The notes under the pieces: model-generated
Told to the model about the DNA's origin: nothing
The model's input: only the letters and a program-made list of their open reading frames with translations
Databases searched by the model: none
NCBI RefSeq assembly: GCF_002885955.2
Contig: NZ_POQS01000002.1
Coordinates: 848,266 to 912,265, forward strand
DNA length: 64,000 nt
Source: Achromobacter pulmonis
Lineage (GTDB): Bacteria > Pseudomonadota > Gammaproteobacteria > Burkholderiales > Burkholderiaceae_B
Direction: 5' to 3'
Position numbers and translations under genes: made by a program
Shown: positions 1-64,000 of the stretch, one piece after another
Position numbering within the stretch: the stretch's first letter is position 1
Layout: the number at the start of each line of letters is the position of its first letter

Positions 1-1555
1 AGTTGTTCGTCGTTGACGTCGTAGTGTTGCTCACGGGCTGCGCGGTCGGCTGAGCGGCCTGCGCTGTCCCTACCGACGCCAACGCGCCATTCTTTAACGC
101 CTCGGCTTGCGCAAGCCTCGCCAACTCAGTTGCTACGGCAGCGCGCTCTTCAGCCTTCTTCTCCTTCTGCGCAGGAATTTCGAAGTCGGTCGTAACCACA
201 CGGCTAGCGTCCTCTACTGACTTGGCCGCTTTCAGCTTGTCTCCAGCCGCCTTGTGGGTGTTTCGCAGCTCCCAATCAACGAAGGCATATTGCTGATCCC
301 TCGTAGCTTCCGAAAGCGCCACGCCCATGACCTGCTTGAACATGTCGACGCGCTCGTTGCGCCACTGAGCTACACCGAAGGCTGTACCGCTGTCGCCAAC
401 GGCGCGGTGGTCCAGCTTGGCGCCGCTTTCAGCCTGCAAATTATTCACAATGCCGATAGCTTGGGCGCGAGACCAGCCCATCTTTTCAAACTTGGCGATG
501 GCATCGCTTGCATCTGGTGTCAGGCTGGCCGCCGGCCTCGGCGAATTGGCCGCTCGTTCGGCTTCTCGCGCAGCCTTTGGCACGGTCGCCTCAACGCCAA
601 TATCGAGTGCTCGCTTCACGACCCGCCCCACCGGGGTATCCATGAATTCGTTGACCTTGTCACCGAACTTGGACAGGCCGCCGAAGAACTGCTCTGCCCC
701 CCTGACCCAGCTTTTCACCGTCTCGTTGATCACGGCGCGGTTCTGGATAATCCAATTCCCGAACTCGATCAGCTTATCCACGGCAAATTCGAACGCCGGC
801 ATCAGCGCAGTCAGCACGTTCACGCCCACGCTCGAAAGCTTGTTCATGGCCGTGTCGTACTTCTGCCGCAGCTGTTCCGCGCGCTGTGCCGCGGCTGCTT
901 GCTCGGCAGCCGGGCCCGACTGTTCCTGACGCCGGCGCGCGATGCCTTCCGGCCCCTCTTTGTAGAGGTTGAACTGCTGGGCATCCAAACCCATCATGTT
1001 CGCCGCCAGCGCGGCACGAGCTCGGTCGGTCTTGTAGATTTCAGCGACAATGCGCGCCCGGGCTTGCAGGTAGGTATTGCCGTCCTTCAAATCCTCGACT
1101 CTTCCGCCGAACTGGAAGAATGCCGGAAGCGTCTCGGCCGCCATGCCCCGTTTGAACTTGGCTACCTGGTCGGCCGATTCCTTCAACTGCTCGGTGATGC
1201 CTTCCACCGATCCGCCCGCGTTCTTGGCGGCTAGCTGCCATTCGGCCAGATCCTGCGCGCTCATATTCAGGTTTTCGGACAGGCGCGATAGGCTTGCCGT
1301 CGACTGAATGGTGCTGGACACGAAGCCCTTGATGCCCATGCCAGCGGTGAACACCGCCAGCAGCGCCAGAGCTTCGTTGCGAACCTTGCTGAAAAACATG
1401 GCCGCCTGCTTGCCACGGGCTTCCATCTCGCGAGCCGTCTTCGCGGACTCTTCCCGCGTATGCGTCAGCGATTCGTCGACCTCGGCGGCACCCTGCTTGA
1501 ACCCTTTCGCGTTCAGGCCCAGCGTGACAACCAGCGCATCGATTACCGTCGCCAT
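1..1555 (-). CDS. Phage tail tape measure protein with tail-lysozyme domain (3' end cut by window)
   Basis: The frame is open from an ATG at 1555 to the left edge, so about 518 residues are visible. The N-terminal part is alanine-rich and helical, with hydrophobic stretches typical of tape measure proteins, which set tail length and pass through the cell envelope during DNA injection. At about residues 350-450 there is a phage tail lysozyme-like segment (PF18013 style): MGWSRAQAIGIVNNLQAESG, then AFGVAQW. The Glu of AESG is the likely catalytic residue. The position after the tube and chaperone genes fits. Large plus-strand ORFs across it are shadows of its codon bias. Confidence 0.9.
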   Translation of the reverse strand, partial: MATVIDALVVTLGLNAKGFKQGAAEVDESLTHTREESAKTAREMEARGKQAAMFFSKVRNEALALLAVFTAGMGIKGFVSSTIQSTASLSRLSENLNMSAQDLAEWQLAAKNAGGSVEGITEQLKESADQVAKFKRGMAAETLPAFFQFGGRVEDLKDGNTYLQARARIVAEIYKTDRARAALAANMMGLDAQQFNLYKEGPEGIARRRQEQSGPAAEQAAAAQRAEQLRQKYDTAMNKLSSVGVNVLTALMPAFEFAVDKLIEFGNWIIQNRAVINETVKSWVRGAEQFFGGLSKFGDKVNEFMDTPVGRVVKRALDIGVEATVPKAAREAERAANSPRPAASLTPDASDAIAKFEKMGWSRAQAIGIVNNLQAESGAKLDHRAVGDSGTAFGVAQWRNERVDMFKQVMGVALSEATRDQQYAFVDWELRNTHKAAGDKLKAAKSVEDASRVVTTDFEIPAQKEKKAEERAAVATELARLAQAEALKNGALASVGTAQAAQPTAQPVSNTTTSTTNN

Positions 1556-1710
1556 GCTCTTTCCTCGCGTTTGGCTATCGCCTGCTGGTTGTGTGCGTCG
1601 ACTGCGAACACCTCCAGCAGGTTGTAAAGATCTTCGGCCCCGTAGACCGTTTGCAGGTCATGCAGCAGGCTCGGGTACCGAGATATCACCGCCGCGATGT
1701 TGCGGGGCAC
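1543..1710 (-). CDS. Probable second tail assembly chaperone ORF (possible frameshift extension)
   Basis: A 55-residue reading frame from a GTG at 1710 ends 11 bases inside the tape measure start. In the same frame it stays open upstream through the stop of the preceding chaperone gene, at -1 relative to that gene. It contains PRNIAAVISRYPSLLHDLQ and YGAEDLYNLLEVFAVD. Tail chaperones of contractile and siphophages commonly come as two overlapping frames joined by a programmed frameshift. I see no canonical slippery heptamer, so independent initiation at GTG is equally possible. Confidence 0.6.
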   Translation of the reverse strand: MPRNIAAVISRYPSLLHDLQTVYGAEDLYNLLEVFAVDAHNQQAIAKREERAWRR

Positions 1711-1724
1711 GTTGGCGTACTGGA

Positions 1725-2162
1725 TTAGTCTCGGGCCGCCGCCTTGCCAGGCTTGGAGCCCGAAGTCGATTGAGCGGCGGCCATAGAAAAATCCATGTGC
1801 AGACCCAGAATCTGCTTGCGCAGCGTCAGGAGCGTGGCCACTTCTTCGATGTCGTCACTGACGAGCGCGCGCACCACGCTCGGGCTGGGTTGGATCTGAA
1901 TGCATTTCATCATGCTGTCCAGCAACGGCTTCGCGCTGTCAAAGGGAAGTTTGGCGATCGCCTTCATCCCCATCGCAGCCACGCCAGCCAAGCCCGCTTC
2001 GGCTATGTTGTCGGGGATCTCCACGCCGGCATTCATCAGCGCGAATAGCGCGCGCCCCGCCCAATCTTCCGCCTCATAGGCCGGTAGTTCAGTCAGGACG
2101 AACACCTTCCCCTTGTCGCGCCCCTCGGCGCTGATGGTCACGGTTACCTGTTTGCGGGCCAT
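1725..2162 (-). CDS. Phage tail assembly chaperone
   Basis: This 145-residue protein sits between the tail tube gene and the tape measure gene, the standard position for the chaperone that coats the tape measure during tail assembly. It begins MARKQVTVTISAEGRDKGKV and has a mostly helical C-terminal half ending in a low-complexity Ser/Gly/Lys/Ala tail. Its stop overlaps a second frame that may extend it (see 1543-1710). The assignment rests on gene order and length rather than on a motif. The start is one base away from the stop of the tube gene. Confidence 0.75.
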   Translation of the reverse strand: MARKQVTVTISAEGRDKGKVFVLTELPAYEAEDWAGRALFALMNAGVEIPDNIAEAGLAGVAAMGMKAIAKLPFDSAKPLLDSMMKCIQIQPSPSVVRALVSDDIEEVATLLTLRKQILGLHMDFSMAAAQSTSGSKPGKAAARD

Positions 2163-2163
2163 A

Positions 2164-2595
2164 TCACACCAATGCCGGGGAGACGTCTTCCCAGGTGATC
2201 TGGAAAGTCATAGGTTGCAGGATGGTGCGCGCAGTCGGCGCCGATGGGATCTGCGTCAACACCCCGCGAGTCATGACGAACTTGCGGCTGATGGACGGGA
2301 TGTTCAGCGTACCGTTGCAGTAGAAGACCTCGCGGGCCGTCTTCATCGCCGCCATGTAAGCCTCGAACACCACCATCGAAGGCGAATCAGCCTGGATGGT
2401 GATCGTCTGGACACTCATGAACGGCGTGTAACCGGCCGACATGCGGCCATCGACGCCCATGACGGCCTGCGTGGGTTGCACAGCCTCGAAGGCGAAGGCG
2501 TCATCGGTCGCGTAGCCCTCGATCTTCTGGGGGGTCGGGAAAATGCCGGCTACGCCCAGGTACAGGACGGAATTTGCGCTGGTGAGAGTGGACAT
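2164..2595 (-). CDS. Phage tail tube protein (DUF3277-like)
   Basis: The 143-residue product follows the sheath gene directly. Its small beta-rich sequence (QTITIQADSPSM, MTFQITWEDVSPALV) matches my memory of the DUF3277/KPP10-type tube family, which is encoded immediately after DUF3383 sheath proteins. It would polymerise into the inner tube of a contractile tail. The spacing of 12 bases from the sheath stop indicates co-translation from the late message. Identification is by recall and synteny. Confidence 0.8.
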   Translation of the reverse strand: MSTLTSANSVLYLGVAGIFPTPQKIEGYATDDAFAFEAVQPTQAVMGVDGRMSAGYTPFMSVQTITIQADSPSMVVFEAYMAAMKTAREVFYCNGTLNIPSISRKFVMTRGVLTQIPSAPTARTILQPMTFQITWEDVSPALV

Positions 2596-2607
2596 GTTCG
2601 TTTGCCC

Positions 2608-4086
2608 TTACAGGATGGCCAGGGATGCCAGGGTGAGCTTCTGCACGGATCCGCCGTCCATGTACCAGAAGGTCATGGGCGGCGTGCCACGTGCTTCGCG
2701 CACCTGAGCGGTCGCCGGAAGGATTTGGAGATACCAGCCACGAGTTTCCAACGTGCCTGCGATTGCGATGCCGGCCTGGTTGTTCACTTGGGCCTTCTGC
2801 AAGGAGGACAGGGGCACGCCGGCGCGGATGGCGCCGAAGTTCACTGCTGCGTTCACCGGGTCCATGCAGGACGCGTCAATCAACGCGTAACCGTCGGCGT
2901 TGTACGGCACCGAGTTCACCTGCGTCAGCAGGGTCATCATGGCCTGCTGAAGGGCGGCGTTCAGCCAGATCTGGTTCACGTACGTGTCGATCCACTTCCA
3001 GTCGCCGCTGATCTGGCCCGGGTAAAGGAACCGGAACTGGTCATTGGCCGTGGCGTAATCGCCGTAGAAGTTGTACCCGTTCGTGATCAGGGTGTTGGCC
3101 GTCGTCGCGTCCGTCACGCTGAACTGAAGGCCAGACTGACTCTTGAACGCCAGCGTGATTCGCCCATTCGTGCGCTCAAAGTCGATGCTGGCGATCGCGC
3201 CCACCACGAAGGCCGCGTGCAGAATGTCCTTGTATACAGGGATGGAACCAGAATATTCGTTCGCCGCTACAATGGCTGCCCAGCTGGTAGTGCTGCCTTG
3301 CGTGGTGGCTTGGACATCGGTATCCCAGCCCACGTACGCGAAGCGGTTGCCGCGGCTGTTCGTCCAAGCCGAAAACGCCACCTTGTCGGCCGTCACCGGC
3401 TCCCACATGGTCATGAACGATGCCCAGTTCTGGGTAATGTCTACGATGGCGGTCATGTTCGTGGCCGGCACACCGGCAATCGCCCCTTGCGACGTGACCG
3501 CGCCCGTCGCCTGGGTCAACTTGAGCGCGGCCGACAGCGTGCCAGATGCAAAGCTGATGGTCGACGCCGCGCCAGTCGTGGACGACGTGAACTTAAATGC
3601 GGCCAGCTGCGCGTCATACGTGACCGTACCGCCCAGCGACGTGAAGGCCGCTTGAATGATCGTGGCTGCGTTCGAAAAGCTCGTCGCCGCAGTCAGCGTG
3701 ATGGAGCTGGACGTTTTGGCGGTGCCATCGATCGACACCGTCAGTACGCCCGTCAACGCCTTCAGCTCCGTCAAGGTCATGGACGCCAGCGACCCGCCGC
3801 GCAGGTAGGCGGCCACCGGCGCGCTCGGGTACTGGGCGAACAGCAGGTTGCCGGGCTTTTTTGTAGAGTTGTCGAACCCCAGGAAGTAGGAGGCGGCCAC
3901 GGATGCTTCGGGCGACGTAGGGCCGAAGTAGCGTGCGACGTCGTCGGCGGTGGCGAAGCTCTGGACTGCACCGACGGGTACCGAGGTGTTGGCGGTCAGG
4001 ATCAGGCCGTTCAGGTCGAGCGCCGATCCGCCGGCGCCGATCACGCCAGGTACAACCTGGACGATTTCACTGGCGGGAATGGACAT
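2608..4086 (-). CDS. Phage tail sheath protein (DUF3383 family)
   Basis: This 492-residue protein begins [20 protein letters not shown] and carries [12 protein letters not shown] near residue 45, the pattern I associate with DUF3383 sheath-like proteins. A beta-rich inserted domain is visible at about residues 100-200, and FNYGDYATA-type tail-sheath core sequence follows in the C-terminal half. It should form the contractile outer sheath. Its presence next to the DUF3277-like tube gene is the main evidence that this is a myovirus-type prophage. It starts 5 bases after the stop of the upstream neck gene. Confidence 0.85.
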
Positions 4087-4090
4087 AGCA

Positions 4091-4627
4091 TTAAGCTCCG
4101 GGTGGGAAAGTCGTGTCGACTTCGATCAGGTCGACGTGGAGTTGGGCCGCGAACTGCTGCGGTAGCGTCACGGTGGGGTTGAACTGAAGAACGGCGTCAA
4201 ACGACCACCGCTCGGTGTATTGGTTCTCGCCGGTGATGAACGGGAGCTGCTTCGGCTCACCGCAGTACAGGGGCTGCGCGCGGCCCAGCTCCGCGAGGAA
4301 CTCGCATCCATACTGGCTGCGCAGAGCAATCGACAGTACCAGCGCAGCGTCTTGGGCGCGCTCGCCATAACAATCGATCTGGGCCGCCCACTGCGTCGGC
4401 CGCGTAAACGTGCGTGTCCCGGTGGTTGGCGTCGGATCGTCGTAATTGGTGCGCGGGGTCGAAAGACCGACCAATCCCATGGGGGTAACGATCACGTACT
4501 CGCTGCCAATGGGCGTAGGCACCCTGTTCACCTGGCCGCGCACTACCTCGCAGTCCACAAGCGTGTCAGCAAATGCGCCCAGGTCATCGACGAGCTGATC
4601 TTCGGTGATGCTGATCTGCGCGGTCAT
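4091..4627 (-). CDS. Phage neck/tail terminator-type protein
   Basis: The start is set at 4627 because this ATG overlaps the stop of the upstream gene as ATGA; an earlier in-frame ATG would intrude into that gene. The product is 178 residues, begins [20 protein letters not shown] and has [11 protein letters not shown] and [11 protein letters not shown] segments. It resembles the neck/terminator proteins (LIC_12616-like) that cap contractile tails before head joining. The function is inferred from position between the neck genes and the sheath. Confidence 0.7.
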
Positions 4628-5001
4628 GGGGCACCGTCCAATTGCAGCGTGACGCCGACCTTGCACCAATCGGGCCACGTCTCGAACACTACCGTCACCA
4701 GCCAGGTCTGACCGCCGAAGAGCAGCAGATCGCCGCCCTTGGCCAGCGGCCGCGCGACGCCCTGGGTATCGCCGTACATGTAGACGCTTCGCTGCACGCC
4801 TTGGATGTTCTGTGCCTCGAGGTGGGCGAGATCCTTGCCACTCAGAGGCTGCACCTGGAGGCGCATCGGCGCGTCCGGCTTGTACTTCGGTTCCTGCTTT
4901 CGGCCAGCACCGATGCCGTAGCCGTCACTGGCGCGCAGCGTGCCGTCGACCATGGGGTTCACCGCGGCGATGATCGGGCCAGCGATTCCGTGCAGATTCA
5001 T
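4624..5001 (-). CDS. Phage head-tail connection protein, unassigned
   Basis: This 125-residue protein starts MNLHGIAGPIIAAVNPMVDG and ends with a beta-rich portion (GGQTWLVTVVFETWPDW). It sits between the tail-completion-like gene and the neck gene, overlapping both by four bases (ATGA type). That context suggests a head-closure or stopper component of the connector. I recognise no diagnostic motif. Confidence 0.65.
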   Translation of the reverse strand: MNLHGIAGPIIAAVNPMVDGTLRASDGYGIGAGRKQEPKYKPDAPMRLQVQPLSGKDLAHLEAQNIQGVQRSVYMYGDTQGVARPLAKGGDLLLFGGQTWLVTVVFETWPDWCKVGVTLQLDGAP

Positions 5002-5450
5002 GTGTCTACCTCATAATCCACGCTGTTCATCATGTGGCCGGTGTCGACCAGCGGCTTCTCGAAGCCTTTTCGGGCTACAGTCACCGGCGACAAGGCTGGG
5101 CTGTCCAGCTCGCGTATGGACTCCTGCAGTTGGCCCTTGATGCCCTCGCCCATCTGCCCGAGCGCCTTGTCGATGTCGTAATCATTGTTCTTGGCCACGG
5201 CGCCTAGGGCTCGTGGCCAGCCTTTTTGCTTCTCCGCAATCATTGATCGGAAGAAGGGACGAGGCGGCTGATTACGGTCGGGACGGCCAAACTCGTTGAC
5301 GGCGGCCACCAGAGCCACCGGCGTGCCGTCCGGATAGGTTGCCCCTTCGAGGAACCCAACCCGCAGCGAGCCCCCATCGCCCAGCTTTTTGGCCATTTCT
5401 TCTAGCCGCCGGGCCAGAGCCTGGCCGCCCTTAAACGTCACGGTCGCCAT
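4998..5450 (-). CDS. Phage minor tail/tail-completion protein
   Basis: The ATG at 5450 (MATVTFKGGQALARRLEEM) is preferred over an upstream in-frame start that would run deep into the preceding gene. The 150-residue product has LRVGFLEGATYPDGTPVALV and PPRPFFRSMI, features of small proteins of the HK97 gp10/tail-completion group. It overlaps the DUF4054 gene by 13 bases and the downstream gene by 4, so it is part of a tightly coupled connector cassette. It probably helps join head and tail; this is inferred. Confidence 0.7.
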   Translation of the reverse strand: MATVTFKGGQALARRLEEMAKKLGDGGSLRVGFLEGATYPDGTPVALVAAVNEFGRPDRNQPPRPFFRSMIAEKQKGWPRALGAVAKNNDYDIDKALGQMGEGIKGQLQESIRELDSPALSPVTVARKGFEKPLVDTGHMMNSVDYEVDT

Positions 5451-5869
5451 GGCACCACCACCGGAACGGCGTACCCGGTCGGCGCGGCGCGGTAGCGTCC
5501 CACTCGGTACTTGGCCGTAGCTTCCCAGTACTGGGCGCCGTAGCCGGTCTGCGCGTACCACTGCGCTGAACCAGGGGCGACGTTGTACTCGGCCGAAACG
5601 GAAACCGAGCCCTCAGTTGCGCTACTGATTCGGCCCACCAGCGGACGGGGACCCTGGCCGTTCTCTCCATAGGTCAGCGCCGCCACGTGCGCAGTCAGCA
5701 GATACAAGAGCACCTTGCGTTCGTCGACATCGCAGACCACGCTACTGTCCTTGTTGCTCAGGTACAGCGTGGCCATGCTGAAGGCGTGGCTGAGCTGCTC
5801 GTCCGAGAGCGCCGCGAAGGACGGATAGATCAATCGGAATTCGGCGGGGTCAAAGACGACGACAGCCAT
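5438..5869 (-). CDS. DUF4054-like head-tail adaptor
   Basis: The 143-residue protein begins MAVVVFDPAEFRLIYPSFAA, followed by LSDEQLSHAFSMA and YLLTAHVAAL. This FRxxYPxFA plus helical layout is how I recall DUF4054 proteins, which correspond to gp6/gp15-like adaptors bound under the portal. It lies after the capsid gene and an unassigned small gene and before the tail-completion-like gene, the normal adaptor position. Confidence 0.8.
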   Translation of the reverse strand: MAVVVFDPAEFRLIYPSFAALSDEQLSHAFSMATLYLSNKDSSVVCDVDERKVLLYLLTAHVAALTYGENGQGPRPLVGRISSATEGSVSVSAEYNVAPGSAQWYAQTGYGAQYWEATAKYRVGRYRAAPTGYAVPVVVPWRP

Positions 5870-5878
5870 GGGCCGCTC

Positions 5879-6211
5879 CTAGTTTTGCTGATCGGGCACG
5901 CGCTCGAGGCCCTTGCCGGGCTTGTCGGGGTCCAGGCCCTCCAGGCCGCTCTTCTCGCCCTTGCGCTCTTTGGCTTTCGAGACGGCACTACGTTCGCCGC
6001 CCTGGGCGAAAATCAGTTCTTTCTTCAGCGGCTGGAAATCGGGGTACAGCTTCGTCCAGGCCTCCCAGAAGCCGGCGTCCACCTCGGTAAGGCCGTGGCC
6101 TGCGATGGCATCGGGGTGGTTGGAACCGTTGAGAACCACCGGCTCTTTGGTGCCCGGGATGTCCAGGATCAGCCCATTGGGCAATTTGCACGCGACGGTC
6201 ACGGTCGGCAT
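5879..6211 (-). CDS. Hypothetical phage structural-region protein
   Basis: A 110-residue protein with a compact N-terminal half (MPTVTVACKLPNGLILDIPG, then HGLTEVDAGFWEAWTKLYPD). Its charged C-terminal tail is rich in Lys, Glu and Asp. It lies between the major capsid and adaptor genes. Many phages carry a small protein here that may serve as a decoration or assembly factor. I cannot assign a function from sequence alone. Confidence 0.7.
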   Translation of the reverse strand: MPTVTVACKLPNGLILDIPGTKEPVVLNGSNHPDAIAGHGLTEVDAGFWEAWTKLYPDFQPLKKELIFAQGGERSAVSKAKERKGEKSGLEGLDPDKPGKGLERVPDQQN

Positions 6212-6274
6212 GTTTCTTCCTCGAATAAAAAAGGGGCACCGGATTGGTGCCCCTGGTCGATGCTGCAGGCTGCG

Positions 6275-7300
6275 TTACACGCCGATCATGCTGGCAATGG
6301 CCATCGGGACCTTGATGACGGCGCCCCAGGTGCCCTGCGACTTCTTTTGCTTGAAGCTGGAGGTGTCGCGGACAATGGCATGGGCGCGCATCTTCTCGGT
6401 AAAGGCGGCGGTGCCCACGTTTTGGCCTTCGATCGAATCGGCGATGAGCTGCACCAGCTGGCCCGAGCCGGTCGCGTACTGCACGGCCGTCTCGATGGTC
6501 AGATTGGGGAAGTTCTTGGCCAGCATGTCGCTGACGTTGACGTTGTACTGGTTCGTCTTCGTCAGGTTGACTTCGACCTCGGGCGACATGCAAAGCTTCA
6601 GCTTGTCGCGCCGGGTGACCAGGCCACGCGTTTGCGCAACCAACTGGCCGTAGATCTTGACGATGTCGTCATAGACCCCCTGGCCGTCCTTGCCCGACCA
6701 CAGCGTGACGCCGCCTACCGAGATCGGAGCCACGGGAGCCGAAAGGTTCGGATCGTTCAGCAGGCCATAGTTCTGCAGGCCGGCGATGCCGAAGAAGTAG
6801 CTGTTGTCCTGGAACTTGTTCAGCACCAGAGCGGACGCGATGTTCAGCTCGGACGCCCAGTTGATCTTCGCCTGACCGGCCATGTCCAGCTCGCGCTCAC
6901 CCCATTCCGTCATGGTCTGGTAGTGGTAGGACTGGCGCTGCGGGAAGTTGGTGTTCGCACCCGCGCGGCCGTTGTTGTTGAAGTCGCCATAGGACGACAC
7001 TTCACCCGTGGATTCCACCACCGGGAAGGTGGCGGTCAGGGTGGTCCAGTCGCCTTTCTTCGACTCGCCCAGGATCACGGCGCCCTGCATGGGCGTCGTC
7101 AGAACGCGCGTCAGCTCGGGGTCGATGTAGTTCAGCAGGTAGCCCGGGATGCCCGAGTTGCTGACGGTCACGAGCGGGCCGGCCGCGTCCATGGCCAGGC
7201 CATAGTCTGCGCGGAACTCGTCGGGCAGGTAATCCATCGCGCCCGGAAACACGATGCCGAAGTGCTTCTCCAGCAGCGCGAGGTCTTGGTTTCGTTTCAT
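6275..7300 (-). CDS. Major capsid protein (DUF2184 family)
   Basis: The 341-residue product has the DUF2184 pattern as I recall it: an N-terminal helix ([20 protein letters not shown]), then [34 protein letters not shown], and a C-terminal strand ending in MAIASMIGV. Proteins of this family form the icosahedral shell with an HK97-like fold. It follows the decoration gene after four bases and is preceded in transcription by the DUF2213-like scaffold/protease, giving a complete head module. Confidence 0.88.
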
Positions 7301-7304
7301 GTTT

Positions 7305-7790
7305 TTACCCCAGGTTGGTGGAGGTGATCTTGATCAGCGAGCCGACCGCACCAGCACTGGCGACGAACCAGTCGGTTTCGGTGCTGCCGGCGATCGTGGC
7401 GCCCGCGGCTCCAGTCGAGATCGTGCCGTCCGTGTTCGAGGCGAACACCTTCTGGCCGACCGTGGCTGCCGTATTGGTGGCCGCCCAGAAGTCGCCCAGA
7501 TTGTGGAGGGTCACACCCAGGCCGGCCGGGATGACCATGGTGGACTCGGCGAGCCAGATGGTGATGACGCCTTGCTGCTCGCGGTGCACGAATCCAGTGG
7601 GGACGCCTGCCCCCGCGTTACTCACCTGGCCGTCGGCGTCCGCCCAGGCAAAGCGGCCGACCATTACGCCGTCCGTGTCAGCGACCAGGCCGCCAGGGCC
7701 AGCCAGCACGGTCGAGCGCGGGTTGGAACTGGCGAAGTCGCCAGCAACCGCAGATGCGGGTTCGATATAGACCTGTTTCTGGAAACCCAT
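7305..7790 (-). CDS. Capsid decoration/structural cement protein
   Basis: A 161-residue, Gly/Ala/Thr-rich beta protein ([37 protein letters not shown]) encoded directly before the major capsid gene. Its length and composition fit the cement proteins that stabilise phage shells. Its start abuts the stop of the DUF2213-like gene, so translation is probably coupled. The role is inferred from family resemblance and position. Confidence 0.75.
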
Positions 7791-9062
7791 TTAGATCACC
7801 TTCGGGATGTGCGGGAAGCGCTCGCGGAAGCTCTTTTGAGCTGCCGAGTCCATCGCCACGCGCGGGGTTTGGGGAGCCTGCTCTTGCGCCAGGGCCATTT
7901 TCACCATGGCTCGATAGGCCGCAGGCGGCGTATCGGTCAGGTCGATTCCCTTGGCGTCCAGGGCCATCTTGTAGACCGCCTCGGCCGAGTCCTGGGCGAC
8001 GATCTCGCCGAGGATGGGCCGGCATTCCTGCTCTGCCGTACGAATTGCCGTCATGCGGGCTACAGCAGCTTCTTCACCGGCCTTCTGGGCCTTGGACAAC
8101 GCGGCGTCCATGGCTTGCTGCGTTACGGGCGGCTCAGGGGTGTCCTTGGTGTCGGAAGGCTCGTCTTTGGCGATATCCTTGACATCCTCTTCGTCATCAA
8201 CGTCGTCCGTATCTTCGTCTTCGCCGATGGGGGAATCCTTGTCCGAGAACACTTCGATGATCTCCGCCAGGTCGGAAAGGTCCGCGTCCTGCGCGAGCTT
8301 CCCTTTGTAGCGGTTCTCAATGGCGCGCACGATACGCGGCGTCTCGCTCTTCAGGTTCTTTTGGGTAACGCCCTTGACGAGGACGCTCAGGTTGCCGACT
8401 GCTGCATCCTGGGCCAGCTTGGGACTGATATACGCCCCAAGCGCCCCGGCGACAGCGATGGCGGTTTTGCTCTGTTTCATTTTCGGGATCTCCGAAGGGT
8501 TGAGGGTACTGCTGTCGCCTACGACGACGTCAGGGCCAGCGCGGCCCACTTCGACAAGCGCAACGTGGTTGCCGCGGATGTCTCGCATAACCCCGTCGTA
8601 TGCCACGCCCTCGTAGTTGCCAGGCGTCATGTCGGCACGATAGCGGTATGCGCTGGAGAGCTCCTTTTGCTCGTCCGATTCAATGAGGGCAATTGCTACA
8701 GCGTCCCATACGACGAGGGAATTTTTCAGGAACGGCGCCTGGTAGGAGGCGTTCGAACCCGTGGCCCCGACCACGAACTCTTTCTGCGGCTCAGCGGCCG
8801 AGACGGGGATGTGCTTGGACAGCAGCGGGATGTTGTTGAAGGTCGGTGCCGCCTTCTCCAGTTCCTGCGGGTCACGCAGCAGGAAGTAGATGCGGTTGGC
8901 GTCGAGCCCCAGGGCCTCCCAGTCCGGTATTTCGCTGCCGCGGTAGGGGTTGACCGCGGCCTTGCTGATGTTGCTGATCTCGACGTGCATCCGGCCGTCG
9001 ACATCGATCGTGCGGACGGTGGCGCGGTCGAAAGCCAGGCCGTGGTGGTTCTGCTGTGTCAT
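7791..9062 (-). CDS. DUF2213-like prohead protease/scaffold protein
   Basis: The ATG at 9062 is chosen because it forms an ATGA overlap with the stop of the HNH gene. The 423-residue protein has an N-terminal DUF2213-like portion (NPYRGSEIPDWEALGLD, then IPLLSKHIPV and RYRADMTPGNYEGV). A strongly acidic linker follows at about residues 250-290 (DEDTDDVDDEEDVKD), then a helical C-terminal region. Such proteins process or scaffold the prohead in phages with DUF1073-type portals and DUF2184 capsids. The acidic linker is typical of scaffold domains. Confidence 0.8.
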   Translation of the reverse strand: MTQQNHHGLAFDRATVRTIDVDGRMHVEISNISKAAVNPYRGSEIPDWEALGLDANRIYFLLRDPQELEKAAPTFNNIPLLSKHIPVSAAEPQKEFVVGATGSNASYQAPFLKNSLVVWDAVAIALIESDEQKELSSAYRYRADMTPGNYEGVAYDGVMRDIRGNHVALVEVGRAGPDVVVGDSSTLNPSEIPKMKQSKTAIAVAGALGAYISPKLAQDAAVGNLSVLVKGVTQKNLKSETPRIVRAIENRYKGKLAQDADLSDLAEIIEVFSDKDSPIGEDEDTDDVDDEEDVKDIAKDEPSDTKDTPEPPVTQQAMDAALSKAQKAGEEAAVARMTAIRTAEQECRPILGEIVAQDSAEAVYKMALDAKGIDLTDTPPAAYRAMVKMALAQEQAPQTPRVAMDSAAQKSFRERFPHIPKVI

Positions 9063-9709
9063 GGCATATCCGGCCATTGCCGGTTCGATTTCGACAGGTT
9101 CTCCGCGCCGGGCAGGACTTGGAGGTTTGATTCGACGTGTAGACCGCACACTATCTTTCCGCGCAAAGGCACGATGTGGTCTACATGGTGCTGGACGCCG
9201 GTGCGGCGAGTGGCCTCGCGCGCAAGTTCGTAGAAACTGCTGATCAAGGCCTGGTTTGCCCATGCCGGGGTTGCTCTGGTCTCTGCGGCCCTACGCCTTG
9301 CCTGCTTGGCTGCAATTTTGTGCAGATTGGCGCTGCGCCACGTCTTTTGGGAGGCTGAAACCGCATCTTTGTTGGCTACATACCATTCAGCCATCTTCGC
9401 AGCGCGATGCTCCCGGTTTGCACGATAGTGCGCCCGCGATAGTTCGCCGTGCCGCTCTTTGTTGGCCAAGTAGTGCGCGCGGGACGCCGCAGCTACGCGG
9501 CCTTTGTCGGCTTCGTAATGCGCCTTCCTGCATGTTTTGCACCGGGCATGCCGGCCGTCTTTCCTTGACCGATCTATGCTGAAGCTTTCAAGCGGCTTGG
9601 ATTCTCTGCACTTGAAGCATCTCTTCTGCTCAGCCCTCGAATCCGGGGATGATGCTGATCGACACGCATCGGCAATTTGGCTCGGTTCCTGGGAACACCC
9701 ACTTCCCAT
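9059..9709 (-). CDS. Freestanding HNH endonuclease within head module
   Basis: The C-terminal part has the HNH core VDHIVPLRGKIVCGLHVESN followed by LQVLPGAENLSKSN, preceded by a zinc-binding CFKC and CKTC pair and several helical repeats of the type AHYLANKERHGEL. Such free-standing enzymes are usually homing endonucleases. The start is uncertain: the cysteine-rich domain begins just past the end of the head morphogenesis gene, but no ATG lies there. The nearest in-frame ATG (9709) makes the two genes overlap by about 80 bases. The stop overlaps the next ATG (ATGA). Confidence 0.85.
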   Translation of the reverse strand: MGSGCSQEPSQIADACRSASSPDSRAEQKRCFKCRESKPLESFSIDRSRKDGRHARCKTCRKAHYEADKGRVAAASRAHYLANKERHGELSRAHYRANREHRAAKMAEWYVANKDAVSASQKTWRSANLHKIAAKQARRRAAETRATPAWANQALISSFYELAREATRRTGVQHHVDHIVPLRGKIVCGLHVESNLQVLPGAENLSKSNRQWPDMP

Positions 9710-10433
9710 CGAGATACATTCCCTTTTCGATGTCATAAGTTTTCCCACTGGCAGCGACATGCGATGGCCTTGGATGCTTCCCGCCCGAGCTATGAAGCCA
9801 ACGCGCTTTTGTTATGCCGAGTCCTTTTTGCCTGACCCTTGTAATAGTGGCGGTTGCTTTATTTGATTGATCGCGAGCGATGAACGCCGCGCGCCTCTTG
9901 GTGACGCCGTACCGCTTGCGAAGGTCCTCGACCATCCCTTCCAGGTCGCGCCCCTGGGTCACCGACCTCATGACCATGCCCTGTACCTCCTGCAGATGCT
10001 CGGCGGCGATGGACTTGATCAGCCCAACGTTTTCCTGCACGGTGGCCTGGAATACATCGTTTGCTGCGCGGGTCAGCTGGAAATGCACGCTGAATCCCTT
10101 CTGCCGCAGGGCATTGCGCAGCGAGACGTCCGCCGCGCTCATCGACGTTTCGGCGAACTCGCTGGCCATTGGCTGCGCCGCCTCGTCGAAACGTCGTTGC
10201 CATTGCTTGGCCAGCCGTCGCATCATCTTGGTCAGCGCCATCGCCGGGCTTTCGTCCTGGGCGATCTCTGGCACATTCCGGCGGTAGGCGGCCGTCAACC
10301 AGTACACCAAGGACCGCTGCATCTCGTCGATCATGCGGTCCAGGCGCTGGCGGTAGGCCGCCTCTACCCCTTGGTTGGCATGCACGGGGCGCACCGGCAC
10401 CTCGCGGCCGGTAGGGGAAACGAGGTCAGGCAT
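9630..10433 (-). CDS. Phage head morphogenesis protein (Mu F/SPP1 gp7-like)
   Basis: The ATG at 10433 (MPDLVSPTGREVPVRPV) lies 8 bases inside the portal stop and is preferred over an earlier start within the portal gene. The 267-residue protein has a long helical N-terminal portion. Its C-terminal head-morphogenesis domain reads KRRAAFIARDQSNKATATIT, RWLHSSGGKHPRPSHVAASG and EPNCRCVSIS. These match the conserved motifs of minor head proteins found next to portals, which are packaged in a few copies per capsid. Confidence 0.88.
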   Translation of the reverse strand: MPDLVSPTGREVPVRPVHANQGVEAAYRQRLDRMIDEMQRSLVYWLTAAYRRNVPEIAQDESPAMALTKMMRRLAKQWQRRFDEAAQPMASEFAETSMSAADVSLRNALRQKGFSVHFQLTRAANDVFQATVQENVGLIKSIAAEHLQEVQGMVMRSVTQGRDLEGMVEDLRKRYGVTKRRAAFIARDQSNKATATITRVRQKGLGITKARWLHSSGGKHPRPSHVAASGKTYDIEKGMYLDGKWVFPGTEPNCRCVSISIIPGFEG

Positions 10434-11976
10434 CGGCGTCTTCCTGCGGTTGGTCGTCCAGCGGCGGCGGCTCGACCGGCACCGCATCCGGCGCGCCGTC
10501 CTCGTCCAGGTCGCTCAGATCCAGCGAGTGGTAGCCATTAGTCTCGTCTGCGGCGACGCGTTCTCGGGCCTCTTGTGGGCTGACGACGCCGATGTCAACC
10601 AGTACCGCGTCGGTGTCGGCGTCCAACTTGCGCACCTCGGCCAACTCCTTCTCGCTCATCTGCCAAAGCGGCACAAAGCTGAAAGTGATGTCGGGGTCGA
10701 TCTCGCCGAACTCACTCAGCTGGATCATCTCCAGGCACGTCTGCAGCGGGTCGCGGAATACCGCCTCCTGCGCCGAATGCATGTCGTCGTAGAAGACCCG
10801 GATTTCGCCGTCTGCGGTGGCGTTCAGGCCACTGGGCGAGATACCCATCAGCTTGACCAGCGGGATCCCAGAGACAACGGAGAGCTGTTCCAGCGACTGG
10901 TTCTGCAGTGCATCCAAGCCCGACAGCGGCACGTTTTCGAACCGGAAGTCCTCGCTTTCCTTGTCGATCGCCCAGGCGCCGCGGTTGCTCCGCATGCGAT
11001 TGAAGATGTCGACGCGGCCGAACACGTCGTCACCAGGGCTGCCGCCCAGGATGGACGCCATGTTCGTCATGAACAATGGCACGGAAAACCCGTCGATCAG
11101 GTTGGCCACGGCCTGGCGCGTTTTGAGCCAGTTGTTGACGTACGGAATCGCCAACTGCGTCATCGACATGCCGCCGAAGTTGTACGACGGTTTCAGCAGA
11201 TCCGGCACGTCACGAGATACGATGTTCAGCAGCCGGCTGCTGTGCACCTGGCGCCCGAGCACAAACCAGGAAGTGGGCTTGTAGAAGTCCGCCCGCATCG
11301 GGTTGTCGCTGTTGTACAGATAGGGGGTCGTCCAAACCGGGTCGATGACCTTGAAGCCTACCAGCGACCCCTTGGTGACCTTTGCGGGGCTCTTGACCAG
11401 GATGGATTGCAACTCGTCCGGGTCGGCCCATGCCAGCGTGCCGCTGGGCGTCTTGACATCGATGTAGATCTGCGACCGGCCGAACAGACCATCCTGCAAG
11501 GCAGCCAAGCGGAACTTGGCGCGCAGGCGGTGCTTGCGCATGGCCTTCTCGATGACCTCGAGCTTGTCGCCCTTATCATCGTCGCCCTTCACCTCGAGCT
11601 TGATCCACTTCCGGGTCATCTCCTTCGAGATGACGTCGGACATTTTGCGGTACTCGGGGCGCTGCGACAGCTCGGCCAGGTACGGATACCCGAGGAAGCC
11701 CATCCCAGCGTACGCTTCGCTGACGTAGGCATAGACGGGGCTCATGGCCTCGTCCATGGCCAGGACGGACGCCTTCTTGGCCGCCGGGATCACGCCCGGC
11801 ATGACCTCTGGCCGCTTGAACTCGCCGGCCGCATGTTGCACAGGTTCCGAGGGCGCCACCCCGGCCAAGCCCACAGCCACAGCCGATACACGCATTCCGG
11901 GTTCGCGGCGCACAGCCGGCTCCGCGGCAGGTGCCGCTGGGGCGAACCTAGCCAGGATCCAGTTCAAAAGCTTCAT
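10426..11976 (-). CDS. Portal protein (DUF1073 family)
   Basis: The 516-residue protein begins MKLLNWILARFAPAAP and contains YRKMSDVISKEMTRKWIKLE, LAALQDGLFGRSQIYID and VVSGIPLVKLMGISPSGLNA, recognisable DUF1073 portal segments. The portal forms the dodecameric ring through which DNA is packaged and ejected. It starts inside the last codons of the terminase large subunit gene and runs into the head morphogenesis gene, as is usual. The C-terminus is acidic and proline-rich. Confidence 0.88.
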   Translation of the reverse strand: MKLLNWILARFAPAAPAAEPAVRREPGMRVSAVAVGLAGVAPSEPVQHAAGEFKRPEVMPGVIPAAKKASVLAMDEAMSPVYAYVSEAYAGMGFLGYPYLAELSQRPEYRKMSDVISKEMTRKWIKLEVKGDDDKGDKLEVIEKAMRKHRLRAKFRLAALQDGLFGRSQIYIDVKTPSGTLAWADPDELQSILVKSPAKVTKGSLVGFKVIDPVWTTPYLYNSDNPMRADFYKPTSWFVLGRQVHSSRLLNIVSRDVPDLLKPSYNFGGMSMTQLAIPYVNNWLKTRQAVANLIDGFSVPLFMTNMASILGGSPGDDVFGRVDIFNRMRSNRGAWAIDKESEDFRFENVPLSGLDALQNQSLEQLSVVSGIPLVKLMGISPSGLNATADGEIRVFYDDMHSAQEAVFRDPLQTCLEMIQLSEFGEIDPDITFSFVPLWQMSEKELAEVRKLDADTDAVLVDIGVVSPQEARERVAADETNGYHSLDLSDLDEDGAPDAVPVEPPPLDDQPQEDADA

Positions 11977-13463
11977 GCACGCCTCAACGCGTCGGGGTTG
12001 ATTGTCATAGGCCGCTTGGTGATCAGCTCGGCGAAGGCCCGCGAGAGCCCGTCGACCTGGTCGTCATGCTTGCCGTTCGGGAAAGACCGCAGTTCATCGA
12101 TCAGCGCCTTGTTCCAATCGCCGCGCAGCATCAGCACGTTGCCGACGTTGACCTGCGCGGCGAAGGGCTCGGCTCGCACGATCTTGTCGCCGCTCTCCGG
12201 GCTGCTGACGATGCGATAGCCAGGCATGCCGCGCGTCAGATACAGCACCTGCGTCTTGCCTGCCTGGCCGGGATCCTGCGGGATGCTGATCCGGACCTGC
12301 CTACCGTCCAGCGCCGCGGTGTTCTCGAGCGCCTTGTCGCGCCGGTCCGGCCCCCACTGGCCGCGCGCCATGTCGCCAATCACGTACTGACCGGTCGGTA
12401 GGCGTCCCAGCTTCGGGCCAGCCGTGTAGTCGCCCGCACCGTCCGTGCTTGCGAAGTCCCAGCCGCGCACCCAGTCGATACGGCCGGCTGGCAGTGCGTC
12501 GATGATCTGGATCTGGTCGGGCTTGAACAGGTCGCCATCCAGCGGCGTCGGCAACTGCTGGTACAGCGACGACCAGGTGCGCGAGTTGCTTTCGAACTGC
12601 GCCCAGTGCTGGCGATCGAACCACTCCGGCCAGAGGTATTCACCCCGGGCACGACCCAGCGGGTCGCCGTCGACCTCGCAGCGCGCCTGGATGCAAAGCA
12701 CCTCCCAGTCGTTGCCGTCCTTGCAGCGGATCAAGCCGCTTTCACCCTTCCAGGTGTCCGGCAGAATCCGGCCCGAAAGGTCGTCCTCGTGCCAGCGAGT
12801 TTGGATGACCACGATCCAGCCGCCCGGAATCAGGCGTGTCTTCAAGTCGTCCTCGTAGGCGTCCCAGGTCTTTTTCCTGACCGTCTCCGAGTTGGCCTGC
12901 TCGCGGCCCTTGATCGGGTCGTCGATAATGATCCCGTGGGCACGGTTGCCAGTGACGCCACCGAGGATGCCGCAGGCGATGTACTCGCTTCCGTTCGACA
13001 GGGCGAATTCCTGGGCGGCAGACGATTCGCTCGTCAACCCGGCCCCCCAGATCCCCCTATACCTCGCCTGCTTGATGATCGCTCGGGTGCGGCGCCCCAT
13101 CTTGCGGGCTAGGTCATCGCCATAGCTCGCCAGGATCAACCGCCGGTTGCCTTTCTCTCCCAAGAACGCCGAAGGAAAGACAACGGATGCATAGGTGCTT
13201 TTCGCCGATCCGGGCGGCATGAACACCATCATTCGGCCATGCCTGCGCTCGCTCGTTTCCTTAAGCTTGGTCAGCAGCAACCGATGGTGGTCAGCCATCG
13301 TCGTCTCGATAGGCTGAAAGAATTCGGCATCCGGGTCTTCCGAATCTACGGGCTTACCGGGCACTTCAATGGCATTCGCGTAATCCAGAATGCTGGAACG
13401 CGCGCGCCTACGGATCAACAGCTCACGCGCGGCCTCCTGCGGCGATAGCTGCGAGTTGCTCAT
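11973..13463 (-). CDS. Terminase large subunit
   Basis: The 496-residue protein has an ATPase domain with Walker A MVFMPPGSAKSTYAS at about residues 78-92 and Walker B HGIIIDDPIKG at about 170. A C-terminal RNase H-like nuclease follows, starting at WVRGWDFASTDGAGDYTAG near residue 335. It pumps DNA into proheads and cuts the concatemer. It overlaps the small subunit gene by about 40 bases and the portal gene by 4. Ends and packaging type cannot be read from sequence alone. Confidence 0.95.
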   Translation of the reverse strand: MSNSQLSPQEAARELLIRRRARSSILDYANAIEVPGKPVDSEDPDAEFFQPIETTMADHHRLLLTKLKETSERRHGRMMVFMPPGSAKSTYASVVFPSAFLGEKGNRRLILASYGDDLARKMGRRTRAIIKQARYRGIWGAGLTSESSAAQEFALSNGSEYIACGILGGVTGNRAHGIIIDDPIKGREQANSETVRKKTWDAYEDDLKTRLIPGGWIVVIQTRWHEDDLSGRILPDTWKGESGLIRCKDGNDWEVLCIQARCEVDGDPLGRARGEYLWPEWFDRQHWAQFESNSRTWSSLYQQLPTPLDGDLFKPDQIQIIDALPAGRIDWVRGWDFASTDGAGDYTAGPKLGRLPTGQYVIGDMARGQWGPDRRDKALENTAALDGRQVRISIPQDPGQAGKTQVLYLTRGMPGYRIVSSPESGDKIVRAEPFAAQVNVGNVLMLRGDWNKALIDELRSFPNGKHDDQVDGLSRAFAELITKRPMTINPDALRRA

Positions 13464-13998
13464 CCGTCATGTCTGCTATGCGTATGGGGCCACCATTCGG
13501 GCCGGAATGCTCGATGCGGTCCTTGAACATGCCGAGGTGGCGCCCGATATCGACCAGAGCGCCCTTCTTGTCGTGCAACTTGACCTTCAGCCCTTCTCGG
13601 CCCTCGGAGATTTCGGAGATGGCCGCAGCGGTGTCGTCATCAATGTCGTCCGCGCCTACCAGAGCTAGGCCGTGGTACGCCTCAGTCACTTCGCCATCGT
13701 CGTCGCCTGCGTCCGTGACCCGCAGCTCTGTTTTGCCCCACCGCACGATCTTGCGGATGTCGCTGAAGCCGATCTTGGCCAGCTCCCGCAGGACCATGTC
13801 CTGGGTGATTTCTGTCCTCTTCGACCGCGCCGCCTGAGCTTCCTGAACCGCCCTTGAGATTTCAAGTTTCTTCAAGTTCTGCTCGCCAATCTGGCCAGCA
13901 GTCTTCTGGCTGTACCCGGCCCTTATCGCCGCTTGCGTGGCGTTGAGGTCAACGAGGTACTCATCCACGAAGCGGCGCTGTTTGTCTGTCAGCGCCAT
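13423..13998 (-). CDS. Terminase small subunit
   Basis: A 191-residue protein starting MALTDKQRRFVDEYLVDLNA, followed by the helix-turn-helix QAAIRAGYSQKTAGQIGEQN. This is the typical N-terminus of terminase small subunits (Terminase_2 type) that bind the packaging site. The ATG at 13998 is preferred to an upstream GTG at 14010, since GGGA lies suitably before it. The gene starts the late structural run, and its 3' end overlaps the large subunit gene. Confidence 0.9.
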   Translation of the reverse strand: MALTDKQRRFVDEYLVDLNATQAAIRAGYSQKTAGQIGEQNLKKLEISRAVQEAQAARSKRTEITQDMVLRELAKIGFSDIRKIVRWGKTELRVTDAGDDDGEVTEAYHGLALVGADDIDDDTAAAISEISEGREGLKVKLHDKKGALVDIGRHLGMFKDRIEHSGPNGGPIRIADMTDEQLAAIAAGGRA

Positions 13999-14186
13999 TC
14001 GAAATCCCACATAGTGTTTTCAAGTGCCTTAATGGCGGCAATCGCTTGCGCCCTGATGAATGCCCCCTCAGCGCCGCAAATAACCGAGTAGCGGCCAGAA
14101 CAGGGGCATTTTCGCTGGGTAAGTTGAGTAGCAGCCCTCGTATATTTAGCCTGCCGCTCTCGGCTGCAACAGAAGAGGATCAGAAG

Positions 14187-14450
14187 ATGCTGCAACAAAC
14201 GAGGAACTACAGCGAAGCGCTTCAATTCGCCAAGGTTTGCGACAAGCTTCGCGAAGCAATGGAGGGCCCATGGAACGTTGAAGTGACGTTGCTTAACGGA
14301 ACCAAGGTTCGGGGCCAAATTCGTCAACAGACGCTGAATAATGCCGGGGATGGCATTACATACTCTGGCGAGTTGGTCCTAGCAGACACCGATACCGGCG
14401 AGGATATTCACATCGATATGATGCATATTGCAGATATCGTGAACGTATAA
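14187..14450 (+). CDS. Small hypothetical protein, opposite to surrounding late genes
   Basis: An 87-residue protein starting MLQQTRNYSEALQFAKVCDK, with a beta-rich C-terminal half (VEVTLLNGTKVRGQIRQQTL, GELVLADTDTGEDIHIDMMH) suggestive of a small Sm- or OB-like barrel; this is inference. The start has AGAAGAGGA 8-16 bases upstream. It lies alone on the plus strand between two minus-strand phage blocks and is closely followed by a hairpin terminator. Such isolated, self-contained units are typical prophage morons. The function is unknown. Confidence 0.65.
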   Translation: MLQQTRNYSEALQFAKVCDKLREAMEGPWNVEVTLLNGTKVRGQIRQQTLNNAGDGITYSGELVLADTDTGEDIHIDMMHIADIVNV

Positions 14451-14455
14451 CTCTT

Positions 14456-14476
14456 GCCCCGGTGCTTACCCGGGGC
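14456..14476 (+). terminator. Hairpin terminator after the 14,187 gene
   Basis: The inverted repeat GCCCCGG/CCGGGGC with loop TGCTTAC begins 5 bases after the stop codon and is followed by a T-rich tract (TTCATTTCTT). It would end the isolated plus-strand transcript before it enters the minus-strand block. Confidence 0.6.
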
Positions 14477-14559
14477 TTCATTTCTTCAGGGCGCAAGAGC
14501 CCGGCGCTAGTATCCCACAATGCGGGGTACTTTCCGGAATGTCCGTGTCCCACTTTTCC

Positions 14560-15294
14560 TCACGTTGCCCTCAGCTCGAAGGGGATTCCAAGCTTGAGCA
14601 TGGCTTGCACCTGCTCATATGTGTATTGAGGCGGTGGGCGATTCGCTACCGCTTCAGCCATAGCAATCAATTCCGCCCGACGCCGTGACGTCAGGTTGGC
14701 AACGTCCGCTTCCTTTTTAGCCGACCCCACGTAGTCGGCCATGTTGCCCCGGATCGTTGTCAGGTAGATATTGCCGACGGCATACGGACCCGTGTCTCCG
14801 TAACGGCCCATGCAGAGATCGTTAGGGCCGCTGCCACGCAGGTGATAGTGGTCTTGCCAGAACTCCCACCATTCGGCGAACGTGAGTTCGAAGCCTATGC
14901 CGCGGCCAGCGGATCGGGTCTTCTGCTTCATGAATGCGTGGTAAGGATCAGGAAGCTTCTGGCTCTTGGCATGGGCGCGAATTCTCGCAAGGGCTTCAGG
15001 ACTCAGGTCGCCGAGCACGCTGGCGATACGATCTTCGCCGGGCGCATCATCCGGGATTGCATAGCTTTTCAGCCTGTAGGTCGCATATCCGCCCCGCTCA
15101 TGGATGGGTGCGATTCGGACAAGGCTGCCGCCGCTCTCCATTGCCTGCAGAACGCGCGTGACCGCCTTCCTGGCCGCCTCTCGAACCTGTCGATTCTTGT
15201 TGTCGCCAAGGATGTAATTGACGATCTCCATCATCCTGAAGTCGCGCTTGGGATATGTCCCCAGTAGGTCAAGAACCTCCGTAGCGTATTTCAT
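14560..15294 (-). CDS. Phage protein with degenerate HNH-like core
   Basis: A 244-residue protein. The N-terminal 90 residues look like a winged helix (MKYATEVLDLLGTYPKRDFR, then AVTRVLQAMESGGSLVRI). The middle holds WWEFWQDHYHLRGSGPNDLC and MGRYGDTGPYAVGNIYLTT. The latter resembles the GRIDxxGPYxxxNVRWxT motif of HNH-type phage proteins but lacks the classic histidines. It is translationally coupled (ATGA) to the upstream gene and precedes the terminase genes. Function unknown. Confidence 0.75.
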   Translation of the reverse strand: MKYATEVLDLLGTYPKRDFRMMEIVNYILGDNKNRQVREAARKAVTRVLQAMESGGSLVRIAPIHERGGYATYRLKSYAIPDDAPGEDRIASVLGDLSPEALARIRAHAKSQKLPDPYHAFMKQKTRSAGRGIGFELTFAEWWEFWQDHYHLRGSGPNDLCMGRYGDTGPYAVGNIYLTTIRGNMADYVGSAKKEADVANLTSRRRAELIAMAEAVANRPPPQYTYEQVQAMLKLGIPFELRAT

Positions 15295-15647
15295 CGAATC
15301 TTCCTCTCCACTTCATTGCGGAACATACCTAGGTAAATCTTGTATTCAGTTTCAGTGAGTGCGACGCCCGTCGTCTTGGCGATCCATTCCCGCGCAGCCT
15401 TGACCCGGCCCCGGGCGTCAAGGTGGCCGAACATGGGGCGCTTCTGTGGGTATTCGGCAATGATCACCATGCGCTCATGCCAGGGAAGCGCCGCATGCAT
15501 GCTCTCAACCGCCAGGGCATGGTCCGTCAGGATTGGGCGATGGTCGTCCTCCCAGGACACATAGGCCTCCATGTTCCCCACTGTCGCGCCAGACCACGTC
15601 CACCGCGCCCAGTTCCACAGGATGTCGTCGCCTGTCAGCCTATTCAT
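15291..15647 (-). CDS. Hypothetical protein at late-antiterminator position
   Basis: The 118-residue product starts at the ATG at 15647 (MNRLTGDDILWNWARWTWSG), overlapping the previous gene by 8 bases. NWARW near the N-terminus and a helical C-terminal half (DHALAVESMHAALPWHERMV; ALTETEYKIYLGMFRNEVE) recall Q-type antiterminators, which have a sigma region 4-like end. Its position between replication genes and terminase is where lambdoid phages keep gene Q. The assignment is tentative. Confidence 0.7.
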   Translation of the reverse strand: MNRLTGDDILWNWARWTWSGATVGNMEAYVSWEDDHRPILTDHALAVESMHAALPWHERMVIIAEYPQKRPMFGHLDARGRVKAAREWIAKTTGVALTETEYKIYLGMFRNEVERKIR

Positions 15648-15840
15648 CGGCCACCTCGTACCTGTTGCATTTCTTCCCATAAGGCTTGCCCTTCAAGCAG
15701 CGCGTGAGCGTGTCACCAAAGGGGGTCTCGATGTTCTTGGCATGGGCGCACCCCTCACAGGATCGATTGATCGCCGCCTGCTGTTTGCTCATCAGGACCA
15801 GCATCGGGTCCCGGAACTGCCATTTGCATAGGTCGACCAT
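15640..15840 (-). CDS. Small cysteine-rich phage protein
   Basis: A 66-residue protein with SCEGCAH near residue 27 and RCLKGKPYGKKCNRYE near the C-terminus. These are four cysteines in a CxxC...C...C arrangement that probably binds zinc. It starts on the last base of the upstream stop codon (TGATG) and overlaps the following gene. Small proteins of this kind occur in the nin-like regions of many prophages. The role is unknown. Confidence 0.75.
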   Translation of the reverse strand: MVDLCKWQFRDPMLVLMSKQQAAINRSCEGCAHAKNIETPFGDTLTRCLKGKPYGKKCNRYEVADE

Positions 15841-16205
15841 CAGAATGCCTCCACGGACCAGCCGCCGCCGTCCTTCTTGGCCCGAGCCTTCACCGCGATA
15901 AACTTGAACGGATACATGTCCGCGGCGATCTTGATCTTGGCGCGGGCGTCGTCCTGCCAGAAGCCCTTCACCTCGTGCAGCTCGATCTGGCCATCTGGTG
16001 CCATGACCGCGAAATCGGGCGTGTAGAAGGTGTTGTCTGCCAGACGGAACTTCATGCCTTCGAACTTGTGCCAGAGAATGCCGCCCACGGCCTGCAACTG
16101 GCCCAGGTAATCGGCATATGCTTGCTCGGTCTTGTTGAGCTGGCCTGTCTTGAGGCGGCCCAAGGCGAATGCGCGGTTCGTACTTGCTCCGGGAAATGTT
16201 GTCAT
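15840..16205 (-). CDS. DUF1064-like PD-(D/E)XK nuclease
   Basis: The 121-residue protein carries YTPDFAVMAPDGQIELHEVK followed by GFWQDDARAKIKIAADMYPF. The PDF...E-x-K arrangement with a downstream lysine-rich helix is the active-site layout of DUF1064/VSR-like endonuclease folds. Such phage nucleases are thought to resolve or trim DNA branches during recombination and replication. It lies directly after dnaB in the replication operon, which supports that role. Confidence 0.85.
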   Translation of the reverse strand: MTTFPGASTNRAFALGRLKTGQLNKTEQAYADYLGQLQAVGGILWHKFEGMKFRLADNTFYTPDFAVMAPDGQIELHEVKGFWQDDARAKIKIAADMYPFKFIAVKARAKKDGGGWSVEAF

Positions 16206-16207
16206 CG

Positions 16208-17599
16208 TCAGTCCCTCAATTGGCTGTATTTCGGTTTCGGCTTGAACTGCACGGCGTTGCGCGCTTCGGCCACGGCCTGCTGATCCGCATCCAGGAATCG
16301 GGAGTGCTGCCCCTGGAAGGTCAGGAAGACTTCCCCCAGCGGCCCCATGCGCTGCTTGCGGATCAGGACCTCGGCCAAGCCCTTGAGTGGGCTGTCAGGC
16401 GTGTAGTAGTCGTCGCGGTAGGCCATCAGAATGACGTCGGCGTCCTGCTCGATAGCGCCAGACTCGCGCAGGTCGCTCATGAGCGGACGCTTGTCGACGC
16501 GCTTCTCAACCTCGCGAGAAAGCTGGGAAAGCAAGATGATTGGGCAGCCCAACTCACGGGCCAGAAGCTTCAGCGCGCGGGTGATTCCGCCCAGCTCTTC
16601 GTTTCGGTTGCCGCCCTCCCCCTGCATGAGTTGCAGGTAGTCGATGACAATCAGGTCCAAGCGCTTATGGCGCTGGCGCACCTTCCGGGCCGCAATCCGA
16701 ATGCGGGAAGCACTCGCTAGGCGCGGGTCATCAGCGATGACTAGCTTCTGGTTCTCCAAGCGTCCCAAAGCTGACGTCAATCGTGTGAAGTCGCCCTGGC
16801 TGAGCCGGCCAGTGCGCATCCGTTGGCTGTCAATTTCTCCGAAGCGCGACACGCTGCGCTCGGCGAGTTGACGCGAAGCCATCTCCAGGCTGATGACGAA
16901 AGCCACCTTCCCGTCGATCGCCACGTTCTCAGCAACGTTCACGGCCAAGGTCGTCTTGCCCATCGACGGCCGGCCAGCAACAATGATCAAATCCCCGGGC
17001 TGCAATCCGCACGTCTGGCGGTCCAGGTCTTCGAAGCCGGTCGAAAGCCCGGAGACTTCCCCTCCGTGTTCCATCCGCGCCTCAAGCGCCTCCAGGACAC
17101 CGGGCAGCAATTCGCCGATTGCTTTCGGGTCTTCCCCGGCTTCGCGAGTGTCCGCCAATGCCATAGTGAGGCTTGTGGCGCGTTCAATCAGGGCCGAAGC
17201 TTCGCCCGGTTCATTCGCCAGTTCTGCAATTTCCTGCCCCAAGACCTGCAAATCGCGGCGGATCCGATGCGACCGAACAATCTCGGCATAGCGGCGGATA
17301 TTGGCGCTGCTCGGCGTGTTCTGCGCGATAGCGTTCAGGTAAGCAATACCACCGGTCTGCTCCGCATCGCCAGCCGCCTGCAAAGCGTCATGCACGGTCA
17401 GCACGTCAGCCGGCATGCCGCGGTCAAGCAACGTCGACACCGAATCGAAGATCAGGCGATGGTCGTGACGGTAGAAGTCGTCAACTGACACGCTTCCATC
17501 CAACCGTTCCCAGGCGCCGTTATCCAGCAGAAGGCCACCCAGGATGGACTGCTCGGCGTCTACGGAATGCGGCGGGACACGCACGGTTGCGGCATTCAT
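16208..17599 (-). CDS. dnaB: Replicative DNA helicase (DnaB-type)
   Basis: The 463-residue protein has the DnaB N-terminal domain (VPPHSVDAEQSILGGLLLDN) and a RecA-like motor. Walker A is GRPSMGKTTLAVN at about residue 208, and the Walker B region is RLDLIVIDYLQLMQGEGG with LSQLSREVEKR following. This length is typical of DnaB. The phage encodes its own helicase rather than a lambda P-type loader, and the upstream O-like gene would supply origin recognition. The start overlaps the initiator stop (ATGA). Confidence 0.95.
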   Translation of the reverse strand: MNAATVRVPPHSVDAEQSILGGLLLDNGAWERLDGSVSVDDFYRHDHRLIFDSVSTLLDRGMPADVLTVHDALQAAGDAEQTGGIAYLNAIAQNTPSSANIRRYAEIVRSHRIRRDLQVLGQEIAELANEPGEASALIERATSLTMALADTREAGEDPKAIGELLPGVLEALEARMEHGGEVSGLSTGFEDLDRQTCGLQPGDLIIVAGRPSMGKTTLAVNVAENVAIDGKVAFVISLEMASRQLAERSVSRFGEIDSQRMRTGRLSQGDFTRLTSALGRLENQKLVIADDPRLASASRIRIAARKVRQRHKRLDLIVIDYLQLMQGEGGNRNEELGGITRALKLLARELGCPIILLSQLSREVEKRVDKRPLMSDLRESGAIEQDADVILMAYRDDYYTPDSPLKGLAEVLIRKQRMGPLGEVFLTFQGQHSRFLDADQQAVAEARNAVQFKPKPKYSQLRD

Positions 17600-18441
17600 G
17601 CTGCCTCCTTGTGGGCATGGATCCGCTGTGCCTGGACTCCTTGCGTGGTCAGGGCGAATTGACCCTCGGCGTTCGCGTACCAGAGGCGGTAGTACCCCTT
17701 CGTGACGTAGTTCAGGAAATGCCGGCGCCAGTCGGCCTGCATCCGGCGCTCGTGGATGCCATCCGACCCATGCTCAGCCTTGAACACGTCCCAGGCCAGT
17801 TGGACGAACTCCATCGGCAGGCCCACACCGTCCACGTACTTGCGCAAGGGCTCGTAGCCGCTGATGGCCGTCTCGCCAGCCTGTCGGCAACGGTCGATGA
17901 AGGTTTTCAGCGTGCAGCGCACTTTGCGTTCCCGCTTGGGTTTGGCAGCCGAAGGCTGGTGGGACTCGTCACCCCCCTGCAAAGGGGGGTTGGGGGGTAT
18001 TTCTTCTTTATCTTTCTCTTCTCTTTCTCTAGCTAACGCACCCGTAACGCTCGGTGAGTTACTCGATTCGTCATTAGGCGTTTCATCAGCGTTACCGCTG
18101 CGGTGGTTGGCAACCCGTTTCGCCGTCTGAGCGCGTTTCTTAGCCGACGCGCCGTTGTGATCCTCAAAGTTCACGATGAAGATTCCCTCTTCGTGGTTCT
18201 CAATCCATCCAATGTCGACCAGGGCCTGACCCAGGCCAGCCACACCGGTCTTGCGGTCGATCTGACGGCAGGACAGCCCAGGCATGAATCCATCAGCGGT
18301 ATGCTGGTCAGCGGTGGCCCAGAGCCAGTACAGGCCACCAATGACTGCGGCTTCGCTGCTGTCGGTCAGGTCGACCAAACGAGCCACTCGCGGGTCATCC
18401 CACAGGTTGCTACGCATCTTGATCCAGTCGCCGGCCATCAC
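17596..18441 (-). CDS. Phage replication initiator-like protein (lambda O analogue)
   Basis: A 281-residue protein with an N-terminal winged-helix-like region (GDWIKMRSNLWDDPRVARLV; GLYWLWATADQHTADGFMPG) of the DnaD/replisome-organiser type. A low-complexity linker rich in Ser, Glu and Pro spans about residues 115-165, and a helical C-terminal part follows that could contact the helicase. It precedes dnaB, as O precedes P in lambda. Origin iterons might lie inside the low-complexity linker, as in lambda; around 17,940-18,110 I see only a GC/AT mix with a CCCCCCTTTGCAGGGGGGT-like palindrome. Confidence 0.75.
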   Translation of the reverse strand: MMAGDWIKMRSNLWDDPRVARLVDLTDSSEAAVIGGLYWLWATADQHTADGFMPGLSCRQIDRKTGVAGLGQALVDIGWIENHEEGIFIVNFEDHNGASAKKRAQTAKRVANHRSGNADETPNDESSNSPSVTGALAREREEKDKEEIPPNPPLQGGDESHQPSAAKPKRERKVRCTLKTFIDRCRQAGETAISGYEPLRKYVDGVGLPMEFVQLAWDVFKAEHGSDGIHERRMQADWRRHFLNYVTKGYYRLWYANAEGQFALTTQGVQAQRIHAHKEAA

Positions 18442-18893
18442 TCATCCCCTTTGACCAGGCGGCGCAAGGGTTCGATAGCGCGCTGGTAGTGCAATTCAAC
18501 TTCCGCGGGCCACAGGCCCTTCTGCATCAACGCCGCCCGTGTGGCGTCGACGTACTCCCATTCGCGCTTCCAGCGCTCGGCCCGCGGCATTCCACCCTGG
18601 TCGTGCTGGCGATGCAATTCAGGGGAAAGCGGGAAACACAGGCTGTCGCATGCCTTCAGGCCGGTTCCCTTCGTGATGTTCACGTGGCAGGCCTGAGCCG
18701 GCGCACCCGTCACCAGACAGCCGAGCGCCACGACATTGCGGCGGTGCTGCTCACTACGCAACAAGGTCGGCAGCTTGTGGCCAAGCGGCCGATAGAAGCC
18801 CATGACGACCTCGACCTTGTGGCCAAGGCCCTTCTCACGCTTCGGCTTGGAGCGGCGCATGGGCGTTTTTCGCTGGAGCGTGGATGTGCGCAT
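18438..18893 (-). CDS. HNH-type nuclease of the NinG/Ref/DUF968 group (tentative)
   Basis: A 151-residue protein with a basic N-terminus (MRTSTLQRKTPMRRSKPKRE). Its metal-binding core reads LGCLVTGAPAQACHVNITKG, followed by SLCFPLSPELHRQHD. The C...H...LC...HxxxH order resembles recombination-associated HNH proteins such as P1 Ref and DUF968 members. In lambdoid phages these lie near ninB, as here. It starts immediately after the NinB stop. Confidence 0.75.
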   Translation of the reverse strand: MRTSTLQRKTPMRRSKPKREKGLGHKVEVVMGFYRPLGHKLPTLLRSEQHRRNVVALGCLVTGAPAQACHVNITKGTGLKACDSLCFPLSPELHRQHDQGGMPRAERWKREWEYVDATRAALMQKGLWPAEVELHYQRAIEPLRRLVKGDE

Positions 18894-19319
18894 TCAGGCT
18901 CCCTTCACTTCAAGAAGCAGCCCGCGGGCCGCGAAGTCATCGCGGACGGCGTTGGCGTACTTCGTCAGCTGCCCCACGTTCATGCGAGAGGTCACTGGGA
19001 AGACGCGCATGGCGAGCAATTTCTGCTCGTATGCCAGTCCCTTGATGGTTCCGTCGTAGGCAAGCCGGAATTCTTCGTCCTCAGCTCGCAAGATAGGCAC
19101 GCCGTGGTGGAGCTTGCAGTAGCACTTCCAGCCGAGTTCATCGTCTTCAGGGAAGGCTTCCGAAATCTCTTCATACCAAGCGTGCGAAAAGGCGTTCTGC
19201 GCAGGCGTGCGTCCCTTGGGCTTGATTTCGACACGCATGTTGTCGCCAGCCTCCATTACGGCCAGGACGGCATTACGCCTCACTTGGCTGCTGGAGAGGA
19301 CGAAGACCTGTTTGTCCAT
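18894..19319 (-). CDS. ninB: NinB/Orf-like recombination mediator
   Basis: The 141-residue protein has RTPAQNAFSHAWYEEIS at about residues 38-54, then WKCYCKLHHGVPIL and FPVTSRMNVGQLTKYANAV. This is the layout of lambda Orf/NinB (SxxQN...W...SRM..ge). NinB loads recombinase at SSB-coated DNA and can stand in for RecFOR. The start overlaps the CII stop (TAATG). Together with ERF and YqaJ on the other strand, it gives the phage a full recombination kit. Confidence 0.82.
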   Translation of the reverse strand: MDKQVFVLSSSQVRRNAVLAVMEAGDNMRVEIKPKGRTPAQNAFSHAWYEEISEAFPEDDELGWKCYCKLHHGVPILRAEDEEFRLAYDGTIKGLAYEQKLLAMRVFPVTSRMNVGQLTKYANAVRDDFAARGLLLEVKGA

Positions 19320-19630
19320 TACTTCGCCCGGCTTTCCACTTTGGTCCGCAAGTATTCGTAGGTGAACAACTCAAGCGCCTCAATTCGGGCTTTGCTGTAG
19401 ACCATCGCATCGACGGGCGCGAACTGAAGACCGATGGCCGCCATCAGATGGCAAACCTTGTCTAGGTCATCCGCGACGATGCGATTCACGGTACTTGCTG
19501 AAGTGCCCATGAAATCCGCTGCACGAGCCTGGGTGAACATTGCAATCGCCGACCCAACTTCGCTCCGAAGTCTTTCGGCAATCTTGCGTGTGCTTTCAAC
19601 CTGCTCTGGTGATACTGCTGGGGTGCTCAT
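19319..19630 (-). CDS. CII-like transcriptional regulator
   Basis: The ATG at 19630 (MSTPAVSPEQVESTRKIAER) gives 103 residues. The helix-turn-helix ARAADFMGTSASTVNRIVAD at about residues 40-60 and the hydrophobic C-terminal part match lambda CII-type activators, which decide lysogeny by turning on repressor and integrase promoters. Its place, after cro and before the replication genes on the rightward transcript, is the canonical one. Confidence 0.8.
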   Translation of the reverse strand: MSTPAVSPEQVESTRKIAERLRSEVGSAIAMFTQARAADFMGTSASTVNRIVADDLDKVCHLMAAIGLQFAPVDAMVYSKARIEALELFTYEYLRTKVESRAK

Positions 19631-19668
19631 CGAGTACTTCCTTATGAACAAAGAACGAGGGGTGTTTC

Positions 19669-19833
19669 GTGAACGAAACGGAAAAGCTGTTGAAGGAGGC
19701 CGCCTCCATTGCGAAGCGGACCTTTATCGATCCGTCCGAAGACGCGGTGCTGGAAATCTTTAAGGAGCTGTGCGCCGAGCGCGATCGCATGGCGTGGGCG
19801 ACCGAGGGGCGCGAATCGGCGACGGTGCATTGA
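19669..19833 (+). CDS. Small hypothetical protein divergent from cII
   Basis: A 54-residue frame starts with GTG at 19669, preceded by GAGGGG at a good distance. It reads MNETEKLLKEAASIAKRTFI, then DPSEDAVLEIFKELCAERDR. It is acidic, helical and uninterrupted, and ends 2 bases before the convergent HNH gene. It lies antisense to the leader between the HNH and cII genes. It may be a real small gene on the opposite strand. No function is recognised. Confidence 0.5.
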   Translation: MNETEKLLKEAASIAKRTFIDPSEDAVLEIFKELCAERDRMAWATEGRESATVH

Positions 19834-19835
19834 TG

Positions 19836-20363
19836 TCATGCCCCCTCCCCGCCGTGGTTCCCGCGCAACGTAGAATCGGTGTCATTCGAGAATGTAGGGT
19901 GCAACGCAGACTTCACAGCCGCATAGACTTTCTGCGCGTCTTCGATCTTCGAATAGTTGCCAAGGGACACCGTGCGACCCTCATGTCGAATGGACGCCCG
20001 ATACCGACTTCCAACCTGGACGACACCAAGAACACCAAGTCGATTGGTGACCATCGCGCCATGAATGTTGTGAACGTTCTCTCGACGAGACACGACACGA
20101 AGATTGGACAGTCGGTTGTCCTGTCGATCTCCATTGACATGGTCGATGTCGCCATCTGGCCACTCGCCGTGCGAAAGCAGCCACGCGAGACGGTGCGCCG
20201 AAAGAATGCGCTTATGAATACCGATTTCTACATAGCCGTGCTTGTTTGTCCGACCGGCAACGCAACCGACCGCTATGCGCCGGTTTGGCGATTTCAACCA
20301 ACGGAAAAGGCCGGTGTCGGGGCTGTAGGAAAGAAACGGGGTTATGGTGTGCAGTTCAACCAT
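19836..20363 (-). CDS. HNH endonuclease with AP2-type DNA-binding domain
   Basis: The 175-residue protein has the HNH core LAWLLSHGEWPDGDIDHVNG followed by DRQDNRLSNLRVVSRRENVH at about residues 60-100. A C-terminal AP2-like domain follows (YRASIRHEGRTVSLGNYSKI, DAQKVYAAVKSALH). This is the standard phage homing endonuclease architecture. It lies between cro and cII, interrupting the usual spacing, so it is probably a later insertion. Confidence 0.88.
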   Translation of the reverse strand: MVELHTITPFLSYSPDTGLFRWLKSPNRRIAVGCVAGRTNKHGYVEIGIHKRILSAHRLAWLLSHGEWPDGDIDHVNGDRQDNRLSNLRVVSRRENVHNIHGAMVTNRLGVLGVVQVGSRYRASIRHEGRTVSLGNYSKIEDAQKVYAAVKSALHPTFSNDTDSTLRGNHGGEGA

Positions 20364-20366
20364 TTC

Positions 20367-20696
20367 TTATTCACCCTCTTCTACGTTGGGGGAACTCTCA
20401 TGCCCGAGAACATCGTTTCGTTCGGCTGTCCGAAGTGCGGAAATCAACAATTCAAAGTTGCCGCCCAGCCTCGGTCGATACAAGACTTCGATGGAGCCAT
20501 CTGCCAGGGATGTGGACACACCATCACCGAGAATGACATTCGCCAACGCGCTATCGATGTCGCCAGAGAAGCGATCCAAAAGGCTTTGAAGAGATGACCC
20601 CCTGGATACGGCTTGATCGAGAGCCGACGAAAAATCGCTTACTTGGCTATCAAGGAAGGCTGTGTCCAGGCGGAAAACGCAGGTGCGCGTGGTCAT
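20367..20696 (-). CDS. Hypothetical ORF downstream of cro, antisense to a zinc-ribbon ORF
   Basis: A 109-residue frame begins with an ATGA overlap on the cro stop and ends three bases before the HNH start, exactly where a rightward-operon gene should be. It reads MTTRTCVFRLDTAFLDSQVS and ends in an acidic tail. Against it, the same DNA on the plus strand encodes a convincing zinc-ribbon protein (20400-20597). Either one is a shadow or the two overlap on opposite strands. I cannot separate these by eye. Confidence 0.4.
   Translation of the reverse strand: MTTRTCVFRLDTAFLDSQVSDFSSALDQAVSRGSSLQSLLDRFSGDIDSALANVILGDGVSTSLADGSIEVLYRPRLGGNFELLISALRTAERNDVLGHESSPNVEEGE
20400..20597 (+). CDS. Small zinc-ribbon phage protein
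   Basis: A 65-residue protein with GCPKCGNQQFKV and AICQGCGHTITENDIRQ forms a clear four-cysteine zinc ribbon followed by a C-terminal helix. It resembles small prophage zinc-binding proteins of the ECs_2282 type (from memory). GGGGGA precedes the ATG at good spacing. It lies on the strand opposite to cro and the HNH gene, antisense to the 20367-20696 frame. Cysteine spacing this regular is unlikely by chance. Confidence 0.6.
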   Translation: MPENIVSFGCPKCGNQQFKVAAQPRSIQDFDGAICQGCGHTITENDIRQRAIDVAREAIQKALKR

Positions 20697-20929
20697 GCCG
20701 CCCTCGCCTCTTCGGCCAGTTCGGGCCAAACCTTCGCCCACTGCTTGCACAAAAGGCGCTTGGAGATCCCGGAGGCAGATTCCAAGGCATGCGCATACTC
20801 AGCAGGTACGTTCCCTGACCGCTCCCATTGCTGGACCGTCTGGTAGTTGTTGGCGCCGGTCTTCCTGGCTGTTGCCACCGGGCCGCCGGCGTTGGCGATG
20901 GCTTGAGCGATGTGGGGGTTCTTGTCCAT
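20693..20929 (-). CDS. cro: Cro/YdaS-like repressor
   Basis: The ATG at 20929 (MDKNPHIAQAIANAGGPVAT) gives 78 residues with a helix-turn-helix (ARKTGANNYQTVQQWERSGN) of the YdaS/Cro kind. It diverges from the cI-like gene across three operator-like repeats. The likely pR -10 hexamer ends only about 8 bases before the ATG, so the transcript would be leaderless or nearly so. Cro would block repressor synthesis and commit the phage to lytic growth. Confidence 0.85.
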   Translation of the reverse strand: MDKNPHIAQAIANAGGPVATARKTGANNYQTVQQWERSGNVPAEYAHALESASGISKRLLCKQWAKVWPELAEEARAA

Positions 20930-20936
20930 GACATCC

Positions 20937-20965
20937 ACTCTATACAAGAAAAACTAGCAATGCAA
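20937..20965 (-). promoter_or_regulatory. Predicted rightward early promoter pR
   Basis: On the minus strand, TTGCAT (20965-20960) and TAGAGT (20942-20937) are separated by 17 bases. An alternative -10 is TATAGA, shifted by two bases. The operator copy at 20945-20957 fills the spacer, so repressor binding would block polymerase. The predicted start is at about 20930, next to the cro ATG at 20929. Confidence 0.55.
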
Positions 20966-20998
20966 GAAATTCCTGCAATGACACAAGCCTTTCTTGTG
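20945..20998. promoter_or_regulatory. Right operator region OR (three repeats)
   Basis: Copy one, CAAGAAAAACTAG (20945-20957), is the exact reverse complement of the two sites at 23675-23704. Copy two, CAAGAAATTCCTG (20963-20975), is partial. Copy three, CACAAG-CCTTT-CTTGTG (20982-20998), is a perfect inverted repeat. They lie between divergent cro and cI and inside both predicted promoters, as expected for binding sites shared by CI and Cro. Confidence 0.7.
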
Positions 20999-21006
20999 GG
21001 TAATCT
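20978..21006 (+). promoter_or_regulatory. Predicted repressor promoter pRM
   Basis: ATGACA (20978-20983) and TAATCT (21001-21006) are separated by 17 bases on the plus strand. The palindromic operator copy lies in the spacer, which would allow repressor to shut off its own synthesis. Transcription would start at about 21013, one base before the ATG at 21014, so the message would be leaderless, as it is for lambda cI from pRM. Confidence 0.55.
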
Positions 21007-21013
21007 CGCGCGC

Positions 21014-21643
21014 ATGTCGACGATCCACAAACGAATCAAAGACCTTAGGGAAAAGCTCGGGCTGTCGATGGAGCAGCTTGCTGATCGCGTACGCGTTTCC
21101 TGGCAGACCGTCCAGCAGTGGGAGAACGGCAAAACGGCACCTAAACGTGCTCGCTTAGAGGCCGTTGCAAAAGCGCTTAATACAACGCCCGAATACTTGG
21201 CAGTGGGGCCAACTGCAGACCCCGATACCGAAGAATTTGTCTCCATCAGGCGCCTGGACGTACGCCTGTCCGCCGGTCATGGCGAGATCGTTTTGACCGA
21301 AGACGAAATGACTCGGCTATCGTTCCGAGCAGACTTCCTGCGATCCGCGGGAGCAGCCCCGGAACAGACAGTGTCTGTGTCGGTGAAAGGGGACAGTATG
21401 GAGACCCTCATCCCGGACGGCGCGACAATCCTGGTTAACCGTGGCGCGACGTCGATCGTCAACGGAAAGGTCTACGCCTTCCGTCAGCACGATGAAGTGA
21501 AGGTAAAGCGTCTATATAAGGGAAACGGCGGATTCATCGCCCGGTCCGAAAATGCTGCCGCTTATGAGGACTTGCACTTGAGCTTCGATGACCCGGATAT
21601 CGAGATCATTGGCCGTGCGTTTTGGGTTGGGTTCAAGCTGTGA
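21014..21643 (+). CDS. cI: CI-like repressor with S24 self-cleavage domain
   Basis: The 209-residue protein has an XRE helix-turn-helix (QLADRVRVSWQTVQQWENGK) at about residues 20-40 and a C-terminal LexA/S24 peptidase domain. The serine is in VSVKGDSMETLI and the lysine in HDEVKVKRLYK. The Ala-Gly of RLSAGHGEIV at about residue 88 is the likely RecA-stimulated cleavage site. The ATG at 21014 matches the predicted leaderless promoter; upstream in-frame ATGs lie inside the operator. It maintains lysogeny and links induction to DNA damage. Confidence 0.92.
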   Translation: MSTIHKRIKDLREKLGLSMEQLADRVRVSWQTVQQWENGKTAPKRARLEAVAKALNTTPEYLAVGPTADPDTEEFVSIRRLDVRLSAGHGEIVLTEDEMTRLSFRADFLRSAGAAPEQTVSVSVKGDSMETLIPDGATILVNRGATSIVNGKVYAFRQHDEVKVKRLYKGNGGFIARSENAAAYEDLHLSFDDPDIEIIGRAFWVGFKL

Positions 21644-21984
21644 CCCCATCAGAAGCCAGCTATGCGCTGCACGAGTCGCGTATGCGGCGCCTGGACCAAG
21701 ACGAACTTTCTGCCAAGAAATTTGGGTCAAAGCAGTTGTATATGCACCTGTCTGCGCTTTCTCCCACGACCAGGAAGAGTCACGCAGAACGCCATGGGAG
21801 GCTCTTCACAGCCAAACAAGTAAGAGAGTTTTGGTCTGACCCCTCAAACATTGAGGGGTGTAAGTGCGGCGTCGTGGTGGTTCTGGTTGATGATCTTGGG
21901 AAGCCGATCATGCCGCAATTGCTGGACCGCGCCAGAGAGACCTACAAGAAGATGGCCGCCAGAGGCTATGAATGGTCGCAGTGA
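21640..21984 (+). CDS. Small protein resembling the C-terminal domain of phage minor head proteins, coupled to cI
   Basis: The GTG at 21640 overlaps the repressor stop (GTGA), giving 114 residues. The core LSPTTRKSHAERHGRLFTAK, then FWSDPSNIEGCKCGVVVVLV, resembles the end of Mu F/SPP1 gp7 head-morphogenesis domains (the SPxxRxxHxxRHG...NxxxCxC pattern). Here it stands alone and is co-expressed with the repressor from the prophage state. The function in lysogens is unknown; a link to superinfection control is only inference. Confidence 0.75.
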   Translation: MTPSEASYALHESRMRRLDQDELSAKKFGSKQLYMHLSALSPTTRKSHAERHGRLFTAKQVREFWSDPSNIEGCKCGVVVVLVDDLGKPIMPQLLDRARETYKKMAARGYEWSQ

Positions 21985-22174
21985 CTGCGGATACGCGATC
22001 TGCGCAATGGCGTGGACGAGCGGTTGTTGCTGGGGTGGCGCCCGGCTGCGGGATGACGAGGCGGGGCAGTGGGTGCGACCCTAGGGTGTTGCCACGTACA
22101 ACTGTTCCCCGCGCACGTAGAAGTCTGCGGACCGATGCAGTATGGCCACTTGAAATTCTCAACTATCACACCTC

Positions 22175-23035
22175 ATGAGCATCCTAGCCCCGACAGACAC
22201 AAGCGCTACCCCTATCGAAGCGCTCTCGTACAACATCCGATACGAAGGCGGCGATGCAGACGCCCATGAAATCGACTTGAACCAACTTGGCGTATCGCTA
22301 CAGGGGTTCGCGCGCGTTCTGGCGGTTTGCGCCCACTTTGCTCAGACCGGGAAGTACAATAAGCAATACGATGCTCTATCAGTCCAGGTGGTGGCTGAGC
22401 CGGTAGGGGAGCATAGATGCTACGAAATCTCGGTGGTAATCAAGGAGTTTTTGACCGCCAAAGAGCTGTGGTCTGGCTTTGCGGCGGCGGTGTTTACCGC
22501 GGTCGTAGCGGTTGTTCTAAATAGGCGCAAGAGCGAAGAAATGAAACTGCTGAATGAGGCTCTACAAAAGTCTCTGGCCCAGAATGAGGCCATGCAGTTG
22601 CGCCTGCTCCAAACTGTCGACAAGATGGTCGACGCGCTGCAACCCGCGGTAAAGCAAGCTCACGTCCCTATTGGTCGTTCGGTTCAAACGATCTCTGTCT
22701 ATCAGCAGGGGGCCCCGGCTCCAGCCACGGTACTTGACCGAGCATCGAAGGAGCTTGCGAATGCTCCAAAAGACACTTCAATAACCGAGACGCGCCCCTA
22801 CGTTGGCGTGATTTCTGAACTAGACATGCTATCCGGGAATTGCAAAGTTTCGCTGGACGGCTTCCCGCCGGATGAACGGATAAACGCAGTTATTACGGAT
22901 CCGGTCGTACAGCGCGCGGACAACGCTTATGTAGCGGCGATGGCGCGGATTTCTCCAGTTGCATTCTTGGCCAAGGCAGAAATCGACGCTGAGGGCGAAA
23001 TCGTACGGCTTCACATCAGCGATCTTTCCTCCTAG
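22175..23035 (+). CDS. Prophage-expressed single-pass membrane protein, unknown function
   Basis: A 286-residue protein. The N-terminal beta-rich part (ALSYNIRYEGGDADAHEIDL, NQLGVSLQGFARVLAVCAHF) is followed by one membrane segment (LWSGFAAAVFTAVVAVVLNR) at about residues 98-118. A helical coiled stretch (LLNEALQKSLAQNEAMQLRL) and a beta-rich C-terminal domain complete it. It lies downstream of cI in the same direction and ends at its own terminator, so it is likely expressed in the lysogen. Exclusion or defence is an inference from position and topology. No motif is recognised. Confidence 0.8.
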   Translation: MSILAPTDTSATPIEALSYNIRYEGGDADAHEIDLNQLGVSLQGFARVLAVCAHFAQTGKYNKQYDALSVQVVAEPVGEHRCYEISVVIKEFLTAKELWSGFAAAVFTAVVAVVLNRRKSEEMKLLNEALQKSLAQNEAMQLRLLQTVDKMVDALQPAVKQAHVPIGRSVQTISVYQQGAPAPATVLDRASKELANAPKDTSITETRPYVGVISELDMLSGNCKVSLDGFPPDERINAVITDPVVQRADNAYVAAMARISPVAFLAKAEIDAEGEIVRLHISDLSS

Positions 23036-23053
23036 CCGAAATTCACCTAGCTA

Positions 23054-23071
23054 CCACCGGGTGGCTTTTTT
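23054..23071 (+). terminator. Rho-independent terminator after the membrane protein gene
   Basis: The CCACC-G-GGTGG hairpin is directly followed by a run of seven T residues, starting 18 bases after the stop codon at 23035. Confidence 0.75.
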
Positions 23072-23090
23072 GTGCTTGACGCCGCCTAGC

Positions 23091-23408
23091 CTACTTGCAG
23101 AATTCTCCCCAGGCCTCTTGGAAAGCTCCGCGCGCGAGACTCTTGTCTCCCTCAAACACGACCAGATCTTTGCCAGCGGCGATAAACCTCTTGAACCCGG
23201 TGTAGCCGCCAAACGAGTTCTTAGAGTTCACCTCGCCGCAAAAGCTCTTTTGGTTGCGGAACTTGGCGGAGTCTGGATCCTTAAGGGTCGCCAAAACGAA
23301 ATCCTTAGCCATACTCTGTCGCCGAATCTCGTTGATATCCGTTGGGCCAGCGGCCAAAGCTGACCCCACAAAAAGAGCAGAAACGATCGCAACTCCGACT
23401 CGAAACAT
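23091..23408 (-). CDS. Small exported protein (moron candidate)
   Basis: The ATG at 23408 gives 105 residues beginning with a clear signal peptide (MFRVGVAIVSALFVGSALAA). The mature part has MAKDFVLATLKDPDSAKFRN, SFCGEVNSKNSFGGYTGFKR and a terminal EFCK, so two cysteines could form a disulphide. The gene is alone on the minus strand between two plus-strand units, as expected for a lysogenic-conversion moron. It should be periplasmic. The function is unknown. Confidence 0.8.
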   Translation of the reverse strand: MFRVGVAIVSALFVGSALAAGPTDINEIRRQSMAKDFVLATLKDPDSAKFRNQKSFCGEVNSKNSFGGYTGFKRFIAAGKDLVVFEGDKSLARGAFQEAWGEFCK

Positions 23409-23539
23409 GTCTATTCCCTCCAAGTAACAAAGTAATTCGGCAATGGTAGCCGATATCCGAAAACGGTCTGCGAATAGCTCCAATTGATCATGACTACACA
23501 TGTACTAGGTGAAAAGGCGCCTAGGTACAGGAGCACTCC

Positions 23540-23605
23540 ATGATCCGCATCATGATCTGGCTCTTAGTAGTGCTAGTGGCCCTCTGGGCCACCCCGGCCT
23601 ACTAA
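23540..23605 (+). CDS. 21-residue hydrophobic peptide
   Basis: The frame MIRIMIWLLVVLVALWATPA plus Tyr has a strong AGGAG ribosome site 6 bases before its ATG and is followed within 15 bases by a rho-independent terminator. The sequence would form one short membrane helix. It sits just upstream of the left operator. Such tiny membrane peptides are easily missed. Whether it is made is unproven. Confidence 0.5.
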   Translation: MIRIMIWLLVVLVALWATPAY

Positions 23606-23619
23606 GCCCCCCCAACCCG

Positions 23620-23642
23620 GCCCGCCTCGAGCGGGCTTTTTT
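23620..23642 (+). terminator. Rho-independent terminator ahead of OL
   Basis: The stem GCCCGC-CTCGA-GCGGGC is followed directly by six T residues. It isolates the left early operator and promoter from transcription coming from the immunity region. Confidence 0.8.
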
Positions 23643-23674
23643 GTGTCTCGGCACAGCCGTTACAACTTTATTTA

Positions 23675-23704
23675 CTAGTTTTTCTTGCATGCTAGTTTTT
23701 CTTG
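23675..23704. promoter_or_regulatory. Left operator OL (two identical 13-bp repeats)
   Basis: CTAGTTTTTCTTG occurs at 23675-23687 and again at 23692-23704, spaced 17 bases start to start. Both match the first OR repeat exactly in reverse complement. They lie before the long plus-strand early operon, in the position of lambda OL/pL. The repressor would therefore silence both early operons through the same site. Confidence 0.75.
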
Positions 23705-23713
23705 TGGCACATT
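23685..23713 (+). promoter_or_regulatory. Predicted leftward-type early promoter pL
   Basis: TTGCAT (23685-23690), the same -35 as predicted for pR, is followed after 17 bases by CACATT, a weak -10. The second operator copy fills the spacer. This would transcribe the recombination/integration operon on the plus strand. Confidence 0.35.
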
Positions 23714-24118
23714 ACATCCATGCGCTGCAAACACGGCGCAGGCAACAAGCCCTCGGCCTCGTATCCCAGCGAGAGGACGTTACCGCCACAAAGTCGGGTG
23801 GGCATGGGAAGCAGCACCAGCAGTACCGCTCCTTAACAACCAGCCAAGCGATAGAACAGGCCGATGGTCCGTAAGGACGGCTAGGCCCCGGGCGCAACCC
23901 TCCACCCCGGACGAAAGATCAGAGGCTATCCATTCCCTTGACCGGCGAGTTGTATTGCTGGGCCTGCGGTGGATTGAAGAGGCAGCGCATGGACTGGAGC
24001 CGCGTTAGCGGGAACAGCCAGGCTGTGCGTTGCCCCGGACTTCATCCGTCAGCCCGTTCTATGAGCGCTGGCTGACGAATGAATCCTCACCACCCGGTGA
24101 GCAACATGGGAGAACAGC
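23714..24118 (+). other. About 400-base leader without a recognisable gene
   Basis: This stretch follows the predicted pL and precedes the first early gene. It holds only a weak 38-codon frame (ATG at 23730). It has several potential hairpins, such as GTCC-GTAA-GGAC near 23868, the GC-rich run around 23885-23905, and CACCACCCGGTG near 24092. No N-type antiterminator gene is seen next to it. A long structured leader at this place could act as an antitermination or processing RNA (HK022 put sites are a precedent), but that is inference. Confidence 0.45.
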
Positions 24119-24301
24119 ATGGCGTACCTCACCAAGGTTCTGTACCGCAAATACCTCGAAGACGCCCGCCAGGCGCGCCGTGAAATCAACATGCCGGCGT
24201 GGCACTGCATCTTTACCGGCCTCGACTTCAACGCCAAGACGCGAAACGCCTCCTACTGGGAACGCATGAACCGCATCCAGCAACTCCGCACCGGAGCCTG
24301 A
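24119..24301 (+). CDS. Small early-operon protein, first gene
   Basis: A 60-residue basic protein (MAYLTKVLYRKYLEDARQAR, ending MNRIQQLRTGA) with a GGGAG ribosome site. It includes NAKTRNASYWERM. It is the first gene of the plus-strand early operon and is followed after one base by the next ATG. No family is recognised. Its basic helical character is compatible with RNA or DNA binding. Confidence 0.65.
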   Translation: MAYLTKVLYRKYLEDARQARREINMPAWHCIFTGLDFNAKTRNASYWERMNRIQQLRTGA

Positions 24302-24302
24302 C

Positions 24303-24494
24303 ATGAGCGAACAACCGATGCTTGTTGTGATCGATGCCAGCCGCAATCCGTGGAGGCTTACCAGATTTGACGGACGGACCATGGGCGAGACGGCGGAGTT
24401 GATTGTTCCGCCAGGGTCTTTACGAGAAGAGGTTTTGGAAGCGATCGAAGGATTTCGCGTCCGATCTCTGGAGGCTGTCGAAGCTGAAGCCTAA
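24303..24494 (+). CDS. Small early-operon protein
   Basis: A 63-residue acidic protein (MSEQPMLVVIDASRNPWRLT, ending in RSLEAVEAEA) encoded one base after the previous stop, so the two are probably co-translated. The N-terminal half looks beta-rich and the C-terminal half is one helix. No family is recognised. Confidence 0.6.
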   Translation: MSEQPMLVVIDASRNPWRLTRFDGRTMGETAELIVPPGSLREEVLEAIEGFRVRSLEAVEAEA

Positions 24495-24873
24495 CGCCTG
24501 CGCCGTGACAGGGCGTAGACCGATGAAGAATTTCCTGGGGGTGTAGCAGATCGAGGATGCCAGTCACGGCCCCCTGTTGACTGGATGCCGCGCACATATC
24601 AGGTCGTGAACGCCCGTACGCCAGTAAGCCGCGCGGGGAAGTAGGCGTGACAGCCGGAGAGACGGCACCGAGCAGCGGGGAACCCACTGTCCCCAGCGTG
24701 AGCCGAGTCGTTAAGTCGACAGGCAAGCAACAGCGCATGAAGCGCAGTGGGCGCGTGGAGCACGTAATGCGACTGACGGGCCGCTGAAGAAATGAGCGGT
24801 GACAGCCGGGAAAGACCGGCACTCCTATGCCAACCCATCCGGGTTCTGGCATTTCCAAGAACCTGGAGAAACC
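24495..24873 (+). ncRNA. Possible structured RNA upstream of the first variable lectin-like gene
   Basis: No gene-like frame fills these 379 bases. A hairpin motif occurs twice: GCCG-GAGAGA-CGGC near 24652 and GCCGG-GAAAGA-CCGGC near 24805, each preceded by GTGACA and followed by AC. Between them, GGGGA/TCCCC and the longer-range CCCACTG/CAGTGGG can pair. A last hairpin, ATGCCAACCC-ATCC-GGGTTCTGGCAT (24827-24852), ends 22 bases before the ATG of the lectin-like gene. The clustered pairing suggests a folded RNA or cis-element. I know of no matching family. Confidence 0.35.
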
Positions 24874-25326
24874 ATGAGCAATGCATTCGTAGTTGGCCAG
24901 TACGCAGAGGGCCAAGGCGGCATCTACATCGGCAAGACGGCGCAAGGGCGTCACCTGTTCGCGGCCGCGGCGCTGCTGGACGGCACGTTCGAATTCGGCG
25001 GCTACGGCGACAAGCTGGACGGCTACTCGGATCTGGACGGCACCGCGAACACCCGCAAGCTGCTGGTGCGCGGCGCTCATCCCGCCGCCGAAGCCGCATC
25101 CGAATACACCGCCGACGGCCTGGCTGACTTCTACCTGCCGTCCCATCGTGAGCTGCTGCAGGTGGTGGCGCTGGAAGGCTTCAGCGAGGACGCCGGCGAC
25201 GTGTGGACCTCGACGCCCTACGGCTCCTTCGGCGCCTGGGCGGTGGACTTCGAGGACGGCGACGTCTACCTCTGGGGCCGCGGCGACGAGTTCCGAGTTC
25301 GTCCCGTCCGCAGCATCATCGCTTGA
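24874..25326 (+). CDS. DUF1566/C-type-lectin-like variable protein, copy 1
   Basis: A 150-residue protein. The N-terminal part has EGQGGIYIGKTAQGRHLFAA. The middle is HPAAEAASEYTADGLADFYL and PSHRELLQVVA. The end is VWTSTPYGSFGAWAVDF with an EFRVRPVRSIIA terminus. The xYGSxxAWxVxFxxG...VRPVR end is that of DUF1566/Lcl-type lectin folds, a group that includes known targets of diversity-generating retroelements. Its last 31 framework codons match those of copies 2 and 3, although the rest of the proteins has diverged. A GC-rich hairpin follows the stop. The position among early recombination genes is unusual for a ligand-binding protein. Confidence 0.85.
   Translation: MSNAFVVGQYAEGQGGIYIGKTAQGRHLFAAAALLDGTFEFGGYGDKLDGYSDLDGTANTRKLLVRGAHPAAEAASEYTADGLADFYLPSHRELLQVVALEGFSEDAGDVWTSTPYGSFGAWAVDFEDGDVYLWGRGDEFRVRPVRSIIA
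25219..25311 (+). repeat. Putative variable repeat VR1 (93 bp)
   Basis: Codons 1-31 run from the Tyr of YGS to the Arg of PVR. Hypervariable codons 4, 5, 10, 13, 15, 18, 20, 22 and 23 read TTC, GGC, GAC, GAC, GAC, CTC, GGC, GGC, GAC. Every one ends in C, compatible with adenine mutagenesis of AAC (or GAC at codon 13). The remaining codons are identical in the other two copies, except one CGA/CGG difference. Confidence 0.7.
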
Positions 25327-25341
25327 TCGATTAATCCCTTT

Positions 25342-25360
25342 GCCCCGGCTTTGCCGGGGC
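25342..25360 (+). repeat. GC hairpin downstream of VR1
   Basis: GCCCCGGC-TTT-GCCGGGGC forms an 8-bp perfect stem, 15 bases after the stop codon and just after ATTAATCCCTT. It has no T-run, so it is not a clear terminator. Copies 2 and 3 have a hairpin in the same relative place. A hairpin of about 8 bp past the variable repeat is a known requirement for target recognition in the BPP-1 retroelement. Confidence 0.6.
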
Positions 25361-25520
25361 GCTCTCCCTCTGGCTGCTCAGGCCGGCGCATTCCAAGGCA
25401 AGGCCTCGGGCCCCTTGCCATCCTTCAACGTTCCAACACGCGAAAAAGCCAAGCCCTCCGGTATGGGCGATTGGTGTGCGCCGCCCTGAGCAATCGACCT
25501 TATCCCACACGGAGCAAACC

Positions 25521-25706
25521 ATGGAAATCACGACTTCCCAAGCAGTCGCCACGATGCAGAAGTATGGCGGAAACGGTGTCCAGAAGCTTGCCGCTTGCTG
25601 GCTTGCTCTGGATTCTGAGAAGCGCCAGCGTTTGGAGCAGGCGTTTGAGCCTGAGTTCAAGCACTACCGCACGATGTATGCGGAAGACGTGAAGGCGGCG
25701 GCGTAA
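25521..25706 (+). CDS. Small early-operon protein
   Basis: A 61-residue helical protein, MEITTSQAVATMQKYGGNGV followed by QKLAACWLALDSEKRQRLEQ. The ATG at 25521 has GGAGC upstream. The stop overlaps the next start (TAATG). The preceding 160 bases after the VR1 hairpin show no other gene. Family not recognised. Confidence 0.65.
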   Translation: MEITTSQAVATMQKYGGNGVQKLAACWLALDSEKRQRLEQAFEPEFKHYRTMYAEDVKAAA

Positions 25707-26083
25707 TGGAGACTTTCCGCGTTGCGTACCCGTTCGCGCTGGAAGAGTACAGCGGTCCGAAGGATGGCGAATTTTACGACGGGAAGACCTGGCGGCCCGG
25801 CGTCCGCTTCGAGGTGAGGGATAGCGGCTATCTGTATGACCCGGACCAGGTGGCGATTGCCGATGGGATGGGCCAGATGGTGCTGGAGGTCGTCAGCCGC
25901 CATAAGCCTGGAAAGTTCCCAGAACGCACGTTTTTCCTCCGGAGCTTTGTAGACCCAAACGGGCGAACCTTCGGCAAAGCAAAGCTACGCGTCACAACAA
26001 CACAGGCATTCAAGCGGATGGCCGCAGGTTATCGCCACGAATTTGAACGCGCCGACCAAAAACAGGACAAGGAACGCCCATGA
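25706..26083 (+). CDS. Hypothetical early phage protein
   Basis: A 125-residue protein with a beta-rich fold suggested by METFRVAYPFALEEYSGPKD, TWRPGVRFEVRDSGYLYD and LRSFVDPNGRTFGKAKLRV. Its C-terminus is basic and helical. It is coupled to the upstream gene (TAATG) and the downstream gene (ATGA). No catalytic motif is visible. Function unknown. Confidence 0.7.
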   Translation: METFRVAYPFALEEYSGPKDGEFYDGKTWRPGVRFEVRDSGYLYDPDQVAIADGMGQMVLEVVSRHKPGKFPERTFFLRSFVDPNGRTFGKAKLRVTTTQAFKRMAAGYRHEFERADQKQDKERP

Positions 26084-26355
26084 GCAAGCCCAATCTGCCG
26101 CCGCTTCCTACTGAGCGCATCGGCGGCAAGGAAATGAGCCAAGTCTGGTTTCGTGCGCATGAGGTACGCGCCTACGCCGAGGAAGCTGTACGCCAGGCTC
26201 TGGCGGCGCAGGTGCCGGTGGCCTGGGTAATTCATGCACGCAAAGAACTAAGCGACCCACAGTTCTGTTGGGGGAATCCGGCGGGCATCTATCAATCGAT
26301 CTATGTCCCCCTCGCCCTCATCCCGGAGAAAGGCGATGGACATATACCACGGTGA
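26080..26355 (+). CDS. Hypothetical early phage protein
   Basis: A 91-residue protein, MSKPNLPPLPTERIGGKEMS then QVWFRAHEVRAYAEEAVRQA. I recall this FRAHEVRAYAEEAVRQAL stretch from betaproteobacterial phages as the start of an uncharacterised family, often with a variable C-terminus. It overlaps the genes on both sides. Function unknown. Confidence 0.7.
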   Translation: MSKPNLPPLPTERIGGKEMSQVWFRAHEVRAYAEEAVRQALAAQVPVAWVIHARKELSDPQFCWGNPAGIYQSIYVPLALIPEKGDGHIPR

Positions 26356-26608
26356 TGAACAGTACGAGGTCCTCACTGCCACGGTGCAGGACGTATGCCA
26401 GACGCTGGGCAATCCAGCCAGCTGGGATGCAGATGGGCATGACGCGCTGTACTGGGTCAAGCGGCTGGACGATGCGGATTTCTTCGCCAACCTGAGCCAC
26501 GCCGACTACATGTCGATCCTGTACGCGGTGATGAACAGCAATAGCCAATGGTGCTTGGCCCTGCAGCGGGATATCAAGCACGCAATCGCTACCGAACTTG
26601 AGGGGTGA
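26336..26608 (+). CDS. Hypothetical early phage protein
   Basis: The ATG at 26336 (MDIYHGDEQYEVLTATVQDV) is preferred over an upstream frame start because GGAGAAAGG precedes it. The 90-residue acidic protein includes YWVKRLDDADFFANLSHADY. It overlaps the previous gene by 20 bases. No family is recognised. Confidence 0.65.
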   Translation: MDIYHGDEQYEVLTATVQDVCQTLGNPASWDADGHDALYWVKRLDDADFFANLSHADYMSILYAVMNSNSQWCLALQRDIKHAIATELEG

Positions 26609-26610
26609 GC

Positions 26611-26838
26611 ATGAACACGATCAACGACGGTGGCCCGGCCTTCCTCAACGTGCCCGATGGCGCTGGCGATAGGTGGGGCACGTGGGATATGGGGATGACC
26701 CTTCGCGACTACTTCGCGGCCAAGGCCATGCAGGGAGATATCGCCGCCGGCGCCGACAAAAGGCCGGACGTCGCCGATTGTGCTGCCTGGGCCTACAAAA
26801 TGGCCGACGCCATGCTGGCCGCCCGAGGCGCCCAATGA
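26611..26838 (+). CDS. Conserved small phage protein
   Basis: The ATG at 26611 has GAGGGG 7 bases upstream. The 75 residues, MNTINDGGPAFLNVPDGAGD and GMTLRDYFAAKAMQGD, follow a pattern (NDGGPAFP...GMTLRDYFAAKAM) common in proteobacterial prophages and still without a known role. Its stop overlaps the next start (ATGA). Confidence 0.8.
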   Translation: MNTINDGGPAFLNVPDGAGDRWGTWDMGMTLRDYFAAKAMQGDIAAGADKRPDVADCAAWAYKMADAMLAARGAQ

Positions 26839-26996
26839 TCCGCCGCCTCCTGAAAGACCGCGACAACGCCGTCGCCTCGCTGGTCGTCGCCGGCGTGCTG
26901 ACTGCCCTGATCTTCGGCTACGGCGAAGTCCAGCAGCGCGACGAAACCATCATCGCCCAGGACGGGCGCCCGACCGCTTATGCGGCTAAGGAATGA
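26835..26996 (+). CDS. Small single-pass membrane protein
   Basis: A 53-residue protein coupled by ATGA to the gene before it. AVASLVVAGVLTALIFGYGE forms one membrane helix at about residues 12-31, followed by a hydrophilic tail (QRDETIIAQDGRPTAYAAKE). The next gene starts one base after its stop. Function unknown. Confidence 0.6.
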   Translation: MIRRLLKDRDNAVASLVVAGVLTALIFGYGEVQQRDETIIAQDGRPTAYAAKE

Positions 26997-26997
26997 C

Positions 26998-28095
26998 ATG
27001 GCCCAAACGACCGAACTCGCCGAACTGCCGCCCCAGGAAACCGCGCTGGAGGTGTATTCGAAGCCCTCGGGCCTGGAACCCTGGCTGGACAAGATCCGCG
27101 CCGAGGTGGCCGGCCATGTGCCGGACATGTCGACGAAGAAGGGCCGCGAGGCGACCGCCAGCCTGGCGTTCAAGGTACGCAAGTCCAAGACCGCGCTCGA
27201 CGCCCTGGGTAAGCAGCTCGTGGACAACTTGAAGGACGTCCCGAAGCGGATCGATGCCGAGCGCAAGCGCATGCGGGACACGCTGGATGCCCTGGCAGAT
27301 GAGGTGCGTAGGCCCTTGACTGAGTGGGAGCAGGCTGAGGAAGACCGAATCCAGCGCCACAAGGACGCGATTGAAGGCATCGTATCTCTGACCGTCAACT
27401 GTGGCGAATCGGTGGAATCCATCCGCGCAGCCGTCGCAGCGGTGGAAACCGTTGCCATCGGTCCAGAATGGGAAGAGTTCGAACCGGAAGCCGCCAGAGC
27501 GAAAGACAAGGCGCTGACCGGTCTGCGCGATCGCCTGGCCGCCCGCACAAAGTATGAAGCGGAGCAGGCGGAACTAGCCCGCTTGCGCGCCGCTCAAGCC
27601 GAACGTGAGCAGAAGGAGCGAGAAGAACGCATCGCCCGGGAAGCTGCCGAAAAGGCCCAACGTGAAGCCGAGGCCCGCGCCCAAGCGGAACGCGAAGCCG
27701 CGATCAGGCGCGCGCAGGAAGCCAAGGCAGCGGCCGAGCGCCGGGAACTGGAATTGAAGCTGCAAGCCGAGCAGGCTGAAAAGGCGGCAGCACAGGCCAA
27801 GGCAGACCAAATCGCCGCAGAACACCGCGCTGAGCAGGAGCGTCTAGCCGCCATCGAGCGTGAGAAGCAAGCCGCCGAGGCAGCCCGACAAGCAGAGATC
27901 AAGCGCCAGGCTGACGCCAAGGCAGCAGAAGAATCCGAGGCCCGGCGCCGCGAGGCCGACAAGGCGCACAAGGCCAGCATCAATCGCGCCGCCCTGGATG
28001 CGTTCGTCCGGGCTGGCATGCCCGAGGACTGTGCCAAACAGGCGGTCACGCTGATCGCCAAGGGACAGATCCCCAACATCCGAATCACTTACTGA
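26998..28095 (+). CDS. Coiled-coil early protein upstream of ERF
   Basis: The ATG at 26998 (MAQTTELAELPPQETALEVY) gives 365 residues. The N-terminal portion (WLDKIRAEVAGHVPDMSTKK, then ASLAFKVRKSKTALDALGKQ) is a recognisable start for proteins encoded before phage annealing genes. Residues about 185-325 are an extended Ala/Glu/Arg/Gln-rich coiled coil. The C-terminus (AFVRAGMPEDCAKQAVTLIA, IPNIRITY) is globular. It may act with the ERF/exonuclease pair, judged from position. Confidence 0.8.
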   Translation: MAQTTELAELPPQETALEVYSKPSGLEPWLDKIRAEVAGHVPDMSTKKGREATASLAFKVRKSKTALDALGKQLVDNLKDVPKRIDAERKRMRDTLDALADEVRRPLTEWEQAEEDRIQRHKDAIEGIVSLTVNCGESVESIRAAVAAVETVAIGPEWEEFEPEAARAKDKALTGLRDRLAARTKYEAEQAELARLRAAQAEREQKEREERIAREAAEKAQREAEARAQAEREAAIRRAQEAKAAAERRELELKLQAEQAEKAAAQAKADQIAAEHRAEQERLAAIEREKQAAEAARQAEIKRQADAKAAEESEARRREADKAHKASINRAALDAFVRAGMPEDCAKQAVTLIAKGQIPNIRITY

Positions 28096-28102
28096 GAACG
28101 CC

Positions 28103-28882
28103 ATGACTGAAGTTATCGACGCCCCGGCCCGAGCAGTGGCCACGCAGCCCGAGCCGACCGCCGGCCAAGTCGCCGTACTCGCCGCCAACTCGCCCATGGG
28201 CATGATGATGGCTGCCGTCAAGCAAGGCATTCCCCTGGATCAGATCAAGGAAATGATGGCAATCCAGCGCGAATGGGAGGCCGACGAGGCACGCAAGGCC
28301 TTCAACGACGCCTTCGCCGCGTTCAAGGCCGAGAAGGTGGACGTCATCAAGCGCAAGCAGGTCGACTTCGCCACCTCGAAGGGTCGCACGCAGTACAAGC
28401 ATGCCGAACTTTCCGACCTGACCGACGCTGTGGGCCCGGCACTGGCTCGCCACGGATTCTCCTGGAGCTGGACGCCCGAGCAGAAGAACGGCCGCATCTA
28501 CATCACATGCACCCTGCAGCACCGGCTCGGCCATGAGAAGTCGGCAACGATGGATGCCCCCGCTGACGACAGCGGCGGCAAGAACACCATTCAAGCCATC
28601 GTCTCCACCACCACCTACCTGGAGCGCCACACCCTGAAGGCGGTTTGCGGAATCTCCGAAAAGGGCGACGACAACGACGGCGCGGGCGCGGACGACGCGG
28701 CTTATGACCTGCGCGACGAATGGATCAGCAAGCTGGCCCAGGCGGAAACGCTCGATGACGCTGCCACGGTCTGGCAGGAAGGCTGCAAGGCAATCGAGCC
28801 GACTAACAATCTCGCCGCTTTCGCCGCCTTCAAGAAGGCATACGGCGACAAACGCAACATGCTCAAGCAGGAGATCACATAA
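28103..28882 (+). CDS. erf: ERF-family single-strand annealing protein
   Basis: The 259-residue protein contains FNDAFAAFKAEKVDVIKRKQ, YKHAELSDLTDAVGPALARH and AIVSTTTYLERHTLKAVCGI, the core signatures of the P22 Erf superfamily. ERF anneals complementary strands for phage recombination and genome circularisation. It overlaps the following exonuclease gene by one base (TAATG), an arrangement matching lambda bet/exo in function. Confidence 0.9.
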   Translation: MTEVIDAPARAVATQPEPTAGQVAVLAANSPMGMMMAAVKQGIPLDQIKEMMAIQREWEADEARKAFNDAFAAFKAEKVDVIKRKQVDFATSKGRTQYKHAELSDLTDAVGPALARHGFSWSWTPEQKNGRIYITCTLQHRLGHEKSATMDAPADDSGGKNTIQAIVSTTTYLERHTLKAVCGISEKGDDNDGAGADDAAYDLRDEWISKLAQAETLDDAATVWQEGCKAIEPTNNLAAFAAFKKAYGDKRNMLKQEIT

Positions 28883-29517
28883 TGGACCTGATTTTCCATA
28901 AGGCCCCTCAGGGAACGCCCGAATGGCTGGACGCCCGCCGTGGCGCCATCACTGGCAGCCGATTCAAGGATTGTCGTGACAAGCTGAAAGGCGGCTCTCC
29001 ATCCAAGAAGTGTCAAGACTATGCAATGGACGTCGCGCGCGAACGTGTTGGCGGCCGCGCGCCGGAGATATTCGCCAATGCCGCGATGCGAACCGGCACC
29101 GAACAAGAGCCATTCGCACGTGCCGCCTACGAGGCAAAGACTGGAAATTTCGTGGAAGAGGCCGGATTCATCACGACCGAGGACCGCCTATTCGGCGTGA
29201 GCGTGGACGGCCTCGTTGACGACGACGGAATCATCGAGATCAAGACGATGGTTTCGTCCGGCACCCTCTTCACGGCCGTGGTAGACGGTGATATCAGCGC
29301 ATACACCGACCAGTGCAATGGCGCCATGTGGCTTCTGGGCCGCAAATGGGTTGACCTCGTTCTGTGGGCGCCCGATCTGGAGCCCATCGGGCGGCAGCTT
29401 ACGATCATCCGGATAGAACGAGACGACAACGCCATCGAAGATTTGGAGGCTGACTTGATGGCGTTCGAGCGCATGGTAACCAATTACGAAAACCTGCTCA
29501 AAAAGGAGGCAGCTTAA
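28882..29517 (+). CDS. YqaJ-type 5'-3' exonuclease (lambda Exo-like)
   Basis: The 211-residue protein has TPEWLDARRGAITGSRFKDC at the N-terminus, GTEQEPFARAAYEAKTG, and active-site segments LFGVSVDGLVDDDGIIEIKT (D...ExK) and AYTDQCNGAMWLLG. It would resect double-stranded ends to give strands for the ERF protein. It is directly followed by ssb. Confidence 0.92.
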   Translation: MDLIFHKAPQGTPEWLDARRGAITGSRFKDCRDKLKGGSPSKKCQDYAMDVARERVGGRAPEIFANAAMRTGTEQEPFARAAYEAKTGNFVEEAGFITTEDRLFGVSVDGLVDDDGIIEIKTMVSSGTLFTAVVDGDISAYTDQCNGAMWLLGRKWVDLVLWAPDLEPIGRQLTIIRIERDDNAIEDLEADLMAFERMVTNYENLLKKEAA

Positions 29518-29519
29518 TC

Positions 29520-29951
29520 ATGGCCCAACTATTTGGCCTCGCCCGCATCGGCCGAGACGTCGTCGTACGCCGCACGCAGAACGGCGAGTCCGTAGCTAAC
29601 TTAGCTCTGGCATTCACCTATGGCAAGAAAGACGCCGACGGCAGGCGCCCCACTCAGTGGGTGGACGCCTCGCTTTGGGGCCAGCGCGCTGAGACCCTCT
29701 CGCAGTACCTAACGACCGGCGTCAAGGTCAGCGTCACCATCGATGAAGTGCACATCGAAAACTACGAGCGCCAGAGCGGTGAGCGCGGCGCCAAGCTCGT
29801 GGGCCGCGTGTCCAACATCGAATTCGGTGGCGCACCACAGCAGCAACAGCCCGCCTCGGCGTCGTCCCGCCAGCAAGCGGAGCAGCGCACCGCGTCGCAA
29901 CCCTCTCAAGCATCAACTCTGGCCGACATGTCGGACGACGTGCCGTTCTAG
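29520..29951 (+). CDS. ssb: Single-stranded DNA-binding protein
   Basis: The 143-residue protein begins MAQLFGLARIGRDVVVRRTQ and has an OB fold (SVANLALAFTYGKKDADGRR; WVDASLWGQRAETLSQYLTT). A Gln/Ser-rich linker follows, then the acidic tip ADMSDDVPF, which binds SSB partners such as recombination proteins. It completes the exonuclease-annealing-SSB module. Confidence 0.95.
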   Translation: MAQLFGLARIGRDVVVRRTQNGESVANLALAFTYGKKDADGRRPTQWVDASLWGQRAETLSQYLTTGVKVSVTIDEVHIENYERQSGERGAKLVGRVSNIEFGGAPQQQQPASASSRQQAEQRTASQPSQASTLADMSDDVPF

Positions 29952-29989
29952 ACTCTACGCCGCGCCGCGGCAAACTCCCAAGGAAAACC

Positions 29990-30562
29990 ATGAACGACAC
30001 GATCCAGTTGGATCTGGGCGGCGGTTCGCGCCTGGAGGTCCCTGCACGCATTGCGCTTGACGCACTTCTTGAGCGCTTGAGCTCCGCTCCTTCCCGACTG
30101 TCCAGGCCGGCCCTGATCGGTGCCACGCTACCCGGCCAAGGCGGGATCTACGCCGGCGACATTCTCGGCGATGACGGAACAGTCTACGGGCTTGTAGTGG
30201 CCGAAGATGACCTGCAAGGCACCTACCAGTGGAGCCCAGCCGACGGCGAGATCAAAGCCAGCAGTTGGGACGGACTGGTCAACACGAATACCCTGCTCCG
30301 TCAGTCCAGTAGCCACCCCGCTGCCCGCGCGGCTAAGGCCTACAGCGCAGATGGCCATGCCGATTTCTATCTGCCGGCCAAGCGCGAGATGCAAATCATC
30401 GCCGCCAACGTGCCGCACCTGTTCCAACCTGAGCCCTACTGGACTTCGACGCCCTACGGCTCCAACGGCGCCTGGGCGGTGTACTTCGAGGACGGCGCCG
30501 TCTACTACTGGCTCCGCGACGGCGAGTTCCGAGTTCGTCCCGTCCGCAGATTTACCTATTGA
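29990..30562 (+). CDS. DUF1566/C-type-lectin-like variable protein, copy 2
   Basis: The 190-residue protein has an N-terminal extension (MNDTIQLDLGGGSRLEVPAR). The lectin-like domain follows: GQGGIYAGDILGDDGTVYGL, HPAARAAKAYSADGHADFYL, PAKREMQIIAANVPHLF, YWTSTPYGSNGAWAVYF, and the VRPVRRFTY end. It is only moderately similar to copy 1 outside the final 31 codons, yet nearly identical in nucleotides there except at hypervariable codons. The start has AAGGAAAACC upstream. It lies between ssb and copy 3. Confidence 0.85.
   Translation: MNDTIQLDLGGGSRLEVPARIALDALLERLSSAPSRLSRPALIGATLPGQGGIYAGDILGDDGTVYGLVVAEDDLQGTYQWSPADGEIKASSWDGLVNTNTLLRQSSSHPAARAAKAYSADGHADFYLPAKREMQIIAANVPHLFQPEPYWTSTPYGSNGAWAVYFEDGAVYYWLRDGEFRVRPVRRFTY
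30455..30547 (+). repeat. Putative variable repeat VR2 (93 bp)
   Basis: Aligned without gaps to VR1, it differs at 10 of 93 bases. All differences fall in first or second positions of the hypervariable codons, which read AAC, GGC, TAC, GAC, GCC, TAC, CTC, GAC, GGC. AAC at codon 4 may be an unmutated template codon. The other 22 codons are identical to VR1. Confidence 0.7.
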
Positions 30563-30578
30563 TCCCTTTATCCCTTGA

Positions 30579-30593
30579 GCGGGCGAGGCCCGC
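30579..30593 (+). repeat. GC hairpin downstream of VR2
   Basis: GCGGGC-GAG-GCCCGC follows ATCCCTTTATCCCTT after the copy 2 stop. The same ATCCCTTyATCCCTT plus hairpin arrangement follows copy 3. Its last bases also begin the ribosome site of copy 3. Confidence 0.6.
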
Positions 30594-30604
30594 AGGAGAC
30601 TCGC

Positions 30605-31009
30605 ATGACCGCTACCGCAACGACTACGCCCGCCATCGGGCAAGAATGGCCCGAACAGGGCGGACTCTTCATCGGATCCCGTCTGATTGACGGCGTAGTC
30701 CACCACCGCATCATCCCGGGCGGCGTTGAGTTCGATCTGGTAGATGTCGAGTTCGATGACCTGGCCGACGCAATAGCTGAACGCGGCGAGGTCAACGGCC
30801 ATTCCGACTGGCAGGCGCCGGACCAGGAAGACATGATGCTGGCCTACATCAACACCCCGGACCTCTTCGACAAGGACGACTGGTACTGGACGAACAAGCC
30901 CTACGGCTCCTTCTACGCCTGGGCGGTGGATTTCGAGGGCGGCCGCGTCTACTTCTGGCTCCGCCGCAGCGAGTTCCGGGTTCGTCCCGTCCGCAGCATC
31001 ATCGCTTAA
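30605..31009 (+). CDS. DUF1566/C-type-lectin-like variable protein, copy 3
   Basis: The ATG at 30605 follows AGGAG, giving 134 residues. WPEQGGLFIGSRLIDGVVHH, ADAIAERGEVNGHSDWQAPD and DDWYWTNKPYGSFYAWAVDF lead to the EFRVRPVRSIIA end. Even WTSTP of the other copies is replaced (WTNKP), so similarity jumps abruptly at the YGS codons. That jump is the main argument for copying of the 3' block. The N-terminus lacks the extension of copy 2. It is followed by a hairpin and then an HNH gene. Confidence 0.85.
   Translation: MTATATTTPAIGQEWPEQGGLFIGSRLIDGVVHHRIIPGGVEFDLVDVEFDDLADAIAERGEVNGHSDWQAPDQEDMMLAYINTPDLFDKDDWYWTNKPYGSFYAWAVDFEGGRVYFWLRRSEFRVRPVRSIIA
30902..30994 (+). repeat. Putative variable repeat VR3 (93 bp)
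   Basis: Hypervariable codons read TTC, TAC, GAT, GGC, CGC, TTC, CTC, CGC, AGC. There are 13 differences from VR1 and 14 from VR2. The only ones outside codon positions 1-2 of the nine variable codons are GAT for GAC (codon 10) and CGG for CGA (codon 26). The latter is an A-to-G change, as adenine mutagenesis would give. Confidence 0.7.
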
Positions 31010-31024
31010 TCCCTTCATCCCTTT

Positions 31025-31039
31025 GCGGGCGTAGCCCGC
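31025..31039 (+). repeat. GC hairpin downstream of VR3
   Basis: GCGGGC-GTA-GCCCGC follows AATCCCTTCATCCCTT after the copy 3 stop, in register with the copy 2 hairpin. There is no T-run. Confidence 0.6.
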
Positions 31040-31079
31040 CGATGCCATGGCCCTGCACACTGGGCCTAGGAGGATTTTC

Positions 31080-31574
31080 ATGGACGTCGTATGGAAACCT
31101 ATACCTGGGTTCCCTCGGTACTCAGCTAGCAACACAGGCTTGGTGCGCAGCGAAAAACGGCCTGTTTCAACTTTCCCCGACCGCAAGGGTTATCTGAAGG
31201 TCAAGGTGGCGCAGGGCGACGGACGGCGTGTCGGACGCCTTGTTCACCGGCTTGTTGCCCTGGCCCATCTTGGCAATATCCCGGACGGCCTAGTTGTATG
31301 CCATATCAACGGCGATAAAACCGACAACGCAGTATCCAACCTTCGCATATCGACCTCCTCGGAGAACGAACTCGATAAGCGCAGTCACGGCACCGCGCCC
31401 GTTGGCTCAAACCATCCGCGTAGCAAGCTGACCGAAACCGAGGTTTTGGAAATTCGCGCAATGCATGCCAAGCGCACGCCCGGGCGAAGCGCAGCAGCCC
31501 TTGGAAGAAAGTACGGCGTCTCCGGCGATACCGTCTGGCGCATCGTCCACCGCGAACTCTGGGCGCATATCTAA
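31080..31574 (+). CDS. NUMOD4-HNH homing endonuclease
   Basis: The ATG at 31080 has a strong GGAGGA site. The 164-residue protein starts with the NUMOD4-like motif WKPIPGFPRYSASNTGLVRS. The HNH core is LVVCHINGDKTDNAVSNLRI, then STSSENELDK. A C-terminal helix-turn-helix follows (AAALGRKYGVSGDTVWRIVH). The architecture matches the enzyme at 32497. It lies immediately after the variable lectin-like genes. Confidence 0.9.
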   Translation: MDVVWKPIPGFPRYSASNTGLVRSEKRPVSTFPDRKGYLKVKVAQGDGRRVGRLVHRLVALAHLGNIPDGLVVCHINGDKTDNAVSNLRISTSSENELDKRSHGTAPVGSNHPRSKLTETEVLEIRAMHAKRTPGRSAAALGRKYGVSGDTVWRIVHRELWAHI

Positions 31575-31655
31575 CCCACGGCTTCCTCCCCTGTCCCTGC
31601 ATCCCCCGAGCCCCCGCAAAGCTGGCGGGGCTGCCCTTCTTTGCCTGGAGATGTT

Positions 31656-31799
31656 ATGCGCCACACAGATAAATGGTTCCCCGACGAGGACGATGACGCT
31701 TCAGGCGAGATTAACCCTGTCGCTTACGCCTTGGCTGCTTTTGCCGTCTACGTTGCCCTGGCTGCCATCTGGATATTCCGCAGCGAGATTTGGAGCTGA
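31656..31799 (+). CDS. Small membrane protein
   Basis: A 47-residue protein (MRHTDKWFPDEDDDASGEIN) with one membrane helix (VAYALAAFAVYVALAAIWIF) near the C-terminus. The ATG has CCTGGAGATGTT upstream; another ATG at 31651 is out of frame. It ends two bases before the next ATG. The 80 bases before it hold a GC hairpin (AGCCCC...GGGGCT) and no gene. Function unknown. Confidence 0.6.
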   Translation: MRHTDKWFPDEDDDASGEINPVAYALAAFAVYVALAAIWIFRSEIWS

Positions 31800-31801
31800 G
31801 C

Positions 31802-32500
31802 ATGAACAACGAATGGAAGACCATCGACAGCGCGCCGAAGACAGGGCGCACTCTGCTGCTTGGATACTGGAATTCCCACGGTAACTGGCGCACAGTTCGT
31901 GGACGGTGGATGTCTCTCGAATACATAGCTGAGCACTGGGAAGACCCGGACGAAGCAGAGGAAGGATGGTTCGAAACCGCAGTCGAGGCCGATGACGCGC
32001 CGAACTGCTGGTCGGTCAGTCCCTCGCACTGGCAACCCATGCCCGTGCCTCCCTGCCCGACCTGCAATGACCAGGGCGCGGTCGGCAATATCCTGACCGC
32101 CGCGCCGTGCCCTGAATGCACCCCTCCCGCCAGCGCACAGGACGATGCGAAGGACGAGCGCCAGGCGGACGCTTGCCCGCGTTGCGACGGTAGCGGCGAG
32201 ATAACCGTGATGAGTGACAACAGCCCGGACGCGCATGACGTGATTTTCTGCTGCGACCACTGCCAGGGGTCGCGGGCAGCGACGGACGCCGCCAAGTATC
32301 TTGCGGCCGCTCTGTCTGGCGAGAAATACCGGCACATGCAGCTATGGGGCGAATACCGCAACTTCCACCGCAGCCTGTGCGCACGCTTCGGATACGGCCA
32401 TGACCAGGTGCATTTCCGCCGCGATCTGGTGTCGTTGGAAGAGGCCATCGCCGCCAAGGTCAGCGCTCCCGCTGCTGGCGATGCGGAGACCAAGTCATGA
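31802..32500 (+). CDS. Phage protein with DUF551-like start and multiple zinc motifs
   Basis: The 232-residue protein begins MNNEWKTIDSAPKTGRTLLL, a DUF551-like opening found in many phage proteins. The middle has paired CxxC units: PCPTCND and PCPECT, then ACPRCDGSG and CCDHCQG. These resemble the zinc fingers of DnaJ and tail assembly factors. A helical C-terminal region contains YRNFHRSLCARFGYGHDQVH. It appears to be a fusion of separate modules. The role is unknown. Confidence 0.75.
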   Translation: MNNEWKTIDSAPKTGRTLLLGYWNSHGNWRTVRGRWMSLEYIAEHWEDPDEAEEGWFETAVEADDAPNCWSVSPSHWQPMPVPPCPTCNDQGAVGNILTAAPCPECTPPASAQDDAKDERQADACPRCDGSGEITVMSDNSPDAHDVIFCCDHCQGSRAATDAAKYLAAALSGEKYRHMQLWGEYRNFHRSLCARFGYGHDQVHFRRDLVSLEEAIAAKVSAPAAGDAETKS

Positions 32501-33030
32501 AAATGCCCGTCCCTGGATTTGAGAGTTACAGCGTTGATTCTGATGGCATCGTCTATGGAAAGAACGGACTTCCCATGCGTCCATGCAAGAACTGGAAAGG
32601 GTATCTACGAGTTTGTTTTCATCAAGACGGGAAAAAGCGGTACAGCAGCGTACACGCACTGGTGCTGGAAGTATTTGTTGGACCGCGTCCAACGGGGATG
32701 CAAGCCTGCCATTTCGACGGGGACAAGTCGAACAACAGGCTGAGCAATCTTCGGTGGGCAAGCCAATCGGAGAACCAGAAGGACAACGCTCGCCTTGGGA
32801 CGATAGCCAAAGGTGAAAAAAATGGAGCGGCCAAAATCACCGCCGAACAAGCACGTTTGATTGTCGAACGACGCATGGCAGGGGGGAAAGAATGGGGCCG
32901 CGCCGCTATCGCCGCAGAACTGGGAATCAGTGTAGATCTGGCATCCAAGATAGCGCATGGAAAGCTTTGGCAGCACGCTACGGGCATGCAGTACCAGCGG
33001 ATGGCAGCCTCTCAGCAGCAGGAGGGGTAG
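32497..33030 (+). CDS. HNH homing endonuclease, paralogue architecture
   Basis: The 177-residue protein overlaps the previous stop (ATGA). It has a NUMOD4-like start (PVPGFESYSVDSDGIVYGKN), an HNH core (MQACHFDGDKSNNRLSNLRW, ASQSENQKDN) and a C-terminal helix-turn-helix (AAIAAELGISVDLASKIAHG). This is the same domain order as the enzyme at 31080 but with clearly diverged sequence, so it is not a recent duplicate. Confidence 0.9.
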   Translation: MKMPVPGFESYSVDSDGIVYGKNGLPMRPCKNWKGYLRVCFHQDGKKRYSSVHALVLEVFVGPRPTGMQACHFDGDKSNNRLSNLRWASQSENQKDNARLGTIAKGEKNGAAKITAEQARLIVERRMAGGKEWGRAAIAAELGISVDLASKIAHGKLWQHATGMQYQRMAASQQQEG

Positions 33031-33032
33031 AC

Positions 33033-33581
33033 ATGGCCCGCATTGGATATGCTGACCCGCCGTACATCGGATGCGCCCACTTATACAAAGACCACCCCGA
33101 TTATGCAGGTGAAGTGGACCATGCCGAACTTGTAGCGCGCCTCGAACGCGATTTTGATGGGTGGGTTCTGCATGCGTCTGCAACCCCACATAGCATCGCC
33201 GTCCTAGCACCCCTCGTTGAAAAGACAGGCGCCAGGTGGATGACTTGGGTCAAAGGCTTCGCGGCGTTCAAGCGAAATGTCCCGGTGGCGTACGCGTGGG
33301 AACCAGTAATCGTCAAACCCGCACGAAAGCCGGTGGTAAGCAAGCGGCTAACCATGCGCGACTGGATACAGGAAAGCATCACGCTGAAGCGCGGTCTCAC
33401 TGGTGCAAAGCCAGAAGCCGTATGTCATTGGGCTTTCGAAGTCGTGGCGGCTAGACCGGAAGACGAACTTGTTGATCTATTTCCTGGCACTGGGGCAGTG
33501 ACCCGCGCCTGGACTTCATGGCAAGGGAAGTTTGCGCTTCCCGACGATGGCCCACTGTTTTCTCAGGAAAAGACCAAATGA
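33033..33581 (+). CDS. Phage DNA methyltransferase (permuted motif order)
   Basis: The ATG at 33033 with AGGAGGGG upstream gives 182 residues. MARIGYADPPYIGCAHLY contains the catalytic DPPY (motif IV) at the very N-terminus. The SAM-binding motif I (ELVDLFPGTGAVTRAW) lies near residue 155, so motif IV precedes motif I, as in beta-class amino methyltransferases. It would methylate adenine N6 or cytosine N4. No restriction enzyme is nearby, so it probably protects phage DNA or regulates it. Confidence 0.85.
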   Translation: MARIGYADPPYIGCAHLYKDHPDYAGEVDHAELVARLERDFDGWVLHASATPHSIAVLAPLVEKTGARWMTWVKGFAAFKRNVPVAYAWEPVIVKPARKPVVSKRLTMRDWIQESITLKRGLTGAKPEAVCHWAFEVVAARPEDELVDLFPGTGAVTRAWTSWQGKFALPDDGPLFSQEKTK

Positions 33582-34345
33582 CCATCAACAATCACACTCC
33601 CCCACTGCTGACAGACGAAGAAATCCTGGCCCTCGAAATCGAGGCCGGCGGCACGTTCGCCCAGGGGCCGGTCCCCTTCGCCCGCGCCGTCGAATCCGCC
33701 CTGCTGTCCAAGCTGCGCGCGGAAGACGCGCAGGCGAGCGATGAGCGGGCAGCTTTTGAGGCGTATGTCCAAAAGCGATTCGGCGGCTTGGCCGAGCCGT
33801 GGGACGCCAACGCTGCGCGCTACCCGTATGGTCCCGATCAGGCACGTTGGGAGGCTTGGCGGGCGGCCCTGGCCTGGTACGCGGAGCAGGTCGCTGGCTG
33901 CCGAAAGATTGGCGCAGACGGCGATGCCGCCCGCCAAGCGCTGGACAAAGACGGTGGCAGGCGTGCCCGCGCCGCCCTGGCAAGCGCCCCTGTAGCCGGG
34001 GAGGCGAAGAACTACCCAGGCGACAACGTGGCCGAGCGGCTGGACAAAATGGCCGACGACCAGCCGCCGGGGTCACAGGTGCAAAGTGATCTGTACGCGG
34101 CGGCCACAATCTGGCGCAAGCATATTGCTCATCGTGCCGCGCCCCAGGCCAGCGAGGCGGATGGCCTGATAGACGCCTTGGGGCAGTGCCGCGATGCGTT
34201 CCCCATCCCGGACAAAGTAGGCTCCAAGCTTGATTTGCTTTGGCAGGAAGCCATGAGCGATCCGACAGCGGTGCCGGAATATGTGAAATTGTGCGCCGCC
34301 CTGTCCGCGCAACCGGGAGCGCAGAAGGGGAAGAGCGATGAGTGA
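33578..34345 (+). CDS. Hypothetical early phage protein
   Basis: The ATGA overlap with the methyltransferase fixes the start at 33578. The 255-residue protein begins MTINNHTPPLLTDEEILALE. It contains FEAYVQKRFGGLAEPWDANA followed by ARYPYGPDQARWEAWRAALA, a segment I recall from many phage early-region proteins. The C-terminal half is helical. It overlaps the next gene by 8 bases. Function unknown. Confidence 0.75.
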   Translation: MTINNHTPPLLTDEEILALEIEAGGTFAQGPVPFARAVESALLSKLRAEDAQASDERAAFEAYVQKRFGGLAEPWDANAARYPYGPDQARWEAWRAALAWYAEQVAGCRKIGADGDAARQALDKDGGRRARAALASAPVAGEAKNYPGDNVAERLDKMADDQPPGSQVQSDLYAAATIWRKHIAHRAAPQASEADGLIDALGQCRDAFPIPDKVGSKLDLLWQEAMSDPTAVPEYVKLCAALSAQPGAQKGKSDE

Positions 34346-34511
34346 CACCTACCCGATCCGCCTCCCATCCGGCGGCAAGGCGTTCCTGATCCTTCCCGAC
34401 CCATTCACGCGGGCGGACGCGGAACATGTCTGCCGCTGGCTGGAGTTGATTGCTGAGGATCCGCCGTCCCACCCCAAGCAGCACAACGACGGAGGCGCTG
34501 TTTATGACTAA
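34338..34511 (+). CDS. Small hypothetical protein
   Basis: A 57-residue frame, MSDTYPIRLPSGGKAFLILP then DPFTRADAEHVCRWLELIAE, with GGGGAAGAGCG upstream and an 8-base overlap with the preceding gene. The ordered beta-then-helix character supports a real gene. It ends before an AT-rich 45-base spacer (34512-34556) that may hold a promoter. Confidence 0.65.
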   Translation: MSDTYPIRLPSGGKAFLILPDPFTRADAEHVCRWLELIAEDPPSHPKQHNDGGAVYD

Positions 34512-34556
34512 TTAATGAGTCATAAACTGCACTAATGCTTTATTAATGGATCAATC

Positions 34557-34859
34557 ATGAATATAGAAGAACTGGAACAGATAGCCCAGCGTCCTAGCTG
34601 CTGCAAGCCCTTCGGGGCCAGCGTGACGCTCAGTGTTGGCGAGCGCGATGAGCTGGTGGTGATGGCGAGGCAGGCCATTGGATCTCTCCCCGCAATCGAC
34701 TCAGACGACAACCAACCCTGGGGTCAAACTGACCCCGCCACTGCCTTCCACCTAATCGACCGACACGCAGAGAACTGGGCACATGCCGGCGTCCTGATGG
34801 AGCGATGGGCCCGTGCTTGGGTTGCAGCAAACCCCGCGGCGAAGGATGAAGATGAATGA
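34557..34859 (+). CDS. Small hypothetical protein
   Basis: A 100-residue acidic protein, MNIEELEQIAQRPSCCKPFG then VTLSVGERDELVVMARQAIG. Its C-terminus is Trp-rich (HLIDRHAENWAHAGVLMERW). It starts after the AT-rich spacer, so it could begin a separate transcript with xis and int. No family is recognised. Confidence 0.65.
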   Translation: MNIEELEQIAQRPSCCKPFGASVTLSVGERDELVVMARQAIGSLPAIDSDDNQPWGQTDPATAFHLIDRHAENWAHAGVLMERWARAWVAANPAAKDEDE

Positions 34860-34906
34860 TGCAATCCAGCGCCTGCTGGACACCACGAAACACGCATGGA
34901 TTACAC

Positions 34907-34925
34907 AGCCCGCCTAGCGCGGGCT
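34907..34925 (+). terminator. Hairpin between early genes and xis
   Basis: AGCCCGC-CTAGC-GCGGGCT is followed by TCGTTTT, a weak T-tract, 17 bases before the xis start. It may attenuate read-through into xis/int. Its GCCCGC stem resembles other intercistronic hairpins in this operon. Confidence 0.4.
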
Positions 34926-34941
34926 TCGTTTTGGAGGCGAT

Positions 34942-35163
34942 ATGTTGCAACGTGCGGTAGAGCCTGCAGTGCAGGTCGCGCCGGCACCCTATGTGACGAT
35001 AGCGCTCGCCGCTACCATCACGGGCCTTACGGAGAAGGCGATCCGCCGTAAGATCGAAGCCGGCAAATGGATCGAAGGGCGCGAATGGATCCGCTCCTGC
35101 GACGGCGGAATTTTCATTTCAATGGCAGGGTACCGACAATGGGTAGAAAAGGGACAGGCGTAG
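34942..35163 (+). CDS. xis: Excisionase
   Basis: A 73-residue protein with GGAGG before its ATG. PYVTIALAATITGLTEKAIR followed by KWIEGREWIRSCDGGIFISM is the MerR/winged-helix pattern of phage excisionases (DUF1233-like). It overlaps the integrase start by 25 bases. Xis would bend the attachment site DNA and steer integrase towards excision after induction. Confidence 0.85.
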   Translation: MLQRAVEPAVQVAPAPYVTIALAATITGLTEKAIRRKIEAGKWIEGREWIRSCDGGIFISMAGYRQWVEKGQA

Positions 35164-36314
35164 AGATCCGCGAGAAGTCCATCCGGATTTCCTTTACCCT
35201 CGATGGCGCCAAGAAACGGGAAACCCTCAAGGTGAATGGCACGCCCATGCTGCCGACGCCAGCCAACATCAAGTACGCAGAGCGGCTGGCAATCGAGATC
35301 CGGGAGAAGATCCGTCACGGCGCTTTTAGCATGGCGGAGTACTTCCCGGAGTCGGTCGCCGAAGTAGACGGTACGGTTGGCGGTCAGCTGGACGTCTGGG
35401 TCGCATCGCAGCGCATCGAGAACTCCACCAAGGACGGGTATTCTAGCGCCATCAAGTTCTGGAAGAACGGCGTTGCCGATAAGCACGGGCTGCGCCTTGG
35501 GCAAATTCCCCTGCGCCGCCTGAAGCTCAGCCACATCCTGACCGTCATAGCCAGCCGGCCGGACCTGACCGGGAAAACCGTCAACAACTATGTATCCGTC
35601 CTGCGGCAGGCCCTTGAGTTGGCAGTACAGGACAAGGTTCTGACCGACAACCCGGCCGAGGGTGTGCCGCGGGCCAAGCACCAGAAGGAGCCGCCCGATC
35701 CTTTCAGTCTTGAAGAAGCCGAGGCCATCATCGCCTATGCGGCCGAGAAGTATCCAGAGCCGGTCTACAACATGATCGAAGCTTGGTTTTTCACCGGCCT
35801 GCGTACGTCCGAAGTGTTCGGCACCCGATGGCCTAATGTCGATCTTAGGGACAAGACCGCTCAAATCGTGGAGGCCATTGTCCGCGGCGAACGAAAGTCC
35901 CGAACAAAGACCAATACCGGTCGTCTGGTCAAGCTCAACAGCCGCAGCTTCGCCGCCTTCCATCGGCAGGAGAAACACTCGCGGATGCGTGGTGAGCAGG
36001 TTTGGCTGGACCCCAGGTATGGGACGGCCTGGGAGGATGAGCGGGCGTTTCGCCGCAGCTATTGGTCACCGGCCTTGAAAATCTTGGGAATCCGATACAG
36101 GCGCCCATACAACATCCGTCACACCTACGCGACGATGATGCTGATGGCTGGCATGCGCCCGGCGTTCTGCGCCAAGCAGATGGGGCACAGCATCCAGGTG
36201 TTTCTGACCACCTATGCAAAGTGGCTGGACGGCGCCCACGACGACCTTGAAATGGCCAGGCTAGAGTCCGCAATTACCCCGAATGTTCCCCGAGAAAACA
36301 AAACAGGCACCTAA
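35139..36314 (+). CDS. int: Tyrosine-recombinase integrase
   Basis: The ATG at 35139 (MGRKGTGVEIREKSIRISFT) gives 391 residues. A DUF3596-like arm-binding domain lies at residues 1-70, a SAM-like core-binding domain at about 85-185, and a catalytic domain after that. Catalytic Arg is in FFTGLRTSEVFGTRW. The second box reads RPYNIRHTYATM, where the usual first His is Tyr/Asn-like, a frequent variant. The nucleophile is Tyr in VFLTTYAKWLDG. It ends 26 bases before the 3' end of tRNA-His, pointing at that tRNA as the integration site. Confidence 0.95.
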   Translation: MGRKGTGVEIREKSIRISFTLDGAKKRETLKVNGTPMLPTPANIKYAERLAIEIREKIRHGAFSMAEYFPESVAEVDGTVGGQLDVWVASQRIENSTKDGYSSAIKFWKNGVADKHGLRLGQIPLRRLKLSHILTVIASRPDLTGKTVNNYVSVLRQALELAVQDKVLTDNPAEGVPRAKHQKEPPDPFSLEEAEAIIAYAAEKYPEPVYNMIEAWFFTGLRTSEVFGTRWPNVDLRDKTAQIVEAIVRGERKSRTKTNTGRLVKLNSRSFAAFHRQEKHSRMRGEQVWLDPRYGTAWEDERAFRRSYWSPALKILGIRYRRPYNIRHTYATMMLMAGMRPAFCAKQMGHSIQVFLTTYAKWLDGAHDDLEMARLESAITPNVPRENKTGT

Positions 36315-36322
36315 GTGCCTGT
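36303..36322 (+). terminator. Hairpin over the int stop codon
   Basis: ACAGGCAC-CTAA-GTGCCTGT is an 8-bp perfect stem spanning the integrase stop. A TTTTTT run follows 10 bases later. It may end the early transcript before it runs antisense into tRNA-His, or form part of the attachment region. Confidence 0.45.
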
Positions 36323-36339
36323 AATGTATGGGAATTTTT

Positions 36340-36416
36340 TGGGGTGGCTGATGGGACTCGAACCCACGACAACCGGAATCACAATCCGGGACTCTACCAA
36401 CTGAGCTACAGCCACC
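36340..36416 (-). tRNA. tRNA-His (anticodon GTG); probable prophage attachment site
   Basis: The minus strand reads as a full cloverleaf: acceptor GTGGCTG/CAGCCAC with a 5' G at -1, D-arm TAGCTCAGTTGGTAGAG, anticodon loop TTGTGAT in a CCGGA/TCCGG stem, T-arm GTGGGTTCGAGTCCCAT, and an encoded CCA. The extra 5' G is the histidine-specific identity element. The integrase gene abuts its 3' end. Since the tRNA is intact, phage DNA probably restored the 3' part on integration. The matching att repeat should lie left of position 1. Confidence 0.95.
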
Positions 36417-36581
36417 ACTGGTACTGCTTGCTTCGCTGCGCGGCCTTGAAAAAAGGTGCTCATCAACGAAGAGGCCGAATTCTAGCACGTTTTTTTGAAT
36501 GGTGTACGAGGCCGTGGCGAAAATGGACTTGCCTGGGCGTGGGGCCTTGATATGCTTGCGCATTGACCGCCCCCGGAGACC

Positions 36582-38057
36582 GTGGTTTACCCCCTCGTCA
36601 TGGACCGCATACACGCTATTTTGATCGATTACTGGCCTCATCTGGTATTTGCCATCAGCGTCGTGGCCGGAACGGGCGCGGCGGTGCATGCCGCGATGAC
36701 GAAGCAGGACGTGCGGGCGGCCATCGGCTGGGTGGGGGTGGCGCTGTTTTCGCCGCTGTTCGGGGCGCTGTTCTATTTCGTGGCGGGGATCAACCGGATC
36801 CGCAAGACGCGGCTGTCGCAGCAGCGCGACGAGGCGATGGTGGTGGACGCCGAGCAGGTGGAGACGGCGCCGGTGGACGTGGTGCAGGTCTCGGGGCCGC
36901 AGTTCGCGTCGCTGAAGGTGCTGGGCGACCGCGTCAGCCGTTTCCGGCTGTTGGGCGGCAACGCGGTGCAGCCGCTGGCCGGCGGCGACGAGGCGTATCC
37001 GGCCATGCTGCAGGCGATCCGCGAAGCGCGCCATGCGGTGGCGATGCAGAGTTATATCTTCGACAACGATCCGATCGGGCGCGAGATGGCGCAGGCGCTG
37101 ATCGAGGCGCGGGCGCGCGGGGTCGAGGTGCGGGTGCTGATCGACGCCATCGGGTCCAAGTATTCGCGCCCGCCCATCGTGCGCATGCTGGCGCGCGGCG
37201 GCGTGCCGGTGGCGCGCTTCATGACCAATCCGCTGGGGGTGCTGCGCATGCCCTACGCCAATCTGCGCAGCCACCGCAAGGTGCTGGTGATCGACGGGCG
37301 GGTGGGTTTCACCGGCGGGATGAACGTGCGCGCGGCCTTCGTCAGCGCGCTGGCCGGGCCGGCGACCAACCGCGACACGCATTTCCGGGTCGAGGGGCCG
37401 ATCGTGACGCAGCTGATGTCGGTGTTCGCGCATGATTGGAATTTCACGACGCACGAGTCGCTGCCGGCCAGGCCGTGGTTCGATCCCAGCGCGCAGCCGC
37501 GCAGCGGCCGGGTGCCGATGCGCTGCGTGCCGTCCGGCCCGGACCGCGCGCTGGGCAGTTCGCACAATATGCTGCTGGGCGCGCTGGCGGTGGCGCAGCG
37601 CCACGTGCGCATCCAGTCGCCCTACTTCCTGCCCGACCAGACGCTGATCGGCGCGCTGGCCACGGCCGCGCGCCGCGGGGTGACGGTAGACATCGTGATT
37701 CCCGGCAAGAACAATCTGCGGCTGGTGGACTACGCGATGACGGCGCAGCTGGACCAGGTGGTGCGCACCGGCTGCCGGGTGTGGCGCTCGCGCGGGGCGT
37801 TCGACCATTCCAAGCTGATGACGGTGGACGACGCCTGGGCCTATGTGGGCTCGTCCAATCTGGACCCGCGCAGCCTGCGGCTGAATTTCGAGCTGGATAC
37901 GGAGATCTACGATCCCGAGGTGGCGCGCTGGATCGCGGCCCGGGTCGATGCGCTGATCGGCCAGGCCAAGCGCGAGACGCTGGAGAGCCTGCACCAGGCG
38001 CCGTTCGCCAAGCGGCTGCGCAACAAGGTGATCTGGCTGGCGACGCCTTATCTGTGA
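36582..38057 (+). CDS. cls: Cardiolipin synthase
   Basis: The 491-residue protein has two N-terminal membrane helices (YWPHLVFAISVVAGTGAAVH; WVGVALFSPLFGALFYFVAG) and two phospholipase D HKD motifs: HRKVLVIDGRVGFTGGMN at about residue 232 and HSKLMTVDDAWAYVGSSNLD at about 407. It condenses phospholipids into cardiolipin at the inner membrane. GGAG precedes the GTG at 36582, while an ATG at 36600 is the alternative start. Codon usage is fully host-like, marking the end of the prophage. Confidence 0.92.
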   Translation: MVYPLVMDRIHAILIDYWPHLVFAISVVAGTGAAVHAAMTKQDVRAAIGWVGVALFSPLFGALFYFVAGINRIRKTRLSQQRDEAMVVDAEQVETAPVDVVQVSGPQFASLKVLGDRVSRFRLLGGNAVQPLAGGDEAYPAMLQAIREARHAVAMQSYIFDNDPIGREMAQALIEARARGVEVRVLIDAIGSKYSRPPIVRMLARGGVPVARFMTNPLGVLRMPYANLRSHRKVLVIDGRVGFTGGMNVRAAFVSALAGPATNRDTHFRVEGPIVTQLMSVFAHDWNFTTHESLPARPWFDPSAQPRSGRVPMRCVPSGPDRALGSSHNMLLGALAVAQRHVRIQSPYFLPDQTLIGALATAARRGVTVDIVIPGKNNLRLVDYAMTAQLDQVVRTGCRVWRSRGAFDHSKLMTVDDAWAYVGSSNLDPRSLRLNFELDTEIYDPEVARWIAARVDALIGQAKRETLESLHQAPFAKRLRNKVIWLATPYL

Positions 38058-38089
38058 CGCCGCCGCGCGGGCTGGGGTAATCTTGCGCG

Positions 38090-39004
38090 ATGCGCTATGA
38101 ACTGACCGATCTCCGCCTGTTTCTTGCGATCGCCGAGGCCGGAAGCCTGTCCGGCGGCGCCAACGCGGTGCACCTGACCGCCTCTTCCGCCAGCTACCGC
38201 CTGAAGAACCTGGAGTTCGCGATGGGCGTGCCGCTATTCAAGCGCGAGGCGCGCGGCATGGAGCTGACCGTCGAGGGCGCGTTCGTGCTCAAGCACGTGC
38301 GCTCGCTGCTGGCGGGGGTCGAGCGCATGCACGGAGAGGTCAGCGGCTTCGCCAGCGGCCTGAAGGGCAGCGTCAAGCTGTTCGCCAACAGCAGCTCGCT
38401 CAACGGTTTCATCGTGCCCAGCCTGGGCCGCTTCCTGTCGGCCAATCCCAACGTCAATATCCTGCTCGAAGAGCGCTCCAGCACCACCATCGAGGCCGCG
38501 ATCGCAGGCCAGGAGGCCGATATCGGCATCTTCGCCGGCCGCGCGCAGTCGGCCGGCGTCAACGCCACGCGCTATGCGGTCGACGAGCTGATCATCGCAG
38601 CGCCGCTGAACCATCCGGTGGTGGACAGTTCGCCGGTGCGTTTTCCGGCGGTGCTGGACCTGGATTTCGTGTGCATGAACCGCAGCACCAGCAATTTCAT
38701 GTTCCTGCGCGACATGGCCAAGCTGGCCGGCAAGACGCCCAAGGTGCGCATCCACGTGCATACCTTCGACGCGGCGCTGTCCATGGTGGAGGCCGGCGTG
38801 GGGGTGTCGCTGGTGCCGCGCAGCGTCGCGGCCGGCGCGCTGCGCGAAGGCCGGATCGCGGCCGTGGGGCTGCGCGAACCCTGGGCGCGGCGCGAGCTGA
38901 CGCTGGTCACTGCGGCCGGCTCGCCGCCCTCGCCTTTCGTCGAGCAGGTGGCCGGCTACCTGCTCGACGATCCCATCGTGGCGGCCACGCGCGAGCAGGA
39001 CTGA
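38090..39004 (+). CDS. LysR-family transcriptional regulator
   Basis: The 304-residue protein begins with a helix-turn-helix (LFLAIAEAGSLSGGANAVHL, SYRLKNLEFAMGVPLFKR) and ends with the periplasmic-binding-like effector domain. It starts 32 bases after cls. It is convergent with the hydratase/receptor/CoA-transferase operon that follows, so it is not in the usual divergent position, but it could still be its regulator. The effector is unknown. Confidence 0.88.
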   Translation: MRYELTDLRLFLAIAEAGSLSGGANAVHLTASSASYRLKNLEFAMGVPLFKREARGMELTVEGAFVLKHVRSLLAGVERMHGEVSGFASGLKGSVKLFANSSSLNGFIVPSLGRFLSANPNVNILLEERSSTTIEAAIAGQEADIGIFAGRAQSAGVNATRYAVDELIIAAPLNHPVVDSSPVRFPAVLDLDFVCMNRSTSNFMFLRDMAKLAGKTPKVRIHVHTFDAALSMVEAGVGVSLVPRSVAAGALREGRIAAVGLREPWARRELTLVTAAGSPPSPFVEQVAGYLLDDPIVAATREQD

Positions 39005-39025
39005 CGGCGCCCGGCGCGCGCCAGC

Positions 39026-39817
39026 TCAGGATTTCGCGCGGCGCTTGCTTGCCAGGAACTCGTTCATGAATTTCTGGGGCTCGCCGGTGTTGAAGGCGGC
39101 GCCGAATTCCGCGACGCTGTCCTCGATCGCTTCGTCCACCGACATCGTCTCCCAGCGGCGCAGCAGCTTTTTCTGCTGGCGCAGCGCGGCCGGCCCGAGC
39201 GCGGCGAAGCCTTCGGCCAGCTTGCGCACGGCGCCGTCCAGTTCGGCCTCCGGCACGGCGGCGTTGACCAGGCCCCAGTCGAGCGCGCGGCGGGCGTCGA
39301 TCAGTTCGCCGGTCAGCAGCATCCAGGCGCTGTTGGCCGCGCCGATCAACGGCGGCATGAGCGCGGCGTGGATCACGGACGGGATGCCCACCTTGACTTC
39401 GGGCATGCCGAACTGCGCGTGGTCGGCGCAGATGCGCAGGTCGCAGGCCAGCGCGAATTCCAGGCCGCCGCCCAGGCACCAGCCCGGAATGCGGGCGATG
39501 ACGGGAACCGGGAAATGGCGCACGGCGTTGCACAGGTCGCGCAGGTTCGAGATGAAGCGCCGCGCCTTCGCCTCGTCCAGCGCCGCCATTTCGGCGATGT
39601 CGGCGCCGGCCACGAAGGCGCGGTCGCTGGCGCCGCGCAGCACCAGCACGCGCACCGAGTCGTCTTCGCGCAGCCGCGCCAGCGCTTCGCGCAGGCCGTC
39701 GATGACCGGGGTGCTCAGGATGTTCAGGACGCCGGCGTCCTGCATGGTCAGGGTGGCGATGCCGCCGGCCTCGATCTCGGCGCGGGCATGGGCGACTTCA
39801 AAGGTTCTGGTGTTCAT
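39026..39817 (-). CDS. Enoyl-CoA hydratase/isomerase family protein
   Basis: The ATG at 39817 gives 263 residues with the crotonase fold. The oxyanion-hole region is SDRAFVAGADIAEMAAL and the second is PVPVIARIPGWCLGGGLEFA, followed by FGMPEVKVGIPSVIHAALMP. The catalytic Glu of classical hydratases (GxxPxxG then E) is not obvious, since VGIPSVIHAAL occupies that place, so the reaction may be another crotonase chemistry. It is the last gene of the operon with the CoA transferase and Bug receptor. Confidence 0.85.
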   Translation of the reverse strand: MNTRTFEVAHARAEIEAGGIATLTMQDAGVLNILSTPVIDGLREALARLREDDSVRVLVLRGASDRAFVAGADIAEMAALDEAKARRFISNLRDLCNAVRHFPVPVIARIPGWCLGGGLEFALACDLRICADHAQFGMPEVKVGIPSVIHAALMPPLIGAANSAWMLLTGELIDARRALDWGLVNAAVPEAELDGAVRKLAEGFAALGPAALRQQKKLLRRWETMSVDEAIEDSVAEFGAAFNTGEPQKFMNEFLASKRRAKS

Positions 39818-39828
39818 GGGATCTCCTC

Positions 39829-40800
39829 TTACTGCATTTTCTCGAATTTGATGTCGGCCACCACGCTTTGCCAATGCTGGTTGGACTTGGCGATCAGCGC
39901 GCCGAACTCCTCGCGCGACATGGGGCTGGGCACGGCGCCCTGGCGTTCGATGGCGGCGACCGTGTCGGGGTCGGCCAGCGCCGCGCGCACGGCCTGGTTC
40001 AGCTTGTCCAGCACGGGCTCGGGCACGCCCGCCGGCGCGGCCAGGCCGAACCAGGACGGGTTGTTCATGGCAGGCAAACCGGCCTCGGCGTAGGTCGGCA
40101 CGTCCGGCAGCACCTTGAGCCGCTGCCTGGCGGCCACGGCCAGCGGGCGCAGGCGCTCGCCCTGGATCAGCGGGTAGGACGACGGAATATTGTCGAACAC
40201 GACCTGCACTTGTCCAGCCACCAGGTCGTTGAGCGCCGGACCCAGGCCCTTGTAGGGCACGTGCAGCATGCGGGTGCCGGTGGTCTTGAGGAAAAGCTCG
40301 CCGTTCATGTGGCTCAGGCCGCCGTTGCCCGAGGAGCCGAAGGCGTACTTGTCCGGATTGGCCTTGAGCAGCTGCAGGAAGGAAGCCAGGTCCCGGGCCG
40401 GCAGCGTCGGGTTCACGACCAGCACGTTGGGCACGTCGGCCAGGTTGCTGATCGGGGCGAAATCCTTGACGGGGTCGTAGGAACTCCTGGCGTAGACGTT
40501 GGGATTGACGGCGTGCGAGCTTTCCACCGCCATCACCAGGGTGTAGCCGTCGGCCGGCTGCTTGGCCGCGTAGGCCGAGCCGATGTTGCCGCCGGCGCCC
40601 GGACGGTTCTCGATGATGACGGACTGGCCGAGCCGCTCGCCCAGCTTGTTGCCGACCACCCGCGCGATGATGTCGGTGGTGCCGCCCACCGCGTAGGGCA
40701 CGACCAGCCGGATCGGCCGGTCGGGGTATTCGGCGGCGGCCATTGCGGGCGCGGCCAGGCAGGCGCACAGCGCCGCCACGTGGAGTTTTATGGATTTCAT
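39829..40800 (-). CDS. Bug-family tripartite tricarboxylate transporter receptor
   Basis: The 323-residue protein has a signal peptide (LHVAALCACLAAPAMAA) and the Bug fold: YPDRPIRLVVPYAVGGTTDI, NRPGAGGNIGSAYAAKQPAD, GNGGLSHMNGELFLKTTGT, YAEAGLPAMNNPSWFGLAAP. Such periplasmic receptors bind carboxylates or related small molecules and are hugely expanded in Bordetella and relatives. It lies between the CoA transferase and hydratase genes, so its ligand may be the acid that these enzymes activate. Confidence 0.92.
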   Translation of the reverse strand: MKSIKLHVAALCACLAAPAMAAAEYPDRPIRLVVPYAVGGTTDIIARVVGNKLGERLGQSVIIENRPGAGGNIGSAYAAKQPADGYTLVMAVESSHAVNPNVYARSSYDPVKDFAPISNLADVPNVLVVNPTLPARDLASFLQLLKANPDKYAFGSSGNGGLSHMNGELFLKTTGTRMLHVPYKGLGPALNDLVAGQVQVVFDNIPSSYPLIQGERLRPLAVAARQRLKVLPDVPTYAEAGLPAMNNPSWFGLAAPAGVPEPVLDKLNQAVRAALADPDTVAAIERQGAVPSPMSREEFGALIAKSNQHWQSVVADIKFEKMQ

Positions 40801-40819
40801 GGTTGTCTCCTCGGTTGAA

Positions 40820-42001
40820 TCATCTGTTGGGGGAATCCGGCAGCACGCTTGCGGTGTGCTCGCCCAGCAGCGGCGGCGCCGCGCCCAGGGCCTCGGGCGG
40901 GGAGCCGGCCAGCAGCGGATTGCGCACCAGGCGCAGCTCGCCCAGCCTGGGATGCACGGCGGTCTGCACCAGGCCGCGGTGCTGCACCTGCGGATGCGCG
41001 AACACTTCGTCCAGCGTGTGGATCGGCCCCCAGGGCACGCCGGCCGCGTCGAAGGCGTCGGTCCAGCGCTTGCGCGGGGCGGCGGCCAGGGTCTGCGCGA
41101 TCAGCGGGCGCAGGCCGTCCATGTGCGCCAGGCGCGCGCTGTTGGTGGCGTAGCGCGCATCGGCCGCCCATTCGGGATGGCCGGCCACGCCGCAAAAGCG
41201 CGCGAACTGGCCGTCGTTGCCGATGGCCAGGATGAGGTGGCCGTCGGCGCAGGCGAACACCTCGTACGGGGCGCAGTTGGGATGGGCGTTGCCGCTGCGC
41301 TGCGGGGCCACGCCGGACACCAGGTAGTTGGCGCCCTGGTTGGCGTTGAGCGCCACCGCCACGTCCAGCAGGCAGATGTCCAGCGGCATGCCGCGGCCGG
41401 TCCGGTCGCGCTGGCGCAGCGCCGCCAGCACGGCGGAGGTGGCGTACATGCCGGTCATCAGGTCCACCACCGCCACGCCGGTGCGCAACGGCCCGGCGCC
41501 CGGCGTTCCGTCGGGCTGTCCGGTGTAGCTCATGAGGCCGCCCATGCCCTGGAACACGTAGTCGTAGCCGGGCTTGCCGGCCAGCGGACCGGACTGGCCG
41601 TAGCCGGTGATGGACAGGTAGATGAGACGCGGATTGATGCGCGCCAGCGAGTCGTAGTCCAGGCCGTACTTGCGCAGCCCGCCCGCCTTGTAGTTCTCGA
41701 CCAGCACGTCGGCGCCGGCGGCCAGTTCGCGCACGCGGGCCGCGCCCGCTTCGGTGGCGAAGTCGATGGCCACCGATTGCTTGCCGCGGTTGCAGGCCAT
41801 GAAATAGGCCGACATCGACGCCTGGCCGTCGGCCGAGCGCAGGTCGGGCGGGCCCCAGCCGCGGGTATCGTCGCCGCGCTCCGGGTGTTCCACCTTGATG
41901 ACCTCGGCGCCCATATCCGCCAGGTTCTGCGTGCACCAGGGGCCCGCGAGTATGCGGGAGAGGTCCACGACTTTCACGCCCCGCAAGGCCGTGTGCAGCA
42001 T
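40820..42001 (-). CDS. CaiB/BaiF-family (class III) CoA transferase
   Basis: The ATG at 42001 (MLHTALRGVKVVDLSRILAG) is chosen because an SD-like GGAGACACT precedes it; the earlier in-frame start is unsupported. The 393-residue protein contains GPWCTQNLADMGAEVIKVEH, the typical class III opening, and the conserved Asp region SITGYGQSGPLAGKPGYDYV, including the GPLAGKPGYD sequence. It would transfer CoA onto a carboxylic acid for the hydratase in the same operon. Confidence 0.92.
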   Translation of the reverse strand: MLHTALRGVKVVDLSRILAGPWCTQNLADMGAEVIKVEHPERGDDTRGWGPPDLRSADGQASMSAYFMACNRGKQSVAIDFATEAGAARVRELAAGADVLVENYKAGGLRKYGLDYDSLARINPRLIYLSITGYGQSGPLAGKPGYDYVFQGMGGLMSYTGQPDGTPGAGPLRTGVAVVDLMTGMYATSAVLAALRQRDRTGRGMPLDICLLDVAVALNANQGANYLVSGVAPQRSGNAHPNCAPYEVFACADGHLILAIGNDGQFARFCGVAGHPEWAADARYATNSARLAHMDGLRPLIAQTLAAAPRKRWTDAFDAAGVPWGPIHTLDEVFAHPQVQHRGLVQTAVHPRLGELRLVRNPLLAGSPPEALGAAPPLLGEHTASVLPDSPNR

Positions 42002-42071
42002 AGTGTCTCCGTGATTGAAACGATCCGGAAAATTATGCTGGCCCGCTCGCGCGGCGAGGAGTCGAATGTTT

Positions 42072-42086
42072 CGAACGCTGCGTTCG
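42072..42086. promoter_or_regulatory. Inverted repeat upstream of the CoA-transferase operon
   Basis: CGAACGC-T-GCGTTCG is a perfect 15-bp palindrome 71 bases before the CoA-transferase ATG, within the 175-base gap shared with the thioesterase 3' end. It is a candidate operator for a dimeric regulator such as the LysR protein at 38090, though this is unproven. Confidence 0.4.
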
Positions 42087-42176
42087 TCGGCGTTCAAACG
42101 GCGCGTTTAGCCCTATGGGACGGCGCGCCGCCTTGGTCCGGCGCGAACGCCGGCTTCGAATCTTTCGTATGGCGTC

Positions 42177-42605
42177 TCAGCCGTCCGAGGCCGGCGTCTT
42201 GGCGGCGCGCACCGCGAACACCGCGTTGGCCTTGAGCATGACGCGGCCTTCGACCTGCAGCCGGCAGGTGGCGTAGATCAGGCGCTTGCCCTGCTTGTCG
42301 ATCTGCACGTGGGCCTCGAGCCAATCGCCGGGCCTGACCGGATTCAGGTACTCGACCGACATCTGCACCGTGACCACCGACACCTGCCCCTGCTGCGCGA
42401 TGGTGTAGCCCAGCGCGCTGTCGGCCAGGGTGGCCAGCAGCCCGCCGTGGGCGATGCTGTGCATGTTGGTGTGCGCCTCGTCCAGCCGCAGGGCCAGCAC
42501 GCAGTCGGCGTCGCGCTTGTACAGCGCGCCGAGCTCGGCCAGGTGGGTCATGAAGGGACTGCTCGGGCGCCAGGGCTCGAAACCGGAAGGAACTTGGGCT
42601 GTCAT
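42177..42605 (-). CDS. Hotdog-fold acyl-CoA thioesterase (PaaI-like)
   Basis: The 142-residue protein has the hotdog signature ANTNMHSIAHGGLLATLADS-like segment (HTNMHSIAHGGLLATLADSA) at about residues 46-65, then VSVVTVQMSVEYLNPVRPGD. The HGG motif and Asp in the following helix are the usual active-site elements. It probably hydrolyses small aromatic or short-chain acyl-CoAs. It lies upstream of the CoA-transferase operon in the same direction. Confidence 0.88.
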   Translation of the reverse strand: MTAQVPSGFEPWRPSSPFMTHLAELGALYKRDADCVLALRLDEAHTNMHSIAHGGLLATLADSALGYTIAQQGQVSVVTVQMSVEYLNPVRPGDWLEAHVQIDKQGKRLIYATCRLQVEGRVMLKANAVFAVRAAKTPASDG

Positions 42606-42683
42606 GTGAAGGCCGGGTCTGAGTGGGAGTCGGAGTAAGATTTACACGATAACCAACACCCTAACAAGGCAGGAGCAGTAAAG

Positions 42684-43556
42684 ATGGCGAAAGTCGGCAT
42701 GGTTGGAATCGGCCTCATGGGCCATGGCATCGCGAGCAATCTGGTCAAGCACGGTCATGCGCTGACGGTGCTGGAGCACCCGGGCAACCAGCCGCTGGAC
42801 GCGCTCAAGGCCGCCGGCGCCGCCAGCGTCACCGACGGCGCCACGCTGGCGGCGCAGTCCGACGTGATCATCCTGTGCGTCACCGGCAGCCCGCAGGTCG
42901 AGGCCGTGCTGCTGTCGCCCGGCGGCGTGCTCGAAGGCCTGCGGCCCGGCACGGTGATCATCGACTGCTCCACCGCCATCCCCTCCTCCACCGAAAAAGT
43001 GGCGCAGGCCGTGGTCCAGGCCGGCGGCCGCTTCCTGGACGCGCCCATGACCCGCACCCCCAAGGAAGCCGCCGAAGGCCGGCTCAACCTGCTGGTGGGC
43101 GGCGACGCCGCGCTGTTCGAGGAGTGCAGGCCGCTGCTGGCCTGCTTCGCCGAGAACATCACGCACGCCGGCCCGGTCGGGGCCGGCCACCGCATGAAGC
43201 TGCTGCACAACTATGTGTCGCTGGGCGTGGTGGCGCTGCTGTCGGAAGCGGCCGCCTGCGCGCTGCGCGCCGACATCGATCCGGCCGTGTTCGCCGACGT
43301 GCTGGCCAAGGGCGGCGGCGGCGGCGTGGCGCTGGAGCGCATCAAGCCCTACCTGCTGGAGCAGGACCCGTCCTCGCTGCGCTTTTTCATGTCGAACGCG
43401 CAGAAAGACCTGTCCTACTACAACACCATGGCCGCCGAGACGGGCGCGGTGCGCGAGATCGGCGCGGCCGTGCAGCACACCTTCGACCAGGCCGTGACGC
43501 AAGGCGGCGGCGAGCGCTACGTGCCCGAACTGGTTTCGCTGCTGAAAGACCGCTAG
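42684..43556 (+). CDS. 3-hydroxyisobutyrate dehydrogenase-family oxidoreductase
   Basis: The 290-residue protein has the Rossmann start MVGIGLMGHGIASNLVKHGH, the substrate motif FLDAPMTRTPKEAAEGRLNL, and the catalytic lysine region GAGHRMKLLHNYVSLGV, where family members use a Lys (GxGxxxKxxxN). It reduces or oxidises beta-hydroxy acids with NAD(P). It is divergent from the thioesterase and convergent with the MFS gene. Confidence 0.9.
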   Translation: MAKVGMVGIGLMGHGIASNLVKHGHALTVLEHPGNQPLDALKAAGAASVTDGATLAAQSDVIILCVTGSPQVEAVLLSPGGVLEGLRPGTVIIDCSTAIPSSTEKVAQAVVQAGGRFLDAPMTRTPKEAAEGRLNLLVGGDAALFEECRPLLACFAENITHAGPVGAGHRMKLLHNYVSLGVVALLSEAAACALRADIDPAVFADVLAKGGGGGVALERIKPYLLEQDPSSLRFFMSNAQKDLSYYNTMAAETGAVREIGAAVQHTFDQAVTQGGGERYVPELVSLLKDR

Positions 43557-43563
43557 ACGCGCT

Positions 43564-44832
43564 TCAGCGCCCGCCGGCCGCGGCAGCCTGCCCGGCCAGC
43601 AGGCCGCGGGCGGGCAGGCGCAGCGAGATCAGCGCCGCCGCCAGCAGCAGCGCGCCGGCCGAGCCGAAGGCCACCCAGTGCGTGCCGAAGGTTTCATAGG
43701 CCCAGCCGCCCAGCCATGAACTGATCATGCCGCCGACCTGGTGGCCCAGGTAGGTCAGCCCGTACAGCACGCCCACCAGGCGGATGCCGTAGACGTCGGC
43801 CAGGATGGCCGAGGACAGCGCGATGCTGCCGGCCCACGCGATGCCGCCGATGGTGGCCGCCCCGTACAGTTCCCAGTCCGCGCCCACCATGACCAGCGCG
43901 AAGAAGCCCAGCCCGCGCACCAGGTAGATGGTGGCCAGAATGTTGCGCCGTTCCACCTGGTCCGACAGCCGGCCCAGCACCAGCGTGCTGAAGATCGCCA
44001 CCAGGCCGATCAGGCCGATGCCCAGGGAGCTGGTGGTGGCGTCGAAGCCGTGGTCCATCAGCATGGGCACGCCGTGCGTGCCCAGCAGGTTCATGCTGAA
44101 ACCACAGGCGAACAGGCCCAGCGCCACCTGCCAGAAAGGCAGCGTGCGCAGCGCGCCGCGCACGTCGGGCGCGGCGCGTGCGGGCGCGGGCTTGGCGGCA
44201 GCCGCCTTGTCGACGATCTGGTGAGGCAGCAGGTCGGCGTGCTCGGGCGCCTCATCGCGCATGATGAAAAGCGTCATCGGCACCGTCATCAGCGCGAACA
44301 GGACCGCGAAGCCCAGCATGGTTTCCTTCCAGCCCACGGCGGAGATGGCGAAAGTCAGGGCCGGCGTCATCAGCGCGATGCCGGCCATCGAACCGGTGGA
44401 CAGGAAGAACAGGGCCATGCCGCGCTGGCGCGTGAACCAGCGGCTGATCACCGGCGTCAGCGCCACCGGGCTGGTGAAGGCCAGGCCGATGGACAGGGCC
44501 ACGCCGAAGGACAGCAGGAATTCGATGGGCCCGCCGGCGAACACCGTCCAGATGCACGAGGCCACCACGATCGCGGTTCCGGTCAGCAGCACGAAGCGCG
44601 TGCCGCGCGTGCTGACCAGGTAGCCGGCCAGCGGCATGCCCAGTCCATAACAGAGCATGCCGACGGCCACGATGCCGGACAGCATGCTGCGCGTGAATCC
44701 CAGGCTCTCGGCCATGGGCAGGAAGAACGGCCCGATCGCCATGCGCAGCCCGACGGTCAGCAGGGTGAGTACCGCAGCGGCGCCGACGATGTTCCAGCCA
44801 AAATACCAGCCGCGCGGCTGTTGCTTGTCCAC
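43564..44832 (-). CDS. MFS transporter (monocarboxylate/oxalate-formate type)
   Basis: The 422-residue protein has 12 predicted membrane helices, beginning YFGWNIVGAAAVLTLLTVGL, with GLGMPLAGYLVSTRGTRFVL at the loop 2-3 motif. A long central loop at about residues 195-215 carries His and Ala/Pro-rich stretches. It resembles oxalate/formate antiporter-like carriers of organic acids. It is preceded by a strong GGAGACACACG site. Confidence 0.85.
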   Translation of the reverse strand: MDKQQPRGWYFGWNIVGAAAVLTLLTVGLRMAIGPFFLPMAESLGFTRSMLSGIVAVGMLCYGLGMPLAGYLVSTRGTRFVLLTGTAIVVASCIWTVFAGGPIEFLLSFGVALSIGLAFTSPVALTPVISRWFTRQRGMALFFLSTGSMAGIALMTPALTFAISAVGWKETMLGFAVLFALMTVPMTLFIMRDEAPEHADLLPHQIVDKAAAAKPAPARAAPDVRGALRTLPFWQVALGLFACGFSMNLLGTHGVPMLMDHGFDATTSSLGIGLIGLVAIFSTLVLGRLSDQVERRNILATIYLVRGLGFFALVMVGADWELYGAATIGGIAWAGSIALSSAILADVYGIRLVGVLYGLTYLGHQVGGMISSWLGGWAYETFGTHWVAFGSAGALLLAAALISLRLPARGLLAGQAAAAGGR

Positions 44833-44971
44833 GTGTGTCTCCTCGTCATCTTCTTATGGCCGCCCGCGCAAGGCGGCTTGGGCCGGCGGATGCCGGCCCG
44901 CGTCATATTACTCCCGGAGATATGCGCCGGTGGCGCGGGGGCTGGAAAAGCTGTCCGGTGACCGGCCGCGC

Positions 44972-48136
<3,165 letters not shown>

Positions 48137-48150
48137 GTTCCGCCCCCGCC

Positions 48151-49632
48151 TCAGTGCGCGTGCTCGGCGCTGGCCTTGCCCAGCTCCGACTTGAGGACGA
48201 AGGTGTTCCTGGCGGCGTAGCGCGCGCCCGGCGCAAGGCCCGACAGCACCTCGACGCGCTTGTCGGAAGCCTTGCCCAGCGCCACGGGCTGGACCAGGAA
48301 GCCGCCCGGCACTTCGACGAACACGACCGGATCGTTGTCTACCGTCTGCACCGCGTCGACGTCCACCGTGACGGCGGCGTCCGCGGTCCTGGTCACCACG
48401 TCGACGGACACGAACAGCCCCGGCCGCCAGGCCATGTCGGGGTTTTCCAGCGTGACCCGCGCCGTGGCGGTGCGGGTCTGCTGTCCCAGCAGCGAGCCGA
48501 TGTACGACACCGTGCCGGCCGCCTTGCCGTCGAAGGCGGCCGACGATACCGTGGCCGCTTCTCCCACGCGCACGTCGTGCAGGTCCTTGGGCGCGATCAC
48601 GAATTCGGCCCACACGGTGCGCAGGTCCGACAAGGTGAAGATATTGGCGTTCTCCGGCAGGGCCTCGCCCAGCGCGATGTGCTTTTCCACCACCACGCCG
48701 TCGAACGGCGCACGGATCTCCAGGCTGCCCAGGTCCTTCGAGCGCGTCGCCGCGCCCACCGTGCGCAGCTTCTGCTCGGCGTTCTGCACCGCGATCTCGG
48801 CCTCCTGCAGCGCGGTGCGCGCGGCCTGGTAGTCCTGCTCGGCGGACACCTTCTCCTGCCACAGGCGCTGCTCGCGCCTGTGGGTCTGCGCGGCCAGGTC
48901 GCGGCGCTTGACCGCCGCCAGCCATTCGCTGCGCAGCTCCGACAGGGCCGTGCTGGACAGCACCGCCAGCAGCTGGCCCTTGGCGACCTGCTCGCCCAGG
49001 TCGGCCGACACGCTTTGCACCACGCCGGCCATGCGCGGCACGACGTGGGCGGTGCGGTCCGCGTTGAACTTGATCTCGCCCGGGAACTGCACCGACGAGG
49101 CCAGGGCCGCCGGCTCGGCGACCGCCGTCCCGATGCCGGCGATCGCGATCTGCTCGGCCGACAGCGGGATTTTTCCTTCTTCCTTGTCGAGCACCGCGCG
49201 CACCGCGCCGCCGCCCGCCCAGGACACCGTGGCTTCGATTTCAAAGAAATGCGGCTCCCCGATAGGCTGCTCGCTCACCAGCGCGTCCGCCTCCCGGGTG
49301 AAGCTCAGCCGCTCGGGCGCGGCGTACGGACGGCGCAGTTCCGCCGTGACGGCGAGGTCGGCCGCGGCAACCGGATTGTCCTTCTGGTAGCCGCGCAGCT
49401 TCAGGCGCGCGCGCCCGCCCCGTTCCTCCAGCAGTAGCTCGACGCTGCGCTCGCCGTCGCGGGTCAGCTCGCCGCCCTGCGGCCCGGCTTCGGCCTTTTC
49501 GTGTCCGTGGCCGGCCTCGCCGTCTTCCGCCGCGGCCTGCGCCAGCGGGGCCAGCAGCAGGGCCGCATACAGGCTAGCCGCCGCCGCCGCGGCCCGCATC
49601 GGGAAGATTCGTTTGTTTTTCTGCTGTGCCAT
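48151..49632 (-). CDS. czcB: Metal efflux membrane fusion protein (CzcB family)
   Basis: The 493-residue protein has a signal sequence (AAAAASLYAALLLAPLAQA) and then an unusual His/Glu-rich N-terminal stretch, GEAGHGHEKAEAG, likely to bind metal. The lipoyl/hairpin adaptor domain follows (AGVVQSVSADLGEQVAKGQL; EIRAPFDGVVVEKHIALGEA). The C-terminus is HAH-rich (SAEHAH). It bridges pump and outer-membrane channel. It starts 16 bases after czcC. Confidence 0.93.
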   Translation of the reverse strand: MAQQKNKRIFPMRAAAAAASLYAALLLAPLAQAAAEDGEAGHGHEKAEAGPQGGELTRDGERSVELLLEERGGRARLKLRGYQKDNPVAAADLAVTAELRRPYAAPERLSFTREADALVSEQPIGEPHFFEIEATVSWAGGGAVRAVLDKEEGKIPLSAEQIAIAGIGTAVAEPAALASSVQFPGEIKFNADRTAHVVPRMAGVVQSVSADLGEQVAKGQLLAVLSSTALSELRSEWLAAVKRRDLAAQTHRREQRLWQEKVSAEQDYQAARTALQEAEIAVQNAEQKLRTVGAATRSKDLGSLEIRAPFDGVVVEKHIALGEALPENANIFTLSDLRTVWAEFVIAPKDLHDVRVGEAATVSSAAFDGKAAGTVSYIGSLLGQQTRTATARVTLENPDMAWRPGLFVSVDVVTRTADAAVTVDVDAVQTVDNDPVVFVEVPGGFLVQPVALGKASDKRVEVLSGLAPGARYAARNTFVLKSELGKASAEHAH

Positions 49633-49648
49633 CTCTTTAGTACTCGTT

Positions 49649-50905
49649 TCAACGTCCCAGAATGCGGTCGATGTCCGCGGAGGCCTGATATACGGAGGCC
49701 AGCACCGTCAGGTAGGCGATGTTTCCGTCCGACAAGGTCCGCTGCGCGTCCAGCACCTCCAGAAAGCCGAACTTGCCCGCCTCGAATCCTTTGCGCGCGG
49801 CGTCATACGCCTGCGCCGCGCCCGGCAGCACCGCCGAGCGGTAATCGCGCGCGGCGCCGACCGCCAGGTCGAAGCGCGTCACGGCCTGCAGCAGTTCGGC
49901 GGTCAGCGAGGCCTGCAGCTCGCGGTACAGGTCCTGCGCCTTGTACGACTGCATGGTGGCGGCGTAGACGTTGCCCTGGTTGCGGTCGAACAGCGGCAGC
50001 GGAATGGAGACGCCCAGCTGGGCCTTGTTGCGGCCGGCCTCGTTGTCGCGCGCCACGCCCGCGCTCAGCGTGATGTCGGGATAGCGCTTGCTTTTTTCGA
50101 CTTCGAGCTGGGCGCGGCCCAGGTCCACGGCCAGCTTGCCGCCGGCCAGCTTGGGCGAGGCCGCGAGCGCGGCGCGCAATTCGTCCAGCGACGCGCGCTC
50201 GGGCAGCGTGTCCAGGTTCCCGCCCACACTGGCGAATGCCGGTTCGGCTTCGCCCCACAGCAGGGCCAGCTTGCGACGCGCGCCCAGCAGGGCGGCCTGC
50301 GCCTCGCGCGCTTCGATCCGCGCGCTGGCCAGCGCCACCTGCGCCTTGGAGCCCTCCAGCGGCGGCGCCTTGCCCGCCGCCACGCGCCTTTCGGCCAGGC
50401 GCAGCGCGTCGCTGGCGATGTCCACGCTGCCGCGCGTGACGCGTACGGACTCCTGCGCCACCGCCACGTCGAAGAAGGCCGCGATCACCGCGGCCCGCAG
50501 GCTTGCGCGCGAGTCCGCCAGGTCCTGCTCCGCGATATCCCGGGACAGGCCGGCCGCCTTGATCCGGGCGGCGCGCTTGCCGCCGGTCTCGACCGGCAGG
50601 TTGAGCATGGCGGTGGTGGTGCGCGTGGCCTTTTGCGTGTCGTCCACGCTCACGTCGATGGACGGGTTGGGCAGCACGCCGGCCTGGGTCAGCAGGCCGC
50701 TGCTGGCGGCGGCCTCGTTGCGGGCCGCGGACAGGCCGGGATTGCGCTCCAGCGCATAGGCCAGGGCGCGCTCCAGCGTCAGCGCGGCGCCTTCGTCGGC
50801 CGCGGTTGCAGCAATGGCGTTTCGGGCGCCGCCCGTTTCCTGCCCCGACGCCGGGGCGGTGATCATCAGCGCCGCCAACGTCAGCGGCAATACGGATAAG
50901 CGCAT
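49649..50905 (-). CDS. czcC: Outer-membrane efflux channel (CzcC/TolC family)
   Basis: The ATG at 50905 (MRLSVLPLTLAALMITAPAS) begins with a signal peptide; the longer upstream frame would cover the promoter and is rejected. The 418-residue protein has the duplicated TolC repeat: LERALAYALERNPGLSAARN, LPNPSIDVSVDD, and YPDITLSAGVARDNEAGRNK in the second half. It completes the tripartite efflux system. Confidence 0.93.
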   Translation of the reverse strand: MRLSVLPLTLAALMITAPASGQETGGARNAIAATAADEGAALTLERALAYALERNPGLSAARNEAAASSGLLTQAGVLPNPSIDVSVDDTQKATRTTTAMLNLPVETGGKRAARIKAAGLSRDIAEQDLADSRASLRAAVIAAFFDVAVAQESVRVTRGSVDIASDALRLAERRVAAGKAPPLEGSKAQVALASARIEAREAQAALLGARRKLALLWGEAEPAFASVGGNLDTLPERASLDELRAALAASPKLAGGKLAVDLGRAQLEVEKSKRYPDITLSAGVARDNEAGRNKAQLGVSIPLPLFDRNQGNVYAATMQSYKAQDLYRELQASLTAELLQAVTRFDLAVGAARDYRSAVLPGAAQAYDAARKGFEAGKFGFLEVLDAQRTLSDGNIAYLTVLASVYQASADIDRILGR

Positions 50906-50991
50906 GGATTCAAGGAAGAGAGCTTTCGGAACGAGGAAATTACGATCCGGCAATGTATCCAAGCGTCCTCGTCAATCGACCGACAGAAAAA

Positions 50992-51005
50992 TGACATTTC
51001 TGTCA
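50992..51005. promoter_or_regulatory. CusR/CopR-like box between czcC and the divergent gene
   Basis: TGACA-TTTC-TGTCA matches the E. coli CusR box layout (TGACA, four bases, TGTCA). The wider repeat GACAGAAA-AATGACA-TTTCTGTC overlaps it. It lies 87 bases before czcC and about 150 before the small exported-protein gene on the other strand. It is a likely target of the response regulator encoded at 51638. Confidence 0.65.
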
Positions 51006-51153
51006 GCTTCGCGCGCCTTACGAAAACGTAATCAGGGCGTCTGCCAATTGACAGGCTGGACTCCGTAGAGTGTCACCGTCGATTAACAAATCGCGTGTAT
51101 AGGCCGGCCGGGCAGAACCCGGGCAGGCCACCGCCTCAACCAAGGAGCTACTC

Positions 51154-51495
51154 ATGAGAATCCACGCCCTGTCCGCCATCGCCGCCCTGGGTGCGGCGCT
51201 TGCCCTGCCGCTGGCCGCCAACGCGTCCGGCGTCTGGCATCAGACCGATACCGAAATCGGCTACGCCATCGCCCCCGAGCACGCCGCGGGCGACAAGACC
51301 CGCGCGCAGGTGCAGAGCGAACTGGCCGCGGCCAAGGCCGACAAGGCGCAGTGGTATCTGGCCAACCTGAACGCCGCCAAGCCGGGCTGGGCCAGGCAAG
51401 GCACCTCCCGCACCCGCGAGGACGCATTGGCCGAACTGCGCGCCGTCACGCCGGCCGAGCGCGCGCGCCTGGCCGAGATCTACACCCCCGGCTGA
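51154..51495 (+). CDS. Small exported DUF4148-like protein
   Basis: The 113-residue protein has a signal peptide (MRIHALSAIAALGAALALPL, AANASG). KTRAQVQSELAAAKADKAQW is the DUF4148-like helix common in Burkholderiales small periplasmic proteins, and LAELRAVTPAERARLAEIYT closes it. AGGAG precedes the ATG. It lies between the efflux operon and the two-component genes, so it may be part of the same metal response. Confidence 0.8.
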   Translation: MRIHALSAIAALGAALALPLAANASGVWHQTDTEIGYAIAPEHAAGDKTRAQVQSELAAAKADKAQWYLANLNAAKPGWARQGTSRTREDALAELRAVTPAERARLAEIYTPG

Positions 51496-51637
51496 TCCCC
51501 GGGGACGGGCGGCATGGCCGCCCGCTTTTTTCCGGCCGCCGCGCCCGATGCGGGCGCGGCGCGCTTTTCAGTGTCGACAGGCCCTAGAATAAGGGCAGAG
51601 CATTCGGGGACTTCCACGCACCTTTTTTCCAGCCGAT

Positions 51638-52327
51638 ATGAAAGTACTCGTAATCGAAGACGAAAAAAAACTCGCCGAGTACCTGCGGCGCGCGCTGAGC
51701 GAACATAACTATGTGGTCGACGTGGCCCAGGACGGGGTCACCGGGCTGCACCTGGTCCGCGAAGGCCAATACGACCTGGTGTTGCTGGACGTGATGCTGC
51801 CGGCGATGGACGGCTTCACCGTGCTCGCCGAGATCCGCAAGACCTGCCGCGTGCCGGTCCTGATGCTGACCGCCCGCGACAAGCTCGAAGACCGCGTCAA
51901 GGGCCTGCGCGACGGCGCCGACGACTACCTGGCCAAGCCCTTCGCCCTGTCGGAACTGCTGGCCCGCGTGCTGGCCCTGGGCCGGCGCAGCGGCCACGCT
52001 CAGGCCGAGACCGTCGGCCAGAACGTGCTGCGCATCGAGGGCCTGGAGCTGGATCTGCTACGCCGGCGCGCCACGCGCGACGGCGTGCGGCTGGACCTGA
52101 CCGCAAAAGAGTTCACGCTGCTGGCGCTGCTGATGCGCAAGCAGGGCGAAGTCCTGTCGCGCCTGGAACTGGCCGAGCAGGTGTGGGACATCAATTTCAA
52201 CAGCAACACCAACGTGGTCGAAGTCGCGATCCGGCGGCTGCGCGGCAAGGTCGACGAACCCTTCGACAAGAAGCTGCTCCATACCGTGCGCGGCATGGGG
52301 TACGTGCTGGAACCGCGGAGCGATTGA
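51638..52327 (+). CDS. OmpR-family response regulator of metal resistance (CzcR/CusR-like)
   Basis: The 229-residue protein has a receiver domain (MKVLVIEDEKKLAEYLRRAL; phosphorylation Asp in YDLVLLDVMLPAMDG; Lys in DDYLAKPFALSELLAR). A winged-helix output domain follows (LTAKEFTLLALLMRKQGEVL; VVEVAIRRLRGKVDEPFDKK). It overlaps the sensor gene start (TGATG). It probably controls the divergent czcCBA operon through the TGACA-N4-TGTCA box. Confidence 0.92.
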   Translation: MKVLVIEDEKKLAEYLRRALSEHNYVVDVAQDGVTGLHLVREGQYDLVLLDVMLPAMDGFTVLAEIRKTCRVPVLMLTARDKLEDRVKGLRDGADDYLAKPFALSELLARVLALGRRSGHAQAETVGQNVLRIEGLELDLLRRRATRDGVRLDLTAKEFTLLALLMRKQGEVLSRLELAEQVWDINFNSNTNVVEVAIRRLRGKVDEPFDKKLLHTVRGMGYVLEPRSD

Positions 52328-53694
52328 TGCCCGGGTGGCGTCCCAAGTCGCTGCGCCGCTGGCTGTCGCGCTGGCTGGCGGTCCAGACCTTCGTCGCGCT
52401 CGGGCTGGTATGCGCGGCGGTCTACTACGCGACCAACGTCAATCTGATCAACCGGCAGGACGCGCTGCTCCAGCAGAAGGTGGCGGTCGTGCGCCATCTG
52501 GTCGAGGAAAACGCCGCCAGCCAGGACACCACCCGCCTGCGGCACAAGCTGAGCGACTTCTTCTACGGCCGGCCGGACTTTTCCCTGGTGCTGGAGATCG
52601 AAGGCGAAAAGGTCTACTACGGCAGTCCGGTAGCCGGCAACGGCGACGGCACGCACGAGCGCCGCATCGCGTTCTCGCTGCCCCACCCGGGCGCGCCCGG
52701 CGACGCCCTGAACGCGGAGCTGGTGCTGGACATCAGTTCCGACCTGCGCCTGCGCCACGCCCTGGCCTGGACGCTGTTCGCCTGCGCGCTGGCCGGCGCG
52801 ATCGTGGTGGCGGCGGTGGGCACGCTGCTGGTGCGCAAGGGCCTGGCGCCGCTGGACGAACTGGCGCGGCAGGCCGCGCAACTGTCGCCCGACCGCATCG
52901 GCGAGCGCCTGGACGAAAGCGGGCAGCCCCGCGAGATCCAGCCGCTGGTGCGCCAGTTCAACGCCGTGCTGCAGCGCCTGGAGCGCGCCTACGTGCAGAT
53001 GGAAGGCTTCAACGCGGACGTCGCCCACGAGATGCGCACGCCGCTGGCGACGCTGATCGGCGAGACCGAGCTGGCGCTCAGCACCCGGCCTTCCGTGCAG
53101 GCCCTGCGCGAGACGCTGGGGTCCAACCTCGAAGAACTGCAGCGCATCGCCAGCATCGTCAACGACATGCTGTTCCTGTCGCAGGCCGACCGCGGCGCGC
53201 AGGCGCGGGGCGCGTGGCAGCGCAGCCTGGCCGAGATCGTGCGCGAAGTGACCCAGTACCACGAAGCCGAGGCGCTGGACGCCGGCGTCGAGCTGTCCGT
53301 CACGGGCGACGCCTCGGCCCTGGTCGACCGCAAGCTGTTCCAGCGGGCGGTGTCCAACCTGGTGTCCAACGCGGTGCGCTACGCCGACCGCGGCAGCGTC
53401 ATCGAAGTCGAGATCTCGCGCGGCGCGCCCGCCGACGGCGCTCCCGGCGAAGTGCTGATCGCCGTGCGCAACACCGGCGAGCCCATCGCGCAGGAACATC
53501 TGCCGCGGCTGTTCTACCGCTTCTACCGCAGCGACTCGGCGCGCGAGTTCGACGCCAACCATCATGGCCTGGGCCTGGCCATCGTCGCGGCCATCGCCCG
53601 CATGCACGGCGGACGCAGCTACGCCAGCTCGTCGCAGCGGCTCACCACCATAGGCTTCAGCATCGTGATGGCGCCGCCCGCCGGCGCCGCGTAG
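52327..53694 (+). CDS. Heavy-metal sensor histidine kinase (CusS/CzcS-like)
   Basis: The 455-residue kinase has two membrane helices (AVQTFVALGLVCAAVYYATN; LFACALAGAIVVAAVGTLLV) flanking a periplasmic sensor of about 120 residues. A HAMP region follows, then the H-box FNADVAHEMRTPLATLIGET at about residue 235, an N-box (LVSNAVRYADRG) and a G-box (HHGLGLAIVAAIARMHGG). It is coupled to its regulator. The periplasmic loop would bind metal. Confidence 0.92.
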   Translation: MPGWRPKSLRRWLSRWLAVQTFVALGLVCAAVYYATNVNLINRQDALLQQKVAVVRHLVEENAASQDTTRLRHKLSDFFYGRPDFSLVLEIEGEKVYYGSPVAGNGDGTHERRIAFSLPHPGAPGDALNAELVLDISSDLRLRHALAWTLFACALAGAIVVAAVGTLLVRKGLAPLDELARQAAQLSPDRIGERLDESGQPREIQPLVRQFNAVLQRLERAYVQMEGFNADVAHEMRTPLATLIGETELALSTRPSVQALRETLGSNLEELQRIASIVNDMLFLSQADRGAQARGAWQRSLAEIVREVTQYHEAEALDAGVELSVTGDASALVDRKLFQRAVSNLVSNAVRYADRGSVIEVEISRGAPADGAPGEVLIAVRNTGEPIAQEHLPRLFYRFYRSDSAREFDANHHGLGLAIVAAIARMHGGRSYASSSQRLTTIGFSIVMAPPAGAA

Positions 53695-53776
53695 CCGCCC
53701 ATGGCAAGATCCGGAGTCCCAGGCGCGCGCGCCGGATCTACACTGGCCGCATGTATCCGACATCCCGCGACAGACC

Positions 53777-54499
53777 ATGACCGGCAGCCTGGAAGCCCTC
53801 CACGGCGCGCTTGCGCAACAGGATTGGCAGGCCGCCACCTGCTCGCTCGACCGCCACGGCAACGCGGTGCTGCCGCGGCTGCTGGACCCGGAACAATGCC
53901 GGGCGCTGGCGGCGCTGTATCCGCGCGCCGACGGCTACCGGTCGCGCGTCGTCATGGCCCGCCACGGCTTCGGCCGCGGCGAATACAAATACTTTTCCTA
54001 TCCGCTGCCGCCGCTGGTCGAGGCCTTGCGCCATGCGCTTTATGCGCGGCTGGCGCCCGTCGCCAACCGCTGGAACCGCGAGCTGGGCATCGGCGTGCAG
54101 TATCCGCCCACGCTCGATGAATTCCTGGCGCGCTGCCACGACGCCGGCCAGCGCCTGCCCACGCCGCTGATCCTGCAGTACCGCGCCGGCGACTACAACT
54201 GCCTGCACCAGGACCTGTATGGCGAACACGTGTTTCCGCTGCAGGCCGCCATCCTGCTGTCCGAGCCGGGCGCAGACTTCAACGGCGGCGAATTCGTGAT
54301 GACGGAAACCTGCGCCGGCCGCCAGGTGGCGCAGGTGGTGCCGCTGCGCCAGGGCGACGCGCTGGTGTTCACGGTCAACCAGCGGCCCGTGCCCGGCCGG
54401 CGCGGCGGCGCCCGCCGCGCCGCCATGCGCCACGGCGTCAGCCAGCTGCTGGACGGACGCCGGCATACGCTGGGAGTGATCTTCCATGACGCGCGCTGA
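53777..54499 (+). CDS. Fe(II)/2-oxoglutarate-dependent oxygenase
   Basis: The 240-residue protein keeps the full iron triad and co-substrate ligand: LHQDLYGEHVFPLQ (HxD at about 141-143), the distal His in AAMRHGVSQL at about 218, and Arg in GRRHTLGVIFHDA. GGEFVMTETCAG precedes the second half. It resembles prolyl-hydroxylase/AlkB-like proteins. It overlaps the next gene, a diverged paralogue, by 14 bases. The substrate is unknown. Confidence 0.85.
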   Translation: MTGSLEALHGALAQQDWQAATCSLDRHGNAVLPRLLDPEQCRALAALYPRADGYRSRVVMARHGFGRGEYKYFSYPLPPLVEALRHALYARLAPVANRWNRELGIGVQYPPTLDEFLARCHDAGQRLPTPLILQYRAGDYNCLHQDLYGEHVFPLQAAILLSEPGADFNGGEFVMTETCAGRQVAQVVPLRQGDALVFTVNQRPVPGRRGGARRAAMRHGVSQLLDGRRHTLGVIFHDAR

Positions 54500-55256
54500 C
54501 GCCGTGCAGGCCGAACTGCCGCTGCATGCGGCGGACGGCCCCGCCCCGCGGATCGAACTGGCCGGCGCAGCGCCGGCCATCGACGCGCTGGACTGGGACG
54601 CCATCGCCGCGCAGCTCGACGCGCAAGGCTATGCCCTGCTGCCGGGATGGCTGGCGGCCCCGCAGGCGCGCGCACTGCGCGCGGCGACGGCCGGCCTGCG
54701 GCGCACGGACTTGGCCCGCGAGGACCTGGGCCTGGGCGAACGCTACGTATTCGCGGCGGAGCCGCCGGCGCCGCTGGCGGCGTGGCGCGAGGCGCTGTAC
54801 CGCCACCTGGTCCCCATCGCCAACCGCTGGAACGCGCGCATGGATTGCGCGCAGCGCTACCCGGACGAGCTGGCGCAATTCCTGCATCGCGGGCGGCGGG
54901 CGGGGCAGAGCCGCGCGCAGTCCTGCCTGAACCTGCTGCGCACGGACGGCTACATGGCGCTGCAGCGGCACGACGCCGGCGCGCACGTGTTTCCGCTGCA
55001 ATGCATCGCGCTGCTGTCCGAACCGGACGAGGAATTCACCGGCGGCGAGTTCGTGATGACGGAGCAGCGCCCGCGCATGCAGACGCGGCCCATGGTGCTG
55101 CCGCTGCGCCTGGGCGACGCGGCGCTGATCGCCACGGCGCAGCGGCCGGTCAGCGGCGCGCGCGGCGACTACCGGGTCAGCCTCAAGCACGCCATCAGCC
55201 GCGTTCGCAGCGGCGAGCGCGCCGGGCTGGAACTGTTGTTCCACGACGCGCCCTGA
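54486..55256 (+). CDS. 2OG-oxygenase paralogue with degenerate iron-binding site
   Basis: The 256-residue protein aligns along its length with the gene before it (NRWNARMDCAQRYPDELAQF; GAHVFPLQCIALLSEPDEEF; TGGEFVMTEQ). The HxD motif is lost, because LHQD of the paralogue becomes LQRHD, putting Gln at the His position and His at the Asp position. The distal His (LKHAISRV) is kept. It has probably lost catalysis or binds metal differently and may act as a partner subunit. Confidence 0.8.
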   Translation: MTRADAVQAELPLHAADGPAPRIELAGAAPAIDALDWDAIAAQLDAQGYALLPGWLAAPQARALRAATAGLRRTDLAREDLGLGERYVFAAEPPAPLAAWREALYRHLVPIANRWNARMDCAQRYPDELAQFLHRGRRAGQSRAQSCLNLLRTDGYMALQRHDAGAHVFPLQCIALLSEPDEEFTGGEFVMTEQRPRMQTRPMVLPLRLGDAALIATAQRPVSGARGDYRVSLKHAISRVRSGERAGLELLFHDAP

Positions 55257-55271
55257 CCCGCCGCCGGCGCG

Positions 55272-56777
55272 TCAATCCTCTTCGACGAAGGCCTCTTGGC
55301 GCTTCTTGCGGATGTTGGGCAGCGCCACCAGCACCACCAGCACCACCGCCGCTCCCAGCAGCGAGGCCGAAAGCGGCCGTTCCACGAAGGTCAGGAAATC
55401 CCCGCGCGACAGCAGCAGCGCGCGGCGGAAGTTCTCTTCCATCATGGGCCCCAGCACCAGGCCCAGCAGCAGCGGCGCGCCTTCGCACTTCAGCTTGCTC
55501 CAGACATAGCCCACCACGCCGAAGACCGCCGTCATGTAGAGATCGAAGGTGTTGTAGTTCAGCGAATACACGCCGATGGTGCAGAACACCAGGATGGCCG
55601 GAAACAGAATGCGGTAAGGCACTTTCAGCAGCTTGACCCACAGCCCCACCAGCGGCAGGTTCAGCACCACCAGCATCAGGTTGCCGATCCACATCGAGGC
55701 GATCAGCCCCCAGAACAGGTCCGGATGGCTGGTCATGACCTGCGGACCGGGCTGGATGTTGTGGATGGTCATGGCCCCGACCATCAGCGCCATGACCGCA
55801 TTGCCGGGAATGCCCAGCGTCAGCAGCGGAATGAAGGACGTCTGGGCGCCCGCGTTATTGGCCGACTCCGGTCCCGCCAGGCCGGCCGGATGGCCCTTGC
55901 CGAAGCGTTCCGGCTCGCGCGAGAGCTTTTTCTCCAGCGTGTAGGACGCGAAGGCCGACAGCACCGAGCCGCCGCCCGGCAGGATGCCCAGCATCGAGCC
56001 GACCGCCGTGCCGCGCACGATGGCCGGCGCGGCTTCGCGCATTTCCTGCTTGTTCGGATACAGCGAGCCGACCTTGTCGGTGATCTCGACGCGCTTGTCC
56101 TTGAGCTCCAGGTTGTTCATGATTTCGGCGAAACCGAACACCCCCATGGCGACGATGGCGAAGTTGATGCCGTCCTGCAGTTCCGGGATGCCGAAATCGT
56201 AGCGGGCGACGCCGGAGTTCACGTCCGTGCCCACCAGGCCCAGCAGCAGGCCCAGCAGGATCATGCAGATCGCCTTGATCAGCGCGCCGGAGGCCAGCAC
56301 CACGGCGCCGACCAGGCCCAGGCACATCAGCGAGAAGTACTCGGCCGGGCCGAACTTGAACGCGACCTCGGCCAGCGGCGGCGCGAACGCCGCGATCAGC
56401 ATGGTGGCCACGGTGCCGGCGAAGAAGGAGCCGACGGCGGCCAGCGACAGCGCCGCCCCGCCACGCCCGTTGCGCGCCATCTGGTGGCCGTCCAGCACGG
56501 TGACCACGGCCGATGTCTCGCCTGGCAGGTTGACCAGGATGGCGGTGGTGGACCCGCCATACTGCGTGCCGTAGTAGATGCCGGCCAGCATGATCAGGCC
56601 GGCGACCGGCGGCAGCACGTAAGTGATCGGCAGCAGCATGGCGATCGTGGGCACCGGCCCCAGCCCGGGCAGCACGCCCACCAGCGTGCCCAGCACGCAG
56701 CCCAGCAGCGCATACAGCAGGTTCTCCGGCGTGAACGCCACGGAGAACCCCTGCATGAGGTGTTCTAGCAATTCCAT
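55272..56777 (-). CDS. tctA: TctA-family tripartite transporter large permease
   Basis: The 501-residue protein has about 12 membrane helices and the TctA signatures GVLPGLGPVPTIAMLLPITY near the N-terminus and GILPGGGSVLSAFASYTLEK mid-way. No tctB or tctC-type receptor lies beside it. A Bug receptor is encoded 14 kb away, so receptors may be shared. It is convergent with the oxygenase pair. Confidence 0.92.
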   Translation of the reverse strand: MELLEHLMQGFSVAFTPENLLYALLGCVLGTLVGVLPGLGPVPTIAMLLPITYVLPPVAGLIMLAGIYYGTQYGGSTTAILVNLPGETSAVVTVLDGHQMARNGRGGAALSLAAVGSFFAGTVATMLIAAFAPPLAEVAFKFGPAEYFSLMCLGLVGAVVLASGALIKAICMILLGLLLGLVGTDVNSGVARYDFGIPELQDGINFAIVAMGVFGFAEIMNNLELKDKRVEITDKVGSLYPNKQEMREAAPAIVRGTAVGSMLGILPGGGSVLSAFASYTLEKKLSREPERFGKGHPAGLAGPESANNAGAQTSFIPLLTLGIPGNAVMALMVGAMTIHNIQPGPQVMTSHPDLFWGLIASMWIGNLMLVVLNLPLVGLWVKLLKVPYRILFPAILVFCTIGVYSLNYNTFDLYMTAVFGVVGYVWSKLKCEGAPLLLGLVLGPMMEENFRRALLLSRGDFLTFVERPLSASLLGAAVVLVVLVALPNIRKKRQEAFVEED

Positions 56778-56941
56778 CCCCGCTCCTTCATTCGCTTAAA
56801 TCAAGCTGAAAAGATCGTAATACGATATCAAAACCAGAGGAATCCGGGTTTTTCCCAGGCGGCGCCCGGCTGCGGGTATGCGAGTTGCTCGCCAGGCGGG
56901 CGACGGCAATACGGCCGTCCCTGCACTAAGGAGCGTCACTC

Positions 56942-57262
56942 ATGGTCAGACCATCCCTACTCCAAGGCCTGGGCGCGGCAATGCTGGCCCTGGCGCTGGG
57001 CGGCTGCGCGGCCCAGGACGGGCAGCGCAGTACCGGCCAGTACACCGACGACGTCGCCACCACCGCGCGCGTGCGCGAGGCGCTGGTGAAAACGCCCAAC
57101 CTGAGGTCGAACACCATCCAGGTGGAAACCTACCGCGGCGTGGTCCAGCTCAGCGGCTTCGCCGACAACGAAGACAGCGCGGCCTCCGCCGTGGGCGCGG
57201 CGCGCGGCGTGGCGGGCGTGAAGGAGATCCGCAACAACATCCAGATACGCAATCCCCAATAG
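56942..57262 (+). CDS. BON-domain lipoprotein
   Basis: The 106-residue protein has a lipoprotein signal (LGAAMLALALGGCAAQD, lipobox LGGC). One BON domain follows (DVATTARVREALVKTPNLRS; VVQLSGFADNEDSAASAVG; VKEIRNNIQIRN). Such OsmY/DolP-like proteins sit in the periplasm on membranes and respond to envelope stress. AAGGAG lies just before the ATG. It begins a run of small stress-type genes. Confidence 0.88.
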   Translation: MVRPSLLQGLGAAMLALALGGCAAQDGQRSTGQYTDDVATTARVREALVKTPNLRSNTIQVETYRGVVQLSGFADNEDSAASAVGAARGVAGVKEIRNNIQIRNPQ

Positions 57263-57317
57263 CGCGGCACGGCGCTTGCTGCCTGCGCGATGGACCCAGC
57301 CTATCCGGAGACCCGCC

Positions 57318-57593
57318 ATGCCCCGAACGCCCGCCCCCTCCCTGCCAGACCCCGAGATCGAAGAATCCGGCCGGCCCGACCTGGGGCCCAGCGATTCGTC
57401 GGACTCGGCCAGCGACCTGCCGCGCGAGCTGGTCCATACCGACAGCGACGCGCAAGGCACGGGCGATCGCGAAAGCGCCAATCCGCGCGACCGCGGCCAT
57501 GAAGGCGCGGACATCGAGACCGACCACGTCACCGACGCGGAGCGCGCCGGCGTGTCGCGCCGCCCGCCCGATCCGGTGCGCAACGGCGGCTAG
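57318..57593 (+). CDS. Hydrophilic low-complexity protein
   Basis: The 91-residue protein (MPRTPAPSLPDPEIEESGRP) is rich in Asp, Ser, Pro and Arg, lacks hydrophobic segments and appears intrinsically disordered. The ATG at 57318 has CCGGAGACC before it. It lies 10 bases before pncC. Family unknown; disordered stress proteins have this look. Confidence 0.6.
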   Translation: MPRTPAPSLPDPEIEESGRPDLGPSDSSDSASDLPRELVHTDSDAQGTGDRESANPRDRGHEGADIETDHVTDAERAGVSRRPPDPVRNGG

Positions 57594-57603
57594 CGCGGCC
57601 GCC

Positions 57604-58113
57604 ATGGATACGATCGAACGCGTCGCCGTCTTCATGCGCGAGCACGCGCTGACGCTGGTTACCGCCGAGTCGTGCACCGCCGGGCTGATCGCGGCCACGC
57701 TGGCCGACGTGCCCGGGGCCGGCTCGCTGCTCGATTGCGCGTTCGTGGTCTATACGCCCGAGGCCAAGATGCGCTGCCTGGGCGTATCGGCGCGCACGCT
57801 GGCGCGGCACAACCTGACCAGCGAGGCGGTGGCCAGGGAAATGGCGCTGGGCGCCGCGCAGCGCAGCCCGGCGCGGGTGGCCATCTCGAACACCGGCGTC
57901 ACCGACGGCATAGATGGCGAGATCCCCGCCGGCACGCAGTGCTTCGCGTGGGTATTCAAGGCTGGCGGGGCCGATGCGGCGCCGGCCGTGCGCACCGAAA
58001 CCCGGCGCTTCGACGGCAGCCGCAACGCCATCCGCGAGGCCAGCGCCCGCTACGCCCTGGTCCGGCTGGCCGAGCACTACGCCGAACTGGTTGGAGCCGC
58101 CCCGCCGCGCTGA
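57604..58113 (+). CDS. pncC: Nicotinamide-nucleotide amidase (CinA C-terminal type)
   Basis: The 169-residue protein matches stand-alone CinA C-terminal domains: LTLVTAESCTAGLIAATLAD, then AFVVYTPEAKMRCLGVSART and ARVAISNTGVTDGIDGEIPA. The Ser of ESCTAG is the nucleophile for deamidating NMN in pyridine nucleotide salvage. Some substitutions (YTPEAK for YSNEAK) suggest a paralogue rather than the main PncC. Confidence 0.85.
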   Translation: MDTIERVAVFMREHALTLVTAESCTAGLIAATLADVPGAGSLLDCAFVVYTPEAKMRCLGVSARTLARHNLTSEAVAREMALGAAQRSPARVAISNTGVTDGIDGEIPAGTQCFAWVFKAGGADAAPAVRTETRRFDGSRNAIREASARYALVRLAEHYAELVGAAPPR

Positions 58114-58202
58114 AGCGCGGACGCCTCCAGGCACAGCGATTGCTGGCCTTTCGGCGGCACTCCTGTCCCAACGGCGCACTGCGCCCTCATATGGAGGTTC
58201 AC

Positions 58203-58763
58203 ATGAAAACCCGCCACCTGACAGCCACCCTTCTCGCCTCGCTGACGCTGGCCGCGGCCCACGCGGCGCAGGCGCAGACCGCGCCCACGGCCCCGCCGAC
58301 GGCGCCGGAAGCCAGGCTGGACAGCGCCGACCGCGATTTCCTGGAAAACGCGGCCCAGGCCGGCAACCTGGAAATCGCCGGCAGCAAGCTTGCCCTCGAA
58401 AAAGCCCAGGACCCGGACGTCAAGGCGTTCGCCCAGAAGATGATCGACGAGCATGGCAAGGCCGGCCAGGAACTGGCCACGCTGGCCAAGAGCAAGGGCT
58501 ACGACGCCCCGACCGATCCCTCGCTGGTGCAGCAGGCCAAGCTCAAGGCGCTGGGCCTGCGCGACGACAGCTTCGACAAGGCTTACGTCGATGAAATCGG
58601 CGTCTCCGCGCACCAGGACGCGGTCAAGGAGTTCGAGGAGGCCTCCAACGAGGCGAAGGACCCGGACGTCAAGCAGTTCGCCACGCAGACCCTGCCGGTC
58701 CTCCAGCAGCACCTCGAAGCCGCGCAAGCCCTGCAGCAGCGCTTCAACGCCGCCAAGAAGTAA
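58203..58763 (+). CDS. DUF4142 periplasmic four-helix protein
   Basis: The 186-residue protein has a signal peptide (LLASLTLAAAHAAQAQ) and a ferritin-like DUF4142 domain: DRDFLENAAQAGNLEIAGSK, then DVKAFAQKMIDEHGKAGQEL, which repeats as DVKQFATQTLPVLQQHLEAA. These proteins are linked to envelope stress and low pH. It follows pncC after 89 bases. Confidence 0.88.
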   Translation: MKTRHLTATLLASLTLAAAHAAQAQTAPTAPPTAPEARLDSADRDFLENAAQAGNLEIAGSKLALEKAQDPDVKAFAQKMIDEHGKAGQELATLAKSKGYDAPTDPSLVQQAKLKALGLRDDSFDKAYVDEIGVSAHQDAVKEFEEASNEAKDPDVKQFATQTLPVLQQHLEAAQALQQRFNAAKK

Positions 58764-58853
58764 GCGCCGGTCCGGCCGGACCGCTTCCATGGGGAAGCGC
58801 CGGCGCGCGGACAGCGGGCGTGAATGACAACGGGCTAGCCGCGGGACACGTAT

Positions 58854-59087
58854 ATGGATCGTGAGGAACTACTGGCACAGATGATCGCCACCCCAGCGGC
58901 CGATCGGAGCTTTCATGAATGGCCCGAGGTGCTGGCCAATTACGCCCAGTGCCTGGCGCAGCTCGCCCCCAGGCTGCGGCCCGAGGAGCTGGACAGCCTG
59001 GTGCAGGCCGGCGCGGACTTCTATCGCACGCTGGCCCGCGCCGAACAATACCGGCGCACCTCCGTATGGGATGAACCGCCCGGCTGA
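58854..59087 (+). CDS. Small conserved-looking hypothetical protein
   Basis: A 77-residue helical protein (MDREELLAQMIATPAADRSF, then LRPEELDSLVQAGADFYRTL) without signal or membrane segments. Reading codon use and position in the stress-gene run support a real gene. The short gap before it (58764-58853) shows a GC inverted repeat and no gene. Function unknown. Confidence 0.6.
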   Translation: MDREELLAQMIATPAADRSFHEWPEVLANYAQCLAQLAPRLRPEELDSLVQAGADFYRTLARAEQYRRTSVWDEPPG

Positions 59088-59094
59088 CCGCGGC

Positions 59095-59298
59095 CTAGAA
59101 CCTGCGGCGGTAGGCCTGCTGCACATATTGCCTCAGCTCCGCCTCGGTCGAGGACGCTTCAGCCGCCTGCTCCTCCGGGACCAGCAGGCGGCGGGCGGCT
59201 TTGAGCGTGCGCTGCGCCCTGCGTTCGCCCTCGCTCAGGTCGACGGCGTCGGCGGCGGGCGGGGCCGTCGCATTGTGCTCGAGTGGGTTCATGGCCAT
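59095..59298 (-). CDS. Small hypothetical protein convergent with the 58,854 gene
   Basis: The 67-residue frame begins MAMNPLEHNATAPPAADAVD after a GGAGC site and ends RQYVQQAYRRRF. It is helical and charged (LSEGERRAQRTLKAARRLLV). A second ATG lies six bases in. It is divergent from the MscS gene. No family is recognised. Confidence 0.55.
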   Translation of the reverse strand: MAMNPLEHNATAPPAADAVDLSEGERRAQRTLKAARRLLVPEEQAAEASSTEAELRQYVQQAYRRRF

Positions 59299-59396
59299 GC
59301 TCCGAACGGCGGGAATGCCGCTTTCGTGCGCAACAGCAAGCCGCATGCCCGCCCGCGCCCCGCCCCGGCGGCACGGCGCTTGCTGCGCCGACGGGC

Positions 59397-60482
59397 ATGT
59401 ACGCAGACTGGCTTTCCGGCATCCCGGCATTTTCCGATCATCCGCTGTTGCGCTGGGCCTTCGCTCTCACGCTGGGCGCGGCGCTGTTCTTCGCGATCGG
59501 CGCGGCGCTGCGCCTGCTGCGCGCCCGCCTGCAGCGGCCCGCCGCCAGGCCGCTGATGCGCGCCGTGGCCCAGGTTCTGCAGCGCACCAGCCATTTCGTG
59601 CTGCTGGTGATGGCGATACTGATCAGCGCCGAAATCGCCGCCGCGCCCATGCCCTGGAGCGGCCGCAACGCCCAGCACCTGTGGTTCGTGGTGCTGGCCC
59701 TGCAGCTCGCGCTGTGGCTGGACCGGGCGGTGGACGTGGGGCTGGAGCAGGCGCTGGCCTCGCGCGGACAGGTCAATACCGTCACGGCCACGCTGTTCCG
59801 CTTTCTGCTGCGCACGCTGGTGTGGATCGTCGCCCTGCTGGCCATGCTGGACAACCTCGGGGTCAACATCACGGCGCTGGTGGCCAGCCTGGGCATAGGC
59901 GGCGTGGCGGTCGCACTGGCCGTGCAGACCATACTGAGCGACCTGTTCGCGTCGATTTCGATCGGGCTGGACAAGCCCTTCGAGGCGGGCGACTTCATCG
60001 TGTTCGGCCAGGTCGCCGGCAGCATCGAGCACGTCGGCCTGAAGACCACCCGCATCCGCAGCCTGGGCGGCGAGCAGATCGTCTGCTCCAACACCGAGCT
60101 GCTCAAGCAGACGATCCAGAATTACAAACGCATGCAGCAACGGCGCATCGTCTTTACCGTGCGCGTCACCTACCAGACGGACGTGGAGCGCGCGGCCGCG
60201 GTGCCCGGCCTGATACGCGCGCAGATCGAGCGCCAGCCGGACACCCGCTTCGACCGCGCGCACCTGGCGCGCTTCGGCGACAACGCGCTGGAGTACGAAG
60301 CCGTCTATTACGTGATGACGGCCGACTACAACCGCTACATGGATATCCAGCAGGAGATCAACCTGGGCATCATGCGCGAGCTGGAGGCCGCGGACATCGC
60401 GCTGGCGCTGCCCGAGCGCCTGGTACACATAACGAGGCAGGGCGGCCCCGCCGCCCCGCCGCAACCGCCTGCCTACCAATAG
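59397..60482 (+). CDS. MscS-family mechanosensitive channel
   Basis: The ATG at 59397 gives 361 residues: four to five membrane helices and then the pore helix with the Gly/Ala pattern NITALVASLGIGGVAVALAV, followed by the beta domain start FASISIGLDKPFEAGDFIVF and FGQVAGSIEHVGLKTTRIRS. The longer frame start is rejected because it would overlap the divergent gene. It relieves turgor on osmotic downshock. Confidence 0.9.
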   Translation: MYADWLSGIPAFSDHPLLRWAFALTLGAALFFAIGAALRLLRARLQRPAARPLMRAVAQVLQRTSHFVLLVMAILISAEIAAAPMPWSGRNAQHLWFVVLALQLALWLDRAVDVGLEQALASRGQVNTVTATLFRFLLRTLVWIVALLAMLDNLGVNITALVASLGIGGVAVALAVQTILSDLFASISIGLDKPFEAGDFIVFGQVAGSIEHVGLKTTRIRSLGGEQIVCSNTELLKQTIQNYKRMQQRRIVFTVRVTYQTDVERAAAVPGLIRAQIERQPDTRFDRAHLARFGDNALEYEAVYYVMTADYNRYMDIQQEINLGIMRELEAADIALALPERLVHITRQGGPAAPPQPPAYQ

Positions 60483-60871
60483 GGGTCCTGCTTGTAGTAC
60501 TGGTGCAGGTCGCGCGCCCAGCTTTCGTCGGCCATCCTGGGCCAGTTGTCCTTGTCGAAACCCGGCGCGTTCTTCAGCACTTCCTTGTCGACATTGAGGA
60601 TGAAGCACTTGCGGTCCGTATCCAGCGTCAAGGCGGACCATGGAATGGCGTACAGCTTGTCGCCCATGCCCAGCACCCCGCCGCGCGACAGCACCGCGTA
60701 GGCGACGCGGCCGCGCGGCACGTCGATCATGATGTCCTTGATCGAGCCCAGCTCTTCGCCGGCGGCGTTGTACACGTCATTGCCTTCCAGCGTGTCGGCC
60801 GCCATGATTTCCGGCCCGGGTCCGGTGGCCGATTGCTTGGGACCGCCGACGATATTGGTTTGTTGCTCCAT
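60473..60871 (-). CDS. PRC-barrel domain protein
   Basis: The 132-residue protein has a PRC-barrel motif: IMAADTLEGNDVYNAAGEEL, then GSIKDIMIDVPRGRVAYAVL and GGVLGMGDKLYAIPWSALTL. Stand-alone PRC-barrel proteins of this kind are small cytoplasmic stress proteins of unclear role. Its 3' end overlaps the MscS gene end by 10 bases in convergent orientation. Confidence 0.88.
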   Translation of the reverse strand: MEQQTNIVGGPKQSATGPGPEIMAADTLEGNDVYNAAGEELGSIKDIMIDVPRGRVAYAVLSRGGVLGMGDKLYAIPWSALTLDTDRKCFILNVDKEVLKNAPGFDKDNWPRMADESWARDLHQYYKQDPYW

Positions 60872-60908
60872 TGCCTTTCTCCTATGCGGGGCCTATCCCC
60901 AGGTTGCA

Positions 60909-61238
60909 CTACGTCATCTTTTCGCAGGCCTGCGCGCACTGGCGGCAGGCCTGCTCGCATTCGTCCATGCCGTCCAGGCCGGCGCAGCTCTCGGCGCAGG
61001 CCTTGCACAGCTGCGCGCAGGCCGCGCAGACGCGGCCGTGCTGCTCGACGCCGATCAGCATGGTGTGGGCGGCCGCGCGGCAGATTTCCGCGCAGGCCAT
61101 CATCAGCCGGAAGTGATCCGGCTCGACATGGGCGCCGCCGGCCTCCAGGCAGTGCTGCGAGGCCGTCTGCAGACAACTTCGATAGCACTCCAGGCAGCGG
61201 CTGATGCACTGCTCCATGTCTACATCGGTACTGGTCAT
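60909..61238 (-). CDS. Cys-rich four-helix bundle copper-binding protein
   Basis: The 109-residue protein carries about 16 cysteines and several His/Met residues along helices (CISRCLECYRSCLQTASQHC; VCAACAQLCKACAESCAG; ECEQACRQCAQACEKMT). This is the four-helix-bundle copper storage/binding (Csp/DUF326) pattern. No signal peptide is seen, so it is probably cytosolic. GGAGG precedes the ATG at 61238. It fits with an oxidase operon that needs copper just upstream. Confidence 0.88.
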   Translation of the reverse strand: MTSTDVDMEQCISRCLECYRSCLQTASQHCLEAGGAHVEPDHFRLMMACAEICRAAAHTMLIGVEQHGRVCAACAQLCKACAESCAGLDGMDECEQACRQCAQACEKMT

Positions 61239-61343
61239 TACGTCCTCCTTGCGATGCGATCGGGTTGCGGACTGCCCCATCCAGCAAACCGCGTGCCCGC
61301 GTGCGCGACCGTCGTCGCGAGGTTGCGCAACGCCGCCTGGACG

Positions 61344-63857
61344 CTAGCCTCCCAGCCGGGGAAAGGCATGCACCAGCGCCAGGGCCAGCAAACCCTGGGC
61401 CACGGTGTACAGCCACATGATGGCCGTGTTGTCCAGGCAGGCGGGCCGTTCGGCGCTCAGCCGGCCGGCCCGCGCGCGCGCCAGCGTAAACGCGCCCATC
61501 GCCAGCGAAACGATCGCGAACGCCGCCTGCAGGCCGGCCACCGCGTAGACCGACGCGGCGTAGGCCGAGGCCTGCGGCCGCTGGCCGGCGCCCCAATGCG
61601 CGTACAGGTCCAGCCCGGCCGAGGCCGCCAGCAGGAGGCCGGCCAGCGGCAGGCTCCAGCCCAGTTGCGCCAGCCTTCCCTTGCGCAGTCCGCGCCGGGC
61701 CAGCGCCACGAATGCGCCGGAGCCCGCCAGCAGCATGGCCGCCAGCCATGCCGAAGCGGCCTCGGGCGGCCTGCCTGCCGGCCCCCACGCTTCGCGGTCG
61801 GCCGCCCACAGGAACAGGTAGGCGAAGACCAGTGAAGCGAAGATGCTGGCGCTGACCATGACCAGCATGACCATGGCCCACCAGGAATGCGAGGCGCTGC
61901 CGGGGCAGCCCAGCGGCAGCCGCAGGCCGGCGCCCACGTCCACCTCCAGCGGCGCGCCGGTGTCGGCGTCCCACAGCCAGCGCCATAGCGCGGCCACGGC
62001 CAGCACGCCGAAGGCCGTGGCCAGCAGCGACAGCTTGAATGTCAGCAACAGGAAGAAACCGGCCGTGCCCAGCGCGGCCAGCAGCGGCGACCAGGCTGGC
62101 CCGGGCAGCGCCAGCACATAGTCGGGCCGCGCGTCCAGCGCGGTGGTCACCAGGGTCGAGCGCAGGCCGGCCGGCGCGTTGGGCAGGAAGTGGTGGCCGG
62201 CTTCGACCTCGCGCGCCAGGCCGGGCTGGTCCCACAAGGGTTCGCGGCTGCTGACCAGCGGCACGCTGCGCATGCCGTAGGCCGCGCTGGGCAGCCATTC
62301 CAGCGTGCCCGCGCCCCATACGTTGCCGGCGGCCGCCCCCAGCGAGGGCCGGCAGTTGCGCGCCACGTCGACCAGGAACACCAGCACGCCGGCGGCGATC
62401 AGGTAGGCGCCCACGGTCGAGGCCAGGTTCAGCAACTCCCATCCCTGACTCTGGGCATAGGTGTAGACGCGCCGCGGCATGCCCGCCAGGCCGGTGAAGT
62501 GCATGGGGAAAAACGCCAGGTTGAAGCCGACGAACATGAGCCAGAAGGCCCAGCGCCCCAGGCGTTCCGACAACGGCCGGACGCTGACGAAAGGCATCCA
62601 GTAATAGAACGCCGCGAACAGCGGGAACACCATGCCGCCGAACAGCACGTAGTGCAGATGGGCGACGACGAAATAGGTGTCGTGCACCTGCAGGTCGAAC
62701 GGGATCACGGCCACCATCACTCCGGTCAGCCCGCCCAGCACGAAGGTGAAGAAAAAGCCCAGGATGAACAGCATGGGCGTCCTGAGCGGGCGCAGGTGCA
62801 CCGCGGCGGCTATGGTGGCGATCCAGGCGAACACCTGTATGGCGGTCGGCACCGACACCGCCATGCTGGCCGCCGACGCGACGTCGAGCAGCAGCTCGGG
62901 AATGCCGGTGGCGTACATATGGTGCACCCACAGCCCGAAGCTGAGGAATCCCGTGCCCAGCACGGCCGCCACCACCAGCGGATAGCCCACCAGCCGCGCG
63001 CCGGTCATGGCGGGCACGATCATCGACACCATGCCGGAAGCCGGCAGGAAAATGATGTAGACCTCGGGATGGCCGAAGAACCAGAACAGGTGCTGCCACA
63101 GCAACGGCTCGCCGCCGCGCTGCGCGATGAAGAACGGCAGGTCGAACGCGCGCTCCAGCTCCAGCAGCGCGGTGGCCACGATCACGGCCGGGAACGCGAC
63201 GATCACCATGCCGCAGAACACCAGCATCACCCAGGCGTACACCGGCATCTTGTCCAGCGTCATGCCGGGCGCGCGGGTGCGCAGAATGCCCACCGCCAGC
63301 TCGATGGCGCCGGCGATCGCCGAGATCTCGATGAAGCCTATGCCCAGCAGCCACAGGTCGGCGTTGAGCGCCGGCGAATACGCCGTGCTGGTCAAGGGCG
63401 GATACATGAACCAGCCGCCGTCCGGGGCCAGCCCCACGAATATGCTGCAAAAGAACACCAGGCCGCCGATGGCGTAGGCCCAGTACGCGTAGGCCGACAG
63501 GCGCGGGAACGGCAGGTCGCGCGCGCCCAGCATGTTGGGCAGCAGCAGCACCGCCACGGCCTCGACCGCCGGCACCGCGAACAGAAACATCATCACGGTG
63601 CCGTGCATGGTGAACAGCTGGTTGTAGAGCGCGTGTCCGATCAGCGCGTTATCCGGCACGGCGAGCTGGGTGCGCATCAGCAAGGCCAGCACGCCGGCCA
63701 GCAGGAAGAACAGCAGCGCCGTGGCGATATACAACAGGCCGATGGAAGTGTTGTTCACCACCGTCAGCGCGCGCCAGCCGGTCGGACGCCGCCAGGCGCG
63801 CTCCAGCCCCTGCAGTTCGCCGTCCGGGCGCGGCAGCGGATTGGGCGGCGGCCTCAT
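61344..63857 (-). CDS. Fused cytochrome c oxidase subunits I and III (caa3-type)
   Basis: The 837-residue protein has subunit I ligands: MHGTVMMF near residue 85, WFFGHPEVYIIFLP (Cu-B His and cross-linked Tyr), LSFGLWVHHMYATG and HDTYFVVAHLHYVLFGG (heme His residues). From about residue 600 the chain continues into a subunit III-like region (SHSWWAMVMLVMVSASIFAS) with further helices. Fusion of I and III is known in caa3-type oxidases. Its ATG overlaps the stop of the subunit II gene. Confidence 0.92.
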   Translation of the reverse strand: MRPPPNPLPRPDGELQGLERAWRRPTGWRALTVVNNTSIGLLYIATALLFFLLAGVLALLMRTQLAVPDNALIGHALYNQLFTMHGTVMMFLFAVPAVEAVAVLLLPNMLGARDLPFPRLSAYAYWAYAIGGLVFFCSIFVGLAPDGGWFMYPPLTSTAYSPALNADLWLLGIGFIEISAIAGAIELAVGILRTRAPGMTLDKMPVYAWVMLVFCGMVIVAFPAVIVATALLELERAFDLPFFIAQRGGEPLLWQHLFWFFGHPEVYIIFLPASGMVSMIVPAMTGARLVGYPLVVAAVLGTGFLSFGLWVHHMYATGIPELLLDVASAASMAVSVPTAIQVFAWIATIAAAVHLRPLRTPMLFILGFFFTFVLGGLTGVMVAVIPFDLQVHDTYFVVAHLHYVLFGGMVFPLFAAFYYWMPFVSVRPLSERLGRWAFWLMFVGFNLAFFPMHFTGLAGMPRRVYTYAQSQGWELLNLASTVGAYLIAAGVLVFLVDVARNCRPSLGAAAGNVWGAGTLEWLPSAAYGMRSVPLVSSREPLWDQPGLAREVEAGHHFLPNAPAGLRSTLVTTALDARPDYVLALPGPAWSPLLAALGTAGFFLLLTFKLSLLATAFGVLAVAALWRWLWDADTGAPLEVDVGAGLRLPLGCPGSASHSWWAMVMLVMVSASIFASLVFAYLFLWAADREAWGPAGRPPEAASAWLAAMLLAGSGAFVALARRGLRKGRLAQLGWSLPLAGLLLAASAGLDLYAHWGAGQRPQASAYAASVYAVAGLQAAFAIVSLAMGAFTLARARAGRLSAERPACLDNTAIMWLYTVAQGLLALALVHAFPRLGG

Positions 63858-64000
63858 TTCAGGCCGTCCAGGTAGCCGGCCACGGCGCGCAGTTCCGGCC
63901 CGCTCAAATGGTCGAAGGCCGGCATGCGGTTGCCGGGCTTGATGTGCTGGCCGCCGGCGATCCAGCCCGCCAGCGCGCCCACGTTGTTGGACAGCGCGCC
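63854..64000 (-). CDS. Cytochrome c oxidase subunit II with C-terminal cytochrome c domain (partial)
   Basis: Only the last 48 residues lie in the window. They read AGWIAGGQHIKPGNRMPAFD and end HLSGPELRAVAGYLDGLK, the end of a class I cytochrome c domain with the Met ligand in the KPGxxMP motif. Such domains are fused to subunit II in caa3 oxidases. The stop overlaps the start of the fused subunit I/III gene (ATGA), so the two are co-translated. The 5' part continues beyond the right edge. Confidence 0.88.
   Translation of the reverse strand, partial: GALSNNVGALAGWIAGGQHIKPGNRMPAFDHLSGPELRAVAGYLDGLK

What the first reader, a model, noticed from the sequence alone, without database searches (positions are those of the whole stretch)
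24874..31040. Three prophage lectin-like genes with the signature of diversity-generating retroelement targets
Blocks 25219-25311, 30455-30547 and 30902-30994 align without gaps over 31 codons. Twenty-one codons are identical in nucleotides in all three copies and one differs silently. Nine codons (4, 5, 10, 13, 15, 18, 20, 22, 23) differ, almost only in codon positions 1 and 2, and end in C in 26 of 27 cases. This is what adenine mutagenesis of AAC template codons gives. Outside the block the proteins are clearly diverged, so recent duplication of whole genes does not explain it. DUF1566/lectin folds are established DGR target domains, and BPP-1 of Bordetella is the type DGR phage. Against it, four adenine-containing framework codons (two TAC, two GAG) are unchanged in all copies.
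Basis: partly seen in the sequence, partly recalled or inferred. Interest (0 to 1): 0.93.

Follow-up and report, generated by a model that had tools for sequence, protein, structure and literature searches.

The report
Hypermutation targets that lost their mutator
Three genes in a bacterial virus carried by an Achromobacter chromosome bear the scars of a known self-mutating system (a diversity-generating retroelement), but the mutating machinery is missing and a predicted DNA-cutting enzyme gene sits in its place, so the genes are likely frozen unless a related virus supplies the machinery.

Summary
Close relatives of this Achromobacter prophage carry the same lectin-domain genes plus avd, a template repeat (TR) and a reverse transcriptase (RT). 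In 9 RT-bearing relatives, 24 target repeats differ from their own TR at 290 of 550 adenines and 3 of 1682 other bases; the three window repeats differ from the best relative TR at 43 of 69 adenines and 1 of 210 other bases. In the window avd-TR-RT is absent: homology stops at avd codon 5 (31060), a NUMOD4/HNH endonuclease gene follows, and homology resumes beyond the RT stop. The host assembly holds no matching TR or RT-15 RNA; its nearest RT is 38% identical, with an unrelated template. The swap recurs: of 112 non-redundant slots behind such targets, 83 hold the core and 9 an HNH gene (5 junction types, three with RT C-terminal remnants). In two RT-less complete phages one repeat differs at 15 of 29 template-adenine sites and 0 of 58 others, so core-less targets may still be rewritten from outside; recombination is not excluded. 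In 17 of 24 loci checked, early recombination genes (Erf, exonuclease or SSB) lie nearby.

The parts
24874..25326 (+). target gene 1 (150 aa, Lcl_C domain, intact)
25219..25311 (+). variable repeat 1 (VR1): 14 of 23 template adenines changed, 0 of 70 other bases, against the L027 template
25342..25360 (+). GC-rich hairpin 31 nt behind VR1 (8-bp stem, TTT loop; CTTG in most target-1 hairpins of RT-bearing relatives)
29990..30562 (+). target gene 2 (190 aa, Lcl_C domain, intact)
   Evidence: fold
30455..30547 (+). variable repeat 2 (VR2): 13 of 23 adenines changed, 1 of 70 other bases, against the L027 template
30579..30593 (+). GC-rich hairpin 32 nt behind VR2 (6-bp stem, GAG loop; GAA or GCA in the RT-bearing relatives that have it)
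30605..31009 (+). target gene 3 (134 aa, Lcl_C domain, intact)
30902..30994 (+). variable repeat 3 (VR3): 16 of 23 adenines changed, 0 of 70 other bases, against the L036 template
31025..31039 (+). GC-rich hairpin 31 nt behind VR3 (6-bp stem, GTA loop as in relatives)
30854..30892 (.). probable recombination breakpoint: left of it about 98% like RT-bearing L027 outside the VRs, right of it more like L031/L029
31047..31060 (+). remnant of the avd start (about 5 codons); homology to RT-bearing relatives ends here
31047..31574 (+). NUMOD4 + HNH_3 endonuclease gene in the place of avd-TR-RT; likely true start ATG 31080 behind AGGAGG
31629..31702 (+). homology to the sequence just behind the RT gene of relatives resumes (L036, L029)
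28103..28882 (+). Erf-like single-strand annealing protein gene, between targets 1 and 2
28882..29517 (+). phage exonuclease gene
29520..29951 (+). single-strand DNA-binding protein gene, directly before target 2

Best explanation
The three genes are the target set of a diversity-generating retroelement (DGR) whose mutating core (avd, template repeat, reverse transcriptase) is missing from this prophage, with a NUMOD4/HNH endonuclease gene in its place, so the three predicted C-type-lectin-fold proteins were likely diversified by the ancestral core and are now likely frozen unless a related phage supplies a core. Shown: adenine-only differences between the window repeats and relatives' templates; the gene2-gene3-avd-TR-RT order in relatives; absence of avd, TR and RT here; the HNH gene at the exact place; GC-rich hairpins behind each repeat. 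Inferred: the ancestor had the core, the HNH segment came in by recombination (breakpoint near 30.85-30.89 kb, just before VR3) and removed it, and the proteins act early and inside the cell as binders with variable specificity.
For: Relatives with avd, TR and RT: 15 of 20 IMG/VR records have an RVT_1 match, as do genus genomes G011, G025, G039 (gene order). Of 15 genomes of the family with a gene-2 relative (of 268 searched), 13 have an RT within a few kb of it; G000 and G068 do not. Avd: NCBIfam DivGenRetAVD 50.4 bits (below its cut-off of 80), PHROG 'Avd protein of DGR' E 2e-28, Pfam bAvd 40.3 against 40. VR against own TR, 9 phages, 24 VRs: A 290/550, non-A 3/1682. Near-identical target-1 alleles differ only at template-A sites: L092/L094 1 of 345 before the VR, 13 of 24 A, 0 of 69 non-A; L090/L093 6 of 345, 15 of 24, 0 of 69. 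Rfam RT-15 RNA directly before the TR in relatives, none in the window or own genome. No TR and no RT in the prophage. HNH swap in the window and in L031 at the same junction. Closest relative L027 (94.2% over 26809-31060) has the core. In Pseudomonas phage Aurca01 the HNH gene is followed by a counterpart of the last 29 codons of the Cruim01 RT, which shows that there the core came first. Fold: the only PDB match with E below 0.001 is the Legionella Lcl C-terminal domain 8q4e, E 1.9e-5.
Against: No RT or avd remnant beyond about 5 avd codons survives in the window itself, so the loss is inferred from relatives. The host genome holds a second DGR-like RT (contig C19, L007; 36-38% identical), but its template is unrelated; the other RVT_1 matches of the assembly (13 in all) were not examined one by one. 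RT-less phages elsewhere still show adenine-only differences, which argues against 'frozen' in general. The window is one assembly; the IMG/VR record L026 is identical over 18068 bases and may be the same isolate. Two of the three window hairpin loops depart from relatives, yet three of 27 VRs of RT-bearing phages also lack a perfect stem, so decay of the target sites is not shown. Further fold matches are weak: a Bacteroides fimbrial protein (E 0.011), then C-type lectin-like domains (E 0.09 and more).
Confidence: 0.9

Rival explanations
1. The targets are not frozen: the prophage is a non-autonomous client whose repeats are still rewritten in trans by the TR and RT of related RT-bearing phages during co-infection or co-lysogeny.
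For: Aurca01 and Medea1, complete genomes without any RVT_1 match, have 4 of 504 differences before VR1 but 15 of 29 template-A differences and 0 of 58 others in VR1, with similar sequence behind it. Their VRs match the Cruim01 template at all but 0-1 of 58 non-A bases. Medea1 and L183 (whole record: only an RT C-terminal piece) differ at 4 of 504 bases before VR2, 13 A and 0 non-A. Cruim01 (RT-bearing) and Aurca01 come from the same host strain and share 4607 bp at 99.87%.
Against: The HNH segment may instead have spread separately into several RT-bearing phages that already had different repeats, or repeats may be swapped by recombination: in L147-L149 a target whose 504 bases before the VR equal those of Cruim01 target 1 stands directly before the HNH gene. 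In the Aurca type the hairpin behind VR2 is gone. L025 and L088 share an identical VR despite 24 of 345 differences before it. No matching TR is in the window's own host.
Confidence: 0.3
2. Repeats of core-less phages are reshuffled by homologous recombination between VRs, perhaps provoked by the HNH endonuclease and the neighbouring Erf-exonuclease-SSB genes, without any reverse transcription.
For: VR frameworks are nearly identical between targets and phages; mosaic junctions lie at or near VRs in the window and in L147-L149.
Against: In the window only one such junction is seen; the HNH cutting site is unknown; the adenine-only pattern itself needs an RT at the origin.
Confidence: 0.15
3. 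The core exists in this host but was lost in assembly, so the DGR is active.
For: The assembly has 96 contigs and 5.68% contamination.
Against: The window lies inside one contig of 1.07 Mb and has no unknown base, and L031 shows the same junction independently. No TR by DNA, pattern or RT-15 search and no close RT.
Confidence: 0.04
4. Ordinary paralogues shaped by gene conversion and positive selection, never a DGR.
For: Three paralogues with a homogenised block.
Against: TR, Avd, RT and RT-15 RNA beside the same genes in relatives; 290/550 A against 3/1682 non-A changes.
Confidence: 0.01

Closest known systems
Diversity-generating retroelement of Bordetella phage BPP-1 (Mtd target)
   Same: Adenine-specific TR-to-VR changes, VR at the C-terminal end of a predicted C-type-lectin-fold protein, GC-rich hairpin behind the VR (required for efficient homing in BPP-1; abstract and passages of PMC3240598 read), Avd and RT in relatives.
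   Different: Two to four targets seen per TR, Lcl_C domain instead of Mtd (Mtd recalled), targets beside Erf/exonuclease/SSB genes rather than tail genes, hairpin loops of 3-4 nt not following GRNA, RT 31.5% identical to that of the one Bordetella phage row listed (vB_BbrP_003), core absent here.
DGRs of Pseudomonas phages Cruim01 and Haboob and Burkholderia phage Magia
   Same: RT 60.6-63.7% identical, Avd or four-helix-bundle protein, location near recombination genes. Cruim01 has Lcl_C targets and Haboob a target similar to gene 2. The Magia annotators already wrote 'potential DGR target, contains IMH-like region'.
   Different: They hold the core; the window does not.
Core-less DGR target genes of Treponema denticola isolates (PMC4891356, passages read)
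   Same: VR-bearing target genes that differ from a relative's TR mostly at adenines, in genomes without RT and TR.
   Different: Bacterial chromosome, cell-surface proteins; in the passages read no endonuclease gene in place of the core is mentioned.
Free-standing phage homing endonucleases with NUMOD4 and HNH_3 domains
   Same: Domain make-up of the window gene (PADLOC 'homing endonuclease' model).
   Different: Cutting and homing untested; here the gene occupies the slot of a retroelement core.

Membership tests
Diversity-generating retroelement (complete element) | DGR-type reverse transcriptase | tested here: not met
   No RVT_1 match in the window. The nearest RT of the assembly (C19, 36-38% identical) has an unrelated template. 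Present beside the same genes in relatives.
Diversity-generating retroelement (complete element) | template repeat | tested here: not met
   No fourth copy in window or assembly; RT-15 leader absent. Present in relatives.
Diversity-generating retroelement (complete element) | Avd accessory protein | tested here: not met
   Only about 5 codons left; intact in relatives.
DGR target gene (VR carrier) | differences from the TR confined to template adenines | tested here: met
   43/69 A, 1/210 non-A against the best relative TR for each VR.
DGR target gene (VR carrier) | C-terminal VR in a C-type-lectin-like fold | tested here: met
   Lcl_C hits, one below cut-off; AlphaFold model of target 2 only, pLDDT 78, best PDB hit 8q4e E 1.9e-5, other hits weak. 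Prediction only.
DGR target gene (VR carrier) | hairpin/cruciform behind the VR, absent behind the TR | tested here: met
   All 3 window VRs have one 31-32 nt behind the block; 0 of 10 TRs do. Loop rule GRNA of BPP-1 not followed.
DGR target gene (VR carrier) | mutagenic retrohoming observed | not testable with these tools
   No reads or cultures.
BPP-1-like tail-fibre DGR | target is a tail or receptor-binding protein | tested here: not met
   By location only: targets lie beside Erf, exonuclease and SSB genes, with repressor and integrase in the same region; family hits are Lcl_C and PHROGs of unknown function.
HNH homing endonuclease | NUMOD4 and HNH_3 domains | tested here: met
   Both above cut-off.
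HNH homing endonuclease | site-specific cutting and homing | not tested
   Inferred only from recurrent presence in the slot.

The most novel reading that the evidence does not exclude
HNH endonuclease genes repeatedly evict the DGR core from early-region DGRs of temperate phages and leave non-autonomous client target sets, which stay diverse because co-infecting core-bearing phages rewrite them in trans: a hypermutation system split between autonomous and satellite phages, diversifying intracellular early proteins rather than tails.
Probability: 0.35. Interest if true: 0.88.

Novelty: new variant of a known kind. Interest (0 to 1): 0.72.

Why it matters
Phage DGRs are mostly linked to host-attachment proteins (Roux et al. 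2021, PMC8144416, abstract and passages read). Here a family of phage DGRs diversifies several lectin-fold proteins encoded beside early recombination genes, which points to an unknown binding role early in infection (inference). The core is exchanged for an HNH endonuclease gene at five junction types while the targets stay. This gives natural core-plus and core-minus pairs (Cruim01 against Aurca01 and Medea1; L027 against the window) to ask whether target sets outlive their mutator and whether one phage can be diversified by another. Roux et al. note that their metagenome search would not detect targets away from the RT.

Tried and rejected
Own-genome template search by DNA, by pattern and by RT-15 model: nothing beyond the three copies (one search scored 40 of 59 candidates, and over 40 genomes one search uses stricter filters). 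RT or avd remnants in the window by tblastn, also with a very permissive search behind the HNH gene: only chance-level matches. The C19 retroelement of the host as trans source: different template, rejected. Frozen against client: not decided (see rivals). 'RT-less' status of L084, L086, L088, L090, L092, L093 and L097: their loci end 0.5 to 3.8 kb behind target 1, so I do not count them as losses; L084, L088 and L097 are nevertheless among the 18 'none' groups. Dropped rows: L037 left out of the TR counts because its TR is partly VR-like, and the first VR of L029 left out because of a one-base shift (with that misaligned row included one search gave A 305/573, non-A 33/1752). In one search the gene 3 and SSB lines against L027 failed (start not found or misaligned) and were not used. 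In one search phages of the Aurca type were sorted as 'RT+' because of their RT remnant; one search uses RT length instead. Slot census: L031 has less than 2 kb behind the last target and is outside the 112 groups; the loci were capped at 80 of 98. Bias: L192 came in only through an HNH query and the window is the starting point; the rest of the Aurca type and L215, L185, L261 came in through target queries. The idea that Erf helps cDNA homing: a word search of PMC12875486 found no mention of Erf or RecT (passages read); left as speculation. Defence-system models: no hit for the three targets; the HNH gene hits homing-endonuclease models. Paper search on 'in trans/coinfection' was swamped by unrelated papers.
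Full report
What was checked. The three blocks are real and exactly as described. They sit at the C-terminal ends of three intact genes (24874-25326, 29990-30562, 30605-31009) with Pfam Lcl_C domains, one of them slightly below the gathering score. None of the three proteins has a hydrophobic stretch typical of a membrane helix: highest 19-residue Kyte-Doolittle mean 0.93; no signal-peptide program was run.

The template exists in relatives. The same genes occur in IMG/VR phage records and in genus genomes. Of 20 viral records found with gene 2, 15 hold an RVT_1 reverse transcriptase, as do G011, G025 and G039; some of the other five records are fragments. In the family, 15 of 268 genomes have a gene-2 relative; in 13 of these 15 an RT lies within a few kb of it, in the window's genome and in G068 it does not. 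In the Achromobacter relatives the order is gene 2, gene 3, avd, TR, RT. Avd is recognised by PHROGs (E 2e-28), by NCBIfam below its cut-off (50.4 of 80 bits) and by Pfam bAvd just at its cut-off. The Rfam RNA RT-15 (RF03018) ends 3 bases before the TR block in L028, L030 and Cruim01 and is absent from the window. In the genus it passes the cut-off in 3 of 43 genomes, the three that carry RT and targets; a fourth match (G002) is below the cut-off, and the window's genome has none.

Adenine specificity. In 9 RT-bearing phages, 24 VRs against their own TR: 290 of 550 adenines changed, 3 of 1682 other bases (Fisher P about 2e-203; two kinds of rows dropped, see Tried and rejected). Window VRs against the best relative TR for each: 14/23, 13/23 and 16/23 adenines; 0/70, 1/70 and 0/70 others. 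Separate phage records with almost identical target-1 genes differ only at template adenines: L092/L094 1 of 345 before the VR, 13 of 24 A, 0 of 69 non-A; L090/L093 6 of 345, 15 of 24, 0 of 69; L028/L090 9 of 345, 16 of 24, 0 of 69. A counter-case: L025 and L088 share one VR although 24 of 345 bases before it differ. Non-adenine marker bases agree between TR and VRs within the counted phages but differ between phages, as expected if each TR overwrites its targets; L037 is an exception.

Target sites. Each window VR is followed after 31-32 nt by a GC-rich hairpin; none of the 10 TRs is. Such a hairpin is required for efficient homing in BPP-1 (PMC3240598, abstract and passages read). The loops here have 3-4 nt and do not follow the BPP-1 GRNA rule. 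Two window loops differ from those of relatives (TTT against mostly CTTG, GAG against GAA or GCA), but three of 27 VRs in RT-bearing phages lack a perfect stem as well, so decay is only a suggestion.

The missing core. The window follows RT-bearing relatives up to 31060, five codons into avd. Then comes an ORF with NUMOD4 and HNH_3 domains, and homology to the sequence behind the RT resumes at 31629-31702. The window has no unknown base. L031, a separate metagenomic phage, has the same junction and a related HNH gene (8 of 175 residues and 20 of 96 fourfold sites differ), and no RT match in its 38.7-kb record. No remnant of RT or avd was found elsewhere in the window. In the host assembly the nearest RT is the C19 one, 36-38% identical, then frames of 512-600 aa at 25-36%. 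The closest relative, L027, has the core and is 94.2% identical from 26809 to 31060. Within gene 3 the window switches from about 98% L027-like (outside VRs) to L031/L029-like between about 30854 and 30892, just before VR3. VR3 also carries the other TR marker haplotype (nnT, CGG) than VR1 and VR2 (nnC, CGA). The reading is that an L027-like phage received VR3 plus the HNH segment by recombination and so lost the core (inference).

The swap recurs. In the Pseudomonas syringae phages Aurca01 and Medea1, both complete and without any RVT_1 match, both targets stay and a NUMOD4/HNH gene (annotated 'RecB' in Aurca01; 37% identical to the window's) replaces avd-TR-RT of their relative Cruim01. Behind it, a counterpart of the last 29 codons of the Cruim01 RT survives, so there the core was lost, not gained. 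Over the fetched loci, 112 non-redundant groups have at least 2 kb behind the last target: 83 with core, 9 with an HNH gene, 2 with an RT fragment, 18 with neither RT nor HNH (two of these with an Avd hit; some are contigs that may end too early). The 9 fall into five junction types: the window type; the Aurca type (five groups); L215 and L185 (both with RT C-terminal remnants); and L261. Searched whole, the records of L183, L147, L148, L149, L192, L215 and L185 hold only C-terminal RT pieces, that of L261 none, while L146 has a full RT, 98% identical to Cruim01's. Background: 3 HNH hits on the plus strand in 1,294,266 nt of the 101 other loci, and 0 of 83 core groups have one within 900 nt behind the RT. 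L192 was fetched by an HNH query and the window is the starting point, so the share is not an unbiased rate; the other types were fetched by target queries.

Frozen or rewritten from outside? The window's host has no matching TR, so the targets should be frozen now (inference). But RT-less phages elsewhere differ at adenine sites. Aurca01/Medea1 target 1: 4 of 504 differences before the VR, 15 of 29 A, 0 of 58 non-A; target 2: 31 of 504, 15 of 29, 1 of 58. Medea1/L183 target 2: 4 of 504, 13 A, 0 non-A. L147, L148 and L149 share one VR. Rewriting in trans by phages such as Cruim01, recombination at VRs, or separate spread of the HNH segment into several core-bearing phages would each fit. In the Aurca type the hairpin behind VR2 is gone, which speaks against trans homing at that one site if the BPP-1 rule holds.

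Where the targets sit. Targets 1 and 2 flank genes for an Erf-like annealing protein, an exonuclease and SSB, with an S24-type repressor and the integrase in the same region. Among 24 loci compared by tblastn (window included), 17 show a hit to the window's Erf, exonuclease or SSB; 7 do not (L030, L033, L037, L039, L043, L084, L094), some of them short, and L030 has an SSB-like ORF before gene 2 by eye. Annotations of Cruim01, Aurca01 and Medea1 show similar neighbours; Haboob has a Bet/nuclease pair and Magia a RecT/nuclease pair within a few kb, whereas the annotated stretch of PAN70, which has a target but no RT, shows none. By analogy with lambdoid phages this is an early region (established knowledge), so the proteins are likely early and intracellular, not tail parts (inference). 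The predicted fold of target 2 (pLDDT 78) matches the Legionella Lcl C-terminal domain (8q4e, E 1.9e-5); a fimbrial protein (E 0.011) and C-type lectin-like domains (E 0.09 and more) follow. What they bind is unknown.

Literature. DGR targets without RT and TR are known in T. denticola (PMC4891356, passages). Phages with more than one target are known but few (PMC10743442, passages). Searches for DGR with Achromobacter (4 listed), DGR with HNH endonuclease or variable repeat (25 of 35 listed) and DGR with homing endonuclease (8 listed) showed no title or abstract start about an endonuclease replacing a DGR core; passages of two listed papers were read for this (PMC12386605, PMC8987985). Most subscription papers are not in the library. 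A search for 'RT-15' showed no use of the name in the 10 papers listed of 47.

Verdict. A solid, correctly spotted DGR target set, core-less by replacement with an HNH gene. A new variant of a known kind; the recurrent swap and the possible client life of the targets are the surprising parts.

Noticed in passing
L007 (own genome G000 contig C19, 1-2432, minus strand): The host assembly holds a second, unrelated DGR-like locus: a 348-aa RT, a TR-like stretch rich in AAC/AAT codons and upstream repeats of a different target family, with single unresolved bases (n) in the target copies.
   Followed up: partly
L028 11398-11587, L030 11398-11587, L138 8542-8734: The Rfam family RT-15 (RF03018) lies directly before the template repeat of this DGR group and overlaps the avd end, so RT-15 is probably the leader of the template RNA.
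   Followed up: partly
L037 11591-11683: The TR of this phage carries VR-like non-adenine codons in its second half, as if a VR had been copied back into the template.
   Followed up: no
L029 6156-7226: A phage with four targets; the first appears to have a one-base shift inside its VR that breaks the frame.
   Followed up: no
L087 and L045: Phage records with target 1 and SSB (L087 also Erf and exonuclease) but, over 9.2 and 7.1 kb downstream, no targets 2 and 3 and no core; no RVT_1 match in either record: solo target genes.
   Followed up: partly
G068 contig C4, 173139-173714: A family genome with a gene-2 relative whose only RVT_1 match lies about 160 kb away: another possible core-less target.
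   Followed up: no
window 32497-33030 (+) and 19836-20363 (-): Two more HNH_3 endonuclease genes in the same prophage, so it is rich in such genes.
   Followed up: partly
window 36340-36415 (-): tRNA-His gene directly beside the integrase (35067-36314), a likely attachment site.
   Followed up: no
window 24090-24873: About 0.8 kb before target 1 without a convincing gene (by eye).
   Followed up: no
window 22175-23035: Gene with DUF7946 and DUF7947 domains of unknown function behind the repressor.
   Followed up: no
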